From contig NZ_VFPG01000001.1 of the NCBI RefSeq assembly GCF_006716565.1, forward strand, positions 1,550,001-1,614,000: a stretch of 64,000 nt of DNA, read 5' to 3'. Position 1 is the first letter of the stretch; each line of letters starts with the position of its first letter. A model generated the notes under the pieces. The model made no database searches and was not told the origin of the DNA. It saw only the letters and a program-made list of their open reading frames with translations. This document shows, piece by piece, positions 1 through 64,000 of the stretch. The stretch comes from Nocardia bhagyanarayanae (GTDB taxonomy: Bacteria; Actinomycetota; Actinomycetes; Mycobacteriales; Mycobacteriaceae). The position numbers and the translations under genes were made by a program.

Positions 1-2
1 CG

Positions 3-491
3 GCCATGCCGTTCACCGGATACAACCTCGGCGTGCGGCGCGAGACCTCGGCGGACATCGTCGCGCGCTGGCAGGCCGAGTGCACGCCGCGGCTGCCCGA
101 GGGAACCGACGCCAGGGTGGTCTTCTCGTTCGGCGTGAACGACACCGTGCTCGAAAACGGCTCGCCGCGAGTGGATCCCGGTGAATCGGTAGCCAACCTG
201 ACCAACGTGCTGGCGGTCGCCGCCGAGCGCGGTTGGCAGACAATGGTTGTCGCGCCGCCGCCCGTCGACGACGACGCCCACAACGTCAGGATCGCCCATC
301 TCGACGAGCGTTTCGCCGAGATCTGCGCCGGGGCCGGAACGCCGTACGCCCGCGTGCACCACGAACTGCGCGCGAACGAGGTGTGGATGCGGGAGGTGCG
401 CGAAGGCGACGGCGCGCACCCGGGCGCGGCCGGTTACGACGCGATCGCGGCGCTGATCATGCCGGTCTGGCTGGAGTGGTTGTCCCGCTGA
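3..491 (+). CDS. GDSL/SGNH-type hydrolase, 5' end outside window
   Basis: This is the C-terminal part of an SGNH (GDSL-like) esterase or lipase; the reading frame is open to the window edge. The visible part contains a block-III-like segment FSFGVND, whose Asn would help form the oxyanion hole. Near the end GDGAHPGAAGY matches the family's block V, which carries the catalytic Asp and His (DGxHP). The N-terminal block with the nucleophilic Ser is not in the window. Family members hydrolyse esters or thioesters; the substrate cannot be told. An ATG at 6 is in frame, but a start there would leave no nucleophile, so the gene more likely begins upstream. Its 3' end overlaps the convergent monooxygenase pseudogene by about 35 bp. 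Confidence 0.75.
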   Translation, partial: AMPFTGYNLGVRRETSADIVARWQAECTPRLPEGTDARVVFSFGVNDTVLENGSPRVDPGESVANLTNVLAVAAERGWQTMVVAPPPVDDDAHNVRIAHLDERFAEICAGAGTPYARVHHELRANEVWMREVREGDGAHPGAAGYDAIAALIMPVWLEWLSR

Positions 492-2110
492 GCGTTTCGG
501 AGCTCAGTTGCCGATAGTCGTAGTCGTCCAACGGGAAACGGCGATTTCCGCGCCGGGCCTCGAAGAATCCGGACGGGCGCACATAGGTCGTGTCGCCGCG
601 CGAGTTTCGGTAGTAGGTCGGCACGTGTCCGTTGAGTTCGGCCAGGTAGTACCGCAGCGCGGCGCCCTTGCGATGGATGTCGCGGTGGTAGGCGTCGTGC
701 CGGGCGCGCTTCACCTCCACCGCGGTCGCCGCGCGCCGCTTGGCCTCGGTGATCGCGCGGACGGCGTGGTCTGCGGTCATCTCGACGAAGGCGTGCCAGC
801 CGCTTCCGGTCCACGAGTAGGGCCCGACGAGGGTCCAGCGATTGGGCAGACCCGGCACCGAAACGCTTTGGTAGGCCTGTAATCCGCGCTCGGACCAGAA
901 GACGCCCAGATCGAACCCGTCACGTCCGACGATGGTCCCCGGTCGGTAGGTCTCCGGATCGGAGAAGACCTCGTAGCCGGTGGCCAGCACGATCGCGTCG
1001 AACTCGCGCAGCGCGCCGTCGCGAGTTCGGATGCCCGCCTCCGTGATTCGCTCGATCCCGTCGGTCACCAGCTCGACGTTCTCCCGGTTGAACGCGAGGG
1101 GGTAGCCCGTCGACATGGTGGGCCGCTTGGCGATCGGTCCGTAGTTCGGTGTCAACCGGCGCGCGGTATCCCGGTCGCGGACAACCAGATTCAAATACCG
1201 CCGATAGGCTGCGACGGCCGCGCCGTCCAGTGCGCGCATGGCGGGCTTGGCCAGCCAGAGTGGAGCCGACGTGCCGGTGCGCAGCACGGCGTCGATCGCG
1301 ACGAGCGCCGCGCCGTGTCCCGCGGCCACCACACCCGGTACCGCCGCGATCGCGCGCATGGCAGCGGGCACCGGGAAATCCGGCTTCGGGACACACCACA
1401 CCGGCGTGCGCTGGAAGACCGCGAGCGCGCCGACCTCCGGCGCGATGGACGGCACGATCTGCACCGAACTCGCGCCGGTGCCGATCACCGCCACCCGCTT
1501 GCCGCGCAGGTCGTAGTCGTGATCCCAGTCCGAAGGACGCAGGATCTTGCCGCGGAACGACCGCACGCCGGGTATGCCTGGATCGTCCTTCGGCCGCACG
1601 AACGCGCCGACCGCGCTGATCAAGAATCTGGCCGTTCGGACTCCGCCGTCCGCGAGGTGAAGCCGCCACAGGTGCGCCTCGTCGTCCCATTCCTCGCATT
1701 CGACGGTGTTGCCGAACCGGATGTGCGGGTACAGCCCGAAGCGGCGCGCCACCTCGACGTGATACCGCTTCACCTCCGCGCCGCGCGGAAACAGCCTGGA
1801 CCACTCCGGATTTCGCGCGAACGAATACTGGTAGGCGTACCTCCGCCTTCGCTCCGGCCGTGCGCGGTCTGTGGGCGGACTACGTCCGGCTGCGCCCATT
1901 GGCGTAGCACGGGATGTCCACGCCGAGGCCGGGGTAGTGGTTCTCGTGCCAGCTGCCGCCCACCTCGCCGGCACGCTCGAGTACGACGAAATCGTCGATG
2001 CCCGCCATCTTCAGCTTCACGCCCGCGGCGATGCCGCCCGGCCCCGCACCGATGATCGCGACCTCGAACTCCGGTCGCTCGACAGGACGCGGGCTTGCTG
2101 CGGTCGACAC
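457..2110 (-). pseudogene. Baeyer-Villiger-type flavin monooxygenase, frame broken by a 67-bp insertion
   Basis: The two halves of one flavoprotein monooxygenase lie in different frames. The N-terminal part (start at 2110) has the FAD-binding GAGPGG motif and the GGSWxxNxYPG signature, then stops at 1880 just after DIPCYA. The rest, from YQYSF onward, is in the other frame down to 457 and has a second Rossmann motif (VIGTGASSVQ) and the ATGYE motif. Removing 67 bp at 1840-1906 restores one frame of about 528 residues, the normal length for the family. In the family fingerprint FxGxxxHxxxW the His position is Arg here (FRGKILRPSDW). Intact enzymes insert oxygen next to a ketone using FAD and NADPH. 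As it stands the gene should be non-functional unless the C-terminal part is translated separately. Confidence 0.8.
1840..1906. other. 67-bp insertion flanked by 6-bp direct repeat (MITE-like)
   Basis: The hexamer GGCGTA occurs at 1834-1839 and again at 1901-1906, and the 67 bp from one copy to the next are what separates the two frames of the monooxygenase. The inserted DNA contains a hairpin, CGGAC-GTA-GTCCG on the gene strand, that carries the premature stop codon. Short size, palindrome and direct repeat resemble a miniature transposed or REP-like element. No second copy was noticed in this window. Confidence 0.55.
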
Positions 2111-2455
2111 GACTCACCTCCGTTGGTAGGACCTCGCGGGCGCCGCGGACGATGTCCGTCAGCCCGCGCATAGCCGGAGCCGATGCGGAGGTACGCCCAA
2201 TCGCGAGAGTAGCAGTGTCCCAGACGGGAATCCAGCACGATCTTCACCGACTTCGTGCAGGTCAACCCATGGAAACCCCGGCCTAGTCGGGATCGCGAAA
2301 CTGATGGATCGGTGTCCGAGGACCCGGCGGAGCGGACGTCGGATCGTGTGCGATCTCTTCGACTTCCGGACACTGGCGCGGTGCACTGGGATGAATCACC
2401 TCACACTGCGCGCCGATCGGTGTTACACAGGTGCGGTCTCGCACAGCAGGCTTTA

Positions 2456-2484
2456 GACTGTCTGGGACGTATTGGGAAACAGTC
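2456..2484. promoter_or_regulatory. Inverted repeat upstream of GntR gene, possible autoregulatory operator
   Basis: GACTGT at 2456-2461 and ACAGTC at 2479-2484 form an inverted repeat directly before the ribosome binding site of the GntR-type gene. GntR/FadR-type regulators often bind such sites in their own promoters; the assignment is inference. The rest of the 389-bp divergent spacer (2111-2499) shows no other clear signal. Confidence 0.3.
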
Positions 2485-2499
2485 GAAAGGTGGCATCCG

Positions 2500-3276
2500 A
2501 TGGGATCCCAAACGGTAGTCGCCGACGTTGCCGACGAGCTGGCGCGCCGGGTTGCCGCGGGGGAATATCAGCCGGGGGATTTGATGCCGTCGGTCCGCCA
2601 GGTCGCCGAAGAATTCGATATGAATCGCGCGACCGCGCAGTTGACCTTGGGCAGGCTGGAATCGTATGGATTCGTCGAGGCGCGTCGCGGTAAGGGTTTC
2701 ACCATCCGCGACGTACGGGAGGCGGGCGGCCTCGACGTGTACCGCCATCTGTTCCGTTTCTCGGTGCCGATGCCGGACGTCGCGATCGAGATGTTCCACG
2801 ACATCGTCGACGTGCAGCGCGGAATCGTCATGGAGGCGTTGCTCGCCTACACCGCGAGCGAACAGGAGATCGACCCGGCCGAGCTGAAGGCGGCCATCGA
2901 CGAACTGGAAGCCCTTGCCCGCCTGGAGGTTCCGGACTACCGCCAGATCCTCGCCATCGAGGTCGCTCTGGTCCGGCGTTTGCTGACCGCGCTCGGGCTG
3001 AGCATGCAGCGCGCGATCATGAACACTATCGGCGAGATGGTGCTCGAGGTGCCCGAGGCGATCGAGGCGTACTTCGCGGGCGCGGCCGACCTGCACGTGC
3101 TGGTGTGGCGGGCGCTCGTCGCGGTCTGGGAATCCGGCTCCGGCCCGTCGGAGGCGCAGCTCGCGCTGTTCGAGGACCTGTTCGGGATGTACCACGACAA
3201 GGTCATCGCCCGGTTCGAGGAACTGCTCGGCGGCGGGGAGGCCGAGGCCGAGGAAGCGCGCGCGGCGACCGCCTGA
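2500..3276 (+). CDS. GntR-family transcriptional regulator (FadR-like C-terminal domain)
   Basis: A 258-residue DNA-binding regulator. The N-terminal winged helix (about residues 1-75) has the GntR pattern LARRVAAGEYQPGDLMPSVR followed by a recognition helix with MNRATAQLTLGRLESYGFV. The C-terminal part is all-helical and fits a ligand-sensing FCD/FadR-like domain; the ligand is unknown. The ATG at 2500 is preferred over an in-frame GTG at 2431 because GAAAGG lies just before it and the HTH then begins at the usual place. It is divergent from the broken monooxygenase, so it may once have regulated that gene (inference). Confidence 0.85.
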   Translation: MGSQTVVADVADELARRVAAGEYQPGDLMPSVRQVAEEFDMNRATAQLTLGRLESYGFVEARRGKGFTIRDVREAGGLDVYRHLFRFSVPMPDVAIEMFHDIVDVQRGIVMEALLAYTASEQEIDPAELKAAIDELEALARLEVPDYRQILAIEVALVRRLLTALGLSMQRAIMNTIGEMVLEVPEAIEAYFAGAADLHVLVWRALVAVWESGSGPSEAQLALFEDLFGMYHDKVIARFEELLGGGEAEAEEARAATA

Positions 3277-3319
3277 TCCGGCAAAACGTACAAAACAGGC
3301 TGTCTGAGTAGGTCTGTCC

Positions 3320-3348
3320 CGAGCGGTCGCGCGATTCGCGGCCGCTCG
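3320..3348 (+). terminator. Hairpin downstream of GntR gene
   Basis: CGAGCGGTCGCG pairs with CGCGGCCGCTCG (one G-U pair) around a 5-nt loop, 44 bp after the stop codon. There is no T-tract, which is usual for actinobacterial terminators. The rest of the 3277-3644 spacer shows no gene. Confidence 0.5.
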
Positions 3349-3644
3349 GCGACCTGGTCACTTGTTCATTACATATCCGAGACCTTTGCGTCTGAGACAG
3401 GTATGCTGAATTTGGCTGGACGGCGTCGCCGACGCGCTCGGGGCCACCGCTGCCGCTGTCCGATCACGGGGAGGCGTGATGGGTGCGGCCGGATCCTCGA
3501 CGGCATGCGGCGACCCGCGGACTCGGCGCCGCAGCGCACGGCGTCGGGCCGTCCCGTCATCGGACTGGCCGGGTGGCGATGGCGGGGCGGGCAGGCCGCA
3601 CGATTTGCTAGCGCATTGCCGGAGTCGGTCGTACCGTTTTCGTC

Positions 3645-4622
3645 ATGACCGAGTCAGCAGAATCGCTGCCCGCCATACCGCTGGAATCCTGGCGTCCGAC
3701 CAAGGACACGCTGCACCGTTTCGCCCAGGTGGTCGGCAAGGTCGCCCTGGCCAAAGGCATCCGCCGCAACCACTGGTGGCACATGACCTTCCGGCTGACC
3801 GCCCGCGGCTGGACCACCGTTCCGCTCGGCACCGCACGCAACGGACCGGTGTTCACCTGCTCCTTCGACTTCTTCGACCACGTGCTGCGCATCGCGACCG
3901 ATCGCGGCGTCGAGGTGGAGATCGATCTGCTCCAGCAGTCCGTCGCGACCTTCTACACCGACGTGATGGGCGGACTCGGCGACCTCGGCATCCAGGTCGT
4001 CATGCCGCATCCACATCCGTTCGACCTGCCCGACTCCGACCGGCCGTTCGAAGAGGACACCGACCACGCCGCCTACGACCCGGACAAGGCGCGCAGGGCT
4101 TTTCGCGTGCTCAGCCAGGTCGGGCGGATATTGGAGGAGTTCAGCGCCACCTACTCCGGCAAGATCAGCCCCGTCCAATTGTTCTGGCATACCTTCGATC
4201 TCGCGGTGCAGCGATTCTCGCCCCGGCAGATCGACCTACCGGCGGCCGTCGATTCCGTTACCCGCGAGGCCTATTCGCGCGAGGTGATCAGCGCCGGGTT
4301 CTGGTTCGGCGACGACAAGGTTCCCGAGCCGACCTTCTATTCCTACGTCGCGCCGGAACCGGACGGACTCGCGGACCGGACGCTGAAGCCCGCGGGCGCG
4401 CACTGGGTCGAATCCGGATCGGGCCATTCCGCCTACTACGCCTACGACGCCGCGCGCCGCACCGGCGACCCGGTGGGCGCGGCACTGGAGTTCTTCCAGT
4501 CCGTCTACGCCAACGGCTCCGAGCTCGCCGGATGGGATGCCGACCGGCTGGCCTGCTGGGGCGGCATCACCGATCCGGTGCTGGAGCAGAAGGCGGCGCG
4601 CTGGCCGGAATGGCCCGCGTGA
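3645..4622 (+). CDS. DUF5996 family protein
   Basis: A 325-residue soluble protein without a signal peptide or membrane segment. Its start (PLESWRPTKDTLHRFAQVVGK, with NHWWHMTFRLTARG next) and the later TPFYSY-like and SGHSAYYAYD segments match the DUF5996 family as I know it, whose function is unknown. The conserved Trp, His and Asp residues suggest a small-molecule binding pocket, but no catalytic motif is recognised. The stop codon directly abuts the stop of the convergent flavin oxidoreductase gene, so the two are transcribed toward each other with no spacer. Confidence 0.75.
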   Translation: MTESAESLPAIPLESWRPTKDTLHRFAQVVGKVALAKGIRRNHWWHMTFRLTARGWTTVPLGTARNGPVFTCSFDFFDHVLRIATDRGVEVEIDLLQQSVATFYTDVMGGLGDLGIQVVMPHPHPFDLPDSDRPFEEDTDHAAYDPDKARRAFRVLSQVGRILEEFSATYSGKISPVQLFWHTFDLAVQRFSPRQIDLPAAVDSVTREAYSREVISAGFWFGDDKVPEPTFYSYVAPEPDGLADRTLKPAGAHWVESGSGHSAYYAYDAARRTGDPVGAALEFFQSVYANGSELAGWDADRLACWGGITDPVLEQKAARWPEWPA

Positions 4623-5741
4623 TCAGCCGTTGAGCTTGTTGAGGCGGTCGCACGCCTCGACGTACTCGTTGATCAGCCGCTGGACGACATCGGCGGATCG
4701 CTCCACCTTGGTCATCATGCCGACCACCTGACCGACCGGATTGAAGTTGACGTCCTTCGCGGCCTCCGGGTACCGGTGGCCGCGCTTGACGCCGTCGAGC
4801 GCCACCATCATCTGCAGCGGCATCGGCAGCGGGTCCGGGGTGTCGGCCGACTCCCACGCGTCGGTCCAGTCGTTGCGCAGCATGCGGCACGGCTTGCCGG
4901 TCCACGAGCGCGAGCGCACGGTGTCGTGGCTGCTCGCGTCGATGTAGGTCTGCATCTGCGCGGGCGGCACGTTGGCCTCCTCGACCGTCAGCCACAGCGA
5001 GCCGGTCCAGGCGCCTGCCGCGCCCATGGCCATGGCCGCCGCGACCTGACGCCCGTCGCCGATACCACCGGCGGCGAGCATCGGCATATCGCCGATCGCA
5101 TCGATGACCTGCGGCCACAGCACCATGGACGAGATCTCGCCGCAGTGGCCGCCGCCCTCGGTGCCCTGGCAGACCACGAAGTCCAAGCCCGCGGCCTTGT
5201 GGTTGAGCGCGTGCTTGACCGAACCGCACAGCGCGCCGATCAGCCTGCCGGAGCCTTGGATCTGTTCGATCACGTCCGCGGGCGGCGTGCCGAGCGCGTT
5301 GGCGACCAGCTTGGCCTTGGGATGCTTCAGGATGACCTCGATCTGCGGGGCCACCGTGGTCGCGGTCCAGCCGAGCAGCTGGTTGTGGTGCTCCTCCGCG
5401 GGCAGGCGCGGGACGCCGTGATCGGCCAGGATCTTCTCCGCGAAGTCGCGGTGGCCCTGGGGCACCATCTCGCCGAGCTTGGCTTCCAGCTGCTCGGGGG
5501 TCAGATCGTCGATGCCCTTGCCCTCGTACTTGGAGGGGATCACCAGGTCGACGCCGTACACGCCGTTGACGTGCTCGTCCAGCCAGGCGAGCTCGACCTC
5601 GAGCTGCTCGGCGGTGAAGCCCACCGCGCCGAGGACGCCGAGCCCACCGGCATTGCTGACCGCGGCCGCCACGTCGCGGCAGTGGGTGAAGGCGAAGATG
5701 GGGAACTCGATCCCCAGCCGGTCGCAGATTTCGGTACGCAT
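4623..5741 (-). CDS. Nitronate monooxygenase-like flavin enzyme
   Basis: A 372-residue FMN-dependent TIM-barrel protein of the nitronate monooxygenase / 2-nitropropane dioxygenase family. Features seen: the N-terminal segment PIFAFTHCRDVAAAVSNAGG, the conserved GTEGGGHCGE segment with the His that serves as general base in the family, and the phosphate-binding AAGGIGDGRQVAAAMAMGA segment. Members oxidise nitronates, or act on CoA thioesters in lipid and sterol catabolism. The 258-bp upstream region contains two sites resembling the KstR sterol-regulon box, hinting at lipid or cholesterol-linked expression (inference). The ATG at 5741 gives the expected N-terminus. Confidence 0.88.
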   Translation of the reverse strand: MRTEICDRLGIEFPIFAFTHCRDVAAAVSNAGGLGVLGAVGFTAEQLEVELAWLDEHVNGVYGVDLVIPSKYEGKGIDDLTPEQLEAKLGEMVPQGHRDFAEKILADHGVPRLPAEEHHNQLLGWTATTVAPQIEVILKHPKAKLVANALGTPPADVIEQIQGSGRLIGALCGSVKHALNHKAAGLDFVVCQGTEGGGHCGEISSMVLWPQVIDAIGDMPMLAAGGIGDGRQVAAAMAMGAAGAWTGSLWLTVEEANVPPAQMQTYIDASSHDTVRSRSWTGKPCRMLRNDWTDAWESADTPDPLPMPLQMMVALDGVKRGHRYPEAAKDVNFNPVGQVVGMMTKVERSADVVQRLINEYVEACDRLNKLNG

Positions 5742-5798
5742 CGGGTGCTGGTCTCCCTTACCTACGCCGTGACCGGATCGCAGCGGCCGCGGACGTTC

Positions 5799-5812
5799 TA
5801 GAACGGGTTACA
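5799..5812. promoter_or_regulatory. KstR-like box upstream of nitronate monooxygenase gene
   Basis: TAGAACGGGTTACA matches the published KstR pattern TNNAACNNGTTNNA at every fixed position. It lies 58 bp upstream of the start codon and overlaps a perfect GTTCTAGAAC palindrome at 5795-5804. KstR is the TetR-type repressor of cholesterol catabolism in mycobacteria, rhodococci and Nocardia. Confidence 0.45.
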
Positions 5813-5942
5813 TAGTTGCCACGCGGGTTTCGCCTCGCGGGCGACGGACTGCCGCCCCGACCGGCCGAATCCGCCGCACACCGCGGGTATCGCCATGCCG
5901 CGGCGGCGGCGTCGTCGACCGGTGGGGGCACCATAGATCGAC

Positions 5943-5956
5943 AGTAACACGTTCTA
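5943..5956. promoter_or_regulatory. Second, imperfect KstR-like box
   Basis: AGTAACACGTTCTA has one mismatch (first base) to TNNAACNNGTTNNA. It is nearly the inverse of the 5797-5810 sequence, so the two form a widely spaced inverted pair in the same 258-bp spacer. It may be part of the same control region or may relate to the end of the wax ester synthase gene. Confidence 0.3.
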
Positions 5957-5999
5957 GTTTTCTCGCGGTACCCCTTCCTCGACCGTGGCGGCCGACGCC

Positions 6000-7349
6000 T
6001 TATATCGCGTCTTCCAGAGCGGCGAGCGCGCCCTCCAGGTGATCGAGCATGCGGTGCAGCTGCGGCACGCTGCGGCGGCAGCCGACCAGGCCGAAGTCCA
6101 GGTTGTCGGCATTCGAGGTGAGCGTGATGTTCACGGCCTGGCCGTCGAACGGGATGGAGAGCGGGTAGATGGCGTCGAGCCGCGCGCCGTTCCAGTACAT
6201 CGGCTCGCGCGGACCCGGCACGTTGGAGATGACGATGTTGAACGGCGGCGTGGTCCACGGGATGAGGGCAGGCAGCAGGTTCAGCGCGATCGGGCTGACC
6301 ATCAGCGCCGAGAGCGCCATCGACTGCACCGGCGAGAGCTCGCTGTAGACCTCTTTGCTCTTGCGCATGGACTCGCTCACCGTCCGCAGCCTGGCGATCG
6401 GATCGGCCAGATCGGTGCCGAGGTTGCACAGCAGCGCGCCGACCTTGACGCCGTTGGTCTCGGTGTCGTCCGCCGAGCGCAGCGACATCGGCACCATCGC
6501 GATCAGCGGCTTGTCCGGCAGCGCGTCACGCTCGGCGAGATAGGTGCGCAGCGCGCCCGACGACATCGCGAGCACGACGTCGTTCATCGTCGTACCGGTC
6601 GCCTTGCGCACCTGCTTGATCCGCTCCAGCGGCCAAGACCGGACGACCGAGCGCCGGGCGCCGCCGATGGGCACGTTGAACATGGTCTTCGGCGCCTCGA
6701 ACGGCAGCGTCACCTGCTGTTCGCGCAGCGCGGTGCGCGCCGCGCGAAGCAGCGGCGAGGCGGAAGCGGCAACCGAGACGAGAGACCTTGCCGCGCCGAG
6801 CAATCCGGAATCGGACGACTCCTTCTTGCGTCCCGAACGCGGCAGGTTCCATGGCACCCGCGCCTCGCTCGAGGTCGGGTCGTCGGTCAACGTGCGCTGT
6901 AGCAGCCGCTGCGCCGAGACGCCGTCGATCAAGCCGTGGTGCATCTTCGAATAGAGTGCGAAGCGGCCGTCTTTCAGTCCCTCGATCAGGTGGATCTCCC
7001 ACAGCGGACGGTGCCGGTCGAGCAGGGAGCTGTGCAGCCCGGAGGCCAGCTCGATCAATTGCTCGTGGGTGCCGGGCGCGGGCAGCGCGATGCGCCGCAC
7101 GTGGTACTCCAGCTCCACCTCGTCCTCGAGCGTCCAGGCCAGCTGTGGCGAGCCGAGCAGGTTGGCCGGGCGCTTGCGGAAGGTGGGATGGATCTCGCGG
7201 CAGGACAACAGCTTTTCGTGCGTCTCCTTGGCGAACTCCGGACCGGCCCCCTCCGGCGGTTCGAACAGCTGTAGCGAGCCGACGTGCATCGGGTGCTCGC
7301 GGGATTCGGCAAGCAGAAATACGGCATCAACCGGTGCGATGAGTTCCAT
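6000..7349 (-). CDS. Wax ester synthase / diacylglycerol acyltransferase (WS/DGAT)
   Basis: A 449-residue acyltransferase of the Tgs family. It carries the catalytic HHxxxDG motif as HHGLIDG (about residues 135-141) in the N-terminal condensation-like domain. Further matches are the N-terminal ELIAPVDAVFL block and the conserved NVPGP block in the C-terminal half. These enzymes use acyl-CoA to acylate diacylglycerol or fatty alcohols, making storage triacylglycerol or wax esters at the membrane, as is usual in Nocardia and Mycobacterium. The frame extends upstream to 7457, but the ATG at 7349 gives the family N-terminus. It is a single gene between two intergenic spacers. Confidence 0.9.
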   Translation of the reverse strand: MELIAPVDAVFLLAESREHPMHVGSLQLFEPPEGAGPEFAKETHEKLLSCREIHPTFRKRPANLLGSPQLAWTLEDEVELEYHVRRIALPAPGTHEQLIELASGLHSSLLDRHRPLWEIHLIEGLKDGRFALYSKMHHGLIDGVSAQRLLQRTLTDDPTSSEARVPWNLPRSGRKKESSDSGLLGAARSLVSVAASASPLLRAARTALREQQVTLPFEAPKTMFNVPIGGARRSVVRSWPLERIKQVRKATGTTMNDVVLAMSSGALRTYLAERDALPDKPLIAMVPMSLRSADDTETNGVKVGALLCNLGTDLADPIARLRTVSESMRKSKEVYSELSPVQSMALSALMVSPIALNLLPALIPWTTPPFNIVISNVPGPREPMYWNGARLDAIYPLSIPFDGQAVNITLTSNADNLDFGLVGCRRSVPQLHRMLDHLEGALAALEDAI

Positions 7350-7500
7350 GTATGAGTCGCCCCCTGACGACGGTGGAGATCTTGTGCGATGAGAGCAATC
7401 GACCACGTTGTCGGGTGGGACGCACCACGGAATCCTGCGCAACGGAATCCTGCGCACCCGTACCGAACCTACCTGGGGGTAGCCCAGGATGTGCGCGGAA

Positions 7501-8187
7501 TCAGCCCACCGGATCGGCCGGCTTCGCGACCATCAGGTACGCCTGATCGAACCGCTCGTCGGGATTCGGCGCGCAGACCATCCTGGCGATCACCGTGAAG
7601 CCCGCTTCGCGCGCCAGCTCGGCGAGCCGGTCAGGTGACCAACGGTAGGCCGGGGTCACCTTGTGGTCGAAGGCGAGCACGGTGTCGGCGGCGTCCGCCG
7701 CTTGGAATCCCAGCAGTGCGTGCCCTCCGCTCCGTAGTACCCGGTAGAACTCGTTCAACACGTGCGGCACGCGTTCCGGCGGCAGGTGGATAATCGAATA
7801 CCAGGCCACCAGCCCGGCCAGCGCGCCGTCCTCGATGGCGAGCTCCTCCATCGATCCCACCTCGAACCGCATGCCGGGAAACTCGTTGCGCGCCAGTTCG
7901 ATCATGCGCGGCGAGAGGTCCATGCCGAAGGCCGGGACGCCGAGCGATTCGAGGTGCGCGGCGATTCGGCCGGGGCCGCAGCCGATGTCGGCGACCGGCC
8001 CGGAACCGTTGGCCCGCAGCAGTTCCGCGAACGCGCCGAGCATGGCGCGGTCGAAAGGCTTGACCGCCAGGTTGTCGCGGGCGAACTCGGTGTAGAGCTC
8101 GGCCATGTCGTCGTAGGCCGTGCGGGTGGCGTCGACATCGGCATGGGTCAAGAGCGGAACTCCTTTGCGCGAAACGGTGCGTCTCAT
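7501..8187 (-). CDS. Class I SAM-dependent methyltransferase
   Basis: A 228-residue methyltransferase. The SAM-binding motif I is VADIGCGPGRIAAHL (about residues 65-79), followed by the acidic ribose-binding loop FGMDLSPRMI and motif IV around LVAWYSIIHLPPERV. The layout fits methyltransferase type 11/25 proteins acting on small molecules; the substrate is unknown. Its ATG overlaps the TGA of the upstream EamA exporter gene (ATGA at 8184-8187), so the two are translationally coupled and may handle the same compound, modification plus export (inference). Confidence 0.88.
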   Translation of the reverse strand: MRRTVSRKGVPLLTHADVDATRTAYDDMAELYTEFARDNLAVKPFDRAMLGAFAELLRANGSGPVADIGCGPGRIAAHLESLGVPAFGMDLSPRMIELARNEFPGMRFEVGSMEELAIEDGALAGLVAWYSIIHLPPERVPHVLNEFYRVLRSGGHALLGFQAADAADTVLAFDHKVTPAYRWSPDRLAELAREAGFTVIARMVCAPNPDERFDQAYLMVAKPADPVG

Positions 8188-9074
8188 GGCGTCGCGGAGA
8201 GCGCGGGGTCGTCCTGCGGAGCGGCGGCGCGAGACTGCCTTGTTCCGAGGAACGATCCGAGCACTACCAGCGGAAATCCTATCGCCATCCCCGCGGTGAG
8301 CGGCTCATTCAGCAGCGTCACGCCCAGCACGATCGCCACCGCGGGGTTGATGTAGGTGATCACCGTGGCGCGCGCCGGACCGACCTCGCCGATCAGCGCG
8401 AAGAACAGCAGGAAAGCCGCCGCGGTGCAGACGATCGCGAGCCCGAGCACCGACAGCGAGGCGTCCGCGGGGAAGTGCTCGGGTCTGCGCAGTGCTGCGA
8501 ACGGCGTGTAGAGCGCGGCCGCGAGCAGCAGCGAGGCGGTGACCACGCCCATCGGCGGCAAGTCGGCGAGCGAGTGGTTGATAACGATCGGGCCGACGGC
8601 GTAGCCGATCGTGGTCAGGGCGATGGCGCCGATCGCGGCCGGATTCGACAGATCCACGTCGAGGCCGACCAACGCCGCGACACCCGCGAAGCCGACGATC
8701 AGGCCCAGAATCCTTCGGGCGTCGAAGGTTTCGTGCCCCAGGCGAGTCACGATCAGTACCGCGATCAACGGCACCGCCGCGATCAGCAAACCGACGGTGG
8801 AGCTGTTGAGCGTGGTCTCGGCGTACCCGATGAGGAACCACGGGCCCGAGATCTCCACCAACGTGTAGAGCAGCAGCGGTCGCCAGCGCCGGAAGACCGG
8901 TCGCAGCGCGTCGGTGTACAGCGCGATCGGCAACAGCAACAGGCCGCCGATCAGCGTCCGGCCGAACGCCACGAACACCGGGTCGAAGTCCTCGACCGCG
9001 ACCGCGATCATCGCGTACGGCACGCCCCAGATCACGCCCATCGCCAGGAACAGCAGCCAACCGCGCTTGCTCAT
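8184..9074 (-). CDS. EamA/DMT-family transporter
   Basis: A 296-residue membrane protein with about ten hydrophobic helices in two homologous halves, the layout of the drug/metabolite transporter superfamily. The first half starts with a short cytoplasmic KRGW followed by a helix with the GVIWGVPYAM pattern; the second EamA repeat begins near the AIGAIALTTIGYAVGP helix. The C-terminal tail is short and polar. Members mostly export amino acids, nucleosides or drugs; the substrate is not visible. First gene of a two-gene operon with the methyltransferase. Confidence 0.88.
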   Translation of the reverse strand: MSKRGWLLFLAMGVIWGVPYAMIAVAVEDFDPVFVAFGRTLIGGLLLLPIALYTDALRPVFRRWRPLLLYTLVEISGPWFLIGYAETTLNSSTVGLLIAAVPLIAVLIVTRLGHETFDARRILGLIVGFAGVAALVGLDVDLSNPAAIGAIALTTIGYAVGPIVINHSLADLPPMGVVTASLLLAAALYTPFAALRRPEHFPADASLSVLGLAIVCTAAAFLLFFALIGEVGPARATVITYINPAVAIVLGVTLLNEPLTAGMAIGFPLVVLGSFLGTRQSRAAAPQDDPALSATP

Positions 9075-9267
9075 CGCACCGTTCCCCGAGCCGTCGCCGC
9101 AGATTTCATGCTCTCGCTCGCTTTCGATCCACGAGGAGCCTAGCGGGTGATCCCATGATCCGACAGATCCGATTTTCCCACGGCGACAGGTCTTCTCGGC
9201 GCGTCGCTTCCCGGGCGATGGGTCGCGAAGGTATCAGGACCTCAACGACTTTCGCGACAAACGCCGA

Positions 9268-9972
9268 TCAGCAACCCAGCTGATCCGCCAGGTCGAGGAA
9301 GTCCCCCGCGTTCACGTCGAACTCGTCCTCGTACTCCACATCCACCGCGCCGCCCACTCCGAACTCCAGCGGCCGCGCCACGAACGCCGTGCGGAAACCG
9401 AGTGCGCCCGCCGCCCGGATGTCGTACTTGTGGCAGGCGACCATCATGATCTGTCCCGGCGCGAGTCCCAGGTAGGTCGCGGCCATGCGGTAGGCCGCCG
9501 GGTCCGGTTTGAAGGCGCCCGCCATCTCGGCGGTGAAGACCGCGTCCCACGGCAGACCGCCCAGCTTCGAAATATTCACCACCGCCGCGACATCAGCGTT
9601 CGACAGCGTCGCCAGTGTGTACCGCGTCTTCAATCGGGTCAGTCCGGGGACGACGTCCGGCCACGGCACGATCCGCTGCCAAGCGCAGGCCAGGTCTTCT
9701 CGCTCGGCGTCATCGAAATCCGCTACGCCGTAGTCGGCCAGCAGCCGGTCCAGTGCGTCCGCGTAGACCGAGTGCACCGTCGTCCAGTCGTTCTTACCGA
9801 CCTTCGCCTCCCGCAGCACGTCGAAATACCTCGCGCGCCAGCGGTCTACGAATTCGACCCAGTCGACTCCCGGATGCCTGCCCGCGCTCGCCGTGCGCAA
9901 CGCGCCGAGCACCGTCGAATGGAAATCCGTAGCCGTGCCCTGCACGTCGAACAGCAATGCCTCTATTCCCAC
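9268..9972 (-). CDS. HAD-family haloacid dehalogenase-like hydrolase
   Basis: About 234 residues. Motif I is LLFDVQGTATD near the N-terminus, with the nucleophilic Asp. Motif II is the Ser/Thr in LATLSNAD, motif III the Lys in GAFKPDP, and motif IV appears as VACHKYDIRAAGALG where HDLRAA-like sequence is usual. This pattern is that of type II 2-haloacid dehalogenases. The frame is open far upstream into the neighbouring TetR gene, so the GTG at 9972 (directly before the motif-I strand) is chosen as start. Activity on haloacids is only an inference from family. Confidence 0.82.
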   Translation of the reverse strand: MGIEALLFDVQGTATDFHSTVLGALRTASAGRHPGVDWVEFVDRWRARYFDVLREAKVGKNDWTTVHSVYADALDRLLADYGVADFDDAEREDLACAWQRIVPWPDVVPGLTRLKTRYTLATLSNADVAAVVNISKLGGLPWDAVFTAEMAGAFKPDPAAYRMAATYLGLAPGQIMMVACHKYDIRAAGALGFRTAFVARPLEFGVGGAVDVEYEDEFDVNAGDFLDLADQLGC

Positions 9973-10064
9973 CTCGGAAATCCAACCACGCGGGACCTGC
10001 TCGGCGCGGACGAGTGGGAGTCGTGCGGCGCAGAGCCGCGACACTGGGGGCAGCGCGGTCGGGT

Positions 10065-10718
10065 TCAGTCGCGGTGACCAAGCCTCCGATGGTCGCCCGC
10101 AACCCGCGCTGTCGGTCCGGTGCGGTTGGGTCGGACGGGCGGGGTGCCCCACAGGTTGCGTAGCAGGATCCAGGCCTGATCCGGGTCGGGTGTGCGGCCC
10201 GCCTTCATCTCGGCGGCGCCCCAGCCGTCTACCGCGCGAAGGACGGCGGCGGTGGCGGCGACCAGCAGGTTGCGGTCGGTCTCGACGGTGATGATGCCGA
10301 TGGCGATCCCGTTCGCGACGAAGTCGGCGATCCAGGACATGAACGCGCCCTGTTCCCGCAGCAGGAAGGCGGGATCGATCAGCGCGAGGTCGGCGGGGTG
10401 CGTCTCGATGTGGGCGCGCAGCCGCTGCTCGATGGTCTTCAACTGCGACCAGAACTCGGCGTCGTCCGCGACCTCCCGCCACGTGCCGAGTACCTCCGCG
10501 AGGCGAGCGGCGACGTCGTCGAGTGCGGTGTACAGCAGGTCTTCGCGGCCGTCGAAGTAGTTGTACGCCGAGGATTTCGAGATGCCCGCCGCCGCGATGA
10601 TCTGGTTGTAGGAGGCGGTTTCCACGCCGTCCTCCGCGAAGATCCGCTGCGCGACATCGAGGATGCGGCGTTGTTCGTTGGCGGGAAGCCGGGTGAAGCG
10701 GGGGAGCGGCATGGTCAC
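10065..10718 (-). CDS. TetR-family transcriptional repressor
   Basis: A 217-residue regulator. The N-terminal HTH (about residues 15-60) reads RRILDVAQRIFAEDG followed by NQIIAAAGISKSSAYNYF, the TetR signature. The C-terminal domain is helical and variable, as expected for ligand sensing. It is divergent from an ABC exporter pair, with a perfect palindrome between them. By the usual logic of such pairs it should repress the exporter until a drug or signal binds (inference). A second ATG six bases inside (MPLPRF) is an alternative start. Confidence 0.9.
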   Translation of the reverse strand: MTMPLPRFTRLPANEQRRILDVAQRIFAEDGVETASYNQIIAAAGISKSSAYNYFDGREDLLYTALDDVAARLAEVLGTWREVADDAEFWSQLKTIEQRLRAHIETHPADLALIDPAFLLREQGAFMSWIADFVANGIAIGIITVETDRNLLVAATAAVLRAVDGWGAAEMKAGRTPDPDQAWILLRNLWGTPPVRPNRTGPTARVAGDHRRLGHRD

Positions 10719-10746
10719 ATCCTAGGGCCTAGTCGTGCGCACCTAT

Positions 10747-10769
10747 GGTGTGTACCATCGGTACACACC
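10747..10769. promoter_or_regulatory. Perfect palindrome between tetR and the ABC exporter genes (operator)
   Basis: GGTGTGTACC and its exact complement GGTACACACC flank a 3-bp centre. It lies 29 bp upstream of the tetR start and 25 bp upstream of the ABC gene start, so one bound dimer pair could control both directions. Confidence 0.75.
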
Positions 10770-10794
10770 GACATTCTGAAAGGTGGGTGCGGCT

Positions 10795-11706
10795 ATGGCC
10801 GACGCCGTCATCGAGACGATCGGACTGCGCAAGCGGTTCGGCGACTTCACCGCCCTCGACGGACTCGACCTGCGGGTCGAGGCCGGTGAGGTGCACGGAT
10901 TCCTCGGGCCGAACGGCGCGGGCAAATCGACGACGATCCGGATCCTGCTCGGACTTGTCCGGCCCAGTGGCGGCACCGCCCGCCTGCTCGGCGGCGATCC
11001 GTGGCGCGACGCCGTGCGGCTGCACGACCGCATCGCCTACGTCCCCGGTGACGTGTCGCTGTGGCCCGGCCTCACCGGCGGCGAATGCCTCGACGTGCTC
11101 GCCGCCGCGCACGGCGGTTTCGACCGCGTCCGTCGCGATGCCCTCGTCGAACGGTTCGAACTGGATCCGGGAAAGAAGAGCCAGGACTACTCCAAGGGCA
11201 ACCGGCAGAAGGTCGCGCTGGTCGCCGCGTTCGCCTGCGACAGCGAGCTGCTCATCCTGGACGAGCCGACATCCGGGCTGGATCCGCTCATGGAGCAGGT
11301 GTTCCAGCAGACGCTGGCCGAACGCAAGCGCGCGGGCTGCACCGTACTGCTGTCGAGTCACATCCTCGCCGAGGTCGAAGCGCTCGCCGACCGGGTCAGC
11401 ATCATCCGGCAGGGACGGACGGTCTCGACGGGAACACTGGACGAATTACGCCGTCACACAACGACTCACGTGCACGCGGTCACCACCGCGGCGCCGGTGC
11501 TGGACCACGTGCCCGGGGTGAGTGCCGTGCGCATCGAGCAGGACGGGGCCGGGTACGCGGTCTCGTTCGGCGTGGACGCCGGGCAAGTCGGGGCGGCGGT
11601 CGGCGCGCTGCACGCGGCCGGATTGGTGTCGATCACCGCTAATCCGCCGAGCCTGGACGAGTTGTTCCTGCGCAACTACGCGTCCGCCGAAGCGGTGGGG
11701 GTGTAG
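10795..11706 (+). CDS. ABC transporter ATP-binding protein (drug exporter type)
   Basis: A 303-residue ABC ATPase. Walker A is GPNGAGKST, the Q-loop follows in the usual place, Walker B with catalytic Glu is LLILDEPTSGLDP, and the H-loop is LLSSHIL. The usual LSGGQ signature is replaced by a YSKGNRQK-like form, common in the DRA/CcmA drug-export subfamily. A C-terminal extension of about 90 residues follows, typical of daunorubicin- and tetronasin-type exporters. The ATG at 10795 is preferred over GTG at 10783 because AAAGGTGGG sits just before it. It partners with the permease starting 2 bp downstream. Confidence 0.93.
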   Translation: MADAVIETIGLRKRFGDFTALDGLDLRVEAGEVHGFLGPNGAGKSTTIRILLGLVRPSGGTARLLGGDPWRDAVRLHDRIAYVPGDVSLWPGLTGGECLDVLAAAHGGFDRVRRDALVERFELDPGKKSQDYSKGNRQKVALVAAFACDSELLILDEPTSGLDPLMEQVFQQTLAERKRAGCTVLLSSHILAEVEALADRVSIIRQGRTVSTGTLDELRRHTTTHVHAVTTAAPVLDHVPGVSAVRIEQDGAGYAVSFGVDAGQVGAAVGALHAAGLVSITANPPSLDELFLRNYASAEAVGV

Positions 11707-11708
11707 CG

Positions 11709-13346
11709 GTGCGCGGACTCACGGTGATGGTTGGTGTCGGCCTGCGCGGCAGCCGTCGGCAGATCTCGTGTTGGGTGCTCGGGCTCGCGGTCGTCTTCGC
11801 GGGGACGGTGTGGTCGCTGGACAGCCTGTATTCCACCCCCGCCGAATTGGCGGGCTACCGGGCGGCCACCGAATCGGGCACGGCGTTGTTCGCGATCAAC
11901 GGCAGGCCCTATGGACTGGACGATCTGGGCGGAGTCATCGCCTACGAATTCGGGTTCATGAGCGCACTGGCCTTTCCGCTCATGGGAATTCACCTGGTGA
12001 CGCGGATGACGCGGCGCGAAGAGGAATCCGGGCGGGCGGAGTTGTTGCGCGCCGGGTCGGTGGGCCGGGTCGCCGGAGTCGCCGCGGCGGTCGTGCTGAC
12101 CGGTTCCGCGCTGGTATTGGTTTCCGTATCCATGGTTGTCACTTTGCTGGTGACAGGGCAGGAATTGCGTGGCGCACTCCTCTATTCGGCGGCGCTGATG
12201 TCGCTCGGCTGCTGCTTCGCCGCGATCACGGCGTTGGCGGCCCAGGTGGTCGCATCGGCACGAAACGTCCTCGGCATCAGTCTCGTCGTGTTGATCGCGG
12301 CATTCCTCCTTCGCGGCATCGGCGATGTGCGCGGCAACGGGTTGGTGTGGCTGTCGCCGATCGGCTGGGCGGAGCAGGCGCGCCCGTTCGGCGCCGGGCG
12401 GTGGTGGCCTGTGCTGCTTGCGCTGGGTCTCGCCGCGGTGATGTTCGGCGTGGCTTGCTGGGTCGCGGGTCGCCGTGATCACGGCGCCGGGGTGCTCGCC
12501 GCTCGTCGCGGACCCGTATCTGCGGCACCGATATTGCTGCGGCCCTGGGGGTTCGCGCTTCGCAGGCATCGCGGCGGTGTCGTCGCATGGAGTGTGATCG
12601 GCGCGCTCGTTGCCATCTCGTTCGGTGCGCTCGCCGACGCGATCCGCACCGTGATGGCGGACAACGCTGCTCTCCAGGACGTCTTCGGCGGCGGTAGCGC
12701 GAATCCGGATGCGTACCTGTCGTTCGTCGTGGTGCTGCTGGCCTTGATCGTCGCAGGTTACGCGGTGCAAGGCGTCGGCCGGATCGCGGAGGACGAGCCG
12801 GGCGATCGGCTGGAACCAGTTCTGGCCGGCTCGATCTCGAGGTCGCGATGGTTGGCCGCCGAGGTACTGATCGTCGCGTGCGGCACTGCCGTGGTCGCCG
12901 CGGTGAGCGGATTCGCGCTCGGCGTGAGCGATGCGCTGGCGGTGGGCGATTCCTCGGCCGTGCTGCGACTGACCCTCGCCACGCTCTCGTACCTGCCTTC
13001 CGTCCTCCTACTGCTGGGACTCGCGGTGGCGCTCTATGGAATCCGCCCCGCCGCCTTGTCCGCGAGCTGGGCCGCCTTCGTCGCCGTAGCAGTCGTCGCC
13101 ACCCTCGCCGACACCCTCCGCCTCCCCGAATGGCTCCGCCACCTCTCCCCACTGGAATGGGTCGGCCGCACTCCATCCGACCCCGTCTCCCCCTGGGCAC
13201 TGATCGCCTCCGCCACCTTGGCCACCGCTTTGATTGCTCTGGGCCTCAACGGGTTCGCCTTCCGCGACATCCCGACGCGCAGCAGCTCGTGGGGACTGGC
13301 TCGACTTATAACGAACAACGCCTTCACGATCGGTGGACGATCGTGA
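11709..13346 (+). CDS. ABC transporter permease, tetronasin-resistance type
   Basis: A 545-residue membrane protein with about twelve hydrophobic helices in two halves, consistent with a fused pair of six-helix permease domains. The pattern RMTRREEESGRAELLRAG in the first half and RIAEDEPGDRLEPVLAGS in the second are the repeated cytoplasmic coupling segments of the TnrB-like permeases. With the preceding ATPase it should form an exporter for a lipophilic antibiotic or lipid. GTG start 2 bp after the ATPase stop. The stop codon lies inside a strong hairpin that ends the operon. Confidence 0.88.
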   Translation: MRGLTVMVGVGLRGSRRQISCWVLGLAVVFAGTVWSLDSLYSTPAELAGYRAATESGTALFAINGRPYGLDDLGGVIAYEFGFMSALAFPLMGIHLVTRMTRREEESGRAELLRAGSVGRVAGVAAAVVLTGSALVLVSVSMVVTLLVTGQELRGALLYSAALMSLGCCFAAITALAAQVVASARNVLGISLVVLIAAFLLRGIGDVRGNGLVWLSPIGWAEQARPFGAGRWWPVLLALGLAAVMFGVACWVAGRRDHGAGVLAARRGPVSAAPILLRPWGFALRRHRGGVVAWSVIGALVAISFGALADAIRTVMADNAALQDVFGGGSANPDAYLSFVVVLLALIVAGYAVQGVGRIAEDEPGDRLEPVLAGSISRSRWLAAEVLIVACGTAVVAAVSGFALGVSDALAVGDSSAVLRLTLATLSYLPSVLLLLGLAVALYGIRPAALSASWAAFVAVAVVATLADTLRLPEWLRHLSPLEWVGRTPSDPVSPWALIASATLATALIALGLNGFAFRDIPTRSSSWGLARLITNNAFTIGGRS

Positions 13347-13354
13347 AGGCGTTG
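13316..13354 (+). terminator. Strong hairpin at the end of the ABC exporter operon
   Basis: A perfect 17-bp inverted repeat (CAACGCCTTCACGATCG and its complement) with a 5-nt loop overlaps the permease stop codon. There is no T-tract. Confidence 0.75.
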
Positions 13355-13360
13355 CCGGGA

Positions 13361-13393
13361 GATGTCGGCGGTTGTTCGGTGGCCGCCGACATC
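13361..13393 (-). terminator. Hairpin downstream of the cutinase-like gene
   Basis: GATGTCGGCGG pairs with CCGCCGACATC over an 11-nt loop, 8 bp after the minus-strand stop. With the neighbouring hairpin it separates the two convergent units. Confidence 0.6.
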
Positions 13394-13400
13394 GGCTAAC

Positions 13401-15110
13401 TCACCTCGCGCCGGTGGTGGTCGGCGCCGGGGTTTGCGTCGTGGTGGTGGGTTGGGTCGTGGTCGGCTGGGTGGTGGTCGGCGCCACGGGCTCAGCCGGT
13501 GCCACGGTTTCGGCGGGTGCCGCGACCGAGGTCCGCGCCTGGGGGTTCGCCACCTCCGGAGCAGTTGTGGTGCTCGAGGTTTCGGACGAGGCCGGGGGCG
13601 TGGTGGTCGGCGCCGTTGTCGTCGATGTGACGGCGGCGTCGGTCTTCGTGGTCGTCGGCGCGGTGGTGGTGGTGGTCGGCGCGGCCGAGGTCGTCGTCGT
13701 GGTAGAGGCGGACTTCGGCTTCGTGGCCGACTCCACCGCCTCCCGCGCGGCGGCGAAATCGGCGGCGTCCGGCTCGGAGGACTTGTCGACCGTCTCGCCC
13801 GCCTGCGCCTGCTTCGCCAGGTGGGTGAGCCATGCGGCCGCGTACTCGGCGGAGGTCAGCGGCCTGCCTTCGTCCGGGTTGGCGTCGCGCCAGTAGTCGA
13901 AGTGGTGGCCGGTGTGGTCCGGACCGAGCGTCAGCTTGTACGGGTCGCTCATGATCACCGGAATGGTGTTCTGGTTGGTCACGATGAGACCGATGATCTC
14001 GTTCAGCACCTTCTGCGGCAGGTACGCCAGCGGCGACATCTGGTCGGTCGAGATCGCGTCCGACTTCGCGGGCTCCTTCGGCTGCTGACCCGGCTTGTAT
14101 TCCGGATCGGAGACCCGCAGCAGAACCTCGAGGAAGGTCTCGTCGCTCGCCATCCAGTTCGGCTGCGACGCGATGTCCGCGAACGCCGTCATCGCGATAC
14201 GACCGAGGACAACGGCGACGTCCATGCCGTTGGTCGGATTGAGCCCCTCGCGCTCGAGCTGGTCGACGTTGATCTGCCTGCCCACGTTCACCACGAGCTG
14301 CAACAACGAGATGTTCTCCGGCGCCGCGCAGGTGAGGTCGCCCTCGGAGCAGAACGACGCGATCTTGCCGTTCAGCTTGCCGAAGTCACCGCTGGTACCG
14401 GGCAGCGCGCCCTGGCCGGAGACCGGCTTCCTGCCGTCCTGATACTGCTGATCGAAGCCGTCCGGGTTGCTGAACGGATCCTTCGAACCGGGGAACGGCC
14501 CGTCGCCGGCCGAGCGGCCCGAGTCGGCCAGGATGACGACACCGAGCACGTCGTCCGGATCGACGATCGTCGGATCGCCCTCCTCCTGGTGCCCGATGTT
14601 CATCGCGACGCGGCGGACCACGTCGGCGCCCTCGCTGTAACCGACGATCGAGAACTTGGTGTCCGGGCAGGCCTGCGCGATCTCCCGCATCACCTGCTGG
14701 GTGTTCGCGACGCCCGCGTTGACGGCGTCCTCGTAGGTGGCCATGTTCGCCGGGTAGGCGATGTAGACCGCGGCGTAGGAGCCGGGCTCGACATCGTCGG
14801 CCGGAGCGTTCACGACCGGATCGACCCAGCGGCTGTTGTGGTCACCGGCCAGCGCGGCGGGCAACTCGTTGCCGTTGGCGTCGACCAGCAACTTCGTGGT
14901 CCCCTCCGCGGGAGTGTCGCCGCGACCGGCGACCGAAATGGTCACCATGTCATGGCATTCCGTGACGGAAGCCCTGAGTTGTGTATCCGCCGTGTGCGGA
15001 GGCGAATTGATGGCGAACGACGCGGCGACTATAGCCGCCACGCCGAGCACAGCTGGTGCGGCAACGGCCGAAGCGATGCGATGCCGCGCGAAAAACTCGC
15101 GAAAAGCCAT
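13401..15110 (-). CDS. Secreted cutinase-family serine hydrolase with Thr-rich tail
   Basis: 569 residues from the ATG at 15110. A hydrophobic stretch (about residues 11-35) after a basic start looks like a signal peptide or anchor. The cutinase core has the nucleophile motif GYSEG (Ser159) and the paired-Cys/Asp motif CSEGDLTC (254-261) with the catalytic Asp; a His near 399-403 (DHTGHH) could complete the triad. Cutinases are usually about 200-250 residues. Here a long insert or extension (about 265-450) follows, and then a 100-residue tail of Thr/Pro/Ala repeats (TTTQPTTTQP style) suited to spanning or binding the cell wall. Likely an extracellular esterase/lipase acting on lipid or polyester. 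Longer upstream frame rejected because it lacks a signal peptide. Confidence 0.82.
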   Translation of the reverse strand: MAFREFFARHRIASAVAAPAVLGVAAIVAASFAINSPPHTADTQLRASVTECHDMVTISVAGRGDTPAEGTTKLLVDANGNELPAALAGDHNSRWVDPVVNAPADDVEPGSYAAVYIAYPANMATYEDAVNAGVANTQQVMREIAQACPDTKFSIVGYSEGADVVRRVAMNIGHQEEGDPTIVDPDDVLGVVILADSGRSAGDGPFPGSKDPFSNPDGFDQQYQDGRKPVSGQGALPGTSGDFGKLNGKIASFCSEGDLTCAAPENISLLQLVVNVGRQINVDQLEREGLNPTNGMDVAVVLGRIAMTAFADIASQPNWMASDETFLEVLLRVSDPEYKPGQQPKEPAKSDAISTDQMSPLAYLPQKVLNEIIGLIVTNQNTIPVIMSDPYKLTLGPDHTGHHFDYWRDANPDEGRPLTSAEYAAAWLTHLAKQAQAGETVDKSSEPDAADFAAAREAVESATKPKSASTTTTTSAAPTTTTTAPTTTKTDAAVTSTTTAPTTTPPASSETSSTTTAPEVANPQARTSVAAPAETVAPAEPVAPTTTQPTTTQPTTTTQTPAPTTTGAR

Positions 15111-15462
15111 GTCCCGATCCCATTCCAGTACCGACAGGTGGGCTGGCCCCCCGACGGGCCATATGTCACCAAGCACGTCGCGGTTCGGCCGGCGAGCGTT
15201 ACTGTGATCGATTCGTGGGGGTTCTGTGGGGGCGGCCGGCCCGGATGCCGCCGCCGGCGAACATGCTGGCCAGGGCCATCTACGACGCACAGTGTCGAAC
15301 GTCTCGTTCATCCAGTGCCGATCGCATTCGTCGATGGGCCCAGGCAGCCGCGGCCGCCCGCCCACTCACCAGACACAGCAGCGGACAGGTCGCTCGGGAA
15401 TCGGTCTCCGCAGCCCTCTTTCGCATCCGACGCGAATGCGTGACCGATTACCGCTAATGGTC

Positions 15463-15492
15463 TTGACGAATGGCTTATCCGGATGTCACTAT
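15463..15492 (+). promoter_or_regulatory. Possible sigma-70-type promoter upstream of rpoB2
   Basis: TTGACG at 15463-15468 is followed after 18 bp by CACTAT (15487-15492), or after 21 bp by TATAAA, in an unusually AT-rich patch of the 659-bp spacer 15111-15769. That spacer has no convincing gene; the cutinase gene on the minus strand is its other neighbour. Confidence 0.35.
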
Positions 15493-15769
15493 AAATACGG
15501 GAAGGCACCCAGAAATGCGGTGCTTATTTATTTGCGCCCTCGACATCGGTCGAGTTCAGGTGTAATTTGAGACTTCGCGCCGAGACGCGCGCTGTCCAAC
15601 TCTCGAAATACGAAATGACTGTAGAAGCGGCTCTTGTCTGCGTGCCGCTTTCTACCCGTTGTTGTCGAGTCATGTTCGGGCAGTGTCCGGCACGGTGCGC
15701 GATGTGAATACACCCCCACAGGACAAGCAGATACCGTGACGACCGCGCGATCCGCGTGGGCGGCGCGAG

Positions 15770-19270
<3,501 letters not shown>

Positions 19271-19354
19271 TTCGCACGTCCGGGCTGCCGCGCGCTGGAT
19301 TCTCGGTGCACGGCATCCCGGGCGGTCGCGGCTGGAAGTTACGCGCCTCGAGCG

Positions 19355-19702
19355 CTATTCGACAGCCGCGGCCTCGCGTATCGCCCGCACGGCGGCGGCC
19401 GGGGTGTAGTCCTCGGGAACCCTTTCGACCAGGATGATGTCACCGTCGATGTGCCGCGAGCGCAGCGGCGCGATCTCCCGATACTCGGCCGAGTCCCACC
19501 AGGCCCGCGCCTCGTCCATCCCGGGAAACCCCAGCATCACAACACCTCCCGGCCAGCTCCCCTCCTTCACCTCGTGCTGCTTGGCGTGCACGAGGTACCG
19601 CCCGCCGTACGGCGCGAGTGTGCCGGGCAGCCGCTCGATGTACTCGGCGATGTCCGGATGCGGCGCCGCATCCTGCAGATGAGCGATGACGTACGCGGTC
19701 AT
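19355..19702 (-). CDS. DUF1330 family protein
   Basis: A 115-residue ferredoxin-like-fold protein. MTAYVIAHLQD at the start, GGRYLVHAKQHEVKEGSWPG in the middle and FPGMDEARAWWDSAEYREI match DUF1330, a stress-associated dimeric family of unknown activity related to antibiotic-biosynthesis monooxygenase folds. Two ATGs (19708 and 19702) are in frame; the second is chosen because GGAAGG lies six bases before it. A short single-gene unit between rpoB2 and the sigma factor gene. Confidence 0.85.
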   Translation of the reverse strand: MTAYVIAHLQDAAPHPDIAEYIERLPGTLAPYGGRYLVHAKQHEVKEGSWPGGVVMLGFPGMDEARAWWDSAEYREIAPLRSRHIDGDIILVERVPEDYTPAAAVRAIREAAAVE

Positions 19703-19798
19703 GAGCATCCTTCCGTTCCACCGATTTTCGTCACGCCGCCATCCTGGCACGCAGCCGGACACGGATCGATTACCTGAAAGGTAAGCGCGGAGGGGTGC

Positions 19799-20968
19799 TC
19801 AGACCCCTCCGCTCGAGAGGCGCTGCCGGAGGGCGGCCGCGCGGAGCGTGAGGTGGTTGCGCTCGGCGAGATTCTGCGCCTGTGCGGCCGCCTCCACGTA
19901 GAGCCGGGCCGCCGTGGCGATGTCGCCGGCCCGCTCGTGCAGGTAGGCGGACGAAGCGGTGTACCTGGGGAGCTTCGGGTCGAGTCCGGCGAGTGCTGCG
20001 AGGCCCGCGTGCGGTCCGTCCGCCTCGCCGACGGCGACCGCGCGGTTGAGCCGAACCACCGGGCTGTCGGTGAGACGGACGAGCTCGTCGTACCACTCGA
20101 CGATCTGCACCCAGTCGGTTTCCTCGGCTGTTTGCGCGTCGGCGTGCAGCGCGGCGATCGCGGCCTGAGCCTGATACTCCCCGAGCCGGTCGCGGGCCAG
20201 GGCCGCTTGCAGAATCGCAATGCCCTCGGCGATCAGATCGCGCCGCCAGAGGCCACGGTCCTGCTCCGCCAGTGGCACGAGACTGCCGTCGGCGCGGGTC
20301 CTGGCCGGGCGTCTCGCGTGGTGCAGCAGGAACAGGGCGAGCAGTCCCGCGACCTCCGGGTCGTCCGTGGTCGTCGCCAGTTGCCTGGCCAGCCGGATCG
20401 CCTCCGCGGCGAGGTCGACGTCGCCGCTGTACCCCTCGTTGAACACCAGGTAGAGCACCCGCAGCACGGTGCGCAGGTCGCCGGGACGGTCCAGCCGGAC
20501 CTCGCTCACGGTGCGTTTGGCCCGGCTGATCCGCTGGGCCATCGTCGCTTCGGGCACGAGGTAGGCCTGCGCGATCTGGCGTGTGGTCAGCCCGCCGACG
20601 GCCCGCAGCGTCAGCGCGACGGCCGACGCGGGGGTCAGGCTGGGATGCGCGCACAGGAAGTAGAGCTGCAACGTCTCGTCCACAGTGGCGGCCGGTCCCG
20701 GCGGCGGCTCCTCGGAGACCAGCAGCTCACGGCGCCGCCGCGCGGTGTCGGAGCGGGCGAGATCGAGGAAGCAACGCCACGCCGTGGTGACCAGCCAGCC
20801 CTTGGGATCTTCGGGGCGCCGGTTCGGCCAGGTCTCGACGGCACGAATCAACGCCTCCTGGACCGCGTCCTCCGCGGTCGCGAAGTCCGCCCCGCGGTGG
20901 ACGAGGGCCGCCAAGACGCCCGGAATCAGGTCCCGCAGCCGGCCCTCGTCCACCGCGTCGGCGCCCAT
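19799..20968 (-). CDS. ECF sigma factor with C-terminal extension (ECF42-like)
   Basis: A 389-residue sigma factor. Region 2 is seen around AEDAVQEALIRAVETWP with the WLVTTAWRCFLDLAR helix, region 4 around AVGGLTTRQIAQAYLVPEAT. A long C-terminal region of about 200 residues (YLVFNEGYSGDVDLAAEAIRL and TPR-like helices near LNRAVAVGEADGP) is the hallmark of the ECF42 group, which has no anti-sigma factor. Its ATG overlaps the TGA of the upstream YCII/DGPF gene by one base, exactly the partnership known for ECF42. Trigger and regulon are unknown. Confidence 0.92.
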   Translation of the reverse strand: MGADAVDEGRLRDLIPGVLAALVHRGADFATAEDAVQEALIRAVETWPNRRPEDPKGWLVTTAWRCFLDLARSDTARRRRELLVSEEPPPGPAATVDETLQLYFLCAHPSLTPASAVALTLRAVGGLTTRQIAQAYLVPEATMAQRISRAKRTVSEVRLDRPGDLRTVLRVLYLVFNEGYSGDVDLAAEAIRLARQLATTTDDPEVAGLLALFLLHHARRPARTRADGSLVPLAEQDRGLWRRDLIAEGIAILQAALARDRLGEYQAQAAIAALHADAQTAEETDWVQIVEWYDELVRLTDSPVVRLNRAVAVGEADGPHAGLAALAGLDPKLPRYTASSAYLHERAGDIATAARLYVEAAAQAQNLAERNHLTLRAAALRQRLSSGGV

Positions 20969-21375
20969 CACTCGGTGACGGTCGGCGGAGCCGTCAGGAA
21001 CGGCCGAACCTCGAGCCACTCGTGAATCGGCTTGCCGCCCGCGCCGGGCGCCGCGGACAACTCCCCTGCCAGCTCGACGGCGCGCTCGTACGAGTCGACG
21101 TCGATGATCATCCAGCCGGCGATCAGGTCTTTCGTCTCCGCGAACGGCCCGTCCGTCACCGGCGGCTTGCCCTCGCCGTCGTAGCGGACCCAGGCGCCCT
21201 CCGGCGCGAGGGCCTGGCCGTCCACGTACTCGCCGCTGTCTTGCAGGCGGGCCGCGAAGTCGTTCATGTACCGCAGGTGCGCCTCGATCTCGGCGGGCGT
21301 CCACTGATCCATCGGCACGTCGTTGACGGCCGCCGGGGCGCCTCGATAGTGCTTGAGCAGCAGGTACTTGGCCAT
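20968..21375 (-). CDS. YCII-related (DGPF) protein, partner of the ECF sigma factor
   Basis: A 135-residue ferredoxin-like domain protein. It begins MAKYLLLKHYRG and has the diagnostic TDGPFAETKDLIAGWMIIDVDSYERAVELA block. DGPF proteins are typically encoded just before ECF42 sigma factors, and this one shares an overlapping stop/start with the sigma gene. Its role there is not settled; it is often assumed to be a target or modulator of the sigma factor. Confidence 0.9.
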   Translation of the reverse strand: MAKYLLLKHYRGAPAAVNDVPMDQWTPAEIEAHLRYMNDFAARLQDSGEYVDGQALAPEGAWVRYDGEGKPPVTDGPFAETKDLIAGWMIIDVDSYERAVELAGELSAAPGAGGKPIHEWLEVRPFLTAPPTVTE

Positions 21376-21466
21376 GACATTCTCCCTTCGGCTTGCGACC
21401 CTAGTTGGTCGCTCACCCCTGGGACGGAACCGTCACGACGTTCTCGACATCTGCCGCCGAAATTTT

Positions 21467-22309
21467 TCAAGTCGCCGCGGCGGTCTGTACGAACGACCGG
21501 ACGAGTGGGTTCACGGTGGCGCTGTTCCAGGCGACGACAAGGCTGCTCGGCGGCATATCGGTCAGCCGGACGGCGACGAGGCCCTCGGGCAGTGCGTGCG
21601 TGAGGGGCGCCAGCCCGATCGTGCCGCTCCAGAGCACTGCTTGCAGGCACTCGTGGACGGTGCGGACGACGGGACCGCGCCGGAGTTCACCGCCGTTCCA
21701 ATAGGCGCGCCAGACGGGATCGCTTCCCTCGGGCAGCTGGAACCAGCGGCGATCGGAAAGGTCGCTCAGCAGCAGGGATTCGCGGTCGGCGAGGGGGTCG
21801 TCGCTGCGGAGCACGACCCCGACCGGGTCGGAGCGCAGCACCACGGTGTCGATCCCTTTGTCGTCGAACGGCATTCGGGTGAGCGCGATATCGACGAGAC
21901 CCGTTCGCAGACCGGTGGTCGGATCGGTGAGATCCGCTTCGCGAACTCGGATTCGCACCTCGGGATTGCGTCGACGGAAGGCGGCGGCGAGGCGAGTACC
22001 GGCCTGTTCGGCGCTGTCGGCCAGCATGCCGATCGTGATGGCGGCAGGTCCGGCGGCGGCGCCGACGCGGGCGCGCACCTGCTCGGCCTGCTCCAGCAGT
22101 GCGCGCGCCTCGTCGTAGAGAACGGCTCCGGCCGGGGTGAGCGCGACTCCGGTGGCGGAGCGGTGCAGCAGGTGGGCGCCGAGTTCGGCCTCGAGGCGTT
22201 TGATGGCCCGGCTCAGTGGCGGTTGGGACATGTGGAGACGGGCGGCTGCGCGTCCGAAGTGCCGCTCCTCCGCAACGGCCACAAAGTATTTCAGCGCGCG
22301 CAGGTCCAT
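21467..22309 (-). CDS. LysR-family transcriptional regulator
   Basis: 280 residues. The winged helix (MDLRALKYFVAVAEERHFGR, then AAARLHMSQPPLSRAIKRLE) is a textbook LysR HTH; the periplasmic-binding-like effector domain starts at about residue 85 with AAITIGMLAD. The start at 22309 is preferred over 22330 because MDLRxLxYF is the usual N-terminus. Divergent from the metallo-beta-lactamase-fold gene across a 134-bp spacer with a LysR-type box, so that gene is the probable target. Confidence 0.92.
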   Translation of the reverse strand: MDLRALKYFVAVAEERHFGRAAARLHMSQPPLSRAIKRLEAELGAHLLHRSATGVALTPAGAVLYDEARALLEQAEQVRARVGAAAGPAAITIGMLADSAEQAGTRLAAAFRRRNPEVRIRVREADLTDPTTGLRTGLVDIALTRMPFDDKGIDTVVLRSDPVGVVLRSDDPLADRESLLLSDLSDRRWFQLPEGSDPVWRAYWNGGELRRGPVVRTVHECLQAVLWSGTIGLAPLTHALPEGLVAVRLTDMPPSSLVVAWNSATVNPLVRSFVQTAAAT

Positions 22310-22318
22310 CACCGGCGA

Positions 22319-22337
22319 CGATACCCGCACGGTATCG
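22319..22337. promoter_or_regulatory. LysR-type box between lysR and the metallo-hydrolase gene
   Basis: CGATACC and GGTATCG flank a 5-bp centre. The core ATACC-N5-GGTAT fits the T-N11-A rule for LysR binding sites and sits about 10 bp from the lysR start. Confidence 0.55.
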
Positions 22338-22443
22338 GGTGGAGGAAACAGGTGTTGGACGGGGCGATCCGCGCCGCGCTGGACTGGACGCGTCCGATAG
22401 ACGGCGAATCCGATTGTGGCTACGCCTTTTTCGAGGAGGTCAT

Positions 22444-23358
22444 ATGGCCGAACACGTGCTGCCTGAACCTGCCGTAGAGATCACCGGAGTACGGGAACTC
22501 GCCCGCGATCTGGTGGTTGTTCCCAACCGAAACGTGCAGCTGGTTCCCAACATCGGGCTGATCGGCGGCACGCATTCAGTGCTGGTCGTCGAGACCGGAA
22601 TGGGTCCGGCCAACGCCGAGAAGGTGCTCGAATTCGCGACCGACTACGCCGCAGGCCGCAAGCTGTACCTGACCACGACCCACTTCCACCCCGAACACGC
22701 CTTCGGCGCACAAGTATTCAGCGACGCGGCGACCTTCCTGATCAACCGGGCGCAGGCCACCGACCTGGCCACCAAAGGCGGCGGTTACCTGGAGATGTTC
22801 CGCGGCCTCGGGCCGTCGATCGCCCGGCACTTGGAAGGCGTCGAACTGGCCACCCCCGACATTGTCTACGACCACTCCTACGACCTCGACCTGGGCGGCC
22901 GCGTGGTGCGGATGCGAGCCACCGGCCGAGCGCACAGCAAGGGCGACCAGGTCGTGACGATCCCCGATGCCGAGGTGATGTTCACCGGAGATCTGGTCGA
23001 GGCGGGACAATTCGCGATCTTCCCCTGGTTCCCGCCGCACGACACCGACGTGTCCGGCACCGGCTGGATCCGCGTGATGGAGCGGCTGGCCGCCGAACAG
23101 CCGAAGATCGTCGTGCCCGGCCACGGCGACATCGGCGGCGCGCGGTTGCTCACCGACGTCGGCGACTACCTGCGCCTGCTGCGCGACGAAACCTGGCTCC
23201 GCCGCGACTCGTCGATGAGCCAGGACACGATCGTCGACGAAGTACGCGCCCTGATGATCGAACGGCATCCGGACTGGGCGGGGCAGGACTGGATCGAGCA
23301 AGGCGTCGGCTGCCTGTGCGCCGAACACCCCCACCGCAACGGCGACTCCGAACAGTGA
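22444..23358 (+). CDS. Metallo-beta-lactamase-fold hydrolase
   Basis: A 304-residue MBL-fold protein. The metal-binding motif is THFHPEH (His, His, His with Glu where Asp is usual), with later ligands in TGRAHSKGDQVV, FTGDLVE and VPGHGD. The ATG at 22444 follows GAGGAGG at the proper distance; the frame runs further upstream without meaning. Family members hydrolyse lactones, thioesters or lactams; the Glu-for-Asp variation makes an actual beta-lactamase less likely. It is transcribed away from the LysR gene and is its likely target. Confidence 0.88.
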   Translation: MAEHVLPEPAVEITGVRELARDLVVVPNRNVQLVPNIGLIGGTHSVLVVETGMGPANAEKVLEFATDYAAGRKLYLTTTHFHPEHAFGAQVFSDAATFLINRAQATDLATKGGGYLEMFRGLGPSIARHLEGVELATPDIVYDHSYDLDLGGRVVRMRATGRAHSKGDQVVTIPDAEVMFTGDLVEAGQFAIFPWFPPHDTDVSGTGWIRVMERLAAEQPKIVVPGHGDIGGARLLTDVGDYLRLLRDETWLRRDSSMSQDTIVDEVRALMIERHPDWAGQDWIEQGVGCLCAEHPHRNGDSEQ

Positions 23359-23455
23359 GTACGGAACCTCGCCCCGAACTGCGAAACCGACTGCCCTTCA
23401 TCGGGTGATTGCTCGAGTCGCGGCATTTCGTGGGCTCGTGGTGACCCCTCCGAGT

Positions 23456-23830
23456 TCAACCGAGCACGCGGGCCCGCACCTCTGGCGACCATTCGACGTA
23501 TTCGACATCCGTCCCGTCGGGATGACGAAGGTAGGCGAATCGGCCCGTTTCGCTGGTGAACGGCCCACCGGTCACGACGGCTTCCGAGGCCGTCAGTTGA
23601 GCGATCAACTGGTCGAGGTCGTCGACAATCACCGGCCCGACTGTCGAGCGATAGCGATCGATGTGTTCGGGTGAGCCTGCGATGAGCAGAAAGTCGCCGA
23701 CCGCCGCGATCTCCGCTTGCTCGAAGCCGAACCGCAGATCCGTTGGGGCACCGACGATGCTCTCGTAGATCGGCAGCGCGGTGTCGAGGTCGGCGACGAA
23801 CAAGCGGGCGTAGGTTTTCAGGATCTGCAT
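23456..23830 (-). CDS. VOC-family (glyoxalase/bleomycin-resistance-like) protein
   Basis: A 124-residue vicinal-oxygen-chelate domain. Features are the start MQILKTYARLFVADLDTALP, the central FGFEQAEIAAVGDFLLIAG strand, and RFAYLRHPDGTDVEYVEW at the end, where the Glu would be a metal ligand. Members are glyoxalases, dioxygenases or drug-binding proteins; no substrate can be assigned. Divergent from an HxlR regulator 67 bp away, a common pairing in which the regulator senses electrophiles (inference). Confidence 0.85.
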   Translation of the reverse strand: MQILKTYARLFVADLDTALPIYESIVGAPTDLRFGFEQAEIAAVGDFLLIAGSPEHIDRYRSTVGPVIVDDLDQLIAQLTASEAVVTGGPFTSETGRFAYLRHPDGTDVEYVEWSPEVRARVLG

Positions 23831-23897
23831 AGCCGAGACGCTACGGTCGAGCTGGCGGCGGCAGCAGTACGCACTTGAAGGTGAGCGGTGGTGTTCG

Positions 23898-24272
23898 ATG
23901 CGCAGCGATGATGAGGACGAGCAGCGCGCACGCGATATCGCGCTGCGTGTGTTCGCCGTGGTGTCGACGAAGTGGGGCCTGCGGGTCTTGGAGGAGATCC
24001 ATGCGGACCGCCGCCGATTCCGTGAGCTGCACCGCGCAGTCGACGGCATCAGCTACAAGGTGTTGACCCAGACCCTGCGCGACCTCGAAAATCACGGTCT
24101 GGTCGCACGATACGATCACGGCACTGCCAATCCCCGCGTCGACTACTCCCTCACCGAGGCCGGAACAGAGCTTGTGGACGCGATCCACGCGTTGTGTGAT
24201 TGGTCCCGCACTCACCTGGACCGTCTACTCGATGCGCCCGCAAGTCGGGCCGCTCCACGAACATCTCACTGA
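23898..24272 (+). CDS. HxlR-family transcriptional regulator
   Basis: 124 residues forming a single winged helix. Motifs include VVSTKWGLRVLEEIHADRRR, FRELHRAVDGISYKVLTQTL and the wing VARYDHGTANPRVDYSLTE. HxlR proteins are dimeric regulators that often sense aldehydes or quinones. Divergent from the VOC gene, convergent with a second HxlR gene 24 bp away. Confidence 0.9.
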   Translation: MRSDDEDEQRARDIALRVFAVVSTKWGLRVLEEIHADRRRFRELHRAVDGISYKVLTQTLRDLENHGLVARYDHGTANPRVDYSLTEAGTELVDAIHALCDWSRTHLDRLLDAPASRAAPRTSH

Positions 24273-24296
24273 CGCAGCGGCCGTCGACCGCGCCCG

Positions 24297-24689
24297 CTAC
24301 CAGCGTGATGGCATTTCTTCCTGGTCGTCGAAGCGTGCACGGGCGCGCTCGACGGCGGGCAACGTGGCGGTGGTCCAGTGCAGGAGCGCGTCGATGAGGT
24401 CCTGCAACGACTTTCCGATCCGCGTGATGCGGTACTCGACGGCGACGGGTCGGGTACTCGTGACGACGCGCTCGACCATCCCGTTGCGATCGAGGCGCCG
24501 CAGTGCCGCCGTGAGCGGCTTCTGCGTCACGACCGGGATCGCCCGACGGAGCTCGTTGAAGCGCAACGGCCGCTCGCACAGTGCATCGAGGATTTGTAGC
24601 GACCACTTGTCGAGCACCTGGTCGAGCAGCTCGCGGTGTCGCTCGGTGAGCTGAGGACTGTCCGAACTGTGTGGAGCGGTATCCGGCAT
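24297..24689 (-). CDS. HxlR-family transcriptional regulator (second)
   Basis: 130 residues from the ATG at 24689. The core LDKWSLQILDALCERPLRFN carries the N-terminal-helix Cys used for redox sensing in several HxlR proteins; the recognition helix is VVTQKPLTAALRRLDRNGMV. An upstream in-frame extension to 24794 is low in HxlR similarity. It sits between the other HxlR gene and a truncated RidA-family gene which it may once have controlled. Confidence 0.88.
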   Translation of the reverse strand: MPDTAPHSSDSPQLTERHRELLDQVLDKWSLQILDALCERPLRFNELRRAIPVVTQKPLTAALRRLDRNGMVERVVTSTRPVAVEYRITRIGKSLQDLIDALLHWTTATLPAVERARARFDDQEEMPSRW

Positions 24690-24707
24690 GACACCTAGTC
24701 TCGTTGA

Positions 24708-24956
24708 AGTTCCCTTCGCAACACGGCACGCGGCTTGGCGGGCGCCGGAGCAAGCTTCGCCGACGTCGTACGCCTCCGGTTCTTCGTCACGCACTGGAGC
24801 CCGGACAAGTACGACGACTTCATCGCAGGTATCGACCGCGTCGCAGAAGAGCTCGGAATACCGCGCCCGTTGCCGCCTTTGTCGGCGATCGGCGTCGACT
24901 ACCTGTTCGAGCCCGACGTGCTCGTCGAGGTCGAGGCGTTCGCAGTCCTCGACTGA
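24708..24956 (+). pseudogene. RidA/YjgF-family remnant lacking its N-terminal half
   Basis: The frame between stops encodes about 73 recognisable residues: AGASFADVVRLRFFVTHWSP and FEPDVLVEVEAFAVLD match the middle and end of RidA-fold proteins (about 130 residues). The first half, with the conserved N-terminal strands, is missing, and there is only a TTG at 24735 as possible start. RidA proteins detoxify reactive enamines/imines. Most likely a decayed copy; alternatively a short divergent member. Confidence 0.6.
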
Positions 24957-24992
24957 GCTCCAGTCACCGACTGTGGCCCGCCATCGACGGTG

Positions 24993-26153
24993 TCAGCGGG
25001 TGAGGCCGCCGAAGAACTCGCGGAGGTCACCGGCGAGCAGGTCGGGCACTTCCAGCGCCGGAAAGTGGCCGCCGGAGTAGAACTCCGACCAGTGCACAAT
25101 GTTGTGCGCCTTCTCGGCGAAACGGCGAATCGCGAAATCGGCGGTGGTGAAGACGGCGACACCGGTCGGCACGGTGCCCTTCGGCTTGGGCGCGAACATC
25201 GACCCGTCATGAAACCGCTCGTAGTAGTAGTTGGCCACGCTGCGCGCGGTATCGGTGAGCCAATAGATCGTGACCGTGGTCAGGATCTTGTCGCGGTCGA
25301 TGGCCTGGTCGGGCAGTTCGCCGGCGGCATCGGTCCACTCCTTGTATTTCTCGACGATCCAGCCGAGCTGCCCGACCGGCGAATCGGCGAGCAACTGGGC
25401 CAACGTGTTCGGGCGCGAACCCGCCAAACTCATGTAGGCCGACCCGTTGTCCTGAAACTCCTTCATGCCGGCGAGGCGCTGCTTGTCGGCGTCGGTGAGA
25501 GCGGCCATATCAGCGGGATCGCCGGTCGGGAACGTGACAAGGGCGTTGGCGTGCACTCCGAGCACGTGCTCGCCGTGCTCGCGGCCGAGGCGCGGGGCGA
25601 GGAAGGCACCGTGGTCGCCGCCATGGACGCCGTAGCGTTCGTAGCCGAGCCGGGCCATGAGCTCGGCCAGCGTGGCAGCGACCCTGCCGTCGTGCCAGCC
25701 CAGTTCGGTGAGCGCTCCGGAGAACCCGTGGCCGGGCAGCGTCGGGATGACCAGGTGGAAGGACGGAGCCTCGGGCTCACCGTGTGCGGCCGGGTCGGTC
25801 AACGGCCCGACCAGGTCGAGGAAGTCGGCCGCGGTCCCGGGCCAGCCGTGGATCAGCAGCAGCGGGGTGGCCTCGGCATGGTGCGAGCGGATGTGCAAGA
25901 AGTGCAGGTTCTGGCCGTCGATGGTGGTGGTGAATTGAGGGTGTGCGTTGAGGCGGGATTCGATCGCGCGCCAATCGAACTTCTCGGTCCAGTACGCGGT
26001 CAGATCGCGCAGGTAGGAGGTCGGCACACCGCGTTCCCAACCCGCTGCGGGGACCTCGTCGATCCAACGCGTGCGGGCGAGGCGTTCGCGCAGGTCGTCC
26101 AGGTCGGTCTGCGGGATGTCGATGCGGAAGGGGCGGATCTCGTTGTCGCTCAT
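24993..26153 (-). CDS. Epoxide hydrolase (alpha/beta hydrolase with EHN domain)
   Basis: 386 residues. The N-terminal EHN domain (RPFRIDIPQTDLDDLRERLA, then WERGVPTSYLRDL) is that of microsomal-type epoxide hydrolases. The alpha/beta core has the oxyanion motif HGWPG, the nucleophile in HGGDHGAF (Asp), and the C-terminal His in GGHFPALE. The enzyme would open epoxides to diols by a covalent ester intermediate; substrate unknown. Divergent from a large LuxR-type regulator across 117 bp, which might control it. Confidence 0.92.
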   Translation of the reverse strand: MSDNEIRPFRIDIPQTDLDDLRERLARTRWIDEVPAAGWERGVPTSYLRDLTAYWTEKFDWRAIESRLNAHPQFTTTIDGQNLHFLHIRSHHAEATPLLLIHGWPGTAADFLDLVGPLTDPAAHGEPEAPSFHLVIPTLPGHGFSGALTELGWHDGRVAATLAELMARLGYERYGVHGGDHGAFLAPRLGREHGEHVLGVHANALVTFPTGDPADMAALTDADKQRLAGMKEFQDNGSAYMSLAGSRPNTLAQLLADSPVGQLGWIVEKYKEWTDAAGELPDQAIDRDKILTTVTIYWLTDTARSVANYYYERFHDGSMFAPKPKGTVPTGVAVFTTADFAIRRFAEKAHNIVHWSEFYSGGHFPALEVPDLLAGDLREFFGGLTR

Positions 26154-26270
26154 GCCCTGAACGATTCCGGTAACAAGGGCGCCGCCGAATCACGAAATCT
26201 CGTTATTCTCGGGCCGCTGTCCCTGGTCCAGCCGGGTAAAGAGGCTCACAGGCTGTCGAGCCGGTGGCCG

Positions 26271-29162
26271 ATGCGCAATGATTGCCGGGTGAGTGGCGTG
26301 GTCAGTGGCGTGCTTGTCGGCCGTGCCGCGGAGGTAGCGGAGCTGGCGGATGCGTTCCGCGATGAGCAGGTGGCCGCGGTGCTGATCGGCGGTGAGGCGG
26401 GAATCGGGAAATCCCGCTTGGTCGCGGAGTTCAGCGGTCGCCTCGATCCGTCGGTGCTCACTCCGGTCGGACGCTGTCTCGAATTCGGCAGCACCGCGGT
26501 GCCGTTCGCGCCCTTCGTTGCCGCGCTGTCGAGCCTGGTGCGCCGGCTCGGCGTGGACGAAGTGGCCGCGTTGCTGCCGCCACAGCCCGCGCTGGCGCGT
26601 TGGCTGCCGCAGCTGGCGGTGCGGTCCGGGCTCCCTGCCGTCGAGTCGGATCGCACCCAGCTGTTCGGTGAGGTCTTGATGCTGCTCGAGCAGCTGGGTG
26701 CGCGGCGACCAGTGGTGCTCGTGCTGGAGGATCTGCATTGGGCCGACCAGGGCACTCGGGAACTGCTGGCATTCCTGGTGGCCAATCTGGCACAGCGTCG
26801 GATTCTGCTGATCGGCACTTACCGGCCTGCCGAGTCCGGGCCGCTTCGTGACTTGGTCGCCCAGCTGCGCCGCGACCCCGCGGTGCGCATGGTCGCTCCG
26901 CAGCCGTTGACACGACACGAGGTCGGGCGCCAGCTGGCGGCGCTGCTCAACAGCGAGCCCGCACCGGAGGCGATCACCCGGGTCTTCGAGCGCAGCGGCG
27001 GAAACCCGTTGTTCGTCGAGGCGCTGAGTCGATCGACGGAGTATCTCCCCGCCGATCTCACCGACCTGCTGTTGAGTTTCTTGTCGGGACTCGGCGACGC
27101 CTCCCGAGTCGTTGTCGCCGCGGCCGCGGTCATCGGTTCGCCCGTGCGACACGACATGCTGGCCGCCCTCAGCGGGCTGCCCGCCGCGTCGCTGCTTGCG
27201 GCGCTGCGAGAGCTGACCGATCGGGAGTTGTTGCACGCCACCGACACCGGATACGAATTCCGGCATGTGCTGATCCGCCAGACCGTCTACGAGGATCTGC
27301 TGCCCGCCGAACGCTCCCGCATGCACGCCGCACTGGTCGAGATACTGCGCACCCACCGCGCGGCGCTGCCCCCGCCCGTCTACTACGCCGAGCTGGCCCA
27401 CCATGCCGAGGCTTCGGGCGACCTGCGGCGGGCGCTGATCGCTTTCTGGAAAACCGCCGCAGCCCTCGACGACGCCGCGGCCCAGCTGTATCCCCTGCAA
27501 CGGGTTGTGGACCTGTGGGACCGCCTGCCCGCCGCGGAACTCCTGGACACAACGAGAAGTGCTGTCCTGGAACAGTTTGCGGCCGCCTGCGACCGCAGCG
27601 GTGAAGTCGTGCGCGGTATTACCGCCGTCGATGACGCGTTGGCCGCCGTCGACCCGGCCCTCGACCCATCCCGGGCCGCCCGGTTGTATCGACTGCGCGC
27701 CGCGCTGCGCAGCCGCACCGGAGCGGGCCCGGGCGCGGATGTGGACCGCGCCCTCGAACTTCTGGCCGCACAACCCCCGACAGTTCTCCGCGCGGAAGTG
27801 TTGGCCGACCGCGCCGTCCACCGGGTCTTCGCAGGTGATCCGGCCGGCGCGGCCGAGGACGCGACTGCGGTCTTGCGCACCCTGGAATCACATGCGGAAC
27901 TGGACTTCGGTCCCGGCGACCGACCGATCCCGGACTCGGTGCGAATCGCTCGATCGACCGCCCGCGCCCACGCCTACCGAGGATTGGCGTCCGCGGACGA
28001 CATCGACACCGCCATTGCGTGTTTCGAACAGGCCAGGCGAGCAGCCGAGCTGTCCTCGGACACCCGGACAGCTGTCGACGTCGCGGTGTGGGAATCGGCG
28101 GTACTGGTCGGGGCAGGCCGATACGAGGCCGCGATCGGCGTGGTCCAACGAGGACTACGCGCAGCGCAGGCCGCCTTCCGCTTTGAGGAATCGGGACCGA
28201 TCCTGTTCGTGAAGTGGACCCAAGCGCTGACAGCGCTCGGGCGCTGGCCCGAAGCACTCGGTGTGGTCGATGACGTGCAGCTGTCGCAGCTGCCGCCGCT
28301 GAGCGTGGCAGCACTGCGGCTGTCGCACGCCAGAATCGCTCTAGCCCAAGGTGATTCGCAGCGAGCGCTGACGCTGGCCGAGCAGGTCGCGGCACTACTC
28401 GGTGACGGTGTCTGGGCGCGGCAGTATCGCATCCAGCTGCACGTTTTACACACCGCACTCGCCGTGCAGCGAGAGGATATGGCAGCGGCGCGGGCGGTCC
28501 TCGATCGATCGGTGGCCGACGGCACGGACGTGCTGACCGCCTATCCGCACGAAACCTGGCCATTGGTGGCGTTGAGCGCCCGAGTACCGCAGGCCCCGGG
28601 CGAGCTGCGGGCATTGGCCGACTCGATGCCGCGGACTTCACCGGTCCACCTCGCACACTCCGCCGTATTCCGCGCGCACACCACCGGATCCGCGCCCGAT
28701 TGGTCGACAGCAGCCGATGCCTGGGCCGCCCTGAGGCAACCCTACGAACACGCCCAAGCTCTACTCGCCGCAGCGGACTCCGCCGTCACCGCGGGTGATC
28801 GTGCGTCGGCAACCGCCGCGCTGCGACTGGCCGTGTCACGCGCCGCCGACCTCGGCGCGGTCCACATTCTTGATGCCGCACGGCAATTGGCCCGCCGCAG
28901 CCGCCTCACAGTGGACGATTCCCCTGTCGGCGCTGCGAGTACGAACGCGGACAGCGCGCCTCGCGGTTTCGGTCTCACCGCCCGTGAGCTCGACGTGCTG
29001 CGCCTGATCGCCGAAGGAATGAGCAACCGAAGCATCGCCACCGAGCTGTTCATCAGCCCCAACACCGCCGGCGTCCACGTCTCCCGAATCCTCACGAAAC
29101 TCGGCGCATCCAGCCGCACCGAAGCAGCCGCGATCGCCCACCGGCACAACCTGATCTCGTAG
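26271..29162 (+). CDS. Large ATP-binding LuxR-family (LAL-type) regulator
   Basis: A 963-residue regulator. An AAA-type NTPase domain comes first: Walker A GGEAGIGKSRL at about residues 40-50 and Walker B LVLEDLHWAD near 155. A long region of helical TPR-like repeats (about 400-890) follows. The C-terminal LuxR HTH starts at about residue 901: GLTARELDVLRLIAEGMSNR and VHVSRILTKLGASSR. LAL regulators use ATP and a ligand to activate catabolic or antibiotic genes. The frame is open for over 1 kb upstream, opposite the epoxide hydrolase gene; ATG 26271 is taken, GTG 26289 is possible. Confidence 0.9.
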   Translation: MRNDCRVSGVVSGVLVGRAAEVAELADAFRDEQVAAVLIGGEAGIGKSRLVAEFSGRLDPSVLTPVGRCLEFGSTAVPFAPFVAALSSLVRRLGVDEVAALLPPQPALARWLPQLAVRSGLPAVESDRTQLFGEVLMLLEQLGARRPVVLVLEDLHWADQGTRELLAFLVANLAQRRILLIGTYRPAESGPLRDLVAQLRRDPAVRMVAPQPLTRHEVGRQLAALLNSEPAPEAITRVFERSGGNPLFVEALSRSTEYLPADLTDLLLSFLSGLGDASRVVVAAAAVIGSPVRHDMLAALSGLPAASLLAALRELTDRELLHATDTGYEFRHVLIRQTVYEDLLPAERSRMHAALVEILRTHRAALPPPVYYAELAHHAEASGDLRRALIAFWKTAAALDDAAAQLYPLQRVVDLWDRLPAAELLDTTRSAVLEQFAAACDRSGEVVRGITAVDDALAAVDPALDPSRAARLYRLRAALRSRTGAGPGADVDRALELLAAQPPTVLRAEVLADRAVHRVFAGDPAGAAEDATAVLRTLESHAELDFGPGDRPIPDSVRIARSTARAHAYRGLASADDIDTAIACFEQARRAAELSSDTRTAVDVAVWESAVLVGAGRYEAAIGVVQRGLRAAQAAFRFEESGPILFVKWTQALTALGRWPEALGVVDDVQLSQLPPLSVAALRLSHARIALAQGDSQRALTLAEQVAALLGDGVWARQYRIQLHVLHTALAVQREDMAAARAVLDRSVADGTDVLTAYPHETWPLVALSARVPQAPGELRALADSMPRTSPVHLAHSAVFRAHTTGSAPDWSTAADAWAALRQPYEHAQALLAAADSAVTAGDRASATAALRLAVSRAADLGAVHILDAARQLARRSRLTVDDSPVGAASTNADSAPRGFGLTARELDVLRLIAEGMSNRSIATELFISPNTAGVHVSRILTKLGASSRTEAAAIAHRHNLIS

Positions 29163-29285
29163 AAGGTGTCAGCTGTATGTCAGCTCGGTGTCAGTCAGCC
29201 CGGCGACAGTGTGTACATCGAACAAAACGACCGGCACCGACACCGTTCCAGACGGTGCCACAACCGATTTCGAGGAGTACACGAC

Positions 29286-29687
29286 ATGTCCATCACCGTC
29301 ACCCTGACCGACCAGGACAAGAGCACCCTGCGCATCGCGGCCTACGGCGCGGTGTCGCTGATGGCCGCCGCCGGTGCGCCGCACAAGGCCATCACGCACG
29401 GCTCCATCGCCCTGACCTCGGCGACCGGACTGGTCGGGCATGTGCTCGCCGCCAAGTCCAAAGACATCCATCTGCAAGGCAAGTCCGTCGCCGAACTCGC
29501 CGACCAGGTGCTGCCGAGCCTGACCACAGCCATGCGCCTGCTCGGCAAGTATCCGGGCGAGGCCGACAACTTCCGCGGCACCGTCCTGGTCGCCGTCGAA
29601 GCCGCCGCCGCGCCCCGCAAGGGTGAGTCCAGCCCCGCCATGGCTGTGATGGCCCGCAAGATCACCGCGGCCCTCGACGCCGCCTGA
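29286..29687 (+). CDS. Small conserved hypothetical protein
   Basis: A 133-residue protein of no family I recognise with certainty. It has no signal peptide; residues 15-60 are Ala/Gly-rich and helical, and the middle LADQVLPSLTTAMRLLGKYP suggests an amphipathic helical fold. GAGGAG precedes the ATG at 29286. The 123-bp leader contains the element GTCAGCT/GTCAG repeated (29168-29200), which may be a binding site for the regulator just upstream (inference). Its stop abuts the convergent dnaB stop. Confidence 0.65.
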   Translation: MSITVTLTDQDKSTLRIAAYGAVSLMAAAGAPHKAITHGSIALTSATGLVGHVLAAKSKDIHLQGKSVAELADQVLPSLTTAMRLLGKYPGEADNFRGTVLVAVEAAAAPRKGESSPAMAVMARKITAALDAA

Positions 29688-29688
29688 A

Positions 29689-32346
29689 TCAGCCGCGGGC
29701 CATGTCCACGAACCGGCTCAGGTGCAACTGGTGGGCGACGGTGATGGTGGCGGTGGGGCCGTTTCGGTGCTTGCCGAGGATCAGGTCGGCCTCACCGCCG
29801 CGCGGGTCGTCCCGTTCGAATGCGTCGGGGCGGTGCAGCAGGATGACCATATCGGCGTCCTGCTCGAGCGAGTTGTGCGCTGAGATGCCTTGGGCCACGA
29901 AGTTATGCGTGCCGGGGACGGTGCCGTCGTAAACGTCTTGTTCACCGAGGCTGGTGATTTCGACGATCTTGTCCCAGAACACGTCGTTGGTCGCGAACAT
30001 CTCGATGTCGGCATCATCGAGGACGGTGGCGACGCGAGCCAGGCGGGAGCGGCTCGGGGAGCGCTTCCACATGGTCGATCCGCAGAAACGGGAGCCCATG
30101 GCGGCGGAGAACTCGCGGTGCGTCATATGCCGGGCGGACAGGAGGTCGCGGACCTTCGTCCAGACTTCCTTGGGCACCGTGTCGACGTTGGTATTCGGGG
30201 TGAAATCGGCCAATTCGGTGAGGACCGACTCCCCTGCCCGGCCCCGCGCGCCGTGCACGCCGATGTCACGCAGGAAGACGGTTTGGTTCTCGCAGCCGTC
30301 GACTGTGAGGTGCCAGCAGTCCCGATAACCGGACTTCTGTACGCGCTTGATGCGGCCGTGCACGCCGAGGCGCAGCAGCGCCTGAGCGAGGTCGTCGACG
30401 AGGCGGCGGCTGGTCGAGGCGTAGTAGATCCGCGCCTGGCGTCCCTTCGCATCCCAGCGCACCGAGCCGTCCGTCGCCCAGAGATGCCGGACGAACAGCG
30501 CGAGCTGATCGTTCGGCAAGGCGAAAACAGCCTGCGGAATAAACTTCTCGTAGCTGCGCAGGCCGAAGAGGCCGAGCTCATCGAGCCACGCCGCAATGGG
30601 ATTGCGCTTGCCGTGGGTGAGTCGATACGGCGCGGGCAGGCGGAGGGTGGTGACGCGTGCTGCCGCGTACTCGTCGCGCACCGCCGCCACGCCGAAGTGC
30701 TGCGCCGCGGTCGTGACGGCGGCGAGGTTGTCTTCGTCGATGCTCGCGTAGCGGATCGGCTGCCGCTTCACGCAAGAGCCGTCACCGATCATGTGGGCGA
30801 GCAGGATCACCTCCGCATCGGCCATGCGAGTGGTGTGCACCGGTTCGGGAACCTGCCGCGGCGTCGCCAGGCGGTCGCCGATAGTGAGCTTCTCCAACGG
30901 GATCCAGCCGTCCACCGTCAAGAACGGATGGTTGCCGGTCGCCTCCACTTCGCGCCCGGATGCGAGCCGCAGCTTGAAGACTTCCTTACGTCCGCTGGGG
31001 AACACCTTCACCATCGGACGCGCAACCATCCGCATACGTTCGTCCAGTGACCACACCAAGGGCTGTTCGCCACTGGCGAGCAATTCACCGAGCGTGGTCT
31101 CGCCACCATTGTCGGCGCGCAGGATCCGGGTCGAGGCGGGCATACAGCCCGACTCGCGGAGGTCGGAGACCATGGGGCGCTTGTCGGTTCGCTGTTCGGG
31201 GCCCCGGTTCAGCTGGCTGATCGCGACCACCGGGACTTCGAGTTCCTTGGCCAGCAGCTTGAGGTTTCGGGAGAAGTCCGAGACTTCCTGCTGGCGGGAT
31301 TCGACCTTCTTGCCGGAGGTCATCAGCTGAAGGTAGTCCACCACAACCAGTTTGAGGTCGTGGCGCTGCTTGAGACGACGCGCCTTCGCCCGGATCTCCA
31401 TCATGGTCAGGTTGGGCGAATCGTCGACGAACAGCGGCGCCTCACTGATCTCGCTCATCCGCCGAGCCAGCTTGGTCCAGTCGTCGTCGCTCATCCGCCC
31501 CGACCGCATATCACCGAGCTTGATCTTCGCCTCCGCCGACAGCAGACGCATGACGATCTCGGTCCTGCTCATCTCGAGCGAGAAGATGACGCTGGCCAGC
31601 CCATGCTTGATCGAGCAACTCCGCATGAAATCCATGCCCAACGTCGATTTGCCCACGCCAGGCCTAGCCGCGACGATAATCATCTGGCCCGGGTGCAGGC
31701 CGTTGGTGATTTCGTCGAGTTCGGTGAAGCCGGTGGGGACGCCGAGGGAGATGCCGCCGCGGGAGGCGATGGAGTCGATTTCGTCCATCGTGGGCTGCAG
31801 GAGTTCCTCGAGGGGGAGGAAATCCTCGGTGGTGCGGCGTTCGGTGACCTCGTAGACCTCGGCCTGGGCGCGGTCGACGACCTCGGCGATGTCTTGGCCG
31901 TCGGCGCCCGCGTAGCCGTACTGGACGATGCGGGTGCCCGCCTCGACGAGGCGGCGCAGAATGGCCTTCTCCGCGACGATTTCGGCGTAGTAGCCCGCGT
32001 TGGCCGCGGTGGGGACGGTCTGGGTGAGGGTGACGAGGTACGGCGCGCCGCCGATGCGCTTGAGTTCGCCGCGGCGGTCGAGGCCGGCGGCGACCGTGAC
32101 GGGGTCGGCGGGTTCACCGCGGCCATACAGATCGAGGATGGTGTCGTAGATCGCCTGGTGCGCTGGGCGGTAGAAGTCGCCGGGCCGGATGACCTCGACG
32201 ACGTCGGCGATGGCGTCCTTGCTCAGCAGCATGCCGCCGAGGACGGACTGCTCGGCGGCCATGTCGTGCGGCGGCTGGCGGCCGAAGTCTTCGCCGGGAG
32301 GTTCGGGCGGGAAGTCGGTGTGCCCGCGGTCATCGGTGGTCGTCAC
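29689..32346 (-). CDS. dnaB: Replicative DNA helicase DnaB with intein
   Basis: An 885-residue precursor: a 460-residue hexameric helicase (extein) interrupted by a 425-residue intein. The N-terminal DnaB domain has PHDMAAEQSVLGGMLL; the ATPase domain has Walker A ARPGVGKST, Walker B LVVVDYLQLM and the arginine-finger region near GKHRNGPTATI. It unwinds DNA at the fork. The intein sits after DLRESG, before SLEQDAD, which is the known dnaB-b insertion site. GTG 32346 is chosen (GAGAGGA lies upstream); GTG 32373 is possible. It follows rplI on the same strand but after a terminator and a 650-bp spacer, so it has its own promoter. Confidence 0.96.
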   Translation of the reverse strand: MTTTDDRGHTDFPPEPPGEDFGRQPPHDMAAEQSVLGGMLLSKDAIADVVEVIRPGDFYRPAHQAIYDTILDLYGRGEPADPVTVAAGLDRRGELKRIGGAPYLVTLTQTVPTAANAGYYAEIVAEKAILRRLVEAGTRIVQYGYAGADGQDIAEVVDRAQAEVYEVTERRTTEDFLPLEELLQPTMDEIDSIASRGGISLGVPTGFTELDEITNGLHPGQMIIVAARPGVGKSTLGMDFMRSCSIKHGLASVIFSLEMSRTEIVMRLLSAEAKIKLGDMRSGRMSDDDWTKLARRMSEISEAPLFVDDSPNLTMMEIRAKARRLKQRHDLKLVVVDYLQLMTSGKKVESRQQEVSDFSRNLKLLAKELEVPVVAISQLNRGPEQRTDKRPMVSDLRESGCMPASTRILRADNGGETTLGELLASGEQPLVWSLDERMRMVARPMVKVFPSGRKEVFKLRLASGREVEATGNHPFLTVDGWIPLEKLTIGDRLATPRQVPEPVHTTRMADAEVILLAHMIGDGSCVKRQPIRYASIDEDNLAAVTTAAQHFGVAAVRDEYAAARVTTLRLPAPYRLTHGKRNPIAAWLDELGLFGLRSYEKFIPQAVFALPNDQLALFVRHLWATDGSVRWDAKGRQARIYYASTSRRLVDDLAQALLRLGVHGRIKRVQKSGYRDCWHLTVDGCENQTVFLRDIGVHGARGRAGESVLTELADFTPNTNVDTVPKEVWTKVRDLLSARHMTHREFSAAMGSRFCGSTMWKRSPSRSRLARVATVLDDADIEMFATNDVFWDKIVEITSLGEQDVYDGTVPGTHNFVAQGISAHNSLEQDADMVILLHRPDAFERDDPRGGEADLILGKHRNGPTATITVAHQLHLSRFVDMARG
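29872..31146 (-). other. DnaB intein with LAGLIDADG-type homing endonuclease
   Basis: 425 residues from Cys (codon TGT at 31144-31146) to Asn (29872-29874), followed by Ser as +1 nucleophile. Splicing blocks seen: N-terminal CMPASTRIL, block B GNHPFLT, block F VYDGTVPGTHNFVAQGI and C-terminal HN. Two endonuclease motifs are LLAHMIGDGS and VRHLWATDGS. All splicing residues are present, so splicing should work, and the endonuclease may also be active. Confidence 0.93.
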
Positions 32347-32585
32347 CAGACTCGACCGTCCTCTCTGCCCCACGATCGGATTTCACCGTATCGATGACTC
32401 GTTCTTACTCCGGGCCTCTGACACGTTTGCCACGGCCACGGACGCATTTGCCCCAGCCGCGTCGACCGGTTCCAGCAACCATCGCGACAGCTCGAAATCG
32501 CGCCATTCCGTACGGCCCGATCCGGGCAATGCGACGAACCTAGGCGACTCGGTGGGGCGTCGCCAAACCGAGCTGTGCACACAAC

Positions 32586-32828
32586 TGTGGATAAGTTGGG
32601 GACTGTTTACCAAACCGTGTGCACCCCCTGTGTACAACTTGGGGAAAACCCAGGTCACTCCGGCTAAAGACGCTGATGGATGCGCGTTTCCGCATCCATC
32701 CACGTGTGGATAGATCTCACCTCGGCGTGTCGCTCGAGATGAACAGCCGGGCGTGTTGGGTAAACAGCGCGTGTGCACGCTATGAGCTGAGTCACATTGC
32801 GATCGGTCGGTTTGCCCAGTAATCCACA
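32586..32828. promoter_or_regulatory. Cluster of DnaA-box-like sites upstream of dnaB
   Basis: A perfect TTATCCACA (minus strand, 32586-32594), CTATCCACA (minus strand, 32705-32713) and TAATCCACA (plus strand, 32820-32828) lie within 243 bp; a weaker TGTGTACAA is at 32629. In such GC-rich DNA these nonamers are rare by chance. The whole spacer 32374-33019 has no credible gene. It may let DnaA influence dnaB transcription; it is not the usual oriC location. Confidence 0.45.
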
Positions 32829-32946
32829 GGCCGAATAACCGGAGGTGAAACGCGATAGCCGACGCGAGCCGGTAGTGCTCCAATTCACTGCATCACACCA
32901 GAGCAAATAGCTGGCTAACAGCGGAGCGCAACGCGAAAAGGCAAGC

Positions 32947-32984
32947 CGAAGACCACCCCCGTGCGATCACGGGGGTGGTCTTCG
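32947..32984 (-). terminator. Terminator after rplI
   Basis: A perfect 17-bp inverted repeat (CGAAGACCACCCCCGTG and complement) with a CGAT loop, 36 bp beyond the rplI stop. It ends the rpsF-ssb-rpsR-rplI operon. Confidence 0.85.
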
Positions 32985-33019
32985 ACGTGAAGTGCGAACC
33001 GCCCGGAGGCGGTGCGGAC

Positions 33020-33475
33020 TCAGCTCGCGGCGGCGACCTGCAGGTCGAACTTGGCGACCACGTCCGGGTGCAGGTGCACCACGATGCCGTGCTTGCCGGT
33101 CGACTTGATGTGCGCCTTCGGCAGCTCGATGCTGCGCTTGTCGACCACGGGGCCGCCCGCGGTCTTGATGGCCGCGGCGACGTCCGCCTGGGTCACCGAG
33201 CCGAACAGCTTGCCGGTGCCCGCGGTCTTCACGCTCAGCGAGACCGACTCCAGGCCTTCGATGGCCTGCTTCAGCTCGTTGGCGTGGTCCAGGTCGCGAA
33301 CCCGGCGGGCGTCCTGCGCCCGGCGGATGCCCTCGACCTGCTTCTGCGCGCCACGGCTGGCGACGATGGCCAGGCCGCGCGGCAGCAGGTAGTTGCGGCC
33401 GTAGCCGTCCTTGACCTCCACGGTGTCGCCGGGGGCACCGAGGTTGTCCACATCAGCGGTCAGAATCAACTTCAT
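33020..33475 (-). CDS. rplI: 50S ribosomal protein bL9
   Basis: 151 residues, the normal length. The start [20 protein letters not shown] and the signature [13 protein letters not shown] define bL9, which binds 23S rRNA near the L1 stalk. Two globular domains joined by the long helix (about residues 40-75) are evident. Last gene of the rpsF-ssb-rpsR-rplI operon. Confidence 0.98.
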
Positions 33476-33492
33476 TTGCGTGCCTCCCTTAC

Positions 33493-33744
33493 TCAGCGAG
33501 CCGTCGACACGTAGGGCAGCAGGGCCACCTCACGCGAGTTCTTCACGGCAACGGCGATGTCACGCTGGTGCTGCACGCAGTTGCCGGTCACCCGGCGGGC
33601 GCGGATCTTGCCGCGGTCGCTGACGTACTTACGCAGCAGCGTCGTGTCCTTGTAATCGATCGAAACGGTGCCGGACTTGGCTTCCTTGCAGAAAGCGCAA
33701 GCCTTCTTCTTCAGCACCTTTTCGCGCGCGGGCGCTTTAGGCAT
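33493..33744 (-). CDS. rpsR: 30S ribosomal protein bS18
   Basis: 83 residues, with the core [16 protein letters not shown] and [17 protein letters not shown]. The N-terminal CAFC pair plus the later Cys and His give the zinc-binding (C+) form of S18. Actinobacteria often have a second, zinc-free S18 elsewhere. It pairs with bS6, encoded two genes upstream. The 17-bp gap to rplI supports cotranscription. Confidence 0.97.
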
Positions 33745-33801
33745 GTGTCTCTTACTCCAAAATTATTGTGGCCCAAGTGATCCGGGCCAATGAAAGCCGT
33801 C

Positions 33802-34344
33802 TCAGAACGGCGGTTCGTCATCCATGCGGCTGCCCCCGAAGGAACCTGCCGCGGGCGCGCTGCCCCAGGGGTCGTCCTCGGCGCCGCCGGAACGACCGCC
33901 GCCACCACCGCTGCTGCCGGAGGAGGCGTAGTTACCGCCACCGCCACCACCGAAGCCGCCGCCCCCACCGCCGCCGCGGCTGGCCTTGTTGACCTTCGCC
34001 GTCGCGTAGCGGAGCGAGGGGCCGACCTCGTCGACCTCGAGCTCGACGACCGTGCGCTTCTCACCCTCACGGGTTTCGTAGGAGCGCTGCTTGAGCCGTC
34101 CGCTCACGATGACGCGAGCGCCTCGGGTCAGGCTTTCGGCGACATTTTCCGCGGCTTCGCGCCAGATGTTGCAGCGCAGGAAAAGCGCTTCGCCGTCTTT
34201 CCATTCATTGGTATTACGGTCGAACACGCGGGGGGTGGACGCGACGGTGAAGTTCGCCACCGCCTGCCCCGCGGGCGTGAAACGCAGTTCGGGGTCGGCC
34301 GTCAAGTTTCCAATGACGGTGATGACCGTGTCGCCTGCTGCCAT
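33802..34344 (-). CDS. ssb: Single-stranded DNA-binding protein
   Basis: 180 residues. The OB-fold (1-115) has [20 protein letters not shown] and [20 protein letters not shown] long Gly/Ser-rich linker follows (about 125-165) and then the acidic tip MDDEPPF that recruits replication and repair partners. It acts as a tetramer at forks. It lies between rpsF and rpsR, the usual order. Confidence 0.97.
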
Positions 34345-34435
34345 GGGTTCCTCCTGCTCGGTGTGCAGTCCGCATGCACTCGCTTGTTGCGCTAGAGCCT
34401 AGAGACAGGCACCGACGCTGACGAGCGCGGTGGAA

Positions 34436-34723
34436 CTACTTGTCGTGGCGCAGAACCTTGGTGCGCAGCACCGACTCGTTGAGCCCCAGCTGGCGGTCGA
34501 GCTCGCTCACCGTGGCCGGGGTCGCGGTCAGATCGACCACCGCGTAGATGCCCTCGGCCTGCTTGCGGATCTCGTAGGCGAGCCGACGACGGCCCCAGAT
34601 GTCGACCTTGTCGATCTTGCCGCCTTCGGTCTTGACGACGCTCAGCATGTTGTCCAGCGACGGACCAACAGTGCGCTCGTCCAGGCTCGGATCGAGGATG
34701 ACCATCACTTCGTAATGACGCAC
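34436..34723 (-). CDS. rpsF: 30S ribosomal protein bS6
   Basis: 95 residues; [19 protein letters not shown] at the start and [18 protein letters not shown] in the middle are the bS6 signatures. GTG start at 34723 with AGGAGGTGATT at ideal spacing. It heads the operon with ssb, rpsR and rplI. A GC-rich hairpin just upstream may be an autoregulatory leader. Confidence 0.97.
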
Positions 34724-34754
34724 GGACCAATCACCTCCTGTGGACTAGGAAACG

Positions 34755-34773
34755 GCCACGGACGGTCCGTGGC
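34755..34773 (-). promoter_or_regulatory. Hairpin with CCG loop in the rpsF leader (possible S6:S18 site)
   Basis: On the coding strand GCCACGGA and TCCGTGGC form an 8-bp stem closing a CCG loop, 32 bases before the rpsF start. S6:S18-binding leaders upstream of rpsF in other bacteria expose a CCG triplet, so this is a reasonable candidate, though full agreement with that fold was not checked. Confidence 0.35.
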
Positions 34774-34811
34774 AGGAGGGTTCGTTGCGTCAGCAACCCG
34801 ACAAGGCTACA

Positions 34812-35350
34812 TGATGGGGGCGGGTTTACCTGCCCGGGGGTTGGTTCTCCGAATGCGTGCCTGCGACGGGAGAACACGGTCTGCTCGTGGGCCGTCTCCG
34901 CACAAGTGCACCTGCGGGGGCGGGTGTGCCAGCTCATGAGGTGGTTCTCTGGGTGCGTGCCTGCGACGGGAAAGGACTCGCTTGCTCGTGGGCCGTCTCC
35001 GCACAAGTGCAACTGCCGGGGGCGGGGGCGGGGACGGGTGTACCTGCCCAGGGGTGGTTCTCCGAATGCGTGCCTGCGACGGGAGAACACGGTCTGCTCA
35101 TGGGCCGTCTCCGCACAAGTGCACGCCGGGGTGGGAGCGGGGGCGGGTGTGGCTGCTCATGGGGTGGTTCTCTGGGTGAGTGTCTGCGACGGGTAAGGGA
35201 CTGGCTTGCTCTCGTGGGCCGTCGCCGCGCGAGTGCACCTGCCGGGGGCGGGTTTACCTGCCCGGGGGTGGTTCTCCGAATGCGTGCCTGCAACGGGAGA
35301 ACACATGGCCTGCTCTTGCGCCGTACCCGCACAAGTGCACCTGCCTGGGG
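34812..35350 (+). repeat. Five tandem copies of a ~100-bp dispersed repeat
   Basis: The core GGTTCTC recurs at 34843, 34943, 35056, 35166 and 35270, each followed by GCCTGCGACGGG, then a TGCTCGTGGGCCGTCTCCGC-like block and CACAAGTGCACCTG. Spacing is 100-113 bp. Copies 1, 3 and 5 share one variant of the central part (GAGAACACGGTCTGC) and copies 2 and 4 another (AAGGACTCGCTTGC), so the array looks like two and a half copies of a double unit. Some copies can form a hairpin from GTTCTCC and GGAGAAC. Frames run through it on both strands but have no family resemblance. No gene is supported in 34724-35401. Confidence 0.85.
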
Positions 35351-35401
35351 TGGGGGTTTGCGTCATGACGCGGCGCGGGTACCGCACATAAGGTGGTCTG
35401 C

Positions 35402-36784
35402 ATGTCGATCGGACCCGCCGCCACCCGGGTGCAGGTCCGGCGCGTGCCTCGCCGGACCGCGCTCGCTGCGGTGGTCGTGCTGTTGTGCGGCCTGACGTTG
35501 GCGCTCGCTTACGCGAACAAGGCCAGGTGCGCGGGCGCGCCGTTCTACGACAACGGCCGCAGCACGGTCTTCGACGTGATCAAGGATTCGGACGTCTGCT
35601 ATTCCGACATCCAATACCTGTGGCTGGGCCGCGACATCGACCGGCACGTCTTCCCCTACGTCGACGGCGGCATCACCGACGACGGCCTGCTCACCGGTGG
35701 CGCCGTCGAATACCCGGTGCTCAGTGGCACGCTCATGTGGGTCGGCGCGATCGGCGCGGACGACGACGCGGCCTTCCTGCGCCTCTCCGCGTTGTTGCTC
35801 GCGCCCTTCGCGCTGCTCACCGCCTGGTTCCTGGCCCGCCTCGCGGGACGAGCCGCGTTGCTGTGGGCGATAGGTCCGCCGCTGGTGCTCTACGCCTTCC
35901 ACAACTGGGAGCTGCCGGTGGTCTGCACGGCGGTCGCGGCCGTCTACGTGGTCACCGTGCCGACCAAGTATTCGCTGCGGACCCGCGGCGTGCTCGCCGC
36001 CGTGCTGCTCGGTATCGGCTTCTGCTTGAAGCTGTATCCGGGAATCTTCGTGCTGCCGCTGATGATCTACGTGCTGACCGGTGGGGCCGGGCGCGATCCC
36101 GACGACGATTCCGGTCTCGACGTGCGCGGCGCGCTCATGACCGCGGGCGCGGCCATCGGCACCGTCGTCGCGGTGAACCTGCCGTTCGCGCTGATCGGAT
36201 ACGAGGGCTGGCGGGCGTCGATCACCTTCCAGCAGCTGCGCCAGGCCGACATCACCACCAACTCCATCTGGTACTGGGGACATCACCTGTTGTACGGACG
36301 GGAGACCGAGACCAGCCAGTCCTGGCACGACGGCGTCTCCATCGCCTCGCCGTCCCTGATCCTCGCCGCGTTCGTGCTCGCGATCTGGTTGGGCTGGAAG
36401 CGTTATCGCGCGACCGGCGTCTTCCCATGGGTCGGCGTGAGCGGCGCGATGTTGTGTGGATTCCTGGTTTTCCACAAGGTGCATTCGCCGCAGTACACAC
36501 TGTGGCTGATCCCGTTCCTGGTCTTGCTCGCGGTGCCGTGGCAGGTGATCGGCGCGTACCTCCTCGCCGACGCGGCCATCGGAATCGGCGTCTTCCGCTA
36601 CTTCTACGCCATGGGCTCCGGCGCACCGTTCGAGACCCAGGAGGTCATCGTCCAATTCGGCGTGTGGGGGCGTGCGGTCCTGCTGGTCGCACTGTTCTTC
36701 CTGTTCATCAGGGCCGATCCGCGCGGGGAGGACGGGAAGACCGCGAGGACGACACCGGACCGAGGTGACTTGGTCCCCGCCTGA
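35402..36784 (+). CDS. GT87-like polytopic membrane glycosyltransferase
   Basis: 460 residues with about ten membrane helices. The early periplasmic loop has CYSDIQYLWLGRDID and GGAVEYPVLSGTLMW, and later LGIGFCLKLYPGIFVLP and KVHSPQYTLWLIPFL match the GT87 family of polyprenyl-phosphate-mannose-dependent mannosyltransferases, which elongate cell envelope glycolipids. It resembles the GT87 gene at 52198-53931 but is shorter and lacks the proline-rich start. AAGGTGG precedes the ATG. It lies between direct and inverted copies of the ~100-bp repeat, so it may have been duplicated or moved. Confidence 0.85.
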   Translation: MSIGPAATRVQVRRVPRRTALAAVVVLLCGLTLALAYANKARCAGAPFYDNGRSTVFDVIKDSDVCYSDIQYLWLGRDIDRHVFPYVDGGITDDGLLTGGAVEYPVLSGTLMWVGAIGADDDAAFLRLSALLLAPFALLTAWFLARLAGRAALLWAIGPPLVLYAFHNWELPVVCTAVAAVYVVTVPTKYSLRTRGVLAAVLLGIGFCLKLYPGIFVLPLMIYVLTGGAGRDPDDDSGLDVRGALMTAGAAIGTVVAVNLPFALIGYEGWRASITFQQLRQADITTNSIWYWGHHLLYGRETETSQSWHDGVSIASPSLILAAFVLAIWLGWKRYRATGVFPWVGVSGAMLCGFLVFHKVHSPQYTLWLIPFLVLLAVPWQVIGAYLLADAAIGIGVFRYFYAMGSGAPFETQEVIVQFGVWGRAVLLVALFFLFIRADPRGEDGKTARTTPDRGDLVPA

Positions 36785-36811
36785 CCACGGACCCCGCACC
36801 ACCCCCTGGAG

Positions 36812-37044
36812 GGTGTACTTGTGCGTAGACGGCCCACAAGCAGACCGTTCTTTCCCGTTGGCAGGCACTCCCCCGGAGAACCACCTTTGGGCAGGCGCAC
36901 CTGTCCCCACCACCCGTTAGCAAGGCACACCCGCTCCCGCCTTGGCGGGTGTACTTGTGCGTAGACGGCCCACAAGCAGACCGTTCTTTCCCGTTGCCAG
37001 GCACTCCCCCAGAGAACCAACCTTTGGCAGGTACACCTGCCCCA
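36812..37044 (-). repeat. Two inverted copies of the ~100-bp dispersed repeat
   Basis: Read on the minus strand, 36812-36904 and 36949-37039 give the same order of blocks as the array before the GT87 gene: GTGGTTCTC-like, GTGCCTGCCAACGGGAAAGA, CGGTCTGCTTGTGGGCCGTC, then GCACAAGTACAC. Cores are 136 bp apart. The two copies are closer to each other than to the upstream five. No gene lies in 36785-37059 apart from this. Confidence 0.8.
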
Positions 37045-37059
37045 GGCACACTTGGGCGC

Positions 37060-38022
37060 ATGCTGCAAATGCGGATCCTCTCTCCCGCGGCGCTGACCGA
37101 CGACGTGCTCGAGATCCTCGACCGGGACACCGCGGTGAGCGGGCTTGCCGTCATGCGCGGGTCCTCGCTGAAACCGCCCGGTGATCTGGTGCTCGCGGAC
37201 GTCGCGCGGGAAGCGGGCAACGACATCATCGACAAGTTGCGCGCGCTCGGCGTGCACAAGCACGGGAGCATCGAATTCGACCAGGTGCGAACCTGGATGT
37301 CGCGCAGCGGTTTCGACGCCGAGATGCGCACGCCGGGCAGCAGCGCGGACGCGGTGGTGTGGGCCGAGGTCGCGCAGCGGTCCTACGAGGAAACCGAGCT
37401 GAACTGGACCTACCTGAGCTTCATGACGATGGCGACGGCGATCGCCGCCATCGCGATCGTGCTCGATTCGCAGATCCTGGTCATCGGCGCGATGGTGCTC
37501 GGTCCGGAGTTCGGCGCGATCGCCGCGCTCGGCGTCGCGCTGGTGCGCCGCCGTTTCGTGCTGCTCGGCCACGCCGCGCGCACCTTGCTGCTCGGTTTCA
37601 CCGCGGCGATCGCGGTGACGTTCCTGCTGGTGCTGATCGGTCGCGGGCTGGGTTGGATCACCATCGAAGACGTGACGGGCCCGCGGCCGAGCACGGCGTT
37701 CATCTACACGCCGGACAAGTGGTCGTTCATCGTCGCGGTGATCGCCGCCGCCGCGGGCGTGCTCGCCCTCACCTCGTCGAAAGCGGCGGGCCTCGCGGGT
37801 GTGTTCATCTCCGTGACCACGGTGCCCGCCGCAGGCAACATCGCGCTCGGCGCGGCTTTCGGTGTCGGCGAGGCGATTTGGGGGAGCACCTTGCAGCTGG
37901 TGCTCAACCTCTCCGGCATGGCGTTCGCCGGGTGGGCCACCCTGGCCCTCCAGCAGGCGGTGTGGTCGCGCGTCTCCGTGCGCCGCGCCAGGGCGCTGAG
38001 CAAGCCCTACCGAATGCTGTAG
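37060..38022 (+). CDS. DUF389 membrane protein
   Basis: 320 residues. A soluble N-terminal domain (1-125) with LSPAALTDDVLEILDRD is followed by about six membrane helices; the first membrane segment has the DUF389 signature LVIGAMVLGPEFG and later ALTSSKAAGLAGVFISVTTVPA. DUF389 proteins are widespread, with unproven transport or stress roles. ATG 37060 chosen; in-frame sequence upstream lies in the repeat. It stops 3 bp before the convergent TerA-like gene. Confidence 0.85.
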   Translation: MLQMRILSPAALTDDVLEILDRDTAVSGLAVMRGSSLKPPGDLVLADVAREAGNDIIDKLRALGVHKHGSIEFDQVRTWMSRSGFDAEMRTPGSSADAVVWAEVAQRSYEETELNWTYLSFMTMATAIAAIAIVLDSQILVIGAMVLGPEFGAIAALGVALVRRRFVLLGHAARTLLLGFTAAIAVTFLLVLIGRGLGWITIEDVTGPRPSTAFIYTPDKWSFIVAVIAAAAGVLALTSSKAAGLAGVFISVTTVPAAGNIALGAAFGVGEAIWGSTLQLVLNLSGMAFAGWATLALQQAVWSRVSVRRARALSKPYRML

Positions 38023-38025
38023 CCG

Positions 38026-38649
38026 TCACTTGCTCGCGCTGTTCCACTGCATCCCCCAGCGGTAGGCCTCGTCGATGTGCCGCTGGGTTCCGTTGATGTA
38101 CTGCACTTCTCGGTGCACGGTGATTCCGCGGCCGTTGTTCTGGAGCAGGGCGACGGCGCAGGAGCGGGCGCCGTCGACCGGGGAGTCGAGGCGCATCTCC
38201 ACCTGCGGTCCGTTGCTGGGGAACAGGGTGACCACGCCGTCGGCGGCCGCCCAGTTCGGCACGCCCTCGTAGATGAAGGCGAAAATCAGGATGCGCTTGA
38301 ACAATTCGGGCCGGGCGAGATCGATGTGCATGTTCTCGCCCGACGTGACGGCGCCGCTGCGGTCGTCGCCGTCGAGCTGGATGTACGGCTCGCCCTCCAG
38401 CGAACCGAAGTTCTCGCCGACCGCCTGCACGACACCTTTGGCGCCGTCGGCCAGTTCGTAGAAGCAGCCGAGGTCGAGATCGACCGGCTTGGACCTGCGG
38501 AAGAATCCCTTGGCGGTCCGCGACCAGTTCAGATTGACCCGCAAGACCCCTTGCCGCTCACCGGGTTTGGTGAGGTTGATGGTCGGCGTCGCCTTGGACA
38601 GCGTCACCTTCGCCGAATTCGCACCGCCGGACTGCTGCTCGGACGCCAT
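38026..38649 (-). CDS. TerD-domain protein (TerA-like)
   Basis: 207 residues with one TerD-type domain after a short N-terminal TerA-like region (KVTLSKATPTINLTKPGE). The calcium-binding positions appear as PVDLDLGCFYEL and the acidic loop LDGDDRSGAVTSGENMHIDL. TerD-fold proteins bind calcium and associate with membrane and metabolite modules in tellurite, phage and oxidative stress resistance. The ATG 38649 gives the family start. First of three minus-strand Ter genes; the DUF475 gene is upstream of it across a hairpin. Confidence 0.88.
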   Translation of the reverse strand: MASEQQSGGANSAKVTLSKATPTINLTKPGERQGVLRVNLNWSRTAKGFFRRSKPVDLDLGCFYELADGAKGVVQAVGENFGSLEGEPYIQLDGDDRSGAVTSGENMHIDLARPELFKRILIFAFIYEGVPNWAAADGVVTLFPSNGPQVEMRLDSPVDGARSCAVALLQNNGRGITVHREVQYINGTQRHIDEAYRWGMQWNSASK

Positions 38650-38675
38650 GCGCGGTCCCCCTCGGGAAAAGAGAA

Positions 38676-38714
38676 GCGGCAACGGCTTCCTCCGTCCGGA
38701 GGGGCCGCTGCCGC
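38676..38714 (-). terminator. Hairpin between the DUF475 and TerA-like genes
   Basis: GCGGCAACGGC pairs with GCCGCTGCCGC (one mismatch), enclosing an inner CCTCCG-T-CCGGAGG stem, just after the DUF475 stop and before the TerA-like start. Confidence 0.55.
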
Positions 38715-38742
38715 GTCGAGTTCGTCGGCTGCCTGCCGAAAA

Positions 38743-39846
38743 TCAGCCTACCGGCGTGACAGCTCGCTCGTTCTCGAGTTCCTCCTCGTCGCCGCCCTCG
38801 CGCTTGTTGCGAAGCACGCTGCTGATGAACGCGGCGCCGATGAACGCAACACCGATCAGACCGGTGACGAGCTCGTTGACGTGCACGCCGATCGAGATCA
38901 GCAGGATCGCGGCGAGCGCGCCGATCGCCCAGTGCGCGCCGTGCTCCAGGTACACGTACTCCGAGAGCGTGCCCTTGCGCACCAGGTACACCGTGATGGA
39001 CCGGACGAACATGGCGCCGATCAGGCCGAGGCCGAGCGCGATGATGATCGGGTCCGAGGTGATGGCGAACGCGCCGATCACGCCGTCGAAGGAGAACGAG
39101 GCGTCCAGCACCTCGAGGTAGAGGAACAGGAAGAAGCCCGCCTTACCGGTGGCCTTGGCCAGCTCCGACGGTCCGCCCGCGTGCTCCTCGGTGTGGAACA
39201 TCGAGCCGAGCCCGTCGACCGCGATGTAGACGATCATGCCGAGTACGCCCGCGGCCAAGACGGTGGCGCGCTTGTCGTCGGGGGCCAGGAACTCCGCGGT
39301 CAGGATCAGGCCCGCGCCCGAGACCACGACCGAGAGCATGTCGAGCTTGCCCGCCGCCGCCAGCGGCCGCTCCAGCCAGCCGAGCCAGGTGATCTCCCGC
39401 TCCTCGAAGACGAAGTTCAGGAACAACAGCGCGAGGAACATGCCGCCGAACGCCGCGATCTGCGGGTGCGCGTCGGTGAGCAATGTCTCGTAGCTCGGGC
39501 TGCCGTCGGGGAAGTACGGCGCGTCACCCGCGGGCGGGTTGAGCGCGAGATCGAAAGCTTCCACCGGATTCAGACCCGCGGTGATCCACACGATCGCCAG
39601 CGGGAACACCAGGCGCATGCCGAAGACGGCGATGAGCACACCGATGGTCAAGAAGATGCGCTGCCAGAAATCGCTCATCCGCTGCAGGACGGTGGCGTTG
39701 ATGACGGCGTTGTCGAACGACAGGGAGACTTCGAGGATGCCCAGGATCGCGCACAGCGCGAGGGCGGTGGGGCCACCGTACAGGAACGCCACTACCAGGG
39801 ACGCCACGGTGACGAGGCCGGACAGGCCGAAGATGCGCAGGACCAC
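38743..39846 (-). CDS. DUF475 integral membrane protein, TerC-like
   Basis: 367 residues with about nine membrane helices. The early motif ILEVSLSFDNAVINATVL and later LEVLDASFSFDGVIGAFAI are the paired acidic signatures of the TerC/DUF475 superfamily, thought to move metal ions or to anchor TerD-type proteins at the membrane. GTG start. Being within the Ter locus supports a role as its membrane component. Confidence 0.9.
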   Translation of the reverse strand: MVLRIFGLSGLVTVASLVVAFLYGGPTALALCAILGILEVSLSFDNAVINATVLQRMSDFWQRIFLTIGVLIAVFGMRLVFPLAIVWITAGLNPVEAFDLALNPPAGDAPYFPDGSPSYETLLTDAHPQIAAFGGMFLALLFLNFVFEEREITWLGWLERPLAAAGKLDMLSVVVSGAGLILTAEFLAPDDKRATVLAAGVLGMIVYIAVDGLGSMFHTEEHAGGPSELAKATGKAGFFLFLYLEVLDASFSFDGVIGAFAITSDPIIIALGLGLIGAMFVRSITVYLVRKGTLSEYVYLEHGAHWAIGALAAILLISIGVHVNELVTGLIGVAFIGAAFISSVLRNKREGGDEEELENERAVTPVG

Positions 39847-39959
39847 GCGTGGACCTTTCGTGAATGGGAACTGAAACGGCGAGATCGATACCAGCGTGGC
39901 CGTTGAACCGCCGGATGTCCAACGAATGCGACCAGCGCGATAGCTGCCCCGGTCGCACG

Positions 39960-39991
39960 ACGAGGGGGCTCGTCAGGGCGAGCCCCCTCGT
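39960..39991 (-). terminator. Terminator after terD
   Basis: A perfect 13-bp stem (ACGAGGGGGCTCG and complement) with a TCAGGG loop, 16 bp beyond the terD stop codon. Confidence 0.8.
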
Positions 39992-40007
39992 GTTGAGCGT
40001 GTCTTCG

Positions 40008-40583
40008 TTAGACGTTCACGCCGTAGTCACGGGCGATGCCCGCCAGGCCGGAGGCGTAGCCCTGGCCGATGGCGCGGAACTTCCACTCGGCGCCGTTGCG
40101 GTACAGCTCGCCGAAGACCATGGCGGTCTCGGTCGAGGCGTCCTCGCTCAGGTCGTAGCGGGCCAGCTCGGTGCCGTTGCTGCGGTCCACGACGCGGATG
40201 TAGGCGTTGCGCACCTGACCGAACGACTGCTGACGGGTGTCGGCGTCGTAGATCGAGACGGGGAAGAAGATGCTCTCGATGGTCGGCGGGGTGTTGGCCA
40301 GGTCGACGTTGATGACCTCGTCGTCGCCCTCGCCCTCGCCGGTGCGGTTGTCGCCCGCGTGCTCGATGGCGCCCTCCGGCGAGCGGAGGTTGTTGAAGAA
40401 CACGAAGTGCTGGTCGCTCAGCACCTTCTTGTCGCCACCGGTCGCGATCGCGCTGGCATCCAAGTCGAAGTCGGTACCGGTAGTGGTCCGAATATCCCAC
40501 CCCAGGCCGACGGAAACAGCAGTCAGGTTAGGCGCCTCCTTGGTCAGCGAGACGTTGCCGCCCTTGGACAAACTGACACCCAT
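40008..40583 (-). CDS. terD: Tellurium-resistance protein TerD
   Basis: A 191-residue canonical Ter[21 protein letters not shown] at the start, the calcium ligands in FDLDASAI and the block [17 protein letters not shown], and the end [12 protein letters not shown] are diagnostic. Cytoplasmic or membrane-peripheral, calcium-binding, needed for Ter-type stress resistance. ATG 40583; the frame runs on upstream without meaning. Divergent from the coiled-coil gene and the biosynthetic operon, so the 144-bp spacer probably controls both. Confidence 0.96.
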
Positions 40584-40727
40584 GCGGGAATCCCTTTCAT
40601 TAGTCCGTCTGTGGTCCCAGCATGTCCGAATCGCCGGGTACGACTTACGACAGTAGTAGGTTTCGGCGAACTTGCGTAGGAACTGGGGGAACCCCCGGCG
40701 AACAGGAAGATCTCCTACCATCGGGGC

Positions 40728-41945
40728 GTGGTAGGGCGCAGGCGGAGCTGGTTCCGGTCGTCCGGGAACAGCGAATGGATCGAGCAGGCACGAGCCCGGC
40801 TCGCGGACGCGTTCCTCGACATGGACCGGCGGCAGAGCGCGGCGGAGGCCGCGGTGCACGCCTCGGAGGAAGTCTTCTCCGAGCGGGGGTTCGCGGCGGC
40901 GTGGGATCCGGTGCGCGGCCGCTGTTACGACGCGGCGGGCGCGTATCTGGCGCTGACCGAGGAACTCGAGGCGGCCCAGCGCGACGGCACGAGCGTCGCC
41001 GACGGTCAGCAGCGCGCCGACGCCGTCACGCGGCAGTTGGTCGAGGCCGCACGCGCGGTGGACGAGTTCTATCGAAGCAACCAGACCCGGCTCGAGGAAG
41101 CCGTCGCGATCGTTCGCTCGGTGCCGCAGCTGGCGCAGCAGGTGAAGGTCGCGGCCGCCGCGGTGCGCGGGCAGGCCGCCGAATCCGAGTACGCCGAATA
41201 CCCCTCGGTGCGGCAGCGCGCGGCCGCCGTGGATGAGGCGCTGGTCACACTGGAATCGGCAGGTGCGAGCGGTGGTTCGGGCGCCGTCCGCACGGCAGCG
41301 AACCGCTTGGACGCGGCCACCAAGGAATTGGCAGAAGCGTTGGCGCAGGCCCCATCTCGGCTCGGCGCCGCGAATACCGCGCTCACCTCGGTGGATACCA
41401 GGCTGGCCGCCGTACGGAACCGGTCCGAGCGGGTCGGGCCGGCCTACTCGGCCTTGCTGCGCGAGTTCAATGCTGCGAGTTCGGCGGATCTGGCCAACAA
41501 TGGGCGGGAAAGCCAGCAAGCCATCGATGCCGCCGCCGACGCTCTCGCCAGGGCACGCGCCGCATTGGTCGCCAAGAATCCGGAGTCAGCCCTTGAATTG
41601 ACCGCTACCGCGCGGGGGAGCCTCGGCGCGGCCGAGCAGCTGATCGACGCCGTCACCAAGCGGCTCGAACTGTTGCGCTCGGTTCGCGAGGACCCGCAAG
41701 ACAAGGCCAAGGCCGTACGATTCAGGTTGCGGGACGCACAGATGCTCGCGGTGAGTCGGGGGCTCGCGGGCGAATGGGGATCTGTGCTGGACGCACAGGC
41801 CGAACGAATCGAACGAATCACCGAAACACTGTCGGGGCGGCACCCCGATTACTGGGCCTATGTGGCGGAACTGGATGCCGTCACCGAATTCATAGCCGGG
41901 GTAGTGGATCGAATGAGAAAACAAGCAGGACCACGACGAGAATGA
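40728..41945 (+). CDS. Coiled-coil protein of the Ter locus, function unknown
   Basis: 405 residues, Ala/Glu/Arg-rich and almost wholly alpha-helical, with long heptad-like stretches (about 90-330). No signal peptide, membrane helix or catalytic motif. I do not recognise a named domain. It starts (GTG) divergently from terD and is followed 13 bp later by the HpcH/HpaI-like gene, so it is the first gene of the four-gene Ter metabolic operon. A scaffold linking Ter components is a reasonable guess only. Confidence 0.8.
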
Positions 41946-41958
41946 GGACGGAGCACCG

Positions 41959-43170
41959 ATGACCGCTCCTGTCGCCGTCCAGCAGGAAGTATCCCTGCGG
42001 AAGCGACTGCCGCTGCGCCACTTTCGGCAGCTGCAAGGCCCCGACGCCAGACATCTCTTCCACCGCCAGCCCGAACCGTTCGGTGAGCACACCGACCGGG
42101 ACCTGCTCGCGTACGGCCTCGGCGCGACCCTGTACGCGCCCGCCACCAGACCCGATCTCGCCGAGACCATCCGGCGCCGCGCCGACCGCGGCGTCTGCTC
42201 GATGGTGATCGACCTCGAGGACGCCGTCGCCGACGACGAGGTGGAGCTCGCGAAGAAACAGGCCGTCGACGCGCTCGGCGAGCTGGCGGCCAGCTCGGAA
42301 CCCAACCCGTTGTTGTTCATTCGCGTGCGCGAGGCGAGCGCCATCGGCGAGATCGTCGACCAACTCGGGGCGGGCGCGCCTGCGCTGACCGGCTTCGTCT
42401 TCCCGAAGTTCGACAGCTCCACCGGGCGCGCCTATCTGGACGCGCTGCAAGCGGCGACCGAGCGCTTGGGCAGGCCGCTCTATGGCATGCCGGTGCTCGA
42501 ATCGGCGGCCCTGGTGCACCGCCAGACCCGCGATCAGGAGCTGACCAACATCGCGTCCATGCTGGCCGAACACCGGGAGCGAGTGCTCGCGGTGCGGGTC
42601 GGCGCCACCGACATGTGCTCGACCTTCGGCATCCGCCGCGACCGCGACCTGACCATCTACGACGTGCGGGTGGTCGCCGACGTCATCGCCGACATCGTGA
42701 ACTACCTGGGCCGCGCCGACGGCACCGGTTTCGTGATCACCGGACCGGTGTGGGAGTACTTCGCCGATCACGAGCGGATGTTCCGGCCGCTGCTGCGCAC
42801 CGCGCCGTTCGAGGAGTCCGACGCCGTGCCATTTCGTCAGTACCTGGTCAGCCGGGATCTGGACGGACTGCTGCGCGAGATCACCCTGGACCGGGCCAAC
42901 GGCATCCAGGGCAAGACGGTGATCCACCCCTCGCACGTCGCGGCGGTGCACGCGCTGTCGGTGGTGTCGCACGAGGAGTACTCCGACGCGCTCGACATCC
43001 TTCAGGTCGACGTGGGCGGGGTGGCGGCCTCGGGTTACCGCAACAAGATGAACGAGATGCGGCCACACCGCAGTTGGGCCCGGCAGACGCTGCTGCGGGC
43101 GCGCGTATTCGGGGTGGCGAACAAGGGAGTTTCTTTCGTGGATCTGCTCACGGCGTTGGTGAAGGTATGA
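41959..43170 (+). CDS. HpcH/HpaI aldolase / citrate-lyase-beta-like protein of the Ter module
   Basis: 403 residues, TIM-barrel. The start of the barrel has LYAPATRPDLAETIRRRADR and the metal-binding MVIDLEDAVADDEVELA; later PVLESAALVH and the catalytic-region DRDLTIYDVRVVAD. The family cleaves or forms carbon-carbon bonds on CoA thioesters or 2-keto acids with Mg2+. In Ter loci this protein belongs to the predicted small-molecule pathway together with PRTases and a HAD phosphatase, which are its next neighbours here. Its TGA overlaps the ATG of a micro-reading-frame (ATGA) leading to the PRTase gene. Confidence 0.88.
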   Translation: MTAPVAVQQEVSLRKRLPLRHFRQLQGPDARHLFHRQPEPFGEHTDRDLLAYGLGATLYAPATRPDLAETIRRRADRGVCSMVIDLEDAVADDEVELAKKQAVDALGELAASSEPNPLLFIRVREASAIGEIVDQLGAGAPALTGFVFPKFDSSTGRAYLDALQAATERLGRPLYGMPVLESAALVHRQTRDQELTNIASMLAEHRERVLAVRVGATDMCSTFGIRRDRDLTIYDVRVVADVIADIVNYLGRADGTGFVITGPVWEYFADHERMFRPLLRTAPFEESDAVPFRQYLVSRDLDGLLREITLDRANGIQGKTVIHPSHVAAVHALSVVSHEEYSDALDILQVDVGGVAASGYRNKMNEMRPHRSWARQTLLRARVFGVANKGVSFVDLLTALVKV

Positions 43171-43288
43171 GCGAACGAAGTGAGCGAATCATGTGCCAGC
43201 GTGCATCGCGCATGCCGGAGCCGAGCGTCAGCGAGGCGCAGGCATGAGTGGTAGGAGCCGTCCGAGCGGTAGTGAGGCGCGGGCATGA
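43167..43288 (+). repeat. MIRU-like intergenic element with two ATGA-coupled micro-frames
   Basis: The first micro-frame, 43167-43247 (26 codons, begins MSERSERIMC), overlaps the stop of the HpcH gene; the second, 43244-43288 (14 codons, MSGRSRPSGSEARA), overlaps its stop and also the ATG of the PRTase gene. All three junctions are ATGA. The repeated GAGCGAACGAAGTGAGCGA wording is like mycobacterial MIRU elements, which insert between overlapping genes and keep translational coupling. Confidence 0.7.
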
Positions 43289-45996
43289 CCTCGCCGTGGG
43301 CGACCCGAACACTCGGTATCGAATTGCATCATCTGTCTTGTCACGGCACCAGTTCCGACGGCGTGCTGCCCGCCGAGTTGTCGATCGACATGCTGATCGA
43401 GCCCGGTTTGCGGCGCAATCCGCGCCGGGCGCACCTGCTGGTCTCGACGGTGCTCGGCAAGCACCTGCCCACCGATCCGCGGGTGGTGCTCGACGCGGGC
43501 AACCGGCTCGGTGATCTGGTGCGCGCCGTCCTCGACGAGCGCGCCGGCGAACCGGCGGCTCCGGCCGTCGTGCTCGGATTCGCCGAGACCGCAACGGGTC
43601 TCGGTCACACCGTCGCGGCGCGAATCGGCGCGCGGTGCTACCTGCATTCGACGCGCCGCGACGTGCCGGAGGCCGACACCCTCGCCGGTTTCGAAGAGGG
43701 GCACTCGCACGCCACCTCGCACCTGCTGCAACCCGCGCCCGCCGAGATCTTCCGAAACGACCTGCCGTTGGTGCTGGTCGACGACGAGATCTCCACCGGC
43801 GCGACGGCGATCGACGCGGTGCGCGCGCTGCACGACTTCGCGCCGCGCTCGCACTATGTGCTCGCCTCGTTGGTGGACATGCGCACCGACGCGGACCGGG
43901 CCGTATTCGAAAGCGCGGCGGCCGAACTCGGCGCCCGCATCGACACCGTGTGCTTGGCCGCAGGATTGACCAAGCTGCCCGACGGCCTGATCGAGGCCGT
44001 CACGTCGATGCCCGATCCCGCGCTGAATCCTGTCGCGCCGCAGCGTGGTTCGTTCGGTCGCCTCGAACTGCCATGGCCCGATTCGGTGCCCGAGGGCGGA
44101 CGGCACGGGATACTGGACTCCGACACCCCAGCCTTCGAATCGGCCGTCGCCGCGGCGGCCGCGGTGCTGACCGCGCGCCTGGCCGTCGACGCGCCGGATC
44201 GTCCGGTCATCGTGCTCGGGCACGAGGAGCTGATGTACCTGCCGCTGCGGCTGGCCGCCGCGCTGGCCGAGTCGGGTGTCCCGACCAGGTATCAGACGAC
44301 GACCCGCTCGCCCGCCTACGTCCTGGACGAGCCGGGGTACCCGCTACGGCGCGGATTCCGTTTCGTCGCACCGGAACCCGACGCGGACGCGCCGCGCTAT
44401 CTCTACAACGCCTGCTGGCCGGAGGATTTCGACGCGGAGCTGCGCGAGCTCACGGCGCAGCGTGCGGTCGAGGACATCCTCGACAACGATGCGCGGATCT
44501 CGGGAGATGGCGTGCGGGCCGCCGGCGGAGGTGCGCGAGACGCGGGAGCCGACGACGACGACGCGCGGGCCGCGCGCGATGGCGTGACCGGTTCGGACTC
44601 GTCCGGCGGTACCGGAGTCGATCCGGTTCTCGTCGTGGTACTCGATCCGCCCGCCGACACGCCGGAGCTCATCGCGGAGGGCGGTTTGGTCGACGTTCTC
44701 ACCGCATCGGGGGCCGACGTGCTCGTCGCGCTCGTGCCGGGCGCCGATCCGCGTAAGTTGGACATCGAGCGGCGTGCGACAGCCAAGGCCGCGACCGTCG
44801 ACGAGGAGGTCGAGACGAACGGCTCCGTGCGCACCGAGACGTTGCCGGAAGCGACCGGGGAGCCTCGGCTACCCGCACCCCTGCACGGGCCGGACTTCGG
44901 CTCGTACGCGGCCGACGAGGTCTCCTGGCTGCTGAAGGACCTGTCCGACGCGGACCTCGAGGCCGACGTCGCCGAGCGGGAGCGCCGCATCCAAGCGGGT
45001 GTCGCGCACTACGCGGAGTCGCTGCCGATCGAATACCAGCCGGACGCCGCTTATCGCGGTCTGTTCGACGAAGTGCTCGCGGAGAGCGCCGAGCGGCTTG
45101 CCCTCGCCGTGGCCACCGTCTCCGAACTCGTGGTCGCCGAGCGCGGCGAGGACATCGTGCTGGTGTCGCTCGCGCGCGCGGGCACGCCGGTCGGGATCCT
45201 GATGAAGCGCTGGTTGCGCTCGGGCCGGGGCGACGGGCTGCCCGGCCTCGATGTGCCGCACTACGCGGTATCCATCGTGCGGGACCGCGGCATCGACGCG
45301 ACCGCGCTGGATTACCTTGCCCGGCATCACGATCCGTCCTCGGTGGTGTTCGTAGACGGCTGGACCGGCAAGGGCGCGATCACCAAGGAACTCACCGAGG
45401 CGCTCGACGCCTATCACGCGGCGGGCGGCGCCCGATTCGACGACGAGCTCGCCGTGCTCGCCGATCCCGGCCACTGCGTGCGCACCTACGGCACCCGTGA
45501 CGATTTCCTGATCGCCTCGGCGTGCCTGAATTCCACCGTGTCCGGGCTCATCTCGCGCACCGTGCTGAACGACACGCTCATCGGGCCGGGCGATTTCCAC
45601 GGCGCGAAGTTCTATCGCGAACTGGCGGCCGACGACGTCTCCGGCCGCCTGCTCGACGCCGTCACCGGCGCTTTCGACGCCGTGCGCCCGCGCGTGCCCG
45701 CCGAGCTTGCCGCGGTGCTCGGCTCGGATCGGACTCCCACCTGGACCGGCTGGTCCTCGGTGGAGAAGGTGCGTGCCGAATACGGCATCGCCAGTGTGAA
45801 TTTCGTGAAGCCGGGGGTCGGCGAGACCACCCGGGTGCTGCTGCGGCGCGTGCCGTGGCGGGTGCTGGTCCGCGAGGCCGACGCCCCCGAGCACGCGCAC
45901 ATCCGGATGCTCGCCGCCGCGCGCGGTGTGCCCGTCGAGGTCGTCCCCGATCTGGCGTACTCGTGCATGGGATTGATCAAGGAAGTACCGAAGTAG
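43285..45996 (+). CDS. Four-domain Ter-module protein: PRTase + TRSP + PRTase + PELOTA
   Basis: 903 residues combining domains that are commonly separate in Ter loci. Residues 1-240: phosphoribosyltransferase (PRTase_2 type) with the PRPP loop VLVDDEISTGATA at 163-175. About 280-530: TRSP domain with the naming motif TTRSP (339-343). An acidic, low-complexity linker (405-445) interrupts it. About 535-800: second PRTase (PRTase_1/StiP-like) with loop VFVDGWTGKGAIT near 688-700. About 815-903: PELOTA-like RNA-binding domain (VNFVKPGVGETTRVLLRRVP). Comparative genomics predicts that such proteins make a nucleoside-like metabolite. ATG overlaps the preceding micro-frame; the HAD gene starts immediately after its stop. 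Confidence 0.88.
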   Translation: MTSPWATRTLGIELHHLSCHGTSSDGVLPAELSIDMLIEPGLRRNPRRAHLLVSTVLGKHLPTDPRVVLDAGNRLGDLVRAVLDERAGEPAAPAVVLGFAETATGLGHTVAARIGARCYLHSTRRDVPEADTLAGFEEGHSHATSHLLQPAPAEIFRNDLPLVLVDDEISTGATAIDAVRALHDFAPRSHYVLASLVDMRTDADRAVFESAAAELGARIDTVCLAAGLTKLPDGLIEAVTSMPDPALNPVAPQRGSFGRLELPWPDSVPEGGRHGILDSDTPAFESAVAAAAAVLTARLAVDAPDRPVIVLGHEELMYLPLRLAAALAESGVPTRYQTTTRSPAYVLDEPGYPLRRGFRFVAPEPDADAPRYLYNACWPEDFDAELRELTAQRAVEDILDNDARISGDGVRAAGGGARDAGADDDDARAARDGVTGSDSSGGTGVDPVLVVVLDPPADTPELIAEGGLVDVLTASGADVLVALVPGADPRKLDIERRATAKAATVDEEVETNGSVRTETLPEATGEPRLPAPLHGPDFGSYAADEVSWLLKDLSDADLEADVAERERRIQAGVAHYAESLPIEYQPDAAYRGLFDEVLAESAERLALAVATVSELVVAERGEDIVLVSLARAGTPVGILMKRWLRSGRGDGLPGLDVPHYAVSIVRDRGIDATALDYLARHHDPSSVVFVDGWTGKGAITKELTEALDAYHAAGGARFDDELAVLADPGHCVRTYGTRDDFLIASACLNSTVSGLISRTVLNDTLIGPGDFHGAKFYRELAADDVSGRLLDAVTGAFDAVRPRVPAELAAVLGSDRTPTWTGWSSVEKVRAEYGIASVNFVKPGVGETTRVLLRRVPWRVLVREADAPEHAHIRMLAAARGVPVEVVPDLAYSCMGLIKEVPK

Positions 45997-46839
45997 ATGC
46001 TATTGGTAAGACCACGAAGACAAGCGCTAGTCGCCACCGATCTCGACCGCACGATGATCTACTCGCGCAACGCCTTCAGCACCGCCTCGGAGGTGCCGAT
46101 GGTGTGCGTGGAGCATCTGGAGGGCGCGCCGCTGTCGTTCATGACGACGGCCGCGGCGCTGCGCATGCAGACGCTCACCCAACCGGCGGCCGTCATCCCG
46201 ACGACTACCCGGACCATCAAGCAGTTCAATCGGATTCGACTACCCGGGGCGCCTTGGCGCTACGCGATCACGAGCAACGGCGGCAACATCCTGGTCGACG
46301 GCGTCCCGGATATGCGCTGGCGCATCGACATCGACGTGAAGGTGCGCCAGAGCGGCGCCACCCTCTCGGAGGTGAGCGCCGAGCTACGCGCCAGGATCGA
46401 CGACTCCTGGGTGACCAAGTTCCGCGTCGCCGATCATCTCTTCTGCTACCTGGTGGTCAAGCCCAAGGCGGTGCCCGAGGGCTTCCTCGCCGAATGGGAT
46501 GCCTGGTGCCGCGAGCGCGGCTGGTCGGCCTCCCAGCAGGGCCGCAAGATCTACACGATGCCGCAGTCGGTGTGCAAGAGCGTCGCGGTCGCCGAGGTGC
46601 GCCGCCGTCTGATGGAATCCGGCGAGCTCACCGGCGAAGCCAAGACTTTCGCCGCCGGTGACGGCGCACTGGACGCCGAAATGCTGCGCGCCGCCGACTC
46701 GGCCATCCGGCCGCGGCACGGCGAGCTCGAACAACTCAACTGGACCAGCCCCAACCTCACCATCACCCGCGCCACCGGCATCCTCGCCGGCGAGGAGATC
46801 ATCAACTGGTTCATCAAGGCGGCGCCGCTCGCCGACTGA
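45997..46839 (+). CDS. HAD-superfamily phosphatase of the Ter module
   Basis: 280 residues. HAD motif I is VATDLDRTMIYS (Asp nucleophile near residue 15), motif II the Ser in YAITSNGG, motif III Lys near VCKSVAVAEVR and motif IV AAGDGALDAEML. A long cap (about 105-190) follows motif II, as in type C2 HADs. Expected to dephosphorylate the product of the PRTases. Its ATG abuts the TAG of the PRTase gene, so it is the last gene of the operon. Confidence 0.88.
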   Translation: MLLVRPRRQALVATDLDRTMIYSRNAFSTASEVPMVCVEHLEGAPLSFMTTAAALRMQTLTQPAAVIPTTTRTIKQFNRIRLPGAPWRYAITSNGGNILVDGVPDMRWRIDIDVKVRQSGATLSEVSAELRARIDDSWVTKFRVADHLFCYLVVKPKAVPEGFLAEWDAWCRERGWSASQQGRKIYTMPQSVCKSVAVAEVRRRLMESGELTGEAKTFAAGDGALDAEMLRAADSAIRPRHGELEQLNWTSPNLTITRATGILAGEEIINWFIKAAPLAD

Positions 46840-46897
46840 GGTCGTACCCGTCTCCGGTCGTGCGCGAGATGCGGACGACCGTTCGCGGGCTTCGGGT

Positions 46898-46928
46898 GCG
46901 GACCGGCGCGAACGCCGTGCCGGTCCGC
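46898..46928. terminator. Bidirectional hairpin between the HAD and AIM24 genes
   Basis: GCGGACCGGC and its complement GCCGGTCCGC form a 10-bp stem with an 11-nt loop in the spacer between the two convergent operons. Confidence 0.6.
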
Positions 46929-46933
46929 CGAAC

Positions 46934-47695
46934 TCAGTACTGCTGCTGACCCGCGAGCTGCTGGGCGATCACACCCTGAAGGCGTTGCAGGCCACCGACG
47001 GTGACGCCGCTCTGCAACTGGCCCTCGATGGTGCGCACGAGCACCGAGTCGCTCATGACCTTCTCGCTGGACTGGATGAGCACCGTCCCGGCGCCGGTGA
47101 AATCGAACTGCCGCTCCTCACCGGAGTTCACGCCGAAGCGCGCCGCGCCCGCCGCGAGGAAGCTGGAGACCCACTGGTGGTCGTAGTGGTGGCTGGGGGA
47201 GGGGCAGTCGGCCCAGCCGACCAGCGATTCCGGGTCGACCCGCAGCGGCGGCTCGGCGAAGATCACCGGCCCGTTGGACGAGGCGAGGAACTTGCCCGTG
47301 CCGATCAGGGTGAGGAATCCGGGCACGATCGACTGCTTCAGCGCGAGACCAGGCTCGAAGGCGAGCAGGTTGGCCGCGCGGATGGTGAGGTTGCCGTCGT
47401 CGAGATCGAAGGAATTGATGTCGTAGCCGCGGTCGCCGATGATCAGCTTGCCGTGGCCCTCGGCCACGACGTAGTCGTTGGTGAACAGCGGCGCCGAGAA
47501 CTGCTGCGACACCATGTGCATCAGCCCACCGTGCAGGCCGTGGGTGAGCAGCTGGAAGTTCATCTGGCCGTAGTAGGCGATCATCGCGCCCTTGCGCATG
47601 AACCACGGCTTGTTGAGGTCGATGCAGTAGGCGTAGCTGTTGCCCGGGATGTTGTCGCTCTCGCCGAGCGTCATCGGGTTCAGGATCTGGGCCAT
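46934..47695 (-). CDS. AIM24-family protein (third of three)
   Basis: 253 residues with the AIM24/TraB-like beta-helix pattern: ARIRAANLLAFEPGL-type strands, DPESLVGW and a final AGTVLIQSS strand. AIM24 (DUF124) proteins are predicted lipid- or membrane-associated beta-rich scaffolds and are often linked with TerD genes. Two bases separate its ATG (47695) from the stop of the preceding AIM24 gene. A poorly conserved upstream stretch is excluded. Confidence 0.82.
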   Translation of the reverse strand: MAQILNPMTLGESDNIPGNSYAYCIDLNKPWFMRKGAMIAYYGQMNFQLLTHGLHGGLMHMVSQQFSAPLFTNDYVVAEGHGKLIIGDRGYDINSFDLDDGNLTIRAANLLAFEPGLALKQSIVPGFLTLIGTGKFLASSNGPVIFAEPPLRVDPESLVGWADCPSPSHHYDHQWVSSFLAAGAARFGVNSGEERQFDFTGAGTVLIQSSEKVMSDSVLVRTIEGQLQSGVTVGGLQRLQGVIAQQLAGQQQY

Positions 47696-47697
47696 GG

Positions 47698-48390
47698 TCA
47701 CAACTTCTCTTCGGAGGCCTGCACGTAGACGACACCCTGTCCGACGCAATGCAATTGCATCGCCTCGCCGGAGCCGCGCCCGACCGCGTCACGCCAGCTC
47801 AGCGCGGTCTTCAGTTCGGTCTGCACATTGCCGTAGGCGGCGACGAACGCCTGCGGATCGACCACGATCGGATTCGGCCCGCCCACTTGCAGTTCCAGGA
47901 AGCCGCCGTGCGCGAGCAGTACCGCGGCGCCGTGCCCGGACAGCTGGGTGGTGAACATGCCCTGCCCGGTCAGCGCGCCGGAGGCCGCGCCGCGCAGCGC
48001 GCCCATCAGACCGCCGCCGCCACCGCCGCCGGAACTCGCCACCGAGACGATCGAACTCTGCAGACCCGCGGTATTGGCAAGCAGCCGTGAGGCTTCCACC
48101 CGCAGCGACGCGCCGGGCTGCATCTGCACGACGTGCACCTCGAGCCCCGCGAAGCCGTAGTGCACCTGGCCGTTGCCCTGCGCGAGCATGGTGCGCTCGT
48201 GCTCGCCCGCCATCATGCGGCCCGCCATGCCCATCAGCCCGCCGCCGCCCATGCCCTGCGCGCCCGGAATCTGGTGCGGCGCAAAGGAAACGTCGCCGCT
48301 GTAGTAGAGCATCGCGCCGCTGCGCGCGACGACGCCGCCCGCCATGCCGACGTCGACCTTGACGACCTTGCCGTTGACTTTCTCGAACAT
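47698..48390 (-). CDS. AIM24-family protein (second of three)
   Basis: 230 residues. AIM24-like strands include LRVEASRLLANTAGLQ, VDPQAFVAAYGNVQ and the C-terminal GQGVVYVQASEE. A Gly-rich loop (residues 117-127) and a Met/Gly-rich segment (about 45-62) are unusual insertions. Middle gene of the minus-strand AIM24 trio, 10 bp after the first. Confidence 0.83.
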   Translation of the reverse strand: MFEKVNGKVVKVDVGMAGGVVARSGAMLYYSGDVSFAPHQIPGAQGMGGGGLMGMAGRMMAGEHERTMLAQGNGQVHYGFAGLEVHVVQMQPGASLRVEASRLLANTAGLQSSIVSVASSGGGGGGGLMGALRGAASGALTGQGMFTTQLSGHGAAVLLAHGGFLELQVGGPNPIVVDPQAFVAAYGNVQTELKTALSWRDAVGRGSGEAMQLHCVGQGVVYVQASEEKL

Positions 48391-48400
48391 CCCCGGCCCC

Positions 48401-49024
48401 TTACCGTTCCGCAGGCTGGATCAACACGACGCCCTGGCCTTCCCAGCGCAGCGAGAACGCCTCGCCCGCATCCTGTCCGACCATGGTCCGCCACGAGACA
48501 TCGGTGACGAAGGACTGGTTCAGGTTGCCCTGCGCGGCGACGAACGCGTCCGGATCGACCACCAGCGGATACTGCGGCGACACCTCCAGGTGGATCAGCG
48601 GGCCGCCCGCGGAGAGCAGCGCGACCTGTCCCTGGCCGGTGACGGTGGTGGTGAACAGCCCGGCCCCGGTCGACGCGCCGCGCAAGCCCGCGAAACGCAC
48701 GTCGGTGCGCAGGTTCCCGGCGAAGGCGAGCAGTTGCTGCGATTCCACCTGCAGCGTCTCGCCGTTCAGGTTCACCACCGACACGTGCTGGCCGTTGACC
48801 GCGAAGAAGACCCTGCCGTTGCCTCCGCATTCCATCAGCGACAACTTCTCGCCGGTGGCGCGCCGCTTGAGCCCGGCGAGCACGCCGTCGCCTCCGCCGA
48901 ATCCGGCGGCCTTGAACTGCACGTTTCCTTCGTAGGCGATCATCGACCCGGCGATCGCGCGGACACTCGTTCCGGCGAGATGGGCCTCGACCACCTTCTT
49001 CGACTGTTCGAAAAGTTGTGCCAT
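48401..49024 (-). CDS. AIM24-family protein (first of three)
   Basis: 207 residues; VESQQLLAFAGNLRTDV, LVVDPDAFVAAQGNLNQSF and WEGQGVVLIQPAE are the repeated AIM24 features shared with the next two genes. It heads the trio and is divergent from the double-TerD gene across 181 bp. The trio looks like tandem duplication followed by divergence. Confidence 0.83.
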   Translation of the reverse strand: MAQLFEQSKKVVEAHLAGTSVRAIAGSMIAYEGNVQFKAAGFGGGDGVLAGLKRRATGEKLSLMECGGNGRVFFAVNGQHVSVVNLNGETLQVESQQLLAFAGNLRTDVRFAGLRGASTGAGLFTTTVTGQGQVALLSAGGPLIHLEVSPQYPLVVDPDAFVAAQGNLNQSFVTDVSWRTMVGQDAGEAFSLRWEGQGVVLIQPAER

Positions 49025-49205
49025 CTGGCTGTTTGCCCTGCTGTCGCGTTAATCGGAACATGGGTCGTCGTCACATTCCGCTGCCAGCGGTCACTGTAAC
49101 GGACACGCGCGATTCGCAACGGCCCGCGCGGCGTTTACTTCGGCGGTGGCCGGGCCGTTTCTCGTAGAGTGGCAACCGTACGCACCGACAAGCGAAGGGT
49201 CGACC

Positions 49206-50501
49206 TTGTCCGCAACACTCGCCAAGGGCCAGAACGGCCCGCTGGCCACCAACGATGTGGTGATCTCCGTCCAGCTGTCGGCACCGGCGGACCTGTCCGC
49301 ACTGCTGGTGACCGAGCGGGGCAAGGTCCGCTCGGACGCGGACTTCGTCTTCTTCAACCAGCCCAACGGCCCCGGCGTCAACCTGCAGCCCGCACCCGCG
49401 GGGCAGCCCGCCTCGCTCGCCGTGTCGCTGAACGCGGTGCCCGCCGATATCGACCAGATCCGCGCGGTGATCACCCTCGACGACGCCTCCAGCAATTTCG
49501 GCAGGACCGCGCCGCCGGTGGCCGTCGTCTCCGACGCCGGCGGTAATCCGTTGTACGAGTATCGAATCGACGGGCTCGACACCGAGTCCATCGTGATCGC
49601 GCTCGAGCTGTACCGACGCCAGGGTTCCTGGAAGGTGCGCGCCGTCGGCCAGGGCTACGCCGGTGGATTCGCGGCGCTGGTCACCGATCACGGCGTGACC
49701 GTCGACGAGGCGCCCGCGGCCCAGCAGGCCCCGCCGCAGGCGCCGCCGACGCATCATCCGCAGCAGACGGCCCCGGCCCAGCAGTCGCCGCAGTACGCGT
49801 CCACCGGCTCGTACCCGCCGCCGCCCGGCCCCGGATACGCGCCCCCGGCGGGTGGTGGCTACCCGCCGCCGCCCGCCCCGCCGCAACAGGCCGCGCAGCC
49901 GACGGGCGAGGTGAGCCTGAGCAAGGACCGCCCGGTCAGCCTGCAGAAGGGCCAGCGCGTCACCCTGCGCAAGGAGGGCGGCCAGGCGCTGACCTTCGTG
50001 AAGATGGGTCTGGGCTGGGATCCGGTGCAGACCCGCGGCATGTTCGGCAACCGCACCGTCGACATCGACCTGGACGCCTCGGTGATCATGTTCGCCGACG
50101 GTAACCCGGCCGACTACGCCTACTACGGTCAGCTGTCCTCCAAGGACGGCTCGGTGCGCCATCAGGGCGACAACCTGACCGGCGAGGGCGAGGGCGACGA
50201 CGAGGTCATCCTGGTCGACCTGACCAGGATTCCGGCCCACATCACCTCGCTGGTGTTCATCGTGACCTCCTACAAGGGCCACACCTTCGAGCAGGTGCGC
50301 AACGCGTTCTGCCGCCTCGTCGACGGCTCCAACAACGCCGAGCTGGCCAGGTACACCATGGCGGGCGGCATGCCGTTCACCGCGATGGCGATGGCGAAGG
50401 TGTTCCGCGTCGGCGGCGACTGGAAGATGCAGGCGCTCGGCGAGGGCTTCCAGGCCAAGCATCCGGGCGAGGCGATTCCCCAGCTGGGCCGCTTCCTCTG
50501 A
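49206..50501 (+). CDS. Double TerD-domain protein with proline-rich linker
   Basis: 431 residues. Residues 1-175: TerD-like half lacking the DxDLD calcium residues but ending VRAVGQGYAGGF. 180-245: Pro/Gln/Ala-rich linker. 250-431: canonical TerD domain with IDLDASVIMF and [18 protein letters not shown] start at 49206 is chosen (MSATLAKGQ), with GAAGGG six bases before it; the open frame upstream begins before the RBS. It precedes the second fused TerD gene by 31 bp, so the two are probably one operon. Confidence 0.88.
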   Translation: MSATLAKGQNGPLATNDVVISVQLSAPADLSALLVTERGKVRSDADFVFFNQPNGPGVNLQPAPAGQPASLAVSLNAVPADIDQIRAVITLDDASSNFGRTAPPVAVVSDAGGNPLYEYRIDGLDTESIVIALELYRRQGSWKVRAVGQGYAGGFAALVTDHGVTVDEAPAAQQAPPQAPPTHHPQQTAPAQQSPQYASTGSYPPPPGPGYAPPAGGGYPPPPAPPQQAAQPTGEVSLSKDRPVSLQKGQRVTLRKEGGQALTFVKMGLGWDPVQTRGMFGNRTVDIDLDASVIMFADGNPADYAYYGQLSSKDGSVRHQGDNLTGEGEGDDEVILVDLTRIPAHITSLVFIVTSYKGHTFEQVRNAFCRLVDGSNNAELARYTMAGGMPFTAMAMAKVFRVGGDWKMQALGEGFQAKHPGEAIPQLGRFL

Positions 50502-50532
50502 GGCAGGCTCACCGGCGGTACGCGCGAAGAGC

Positions 50533-52119
50533 ATGGCGGACAACGTGATTCAACTGAAGGCGGGCCAGAACATCCCGCTGACCGGCGACGTGCTGCGATT
50601 CAGTGCGAAAGCTTCTGCGGCGCTGGATGTTTCCGCGCTGGTGGTGGCGGAGAACCTGCGCGTGTTCGACGCGTCGGACTTCGTCTTCTACAACCAGCCG
50701 AGCACCGGCGGCGTCGCGCTGGACGGTGACGAGGTGAGCATCACCCTGGCCGAGGTGCGCGCCGACGCCAAGGCGGTGCTGCTGGTGGTCAGCGCCGATC
50801 CCGCGGCGCCGGGCGCCGGCGAGCTCGGGCCGGTGACCGCGTCGCTCGCCGAGAACGGCACGGTCACAACGGAATTCGCGATCGCGCCCGCGGCGGGCGA
50901 GGCGGCGTTGATCTGTCTCGAGGTCTACCGGCGCGGGGACGCGTGGAAGGTGCGCGCGGTCGGCCAGGGCTACGCGGGCGGGCTGCCGGTGCTGCTGCCC
51001 GCGCACGGCGTCGAGGTGTCCGGTGGGCCGGATGCCGCGGCGCACGCCCCGCATCCCGCGGGCGACCGCGACGCCATCGCCGGGCCGCAGCAGGCCCAGC
51101 ATCCGACCGGCGCGCCCGCGCTGGAGGTGTCGCACGGCCTGGAACGGCTGTGGATGATCTTCGAGGACGCGGCCCGCTCGGCCGCCGCGCTCATCTCGGC
51201 ACGGGACTACGCGGCGAAACGGCTGGACGAGGAACTCTCGGCAGCGGTGTCCGATCCCGCGACCAGGAACACCCCGGTCGCCGAGGCCAAGCGCCAGGAG
51301 GCGCAACGCCGCAGCGACGAACTCGTCGCGGTCGCCGAGGGCAATCACCGGCGCGACAGCGAGCATCTGATGCGCGAGCTCGCCGAGGCAGACCGGTTGC
51401 TGCCGCCCGCGCTGGCCTCTTGGTCGTCACCGGCCTGGGAGGGCCGCGCCAAGCCGAGCGACGGTATCCGACTGGGTGAGCTGTACGCGATCGAACGCGG
51501 GCCGCTGCGCATCCCGTACTGCGTGCCGGTGCCGCTGACCAGGCCGCTGTGGATCGACACCGAACATTCGGCGGCGGTCGTTCCGGTGGTCGGCGCGCTG
51601 CTCGCCCGGCTCCTCGCGTCCGATCCCGGCAGGCGCACCCGCATCGATGCCATCGACCTGACCGGGGCGTTCACCGGACTGCTCGCGCCGCTCGGACCGG
51701 TGCTGAACGGTCCGCCGATCACCGACCACGGCGATATCTCGGCGCGGCTGCAAGCCCTCGTCGACGCCGCGGAGCTGGCCGAGATGGCTTACAACAGCGG
51801 TGCTTTCACACCACCCGCTGAGCACCGGGTGTTGCTCGCGGCCGACTTCCCGCATGGTTACCAGGCCTCCGACGCCCAGCGCATCACGGCGCTGACCCTG
51901 CGCGGCGATCTGATCGGGCTGTCCATCGTGATCGTCGGCAGCGACGAATCGGAATCGCAAGACGGCACCGTCGCGGCACTGTCGCAGGCCTGCCGTCATC
52001 TGCCGACCGTGGCGGACACCCCGCTGTTCGACCCGTGGACCGGCAGCGCCTGGCAGTTGGAGCTCGATCTGTTGCCGCGCGATCCGGACCGGGCGGCGAA
52101 GCTGTTGCGTTCGGAGTAG
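50533..52119 (+). CDS. TerD-domain protein with FtsK-like C-terminal region lacking Walker A
   Basis: 528 residues. 1-165: TerD-like half of the same type as in the preceding gene (VRAVGQGYAGGL), without calcium ligands. 195-290: helical region. 300-525: a segment whose layout recalls the FtsK/SpoIIIE-type core (RTRIDAIDLTGAFTGLLAPL; VLLAADFPHGYQASDAQRIT; LRGDLIGLSIVIVGS), but with no GKT/S P-loop where one would be expected. So it may be a structural or nucleotide-free descendant. This reading is pattern-based and should be taken as tentative. Confidence 0.7.
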   Translation: MADNVIQLKAGQNIPLTGDVLRFSAKASAALDVSALVVAENLRVFDASDFVFYNQPSTGGVALDGDEVSITLAEVRADAKAVLLVVSADPAAPGAGELGPVTASLAENGTVTTEFAIAPAAGEAALICLEVYRRGDAWKVRAVGQGYAGGLPVLLPAHGVEVSGGPDAAAHAPHPAGDRDAIAGPQQAQHPTGAPALEVSHGLERLWMIFEDAARSAAALISARDYAAKRLDEELSAAVSDPATRNTPVAEAKRQEAQRRSDELVAVAEGNHRRDSEHLMRELAEADRLLPPALASWSSPAWEGRAKPSDGIRLGELYAIERGPLRIPYCVPVPLTRPLWIDTEHSAAVVPVVGALLARLLASDPGRRTRIDAIDLTGAFTGLLAPLGPVLNGPPITDHGDISARLQALVDAAELAEMAYNSGAFTPPAEHRVLLAADFPHGYQASDAQRITALTLRGDLIGLSIVIVGSDESESQDGTVAALSQACRHLPTVADTPLFDPWTGSAWQLELDLLPRDPDRAAKLLRSE

Positions 52120-52197
52120 AGCACGACCGGTTGCGCCGCGGCGCTCGGAAGTGGTCGCTCCAGGCCAGGCGGTCGGCGGCAGGTGGTGCGGTGCCGG

Positions 52198-53931
52198 TCA
52201 GCCGGTGCGGGCGAGAACCCGCTTGGGGCGCAACGGTTCCGGCAGCCAGGGGAGCAGCGGGTCGGCGGTGCGGTCGACGACGCCGCCCGCCGGGTCGTCG
52301 ACGAAATCGCGGCGCACCAAGTCCTCGCCCGGCCGATAGATCTGCCAGACGATCAGCGCGCAGAGCCCGAGCACCGCGAGATCGCGCACGAGGACGGTGC
52401 CGGTGAACCACTGCTCGGGCAGGCCCTTGCGGTCGAGGCCGAGGTAGTAGAACATGCGCGGCGCCCAGACGAGCGCGTCGATCGTCATCCAGGCCAACAG
52501 GATTCGGCGGTGCGGCAGCGCGAGCACGGCGAGCGGCACCAGCCACAGCGAATACTGCGGGCTCCACACCTTGTTGGTGAGCAGGAAGGCCGCGACCACG
52601 AGGAAGCAGAGCTGAGCGAGGCGCGGGCGGCGCGGCGCCGTCAGCGCGATATACGCGATCGCGGCGCAGGCGAGCACGAACAGCAGCAGCGAGACCGCGT
52701 TCAGCACGGTCGGCGCCTCGCCGTGGTTCAGTTCGCCGTCGAACCCGGTCCAGCCGGTGAACGAGGTGATCACGTTGTAGATGGAGTCCGGGTCGGCGTG
52801 CCTGGTGGTGTTGAGCCGGAAGAACTCGCGCCAGCCGTTCGGATACAGCACCGCGATCGGCAGATTCACCGCCAGCCAGGTGCCCGCCGCGGCCACCACC
52901 GCCACGATGGCCGCGCCGAGCGGACGGAAGCCGAAGAACTGGATGCGGTACGGGGTTTCGCGCACCCAGGTCAGCGCGGCGTGCCAGCCGTCGATATCGC
53001 GCATCCGCAGCCCGAGCCGGGCGCTCGGCACCCGGTGCATCGGATCGACCCGCAGGCACAGCACCACGATCGGGCCGAGCAGCAGCAGCGGATACAGCTT
53101 CGCCGCGCCGCCGAGCCCGAGCAGCACACCGGCGAGCACCGGCCTGCGCCGGGCCCAGGCCAGCAGACCGGTGGCGGCGAACGCGGTCGCGAGCGCGTCG
53201 AAGTTGGTGAACGCGTGCACGATCACCAGCGGCGAGCACGCGATGAGCGCCGCGTCCCAGATCCGGCGGCCGGCGAGCAGCGCCGAGGCCCACACGGTGA
53301 CCAGCCAGCCGATGGCGAGGCCGAACGCGACGACATTGAAGTAGATGACCACCTGCAGCGCGCCGGGCAGCGGCAGCGCGTCCCAGGTCTTCGCGATCTG
53401 CATGGACACGTACTGGTACAGGCCCGAGAGCACCGGGTATTCCATGTAGCGCGTCTCGCGCCCGCCGTCGGGCGTCTGCTCGACCCAGGCCTTCTTGTAC
53501 GGGAACGCGCCCTCGTCCAGGCGTTCGGCGCCGTACAGCGGCACCGTGTCCGAGTAGCACATCGCCACGTATTGGCGGCCGTTGTTCCAGTCCAGCGTCA
53601 GCGTGCCGTCGCCCGCGTCGGTCTGCTGGATGCAGCCCGCCTTGGTCGCCCAGCCCAGCGCCAGGAAGATCACCGTGCAGGCGAAGATCACCCGCAGCGG
53701 TGTCCAGAAGCGGACCCGGCCGATCAGCGCGTGATCGCCCACCGGCCCGCCGACGACGGTGCTCAGCTGCGCGGCCAGGGAATCGTTGCGGCTCGGGCGA
53801 TCCCGCGCGTCGGCCGAGCGCAGATCCGGTGCGAGCGGCGCGGGCGCCGCGTAATGTGTCCCGCCACCAGAGCCCCCGCCGGAGCGCGCGGCCTCTCCCG
53901 TCCGCACGTCCACCACTTGCTGATCGGTCAC
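52198..53931 (-). CDS. GT87 family mannosyltransferase-like membrane protein (Rv0051-like)
   Basis: 577 residues with about ten or more helices. The periplasmic loop has CYSDTVPLYGAERLDEG and the acidic MEYPVLSGLYQYV; LLGLGGAAKLYPLLLLGP and KVWSPQYSLWLVPLAVL are the family's later motifs. A basic, proline-rich N-terminal region (about 80 residues) precedes the first helix. By position next to ponA1 it corresponds to Mycobacterium Rv0051. Probably uses polyprenyl-phosphomannose for envelope lipoglycan assembly. Confidence 0.88.
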   Translation of the reverse strand: MTDQQVVDVRTGEAARSGGGSGGGTHYAAPAPLAPDLRSADARDRPSRNDSLAAQLSTVVGGPVGDHALIGRVRFWTPLRVIFACTVIFLALGWATKAGCIQQTDAGDGTLTLDWNNGRQYVAMCYSDTVPLYGAERLDEGAFPYKKAWVEQTPDGGRETRYMEYPVLSGLYQYVSMQIAKTWDALPLPGALQVVIYFNVVAFGLAIGWLVTVWASALLAGRRIWDAALIACSPLVIVHAFTNFDALATAFAATGLLAWARRRPVLAGVLLGLGGAAKLYPLLLLGPIVVLCLRVDPMHRVPSARLGLRMRDIDGWHAALTWVRETPYRIQFFGFRPLGAAIVAVVAAAGTWLAVNLPIAVLYPNGWREFFRLNTTRHADPDSIYNVITSFTGWTGFDGELNHGEAPTVLNAVSLLLFVLACAAIAYIALTAPRRPRLAQLCFLVVAAFLLTNKVWSPQYSLWLVPLAVLALPHRRILLAWMTIDALVWAPRMFYYLGLDRKGLPEQWFTGTVLVRDLAVLGLCALIVWQIYRPGEDLVRRDFVDDPAGGVVDRTADPLLPWLPEPLRPKRVLARTG

Positions 53932-53977
53932 GGAACCCGAGCCTAATAGGTCCGCCCGAACCGACCCCGAGCACAGG

Positions 53978-54012
53978 CCCGCCCCGGGCGGTAGGTCACC
54001 ACCCGGGGCGGG
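53978..54012 (-). terminator. Terminator after ponA1
   Basis: A 15-bp stem (CCCGCCCCGGGCGGT with ACCACCCGGGGCGGG, one G-U) closed by a 5-nt loop, 50 bp after the ponA1 stop and before the GT87 start. Confidence 0.75.
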
Positions 54013-54062
54013 AATGTCGTGGTCGTGCGCGGGCTGCCGGCCGACTCGGTCGGCCGCGTCGA

Positions 54063-56939
54063 TCAGCGACTGCGCGTCGGCTGCGTGCTGTTCGACCCTT
54101 CTTCGTCGCCGCTGTCGCCCGCTCCGCCGCCGCCGTTTCCGGTTCCGCCCGGACGCGGCGAGCCCGTTTGCGTGGGCGAGCCGCCGCCGGTCGGGGCGAC
54201 CGGCTGGCCGGGCAGCGGGCCCGGGTCCTGCTCACGCTGCTGCGGACGCTGCTGCGGCTGCGGGTTGGGCTGCACGCCGGGGACCGGGATGGTGATGCCG
54301 GGCAGGATCTCCACCTGGGTCGGCGCGATCACCACCGGCGGCACCGGCGCGTCGACGGTCGACGGCGGGGTGTACGGCGCGGTCCACTCCGGGACACCCG
54401 CCTGCCCCTTGATCGGCGCGGGCTTCGGGAAGGTCTCGGTCGGCGTGCCCTGCAGCGCGCCGTCCATGGTCGCCTTCCAGATGTCCGACGGCAGACCCGA
54501 GCCGTAGATCATCGCGCCGCCGTAGTTGCGCAGCGGCGAGTTGTCGACGCTGCCGACCCACACGGCGGTGGACAACGACGGCGTGTAGCCGACCATCCAG
54601 GTGTCCTTGTTCTCGCCGGTGTCGCCGAGCTGGGCGGTACCGGTCTTGGCCGCCGACTCGCGACCGCCGGCAAGTTGGTGGTTGCGCGAGTATTGCGCGA
54701 TCGGCTTCATCGCCGCGGTCACGTTGTCTGCGACGGCGGCCGAGACGCGCTGTTCACCCGCGACATCGCCGCGATCGAGCAGCACCTGCCCGTCGGCGGT
54801 CACCACCCGCTGCACGAAGTGCGGCTGGTGGTACACGCCGGAGGCGGCCAGCGTGGCGTACGCGGAGGCCATGTCGAGCGGACGGGCCTGGTACTGGCCG
54901 AGCACGATGCCGTTGTTCGGGCCGGAGCCGTCCGGCTCGGACAGGGTCTTGCCGACGCCCGGCAGCTCCTTCGGGATACCGAGCTTGTGGCCCATGTCCG
55001 CGATCTTCTGCGGGCCGTTGCCCATGTCCAGCTGCATCCGATAGAAGCTGGTGTTCAGCGAACGCTTCAGCGACTCGGCGATGGTGCACATGCCGCAGGA
55101 CTCGCCCTCCACGTTGGTGATCTTGATGCCGTTCACCGTCAGCGGCGAGCTGTCGTACATCTGCGAGAGCGGAATGCCCTGCTCGAGGTTCGCGGCCAGG
55201 CCGACCACCTTGAACGAGGAACCGGTCTGCAGCGGCGCGTTGGCGAAGTCGTAGCCCTGGCCGTCGGTGCCGCCGTAGTAGGCGCGCACCGCGCCGGTGC
55301 GCGGATCGATCGACACCACCGCGGTCCGCAGCTGCTCGGGCTCGCCCTGCATCTTGCTCGTCGCGGCGTCGACCGCGGCCTGCTGGGCCTTCGGATCGAT
55401 GGTCGTGGTGATCTGCAGACCCGCGGTGTTGAGCTGCTGTTCGCTGATGCCCGCCTCCGAGAGCTCCTCGAGCACTCGGGTCTTGATAAGGCCCTCGGGT
55501 CCGGAATCCAGCGTCTTGTCCTGGGTCTGCGCCACGGGGGTCACCTGCGGGTACTGCATGCCCTGCCGGTCGGCGGGCTTCAGGTTGCCGCCGTCGACCA
55601 TGCCGTCGAGCACGTAGTTCCAGCGCGTCTTGGCGCCCTCCGGGTTCTTCTCCGGATCGAGCAGCGACGGCAGCTGGATGGTGGCGGCGAGCACCGCGCC
55701 CTCGGCGACGGTGAGATCCTGGACCGGCTTGCTGAAGTAGGCCTTGGACGCCGCATCGATGCCGTACGCGCCACGACCGAAGTAGATGGTGTTCAGGTAG
55801 GCGGCGAGGATCTCGTCCTTGCTCCACTGCCGCGCCATCTTCGCCGAGATGACCAGCTCGTGCATCTTTCGGGTGAGCGAGCGTTCGTCACCGACCAGCG
55901 CGTTCTTCACGTACTGCTGGGTGATCGTCGAACCACCGCCCGCGCTCTCCTTGCCCAGGATGTTGTCGCGGGCCGCGCGCACGAAACCGGAGATGGAGAA
56001 GCCGGGGTTGGTGTAGAAGTCCCGGTCCTCGGCCGCGATGACGGCGTTGCGCACGTGCGGCGGGATCTGCTCGATGGTCACGTCGGTGCGGTTGCCCTGC
56101 GGCGGAACCACCTTGCTCAGCACCGTGCTGCCGTCGCTGGCGTAGATCATCGCGACCTGATTGGTCTTGAGATCGCCGGGCTGCGGCACCGACACCGTGG
56201 TGTAGGCGACGAGGAAGACGGCACTCGGCACCACGATGGCGAGCGCCATGCAGACGTAGAGAGTCCGGCGGATCAGCTTCCACGGAATCCGCTTCGCACC
56301 GGGACGCCTTCCCGCCCCACCGGAACCACCGTCACCGCCGCCGTTGCGGCGCGGCGGCGGACCCGAGGGCGGCTGACCCGACTGGGCGCGGCGCTCCCCG
56401 GTGACGGGACCGTTCGGACGACGATCGCGATCGATCGCGGGCCGCTGGCCGGTGTTCGGCCGCGCGCCGCCCGCGGGACGGACGGCGGCGCTCGGACCGG
56501 ACCGCCGGTCGCGCTCGGCGACCGCCTCGCTCAGCGAGCTGGGCCGGGGCGCGCCCTGCGGATTCTGGCCGGGCCGTTGAATGCGCTGGGTCGCGCCCGC
56601 GGCGCCACCGGGCGGCTGCGGACGACCCTCCGGCGGACGGCCCTGCGGGGGACGACCTTGCGGGGGACGACCTTGCGGCGGCGGGCCCGGACGGTGCGGC
56701 GGCTGCGGACCGCGCCCACCACCCACGGGGCCACCCTGCGGACCGCGCGGACCGCCCTGCGGGCCACCCTGGCGCGGACCACCCGGGGGCGGCAGCGGAC
56801 GGAAACCGGGAGGTGGCGCTTGGCGCTGGCCTGGTGACGGGTTCGGAGCCGGTTGTGAACTTCGCTGAGTACGGCCGCCGTGCGGTTCATCGCCGTAGGG
56901 GGAAGTCTCGTAAGGCGAATTCACTGACAAGATCTCCAT
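54063..56939 (-). CDS. ponA1: Class A penicillin-binding protein PonA1
   Basis: 958 residues, bifunctional. A long proline/glycine-rich cytoplasmic region (1-215), one membrane helix (about 227-247), the GT51 glycosyltransferase domain with AAEDRDFYTNPGF (catalytic Glu304), then the transpeptidase domain with SSFK (Ser574), SLN (627-629) and KTG (765-767). A Pro/Gly-rich tail follows (about 825-958). It polymerises and crosslinks peptidoglycan at the cell pole. Start at ATG 56939. Its neighbours match the mycobacterial ponA1 locus. Confidence 0.95.
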   Translation of the reverse strand: MEILSVNSPYETSPYGDEPHGGRTQRSSQPAPNPSPGQRQAPPPGFRPLPPPGGPRQGGPQGGPRGPQGGPVGGGRGPQPPHRPGPPPQGRPPQGRPPQGRPPEGRPQPPGGAAGATQRIQRPGQNPQGAPRPSSLSEAVAERDRRSGPSAAVRPAGGARPNTGQRPAIDRDRRPNGPVTGERRAQSGQPPSGPPPRRNGGGDGGSGGAGRRPGAKRIPWKLIRRTLYVCMALAIVVPSAVFLVAYTTVSVPQPGDLKTNQVAMIYASDGSTVLSKVVPPQGNRTDVTIEQIPPHVRNAVIAAEDRDFYTNPGFSISGFVRAARDNILGKESAGGGSTITQQYVKNALVGDERSLTRKMHELVISAKMARQWSKDEILAAYLNTIYFGRGAYGIDAASKAYFSKPVQDLTVAEGAVLAATIQLPSLLDPEKNPEGAKTRWNYVLDGMVDGGNLKPADRQGMQYPQVTPVAQTQDKTLDSGPEGLIKTRVLEELSEAGISEQQLNTAGLQITTTIDPKAQQAAVDAATSKMQGEPEQLRTAVVSIDPRTGAVRAYYGGTDGQGYDFANAPLQTGSSFKVVGLAANLEQGIPLSQMYDSSPLTVNGIKITNVEGESCGMCTIAESLKRSLNTSFYRMQLDMGNGPQKIADMGHKLGIPKELPGVGKTLSEPDGSGPNNGIVLGQYQARPLDMASAYATLAASGVYHQPHFVQRVVTADGQVLLDRGDVAGEQRVSAAVADNVTAAMKPIAQYSRNHQLAGGRESAAKTGTAQLGDTGENKDTWMVGYTPSLSTAVWVGSVDNSPLRNYGGAMIYGSGLPSDIWKATMDGALQGTPTETFPKPAPIKGQAGVPEWTAPYTPPSTVDAPVPPVVIAPTQVEILPGITIPVPGVQPNPQPQQRPQQREQDPGPLPGQPVAPTGGGSPTQTGSPRPGGTGNGGGGAGDSGDEEGSNSTQPTRSR

Positions 56940-57036
56940 AACTCGTATCGGTCAGGCTGGCTCGGTGCGGTCACGGGCACCGCAGCGGACACGTGTGGGC
57001 TCCGCGTGTCACCCGACTGGCAGATGACCAGGCACA

Positions 57037-57456
57037 TCACTCGGCGGCGGTACGTCGGTTCGCTCGGGTACCCGTACGGCGACGCGTGGGCGCCGGGGCG
57101 TTGCCGAGCACGTACGACTGCACCAGATGATTCCAGCTGCAGCTCCGGCATACCTCGACGACATGAACCGAGAACTCCTCGCGAGTCTCGGCGAGGCGCG
57201 TGAGCTCCTCGGGTGTGCGAGCCGAACCAGCCACCGGTCCTAGGCCGTCGCCGTAGACCCAGGATACGAGGGTGAGCTGTTCTTTCCGGCAGATAGGGCA
57301 CGTGACCTCGCTCCCCCGACCGTGGAACTTCGCCGCACGCAGTAGATAGGGATTTGCATCACACACCTCGGCGACATCGACCCGGCCCGCATAGACGTCA
57401 GCCAGCAGCGACCGGCGCCGGAGCGCATAGTCGACCACCTGCCGCTGAATTCGCAC
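57037..57456 (-). CDS. DUF5318 zinc-ribbon protein (Rv0049-like)
   Basis: 139 residues. It begins VRIQRQVVDYALRRRSLLAD and contains a zinc-ribbon made of CPIC and CRSC, with the conserved WNHLVQSYVLG after it. DUF5318 is a single-copy mycobacterial and nocardial protein of unknown function encoded just upstream of ponA1, as here (97 bp). The GTG at 57456 is chosen since the preceding Arg/Pro-rich codons look untranslated. Confidence 0.85.
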   Translation of the reverse strand: MRIQRQVVDYALRRRSLLADVYAGRVDVAEVCDANPYLLRAAKFHGRGSEVTCPICRKEQLTLVSWVYGDGLGPVAGSARTPEELTRLAETREEFSVHVVEVCRSCSWNHLVQSYVLGNAPAPTRRRTGTRANRRTAAE

Positions 57457-57616
57457 GCCAACCAGAGTAGCGGGGCGCGGGCGAGGACGCCTCGGTCTGT
57501 GCGGCTTCCCGCGCCCTCTCATGCCGTCCGCCGATGCGGTGCACCGCCTGTCGCCGGTCCGAATTCGGCCGGTGGAACGGGGCGCGGCGGGGGTCGGAGC
57601 CGTCTACGATTCGGTG

Positions 57617-58693
57617 GTGTCCACCGGGAATGACGGGCGCATGCGAGCGCGAGACATCGATCGTGTCCATGCGTGCGGGGTATTGGACGCCGCCTACGCG
57701 GAGGGGCAGCTCGGGGGCGAGGAGTATCGCGAGCGGACCGCGAAAGCCTCCAAGGCGAAAACCATCGGCGAACTGGCCAGGCTGACAGCCGATCTCCAGG
57801 TGCCCGCGGCCGCCCGCGATCTGGCGCCGCGCGGTGCGACGCGGAAACCCTTGCGGCGCGGCAAATCCCGTGCGGGTTACGCCGGTCACACCCGGGCGCG
57901 AAATGTCGATCGCGCCAACACCGTTCGGGTCCTGGACGGCGCGCTCGGCGACGGGCAGCTCACCGCCGAGGAACACGAGGCGGCGACCGAACTCGCCTCC
58001 GAGGCGAAAACACTGGGCGAGCTCGGGGAATTGGTTTCGGACTTGCAGCGCGCCGCCGAACCGTCGCCGACTCCGCCGCGATCCCGCCGTCGGCTCCTGT
58101 TCCGCGTCGCCGTCGGTGTCACGGCGGTGCTCGGCGTGTGGGCGGGCTACCTCGTCGCAGGAAGCGACGACTCGCGGGTGGCGGCGACGTCCCGGCAGAC
58201 GATCGATCCGAACCCGGTGCAGCCCCTCGTGCTGCCGACGCCCGAGCTCAACACCGTGGCGGGCATGACGCTCTTCCGCGACCGGTATCGCGAGAAGTTC
58301 GGTGACACCATCGTCGACGAGCTCGCGCTGCACCAGAATTTCGCCTCCGTGCGGCGGATCGCGCCGGAGGGCCCGCAGTGGTCCGTCGACTGGAACTACT
58401 GGGGTGGGTTCCAGCGGCCCAACGACATCATCACGACGCGAAGGGCCGAGACCCGGACGGTGGACCTCGCCATCCTCGATGTCGAGGCGATCGGCAAGGT
58501 GCTCGCAAACGCGCCCGCCCTCACCAAAGTGCCCGGCGGCGTCGTCGACTCGATCGATTTCTCCGTCGACGATTCCGGCATCGCGCCGGGCAGGCCGCTG
58601 GTCGAGATTCGCGTGAACAACGAGCGCGGCCAGTACGGTCGCGTCCAGCTCACGCCCGCGGGCGAGGTGCTGAAGGTCTGGGAGGTCCGATGA
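57617..58693 (+). CDS. DUF1707 protein with two copies of the domain and a membrane anchor
   Basis: 358 residues. Two DUF1707 domains (about 8-65 and 95-150; RARDIDRVHACGVLDAAYAE and RARNVDRANTVRVLDGALGD) precede one membrane helix (near 165-185), then an extracytoplasmic domain (about 205-358). DUF1707 is a short helical domain found in actinobacterial membrane and regulatory proteins. GTG 57617 gives the usual beginning; ATG 57641 is also possible. Divergent from DUF5318 and followed by a homologous single-domain gene 19 bp away. Confidence 0.82.
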   Translation: MSTGNDGRMRARDIDRVHACGVLDAAYAEGQLGGEEYRERTAKASKAKTIGELARLTADLQVPAAARDLAPRGATRKPLRRGKSRAGYAGHTRARNVDRANTVRVLDGALGDGQLTAEEHEAATELASEAKTLGELGELVSDLQRAAEPSPTPPRSRRRLLFRVAVGVTAVLGVWAGYLVAGSDDSRVAATSRQTIDPNPVQPLVLPTPELNTVAGMTLFRDRYREKFGDTIVDELALHQNFASVRRIAPEGPQWSVDWNYWGGFQRPNDIITTRRAETRTVDLAILDVEAIGKVLANAPALTKVPGGVVDSIDFSVDDSGIAPGRPLVEIRVNNERGQYGRVQLTPAGEVLKVWEVR

Positions 58694-58712
58694 ACCAGGG
58701 CGGGAGCGCGCG

Positions 58713-59489
58713 GTGATGGCGTCGAACACCACCCGGCTGCGGGCGCGCGACAGCGATCGCGCCGACGTGTGTGGCCTGCTCGACGCCGCGCTCGCCGACG
58801 GACAGCTCACCGAAAGCGAGCACACCGCCCGCACCGAGGCGGCCATGCGGGCGAAGTCGTTCGGGGAACTGGACAAGCTGATCGCCGACCTGCAAATTCC
58901 CGGCGACCTGGTCGACGCGCCGGTCGTGCGCGGCGGTCGCCGCCGCGGGTGGTGGCTGCCTGCGGCGATCCTGCTCGCGGCCGCGCTGCTCGGCGCGCTC
59001 GTCGGATGCGTCGGGCGTGGCGGAGCCGATCGCGTCGCCGCCGACCCGCTGCCGGACCTGACCACCGGCCCGGGCCTTGCCTACTTCATCGATCGGTACC
59101 GCGCCGAGTTCGGCGACACGGTCGTCGACGACCTCACCGTCTATCCGCGGTACGCGATCTTCTATCGCAACGTGAACAACAGGTCGCAGTACTTCCACTT
59201 CGACGGTGATTTCGACGCGTCGAGCAGTTCGCAGTCGCGCAAGCTCGACACCCCGACCGTCGACCTCGCCACCATCGACCTGCCGGTCGTCTCCCGGCTG
59301 CTCGCGGGCGCACCGCAGTCGTTGCTGCTGCCGGGCAGTCCGATCTCGCACGTGAGCATCGAGCGTGAAGCCGAGAAGAACGCTCCACCGCGCGTGCAGA
59401 TCTTCGTCCGCAACGAGGTGGACGAGAGCGGTTTCATGACCGTGCTTTTCGACGGCGAGCCGCTGGAAGTCCGCCCGCCCGGTCGCTGA
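58713..59489 (+). CDS. DUF1707 single-domain membrane protein
   Basis: 258 residues. One DUF1707 domain (about 8-65, RARDSDRADVCGLLDAALAD), one membrane helix (about 84-105), and an extracytoplasmic domain homologous to that of the previous gene (RYRAEFGDTVVDDLTVYPRY versus the earlier RYREKFGDTIVDELALH). Evidently a duplicate that lost (or never had) the second DUF1707 domain. GTG 58713 or ATG 58716 start. Confidence 0.82.
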   Translation: MMASNTTRLRARDSDRADVCGLLDAALADGQLTESEHTARTEAAMRAKSFGELDKLIADLQIPGDLVDAPVVRGGRRRGWWLPAAILLAAALLGALVGCVGRGGADRVAADPLPDLTTGPGLAYFIDRYRAEFGDTVVDDLTVYPRYAIFYRNVNNRSQYFHFDGDFDASSSSQSRKLDTPTVDLATIDLPVVSRLLAGAPQSLLLPGSPISHVSIEREAEKNAPPRVQIFVRNEVDESGFMTVLFDGEPLEVRPPGR

Positions 59490-59531
59490 CCTGCGCACAT
59501 ACTTCATATATCGCCCATCGCTGTGCCCGGT

Positions 59532-59548
59532 TATATCGGCGCGATATA
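59532..59548. promoter_or_regulatory. AT-rich palindrome upstream of padR, probable PadR operator
   Basis: TATATCG and CGATATA flank a GCG centre; a second, half-like TATATCG lies at about 59512-59518. PadR proteins recognise ATAT-rich palindromes and typically repress their own operon, which here includes ino1. Confidence 0.55.
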
Positions 59549-59603
59549 CTCGGAAGTCGCATCCATCGGTTAGGTCTGCACAACAGTCAGGGGGTGACGC
59601 CCG

Positions 59604-60161
59604 ATGCTCGAGCTGGCAATCCTCGGGCTGCTCCTCGAAGCGCCCATGCACGGTTACGAGCTGCGCAAGCGGCTGACGGGTCTGCTCGGGCCGTTTCGCG
59701 CCTTCTCCTACGGGTCGCTCTATCCGACGCTGCGGCGCATGCAGGCGGACGGACTGATCGCGGAGGAGAACGTCGCAGGCGTCACCATGCGCCGCGCGCG
59801 GCGGGTCTATCAACTGACGCCGGCGGGGCGGGAGCGTTTCACCGAGCTCCTCGCCGACACCGGACCGCAGAACTACACCGACGACGGCTTCGGCGTCCAC
59901 CTGGCGTTCTTCAGTCGCACTCCCGCGGAGGCGCGGATGCGGATCCTGGAGGGCAGGCGCCGGCAGGTCGAGGAGCGCCGAGAGGGATTGCGGGAAGCGA
60001 TCAAACGGGCCAGCGGGTCGCTGGATCGCTACACCCGCCAGCTCCACCAACTCGGTCTGGAATCAAGCGAGCGCGAAGTGCGCTGGCTCAACGAGTTGAT
60101 TGCGGCGGAGCAATCAACGAAGGCGGCACCACAGAAAGAGGGAACCATCGGCCATGAGTGA
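59604..60161 (+). CDS. PadR-family transcriptional regulator
   Basis: 185 residues. N-terminal winged helix with [39 protein letters not shown] and [12 protein letters not shown], then a helical dimerisation tail. It corresponds to mycobacterial Rv0047c, next to ino1. Its last codons overlap the ino1 start by 8 bp, so both are in one transcript and PadR probably controls inositol synthesis (inference). Confidence 0.93.
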
Positions 60162-61248
60162 CATCAAGACGGCTGAGAACGCCACCGAAGTTCGCGTGGC
60201 CATCGTGGGCGTGGGCAACTGCGCTTCCTCCTTGGTCCAGGGCGTGCAGTACTACAAGGACGCGGACGAGACCTCGACCGTGCCCGGTCTGATGCACGTC
60301 AAGTTCGGCCCGTACCACGTCCGCGACGTCAAGTTCGTCGCCGCGTTCGACGTGGACGCCAAGAAAGTCGGTTTCGACCTGGCCGAGGCGATCTTCGCCA
60401 GCGAGAACAACACCATCAAGATCTCCGACGTACCCCCGTCCGACGTGGTCGTGCAGCGCGGACCGACGCTCGACGGCATCGGCAAGTACTACGCGGAGAC
60501 CATCGAGCTCTCCGAGGCCGAGCCGGTCGACGTGGTGCAGGCCCTGAAGGACGCGAAGGTCGACGTCCTGGTGTCCTACCTGCCGGTGGGCTCGGAAGAG
60601 GCGGACAAGTTCTACGCCCAGTGCGCCATCGACGCGGGCGTCGCCTTCGTCAACGCGCTCCCGGTATTCATCGCCTCCGACCCGGTGTGGGCGCAGAAGT
60701 TCGTGGACGCGGGCGTCCCGATCGTCGGCGACGACATCAAGAGCCAGGTCGGCGCGACCATCACCCACCGCGTGATGGCCAAGCTGTTCGAGGACCGCGG
60801 CGTGCAGCTCGACCGCACCATGCAGCTCAACGTCGGCGGCAACATGGACTTCAAGAACATGCTCGAGCGCGAGCGCCTGGAGTCGAAGAAGATCTCCAAG
60901 ACCCAGGCCGTCACCAGCAACCTGAAGAAGGAACTGGGCGCCAACGACGTGCACATCGGCCCGTCGGACCACGTCGGCTGGCTCGACGACCGCAAGTGGG
61001 CCTACGTGCGCCTCGAGGGTCGCGCCTTCGGCGACGTGCCGCTGAACCTGGAGTACAAGCTCGAGGTGTGGGACTCGCCCAACTCCGCGGGCATCATCAT
61101 CGACGCGGTGCGCGCGGCCAAGATCGCCAAGGACCGCGGCATCGGCGGCCCCGTCATCCCGGCCTCGGCCTACCTGATGAAGTCCCCGCCGCAGCAGCTC
61201 GCGGACGACGTCGCCCGGGCCCAGCTCGAAGCGTTCATCATCGGCTGA
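60154..61248 (+). CDS. ino1: Inositol-3-phosphate synthase
   Basis: 364 residues. NAD-binding [20 protein letters not shown] at the start, then the family blocks [49 protein letters not shown] and [17 protein letters not shown]. It converts glucose-6-phosphate to inositol-3-phosphate, the source of inositol for mycothiol, phosphatidylinositol and its mannosides. ATG at 60154 inside the padR end (8-bp overlap). Confidence 0.97.
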
Positions 61249-61273
61249 GTTCTCGGCGCGCTGGCGCGCGCGT

Positions 61274-61367
61274 GTTCGCGGCCCCTGGTGTCTCGCGTCC
61301 GAGCGGTCGAGACTTGCGACTCCGTCGCATGCGCTTCGACCGCTCGGACGCGAGACGGGCCGCGAAC
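61274..61367. terminator. Long cruciform-like palindrome downstream of ino1
   Basis: A perfect 21-bp inverted repeat at 61290-61310 / 61336-61356 (GTCTCGCGTCCGAGCG... arms), a small inner hairpin (TGCGAC-TCC-GTCGCA) in its loop, and an outer 11-bp pairing GTTCGCGGCCC / GGGCCGCGAAC with a bulge. It could be the ino1 terminator, but is larger than needed for one. Confidence 0.6.
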
Positions 61368-61424
61368 GGCAATGCCAGGTCTCGCTCCGCTCGAAACCTG
61401 TGGTTGCGCCCATGACTTACCCAG

Positions 61425-61460
61425 GAGCCGTGCCTCGCCGCCGAAGGCGAGGCACGGCTC
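61425..61460. terminator. Bidirectional terminator
   Basis: A perfect 15-bp stem (GAGCCGTGCCTCGCC and complement) with a GCCGAA loop lies 20 bp after the GyrI-like operon's stop on the minus strand, and downstream of ino1 on the plus strand. Confidence 0.8.
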
Positions 61461-61480
61461 TCGTCGGTTTCGAGGTGTAC

Positions 61481-61906
61481 TCAGTCCAGCGAGACGTAGA
61501 CCTCGACGGAGGTCGGGCCGGTGTAGCGCTCGATCTCGGCGGTGTGGGAGCGGGTGATGATGCCCGCGCTCTCGGCCTTGGCGACCTGCGCCCACGCGGT
61601 GCGCAGCAGGTCGTAGGGCTTGTCGGAGACGACGAACTTCGCGTAGCGGCCGTGCGGGATGCGGGTCACGACGTCGCCTTGGTCCAGGTCGTCCAGCGAA
61701 GCGACGTCGTAGCCGAGTACCGCGACGGCGTGGTCGTTCTGGCCGATGTAAGCCGCGACGCGCGGCACGTTCTTCTCCCTGGCGAGGTAGCGGTCCCAGG
61801 TGAAATTCACCAGGTCCAGGTCGCGGGCTGCCACTTCACGGCCGGCCAGCGGGATGGTCAGTCCGGCGACCAAACCCTCGTCCAGGGTGACGATCTCGAA
61901 ATCCAC
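61481..61906 (-). CDS. GyrI-like effector-binding domain protein (downstream copy)
   Basis: 141 residues, one GyrI/SOUL-like small-molecule-binding domain and no DNA-binding domain: DFEIVTLDEGLVAGLTIPL, later WAQVAKAESAGI and ERYTGPTSVEVYVSLD. Such free-standing domains bind small ligands; in other bacteria they may sequester drugs or hydrolyse them. GTG start. It begins 10 bp after its paralogue and shares the starting DFxxV block, so the two form one operon. Confidence 0.8.
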   Translation of the reverse strand: MDFEIVTLDEGLVAGLTIPLAGREVAARDLDLVNFTWDRYLAREKNVPRVAAYIGQNDHAVAVLGYDVASLDDLDQGDVVTRIPHGRYAKFVVSDKPYDLLRTAWAQVAKAESAGIITRSHTAEIERYTGPTSVEVYVSLD

Positions 61907-61916
61907 TGCTTTTGTC

Positions 61917-62375
61917 CTACCCGTCGCTCGGTTCGTCGGCCAGCGCCACGAAGACTTCGGCGGTGCGGTCGTCGGGATAGTGCTCCCAATCGCCGGAATA
62001 GGAACGCACCAAACGGCCCGCCGCTTCGGCATCCCATACCGCCCGCCAAATGCTGACGATCGTATCGCCGAGATCGTCGCCGCTGGCGATGAAACGGGCG
62101 AAGCGACCGGCGGGCACCCTAGCAAGCACATCGCCGGGCAGCAGGTCGTCGAGGCTGCGGCAGCGGTAGCCGACGATGTGGGTCAGATACGAATTGATCT
62201 CCGGCGCGTGGTCGACATAGGCGGTGGTCGGGGGTCCCGGTAGGCGGCGCGAGAGGATGCGTTTCCACGCTTCCTCCACCTTCGCGCGGCGTGGCCCCTC
62301 GACCGCGAGCGCCGGGCTGCGAAGTACTGTGCCCGCCACCAGCGTCTCGGGACGGTCAACGACATTGAAATCCAC
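61917..62375 (-). CDS. GyrI-like effector-binding domain protein (upstream copy)
   Basis: 152 residues from GTG 62375. DFNVVDRPETLVAGTVLRSP, WRAVWDAEAAGRLVRSYSGD and DDRTAEVFVALAD match the same GyrI-like domain as the next gene; the pair are diverged duplicates. An upstream ATG at 62519 would add 48 low-complexity residues and is thought less likely. The 300-bp spacer to the PBP gene (62376-62674) shows no clear gene. Confidence 0.75.
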   Translation of the reverse strand: MDFNVVDRPETLVAGTVLRSPALAVEGPRRAKVEEAWKRILSRRLPGPPTTAYVDHAPEINSYLTHIVGYRCRSLDDLLPGDVLARVPAGRFARFIASGDDLGDTIVSIWRAVWDAEAAGRLVRSYSGDWEHYPDDRTAEVFVALADEPSDG

Positions 62376-62674
62376 CGGCGTAGCCCCTATGTCTAGTCTG
62401 TTTTCAATTGGCGGCGCTTCCGGGCCCCTCTGTTGGTCCGCCAGGCTACCGCCTTTCGGCCGGTCGCTCGCGCCGCTGCCGTCGTCGCTCGAGCGCATAT
62501 CCTTCCGCATCGTCGCCATGGGACGGGCGTCGCCCCACGTTCACCTCGGCGCCGCTCGGTCGCGCTCTCACTCTGGCAAAACGATGCTGCCATGTCATGC
62601 GTTCCCCGGAGGCTCGGTAGGTCACAAGATCGACTCGAGATGGGTTCGGTCACAGTTACCTGGCCGAAGACAGG

Positions 62675-64000
62675 TCAGCCGGGCACCGGAACGCTCAGTC
62701 CGGGGAAGATCTCGACCTGCCGCGGCTCCGGTGGCGGCGGCGGGATGACGATCGACGGCTCCTGCGGTTGCTGTTGCGGCTGAGGGGGATTCGGGTTCAG
62801 TATGTCGTAGGGATTGCCCGGGCGCTGCTGCTGATTCCCACCCGCCGGGCCGCCCGCGGGTGCGATCGGGAACTGCTCGATCGGCGTGCCCTCGAGCGCC
62901 TCGTCCATCACCTGCTTCCAGATGTCGGCGGGCAGGCCCGAACCGTAGATGTCCGCGCCGCGCGCGGTGTGAATCGGCTGCGACTGCTCGCTGCCGATCC
63001 AGACGGCGGTGGACAGCGAGGGCGTGAATCCGATCATCCAGGCGTCTTTGTTCTTGTCGGACTGGCCCAACTGGGTCGTGCCGGTCTTCGCGGCAGACGG
63101 TCGATTGCCCGCCAGCGCGTGCCCGTTGGAATAGGCGGCGATCGGCATCATCGCGGCGATGGTGTTCTCCGCGATGGCCGGCTTGATCCGCTGCTCCCCA
63201 GCCGGCAGCTGCTCGCCGACCTGCTGCTCGGGCGCGCCGCGATCGAGCAGCACCCGCCCGTCGCCGGTCTCGACCCGCTGCACGAAGTAGGGCTGGTGAT
63301 ACATGCCCGAGGCCGCGATGGTCGCGTAGGCCGAGGCCATGTCGATCGGGCGCACCAGATATTGCCCGAGCACGATGCCGTTGAGCGGCGGGCCGCCGTC
63401 CTCGGTGAGGGTCTTGCCCGCCACGCCGGGAATCTCCTCGGGGATGCCCGCCTGGTGCGCCGCTTCGGCGATCGCCTTCGGCCCCTCGAACATCGACATG
63501 GTCAGCCGGTAGAAGCTGGTGTTCAGCGAGCGCTTCAGCGATTCGGCCATGCTGCACTTGCCGCAGGATTCGCCGTCCACGTTGGTGATCCTGGTGCCGC
63601 GGTCGGTCACCGGCGCGCTGTCCAGCACGCGGGTCAGCGGGATGCTCTGCTGCTGCGCGGCGATCACGGCGAACACCTTGAACGCCGACCCCGTCTGCAG
63701 CGGCGCCTGCGCGAAGTCGTAGCCGATGCCGTCCTCGCCGCCGTAGTAGGCGCGCACCGCGCCGGACCGCGGATCGATCGAGACCACCGCGGCGCGCAGG
63801 TGCGGCGGCTGCGGGCCGAGCCGGTCGTGCACGGCGGTGAGCGCGGCCTGCTGGGCCCTGGCGTCGATGGTGGTGGTGATCCGCAGCGCGCCGGTGTTGA
63901 GCTCGCGCTCGCTGATGCCGGACGCGCGCAATTCGCGAAGCACTTGGGTGCGGATCAGACCCTCCGGACCGCGGGCGGCGTTGGCGTCGGGGATGTCGGT
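62675..64000 (-). CDS. Class A penicillin-binding protein, second copy, C-terminal part
   Basis: The last 441 residues of a PonA1-like protein; the frame continues beyond 64000, so the glycosyltransferase domain is outside. The transpeptidase domain has SAFK after QTG, SLN (KRSLNTSF), and KTGTTQ. It ends in a Pro/Gln-rich tail finishing with IFPGLSVPVPG, similar to the corresponding part of the ponA1 tail. Together with the ponA1 gene 6 kb away this is a pair of closely related class A PBPs. Confidence 0.9.
   Translation of the reverse strand, partial: TDIPDANAARGPEGLIRTQVLRELRASGISERELNTGALRITTTIDARAQQAALTAVHDRLGPQPPHLRAAVVSIDPRSGAVRAYYGGEDGIGYDFAQAPLQTGSAFKVFAVIAAQQQSIPLTRVLDSAPVTDRGTRITNVDGESCGKCSMAESLKRSLNTSFYRLTMSMFEGPKAIAEAAHQAGIPEEIPGVAGKTLTEDGGPPLNGIVLGQYLVRPIDMASAYATIAASGMYHQPYFVQRVETGDGRVLLDRGAPEQQVGEQLPAGEQRIKPAIAENTIAAMMPIAAYSNGHALAGNRPSAAKTGTTQLGQSDKNKDAWMIGFTPSLSTAVWIGSEQSQPIHTARGADIYGSGLPADIWKQVMDEALEGTPIEQFPIAPAGGPAGGNQQQRPGNPYDILNPNPPQPQQQPQEPSIVIPPPPPEPRQVEIFPGLSVPVPG

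Follow-up and report, generated by a model that had tools for sequence, protein, structure and literature searches.

The Ter locus of Nocardia bhagyanarayanae, located at 38026..52119 of the window (the whole 64-kb stretch of DNA that was analysed), is rather likely a variant of the Ter stress system found in Actinobacteria, with a core pathway that works without an ATP-grasp enzyme. Loci of this known bacterial type combine membrane stress proteins with enzymes that are predicted to produce a small signal containing ribose. A putative four-enzyme biosynthetic unit adjoins, in divergent orientation, a unit of TerD, DUF475 (TerC) and TerA-like genes. The domains are recognizable, the biosynthetic genes are strictly linked, and an ATP-grasp gene is absent. 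Ter loci are widespread, on plasmids as well as on chromosomes. From comparative genomics of Ter systems, Anantharaman, Iyer and Aravind reportedly predicted that such modules make a nucleoside-like metabolite.

As the preliminary description had it, the genes form four facing units with alternating strands: TerA-like, DUF475 and TerD (− strand); coiled coil, lyase, fusion and HAD (+ strand); three AIM24 genes (− strand); and two TerD proteins (+ strand). The four TerD-domain genes proposed there stood in part. Three carry the Pfam TerD domain (PF02342), namely 40008..40583 (E 2.5e-83), the tandem TerD-TerD protein at 49146..50501 (4.5e-78, two matched stretches) and 50533..52119 (9.7e-19). 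The last of these adds an extension of about 350 aa, which recurs with 66-80% identity and a similar end in 14 of the 25 loci searched. The product of the fourth, 38026..38649, had no Pfam match at E 0.01. It is 45% identical (tblastn) to the terA-position gene of a Citrobacter ter locus, the gene occupies the same place in many relatives, and on these comparisons it is best called TerA-like. The membrane protein at 38743..39846, expected to be a TerC-like DUF475 protein, matched PF04332 (E 1.2e-131), PF03741 (TerC, 1.9e-16) and, above cut-off, NCBIfam NF010613. TerD and TerC-type genes identified by Pfam sit beside the biosynthetic unit, as in other Ter modules. The three AIM24 proteins were likewise recovered with PF01987, at 46934..47695 (6e-15; start picked by eye, Pfam frame from 47749), 47698..48390 (2.8e-28) and 48401..49024 (2.3e-36). 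A PADLOC search of nine proteins, AIM24 not included, listed no Ter protein as a defence gene; it gave weak JetC matches of the coiled coil only (E 2.4e-4 and 0.041), which we read as coiled-coil noise.

The biosynthetic unit is opened by a coiled-coil protein (40728..41945), present as described and matching neither Pfam nor NCBIfam; its gene lies co-directionally and closely 5' of the lyase gene in 45 fetched loci. The lyase (41959..43170) is indeed of the HpcH/HpaI (CitE-like) C-C bond lyase type found in Ter modules, as indicated by PF15617 (C-C_Bond_Lyase, E 3.6e-124), PF03328 (1.2e-7) and a resemblance to the citrate lyase beta-like structure 1sgj (3.6e-7). The gene at 45997..46839, which had been called a HAD phosphatase, has no Pfam match. 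The assignment is upheld by NCBIfam TIGR01486 (sugar-phosphate HAD phosphatases, 1.4e-7, below cut-off), by trehalose phosphatases in the PDB search (1.6e-6), and by a DLDxT motif in all 125 loci with a HAD match among 126 searched. Its family scores are weak, and it aligns with the HAD proteins of the Polaromonas and Citrobacter modules.

Between lyase and phosphatase, a single frame (43285..45996) encodes a 903-aa fusion protein. All of its four domains scored above the Pfam cut-off: PRTase_2 (aa 37-227; 43393..43965, + strand, with a canonical VDDE PRPP motif), TRSP (270-377), StiP (539-793; 44899..45663, + strand) and PELOTA_1 (820-900). The preliminary description had proposed a PRTase/TRSP/PRTase/PELOTA protein, to be given up if domain searches failed to place these regions; they were placed, in one frame. 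The AlphaFold2 model of the fusion has a mean pLDDT of 86.5. The fusion of PRTase_2 with StiP is not a peculiarity of this genome, as one frame holds both in 83 of 119 loci, a count in which truncated contigs and the two controls from Proteobacteria are included. Split loci occur even within Nocardia.

The StiP region is predicted to adopt a type I phosphoribosyltransferase fold (pTM 0.92), which supports its earlier reading as a PRTase, contrary to the present database name. Its PRPP motif, V/I-D-G-W-T-G-K-G, is altered: Asp-Gly replaces the usual Asp-Asp in 73/73 rows and in both proteobacterial sequences, in contrast to APRT, HGPRT and PyrR, in which the second Asp is present. Glycan phosphoribosyltransferases considered for comparison are the T. 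composti ribofuranosyltransferase (7shg) and the CriT domain of Bcs3 (8a0c), and one aligner gave a capsule ribofuranosyltransferase as the best solved structure match. For the StiP piece alone, 7shg was not among the best 50 matches, nor was CriT among Foldseek's best 50. Unlike CriT, which has a second acid in loop 1 (D680), the StiP loop 1 reads, by sequence, SLARAGTP, and offers no acid for this second catalytic position.

The preliminary description also noted that the ATP-grasp was missing, and this was confirmed: none was found in the window, and genome-wide the best PF15632 score was 29.6 bits (131 bits for a locus-linked member) and the best profile score 33.5 bits, with the reservation that a profile could overlook a much diverged ATP-grasp. 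With no enzyme of the ATPgrasp_Ter type, the locus is filed as a variant only of the Ter module. The accompanying statement that the whole kit normally contains an ATP-grasp fails in this lineage. In the family sample, StiP was present in 74 of 151 genomes; none of these 74 had an ATP-grasp in the locus, and four had a Ter-type ATP-grasp elsewhere in the genome. The lyase (score >200 bits, within 5 kb of StiP) was present in all 74, at a distance of 2.0-2.8 kb. The missing ATP-grasp is real, and ordinary for the lineage.

In six loci of another family, f4, an ATP-grasp gene lies on the opposite strand, precisely in the gap that separates the coiled-coil gene from the lyase gene. The corresponding site in the window is the 13-bp junction 41946..41958. 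The spacing, estimated from alignments as the distance from the last coding base to the lyase start (the 13 bp of the window count as 17), is 1105-1763 bp in the six loci with the ATP-grasp at this site; in 39 loci that lack it there, the range is −57 to +53 bp. These six f4 loci (L095, L100, L113, L115, L123 and L125) match the window in the arrangement and orientation of coiled coil, lyase, PRTase..StiP and HAD, and differ by having the ATP-grasp. The enzyme may have been lost here or gained elsewhere: its gene occupies different places in f2 and f4, and a single linked group has weak support in the tree (54/90). A more distant, second type of ATP-grasp, which PF15632 picked up in several of the order's genomes (L148-L155), forms its own branch in the tree and was rejected as the enzyme of the locus.

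Relatives carry the same set of genes, at tblastn identities that range between 28% (coiled coil, Streptomyces) and 99%, which excludes a chance assembly. The core is also present in Nocardia, Rhodococcus, Gordonia, Williamsia and Streptomyces. The locus is ordinary and not an oddity, and the arrangement of Ter and biosynthetic genes is widespread in Actinobacteria. The TerD unit is divergent from the coiled-coil unit in Nocardia, Rhodococcus, Williamsia and several f4 loci, and the intergenic region (40584..40727) has conserved blocks in Nocardia, as seen in an alignment of the window with 25 fetched loci of its genus. The layout is not fixed: the Streptomyces homologue of the coiled-coil gene is found on the opposite strand, past the HAD gene, and the genes for TerD and the coiled coil are co-directional in Gordonia and Tsukamurella (L048, L061).

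Compared with the ter loci of Polaromonas pPNAP04 and a Citrobacter IncHI2A plasmid, the lyase, PRTase with TRSP, StiP with PELOTA, and HAD, located beside TerD and DUF475/TerC, are shared. In those two loci, which served as positive controls, an ATP-grasp is the first module gene, and PRTase and StiP are separate genes. In the window, by contrast, no ATP-grasp is present, PRTase and StiP form one protein, and the unit starts with the coiled-coil gene and is followed by three AIM24 genes.

A published model, as far as covered by the part of the source consulted, consists of signal synthesis, TerD sensing and a TerC response (PMC7824862). Applied to this locus, the lyase would make or trim a small acid, StiP, as the second phosphoribosyltransferase-fold domain and with its altered PRPP motif, would perform a second PRPP-dependent transfer, and the HAD phosphatase would strip the phosphate. 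The TerD proteins may then sense the product and, together with the TerC-type protein, alter metal traffic or the membrane under stress. That the product is nucleoside-like and is deployed at the membrane is a prediction of the literature consulted, which may apply here as well; in a partial literature search, no identification of the small-molecule signal proposed for Ter loci was found. Since the core pathway runs without the ATP-grasp in this lineage, the enzyme probably stands outside the core, as an optional decorating or tailoring step that might, for example, add an amino acid. A more specific and rather speculative proposal is that StiP could be neither a protease nor a base phosphoribosyltransferase. 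Like the capsule CriT enzymes, to which it would be akin, it would transfer ribofuranosyl groups from PRPP, and together with the HAD it would carry out the same two steps, ribose-5-phosphate transfer followed by dephosphorylation. In that case the Ter metabolite might be a ribofuranoside, formed on a lyase-derived acid or on a glycan, and complete without ATP-grasp in most locus-bearing Actinobacteria.

Other readings of the enzymes were weighed. Pfam and NCBI currently name StiP a cysteine protease, which would make the module a proteolytic regulator, and Cys 731 and Cys 747 are each kept in 72 of 73 actinobacterial rows. This is very improbable, as no cysteine is invariant in an alignment of six StiP sequences from two phyla (neither proteobacterial sequence retains 747 or 894, and Polaromonas has Thr at 731), and the predicted fold matches phosphoribosyltransferases. 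It is also unlikely that the pathway still needs an ATP-dependent ligase, a role that an unlinked ATP-grasp elsewhere in the genome would fill in trans. Candidates do exist: when the profile was run on 124 StiP genomes, 17 were found to have an unlinked relative of the ATP-grasp, which could act in trans. Unlinked Ter-like ATP-grasps scored >290 bits in 4/151 family genomes, all four StiP-bearing, and >329 bits in 13/50 other StiP genomes, and generic ATP-grasp matches occur in 120 of the 121 genomes of the order sample. However, 70 of the 74 StiP genomes in the family sample have no such Ter-like ATP-grasp above 47 bits, among them the window's genome, and the co-occurrence of StiP in all four ATP-grasp genomes is not significant (P 0.055). 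Furthermore, the neighbourhoods of the unlinked genes, as far as they were read, gave no match to a Ter or module gene, and the four of the family fall outside the linked group in the tree; the unlinked ATP-grasps were rejected as the enzyme of the locus.

With respect to the role of the locus, its product could be a metal ligand, a small chelator metalated or exported by the TerC/DUF475 protein, and the locus would then act in metal homeostasis rather than in signalling. Within the unit facing the biosynthetic one, DUF475 comes second, and the consulted part of one source implicates TerC proteins in metal transport and reports that MeeY enables surfactin export, possibly by metalating surfactin (PMC12096827). 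Yet the domains predict no chelator chemistry specifically, and no Mn riboswitch or other Rfam element reached the gathering score at 34000-54000, so that we regard this as improbable. Quite doubtful, too, is that the Ter and biosynthetic units are functionally separate neighbours. The locus is split into four putative transcription units, and no 8-mer common to their intergenic regions stood out from shuffles (the lowest count, 18/300 over 15 comparisons, was not taken as a signal), by which a shared operator was rejected. AIM24 genes, moreover, lie near the module in Nocardia and a few others only (Gordonia asplenii, G081 and two f16 genomes). Against separateness, TerD, DUF475 and the lyase-to-HAD unit occur together in Nocardia, Rhodococcus, Williamsia, Gordonia and Streptomyces despite differing orders, and in Proteobacteria the module stands alongside TerD and DUF475 or TerC.

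The preferred reading, a Ter variant with an ATP-grasp-free core, calls the database name "cysteine protease StiP" for these proteins into question. Across the lineage the ATP-grasp is absent while the lyase, the two PRPP-type domains and the phosphatase are kept together, a set that could be rebuilt in vitro.

The Ter-type stress locus (38026-52119) is organized in four units on alternating strands. Unit 1 (38026-40583, minus strand) encodes a TerA-like protein, DUF475/TerC and TerD, and unit 2 (40728-46839, plus strand) a coiled-coil protein, a C-C lyase, a PRTase_2-TRSP-StiP-PELOTA fusion and a HAD protein. Unit 3 (46934-49024, minus strand) consists of three AIM24 genes, and unit 4 (49146-52119, plus strand) of a TerD-TerD gene, followed by a TerD gene with an extension. 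Domain searches bore out the gene list of the preliminary description in all but one detail. Four TerD-domain genes had been claimed. Pfam recognizes three, matching two stretches in one of them; it finds nothing in the fourth (38026-38649), which is judged TerA-like, from its position and the 45% identity of its protein to a Citrobacter ter gene (tblastn).

Genome-wide there are 14 TerD matches, three of them on the second contig (C2, 1.44 Mb), and the paralogues are thus spread over both contigs. The extension in the TerD protein at 50533-52119, roughly 350 aa long and unmatched in Pfam, recurs with 66-80% identity and a similar end in 14 of the 25 loci searched, and by eye resembles the non-catalytic middle of FtsK/HerA-like proteins. 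For TRSP and its linker (aa 270-511 of the fusion, 44092-44817), the predicted model has a mostly confident alpha/beta fold, with low confidence at aa 409-443; the list of matches was taken up by PRTase_2. The divergent region between the TerD and coiled-coil genes (40584-40727) contains conserved blocks across 25 fetched loci from Nocardia or the window's genus. One of these blocks is a GGGTAC stretch, a candidate likeness of the -10 element used by general-stress sigma factors of actinobacteria. Flanking the locus are a DUF389 membrane protein gene and, on either side, glycosyltransferase-like genes (37060-38022, 35393-36784, 52198-53931); the right one is GT87 by Pfam, and the name of the left one is a judgement by eye. 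In several Nocardia, DUF389 and the HAD gene are neighbours instead.

Among the matches listed, the best 80 of at least 588 confirmed relatives, the fusion protein has its closest relatives in Nocardia. These 80, used as named loci, come from Nocardia, Rhodococcus, Gordonia, Williamsia, Tsukamurella, Streptomyces and others. The lyase, PRTase/StiP and HAD genes are consecutive in 75 of them, and the other five start inside the fusion gene. Because of this recurrence across genera and the shared gene row, the arrangement is a conserved actinobacterial locus and no local oddity. The N. lijiangensis locus aligns over the span between the upstream GT87-like gene and the TerD-TerD gene, at which its fetched stretch ends. 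AIM24 genes were found near the module in Nocardia and a few other fetched loci (Gordonia asplenii, genome G081 and two genomes of family f16).

An ATP-grasp is the first gene of the module in both positive controls, the Polaromonas and Citrobacter loci, and was the one component that the preliminary description had not seen. StiP is present in 38 of 121 genomes sampled from the window's order, and nine of these 38 encode an ATP-grasp inside the fetched locus (PF15632, 96 to 134 bits). By the family letters assigned in this analysis, the linked genes belong to f4 (6/11 StiP genomes) and f2 (3/10). None was detected by PF15632 in the fetched loci of the five StiP genomes of the window's family, f1, nor in the remaining 12, some on short contigs. 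Outside the linked count, two further f2 genomes have an ATP-grasp beside TerD/DUF475 on contigs without StiP, and one f9 genome has it on a 6.5-kb contig.

In the six f4 loci with a linked ATP-grasp, its gene separates the coiled-coil and lyase genes, which are 1105-1763 bp apart, and runs in the opposite direction. The 39 loci that lack it have a spacing of -57 to +53 bp, with a median of 17. Both figures cover loci in which the two genes share a strand and are spaced -200 to 3000 bp. Gene ends are alignment-based extrapolations, and counting begins at the last coding base, by which the window's 13 bp from stop to start read as 17. These 13 bp leave no room for a hidden gene. One f4 genome (L116) likewise has the short form of the junction.

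A tree of 27 ATP-grasps, built before 13 more were found in a further set and with 12 rows outside any group, requires a single label change for the nine linked genes, a grouping that is weakly supported (54/90; 86% of bootstrap trees). Four unlinked ATP-grasps of the window's family branch outside these nine. They were retrieved with a profile of the nine linked and two proteobacterial proteins (Polaromonas, Citrobacter), at 292.9 bits or more, from four of 151 genomes drawn evenly from the family, a draw on which the bounds given for the family depend; the next score was 46.9 bits. StiP occurs in 74 of the 151, each time with a lyase (>200 bits) within 5 kb, and two further genomes, one 66% complete, encode the lyase but no StiP. 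Of the four ATP-grasps, those that share a contig with StiP lie about 1.0 and 2.6 Mb away from it, and the others are on different contigs; the 18-kb stretches around them gave no match to Ter or module queries. In the one stretch scanned with Pfam, a sigma factor, a YCII protein and an aromatic ammonia-lyase are among the neighbours. All four genomes carry StiP, a co-occurrence that could be chance (P 0.055). In two genomes of the window's genus (L135, 7326-12836, and L136), the same small set of genes accompanies an unlinked Ter-like ATP-grasp: an aromatic amino acid ammonia-lyase, a RibD_C protein and a 263-aa frame without assignment. This conserved neighbourhood is perhaps another natural-product cluster.

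The further set comprised 50 StiP-bearing genomes from the 80 named loci (46 titled as Streptomycetaceae and four others). Thirteen matched the profile at 329 bits or more (next score 82.7), with no Ter or module match in the 13 surrounding stretches as far as read; in two of these genomes (L071, L073) the contigs are very short, and linkage there may have been missed. Within the fetched flanks of the 80 named loci, the best of at least 588, tblastn found no ATP-grasp.

The domains of the locus were reportedly defined in a 2012 paper, and StiP presumably stood formerly under a PRTase name in Pfam. StiP (aa 539-793 of the 903-aa fusion) carries the database name "cysteine protease". Cys 731 and Cys 747 are each present in 72 of 73 actinobacterial rows; a protease was rejected, as no cysteine is invariant among six sequences of two phyla. 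Loop 3 reads V/I-D-G-W-T-G-K-G in all 73 rows, loop 2 has an invariant D671, and loop 1, SLARAGTP, is without an acid. The other phosphoribosyltransferase domain, PRTase_2, retains D-D-E in 68/68 rows. The StiP sequence thus agrees with a PRPP enzyme of an unusual kind. In CriT, the capsule ribofuranosyltransferase domain of Bcs3 (8a0c), the Asp pair is split, loop 3 contributing E818 and loop 1 D680 (PMC10299916). The pair is broken up in both proteins, whereas the loop 1 acid is found in CriT alone. Known ribofuranosyl transferases of the CriT kind partner with a HAD phosphatase, which removes the 5-phosphate (PMC11127046, PMC10299916).

According to a published idea, PRTases and HAD enzymes produce a nucleoside derivative signalling threat, which TerB and TerD might sense, the response at the membrane falling to TerC and others (PMC7824862). 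For a plasmid locus, the nucleoside-like product is described as a prediction, and its link to the TerC complex as unclear (PMC8115787). TerC proteins are also described as Mn exporters that aid small-molecule export (PMC12096827), and a TerC-type exporter in this role is the main alternative. We would keep the published signal model with two changes: the ATP-grasp would be an optional component, and a CriT-like ribosyl transfer may be the activity of StiP.
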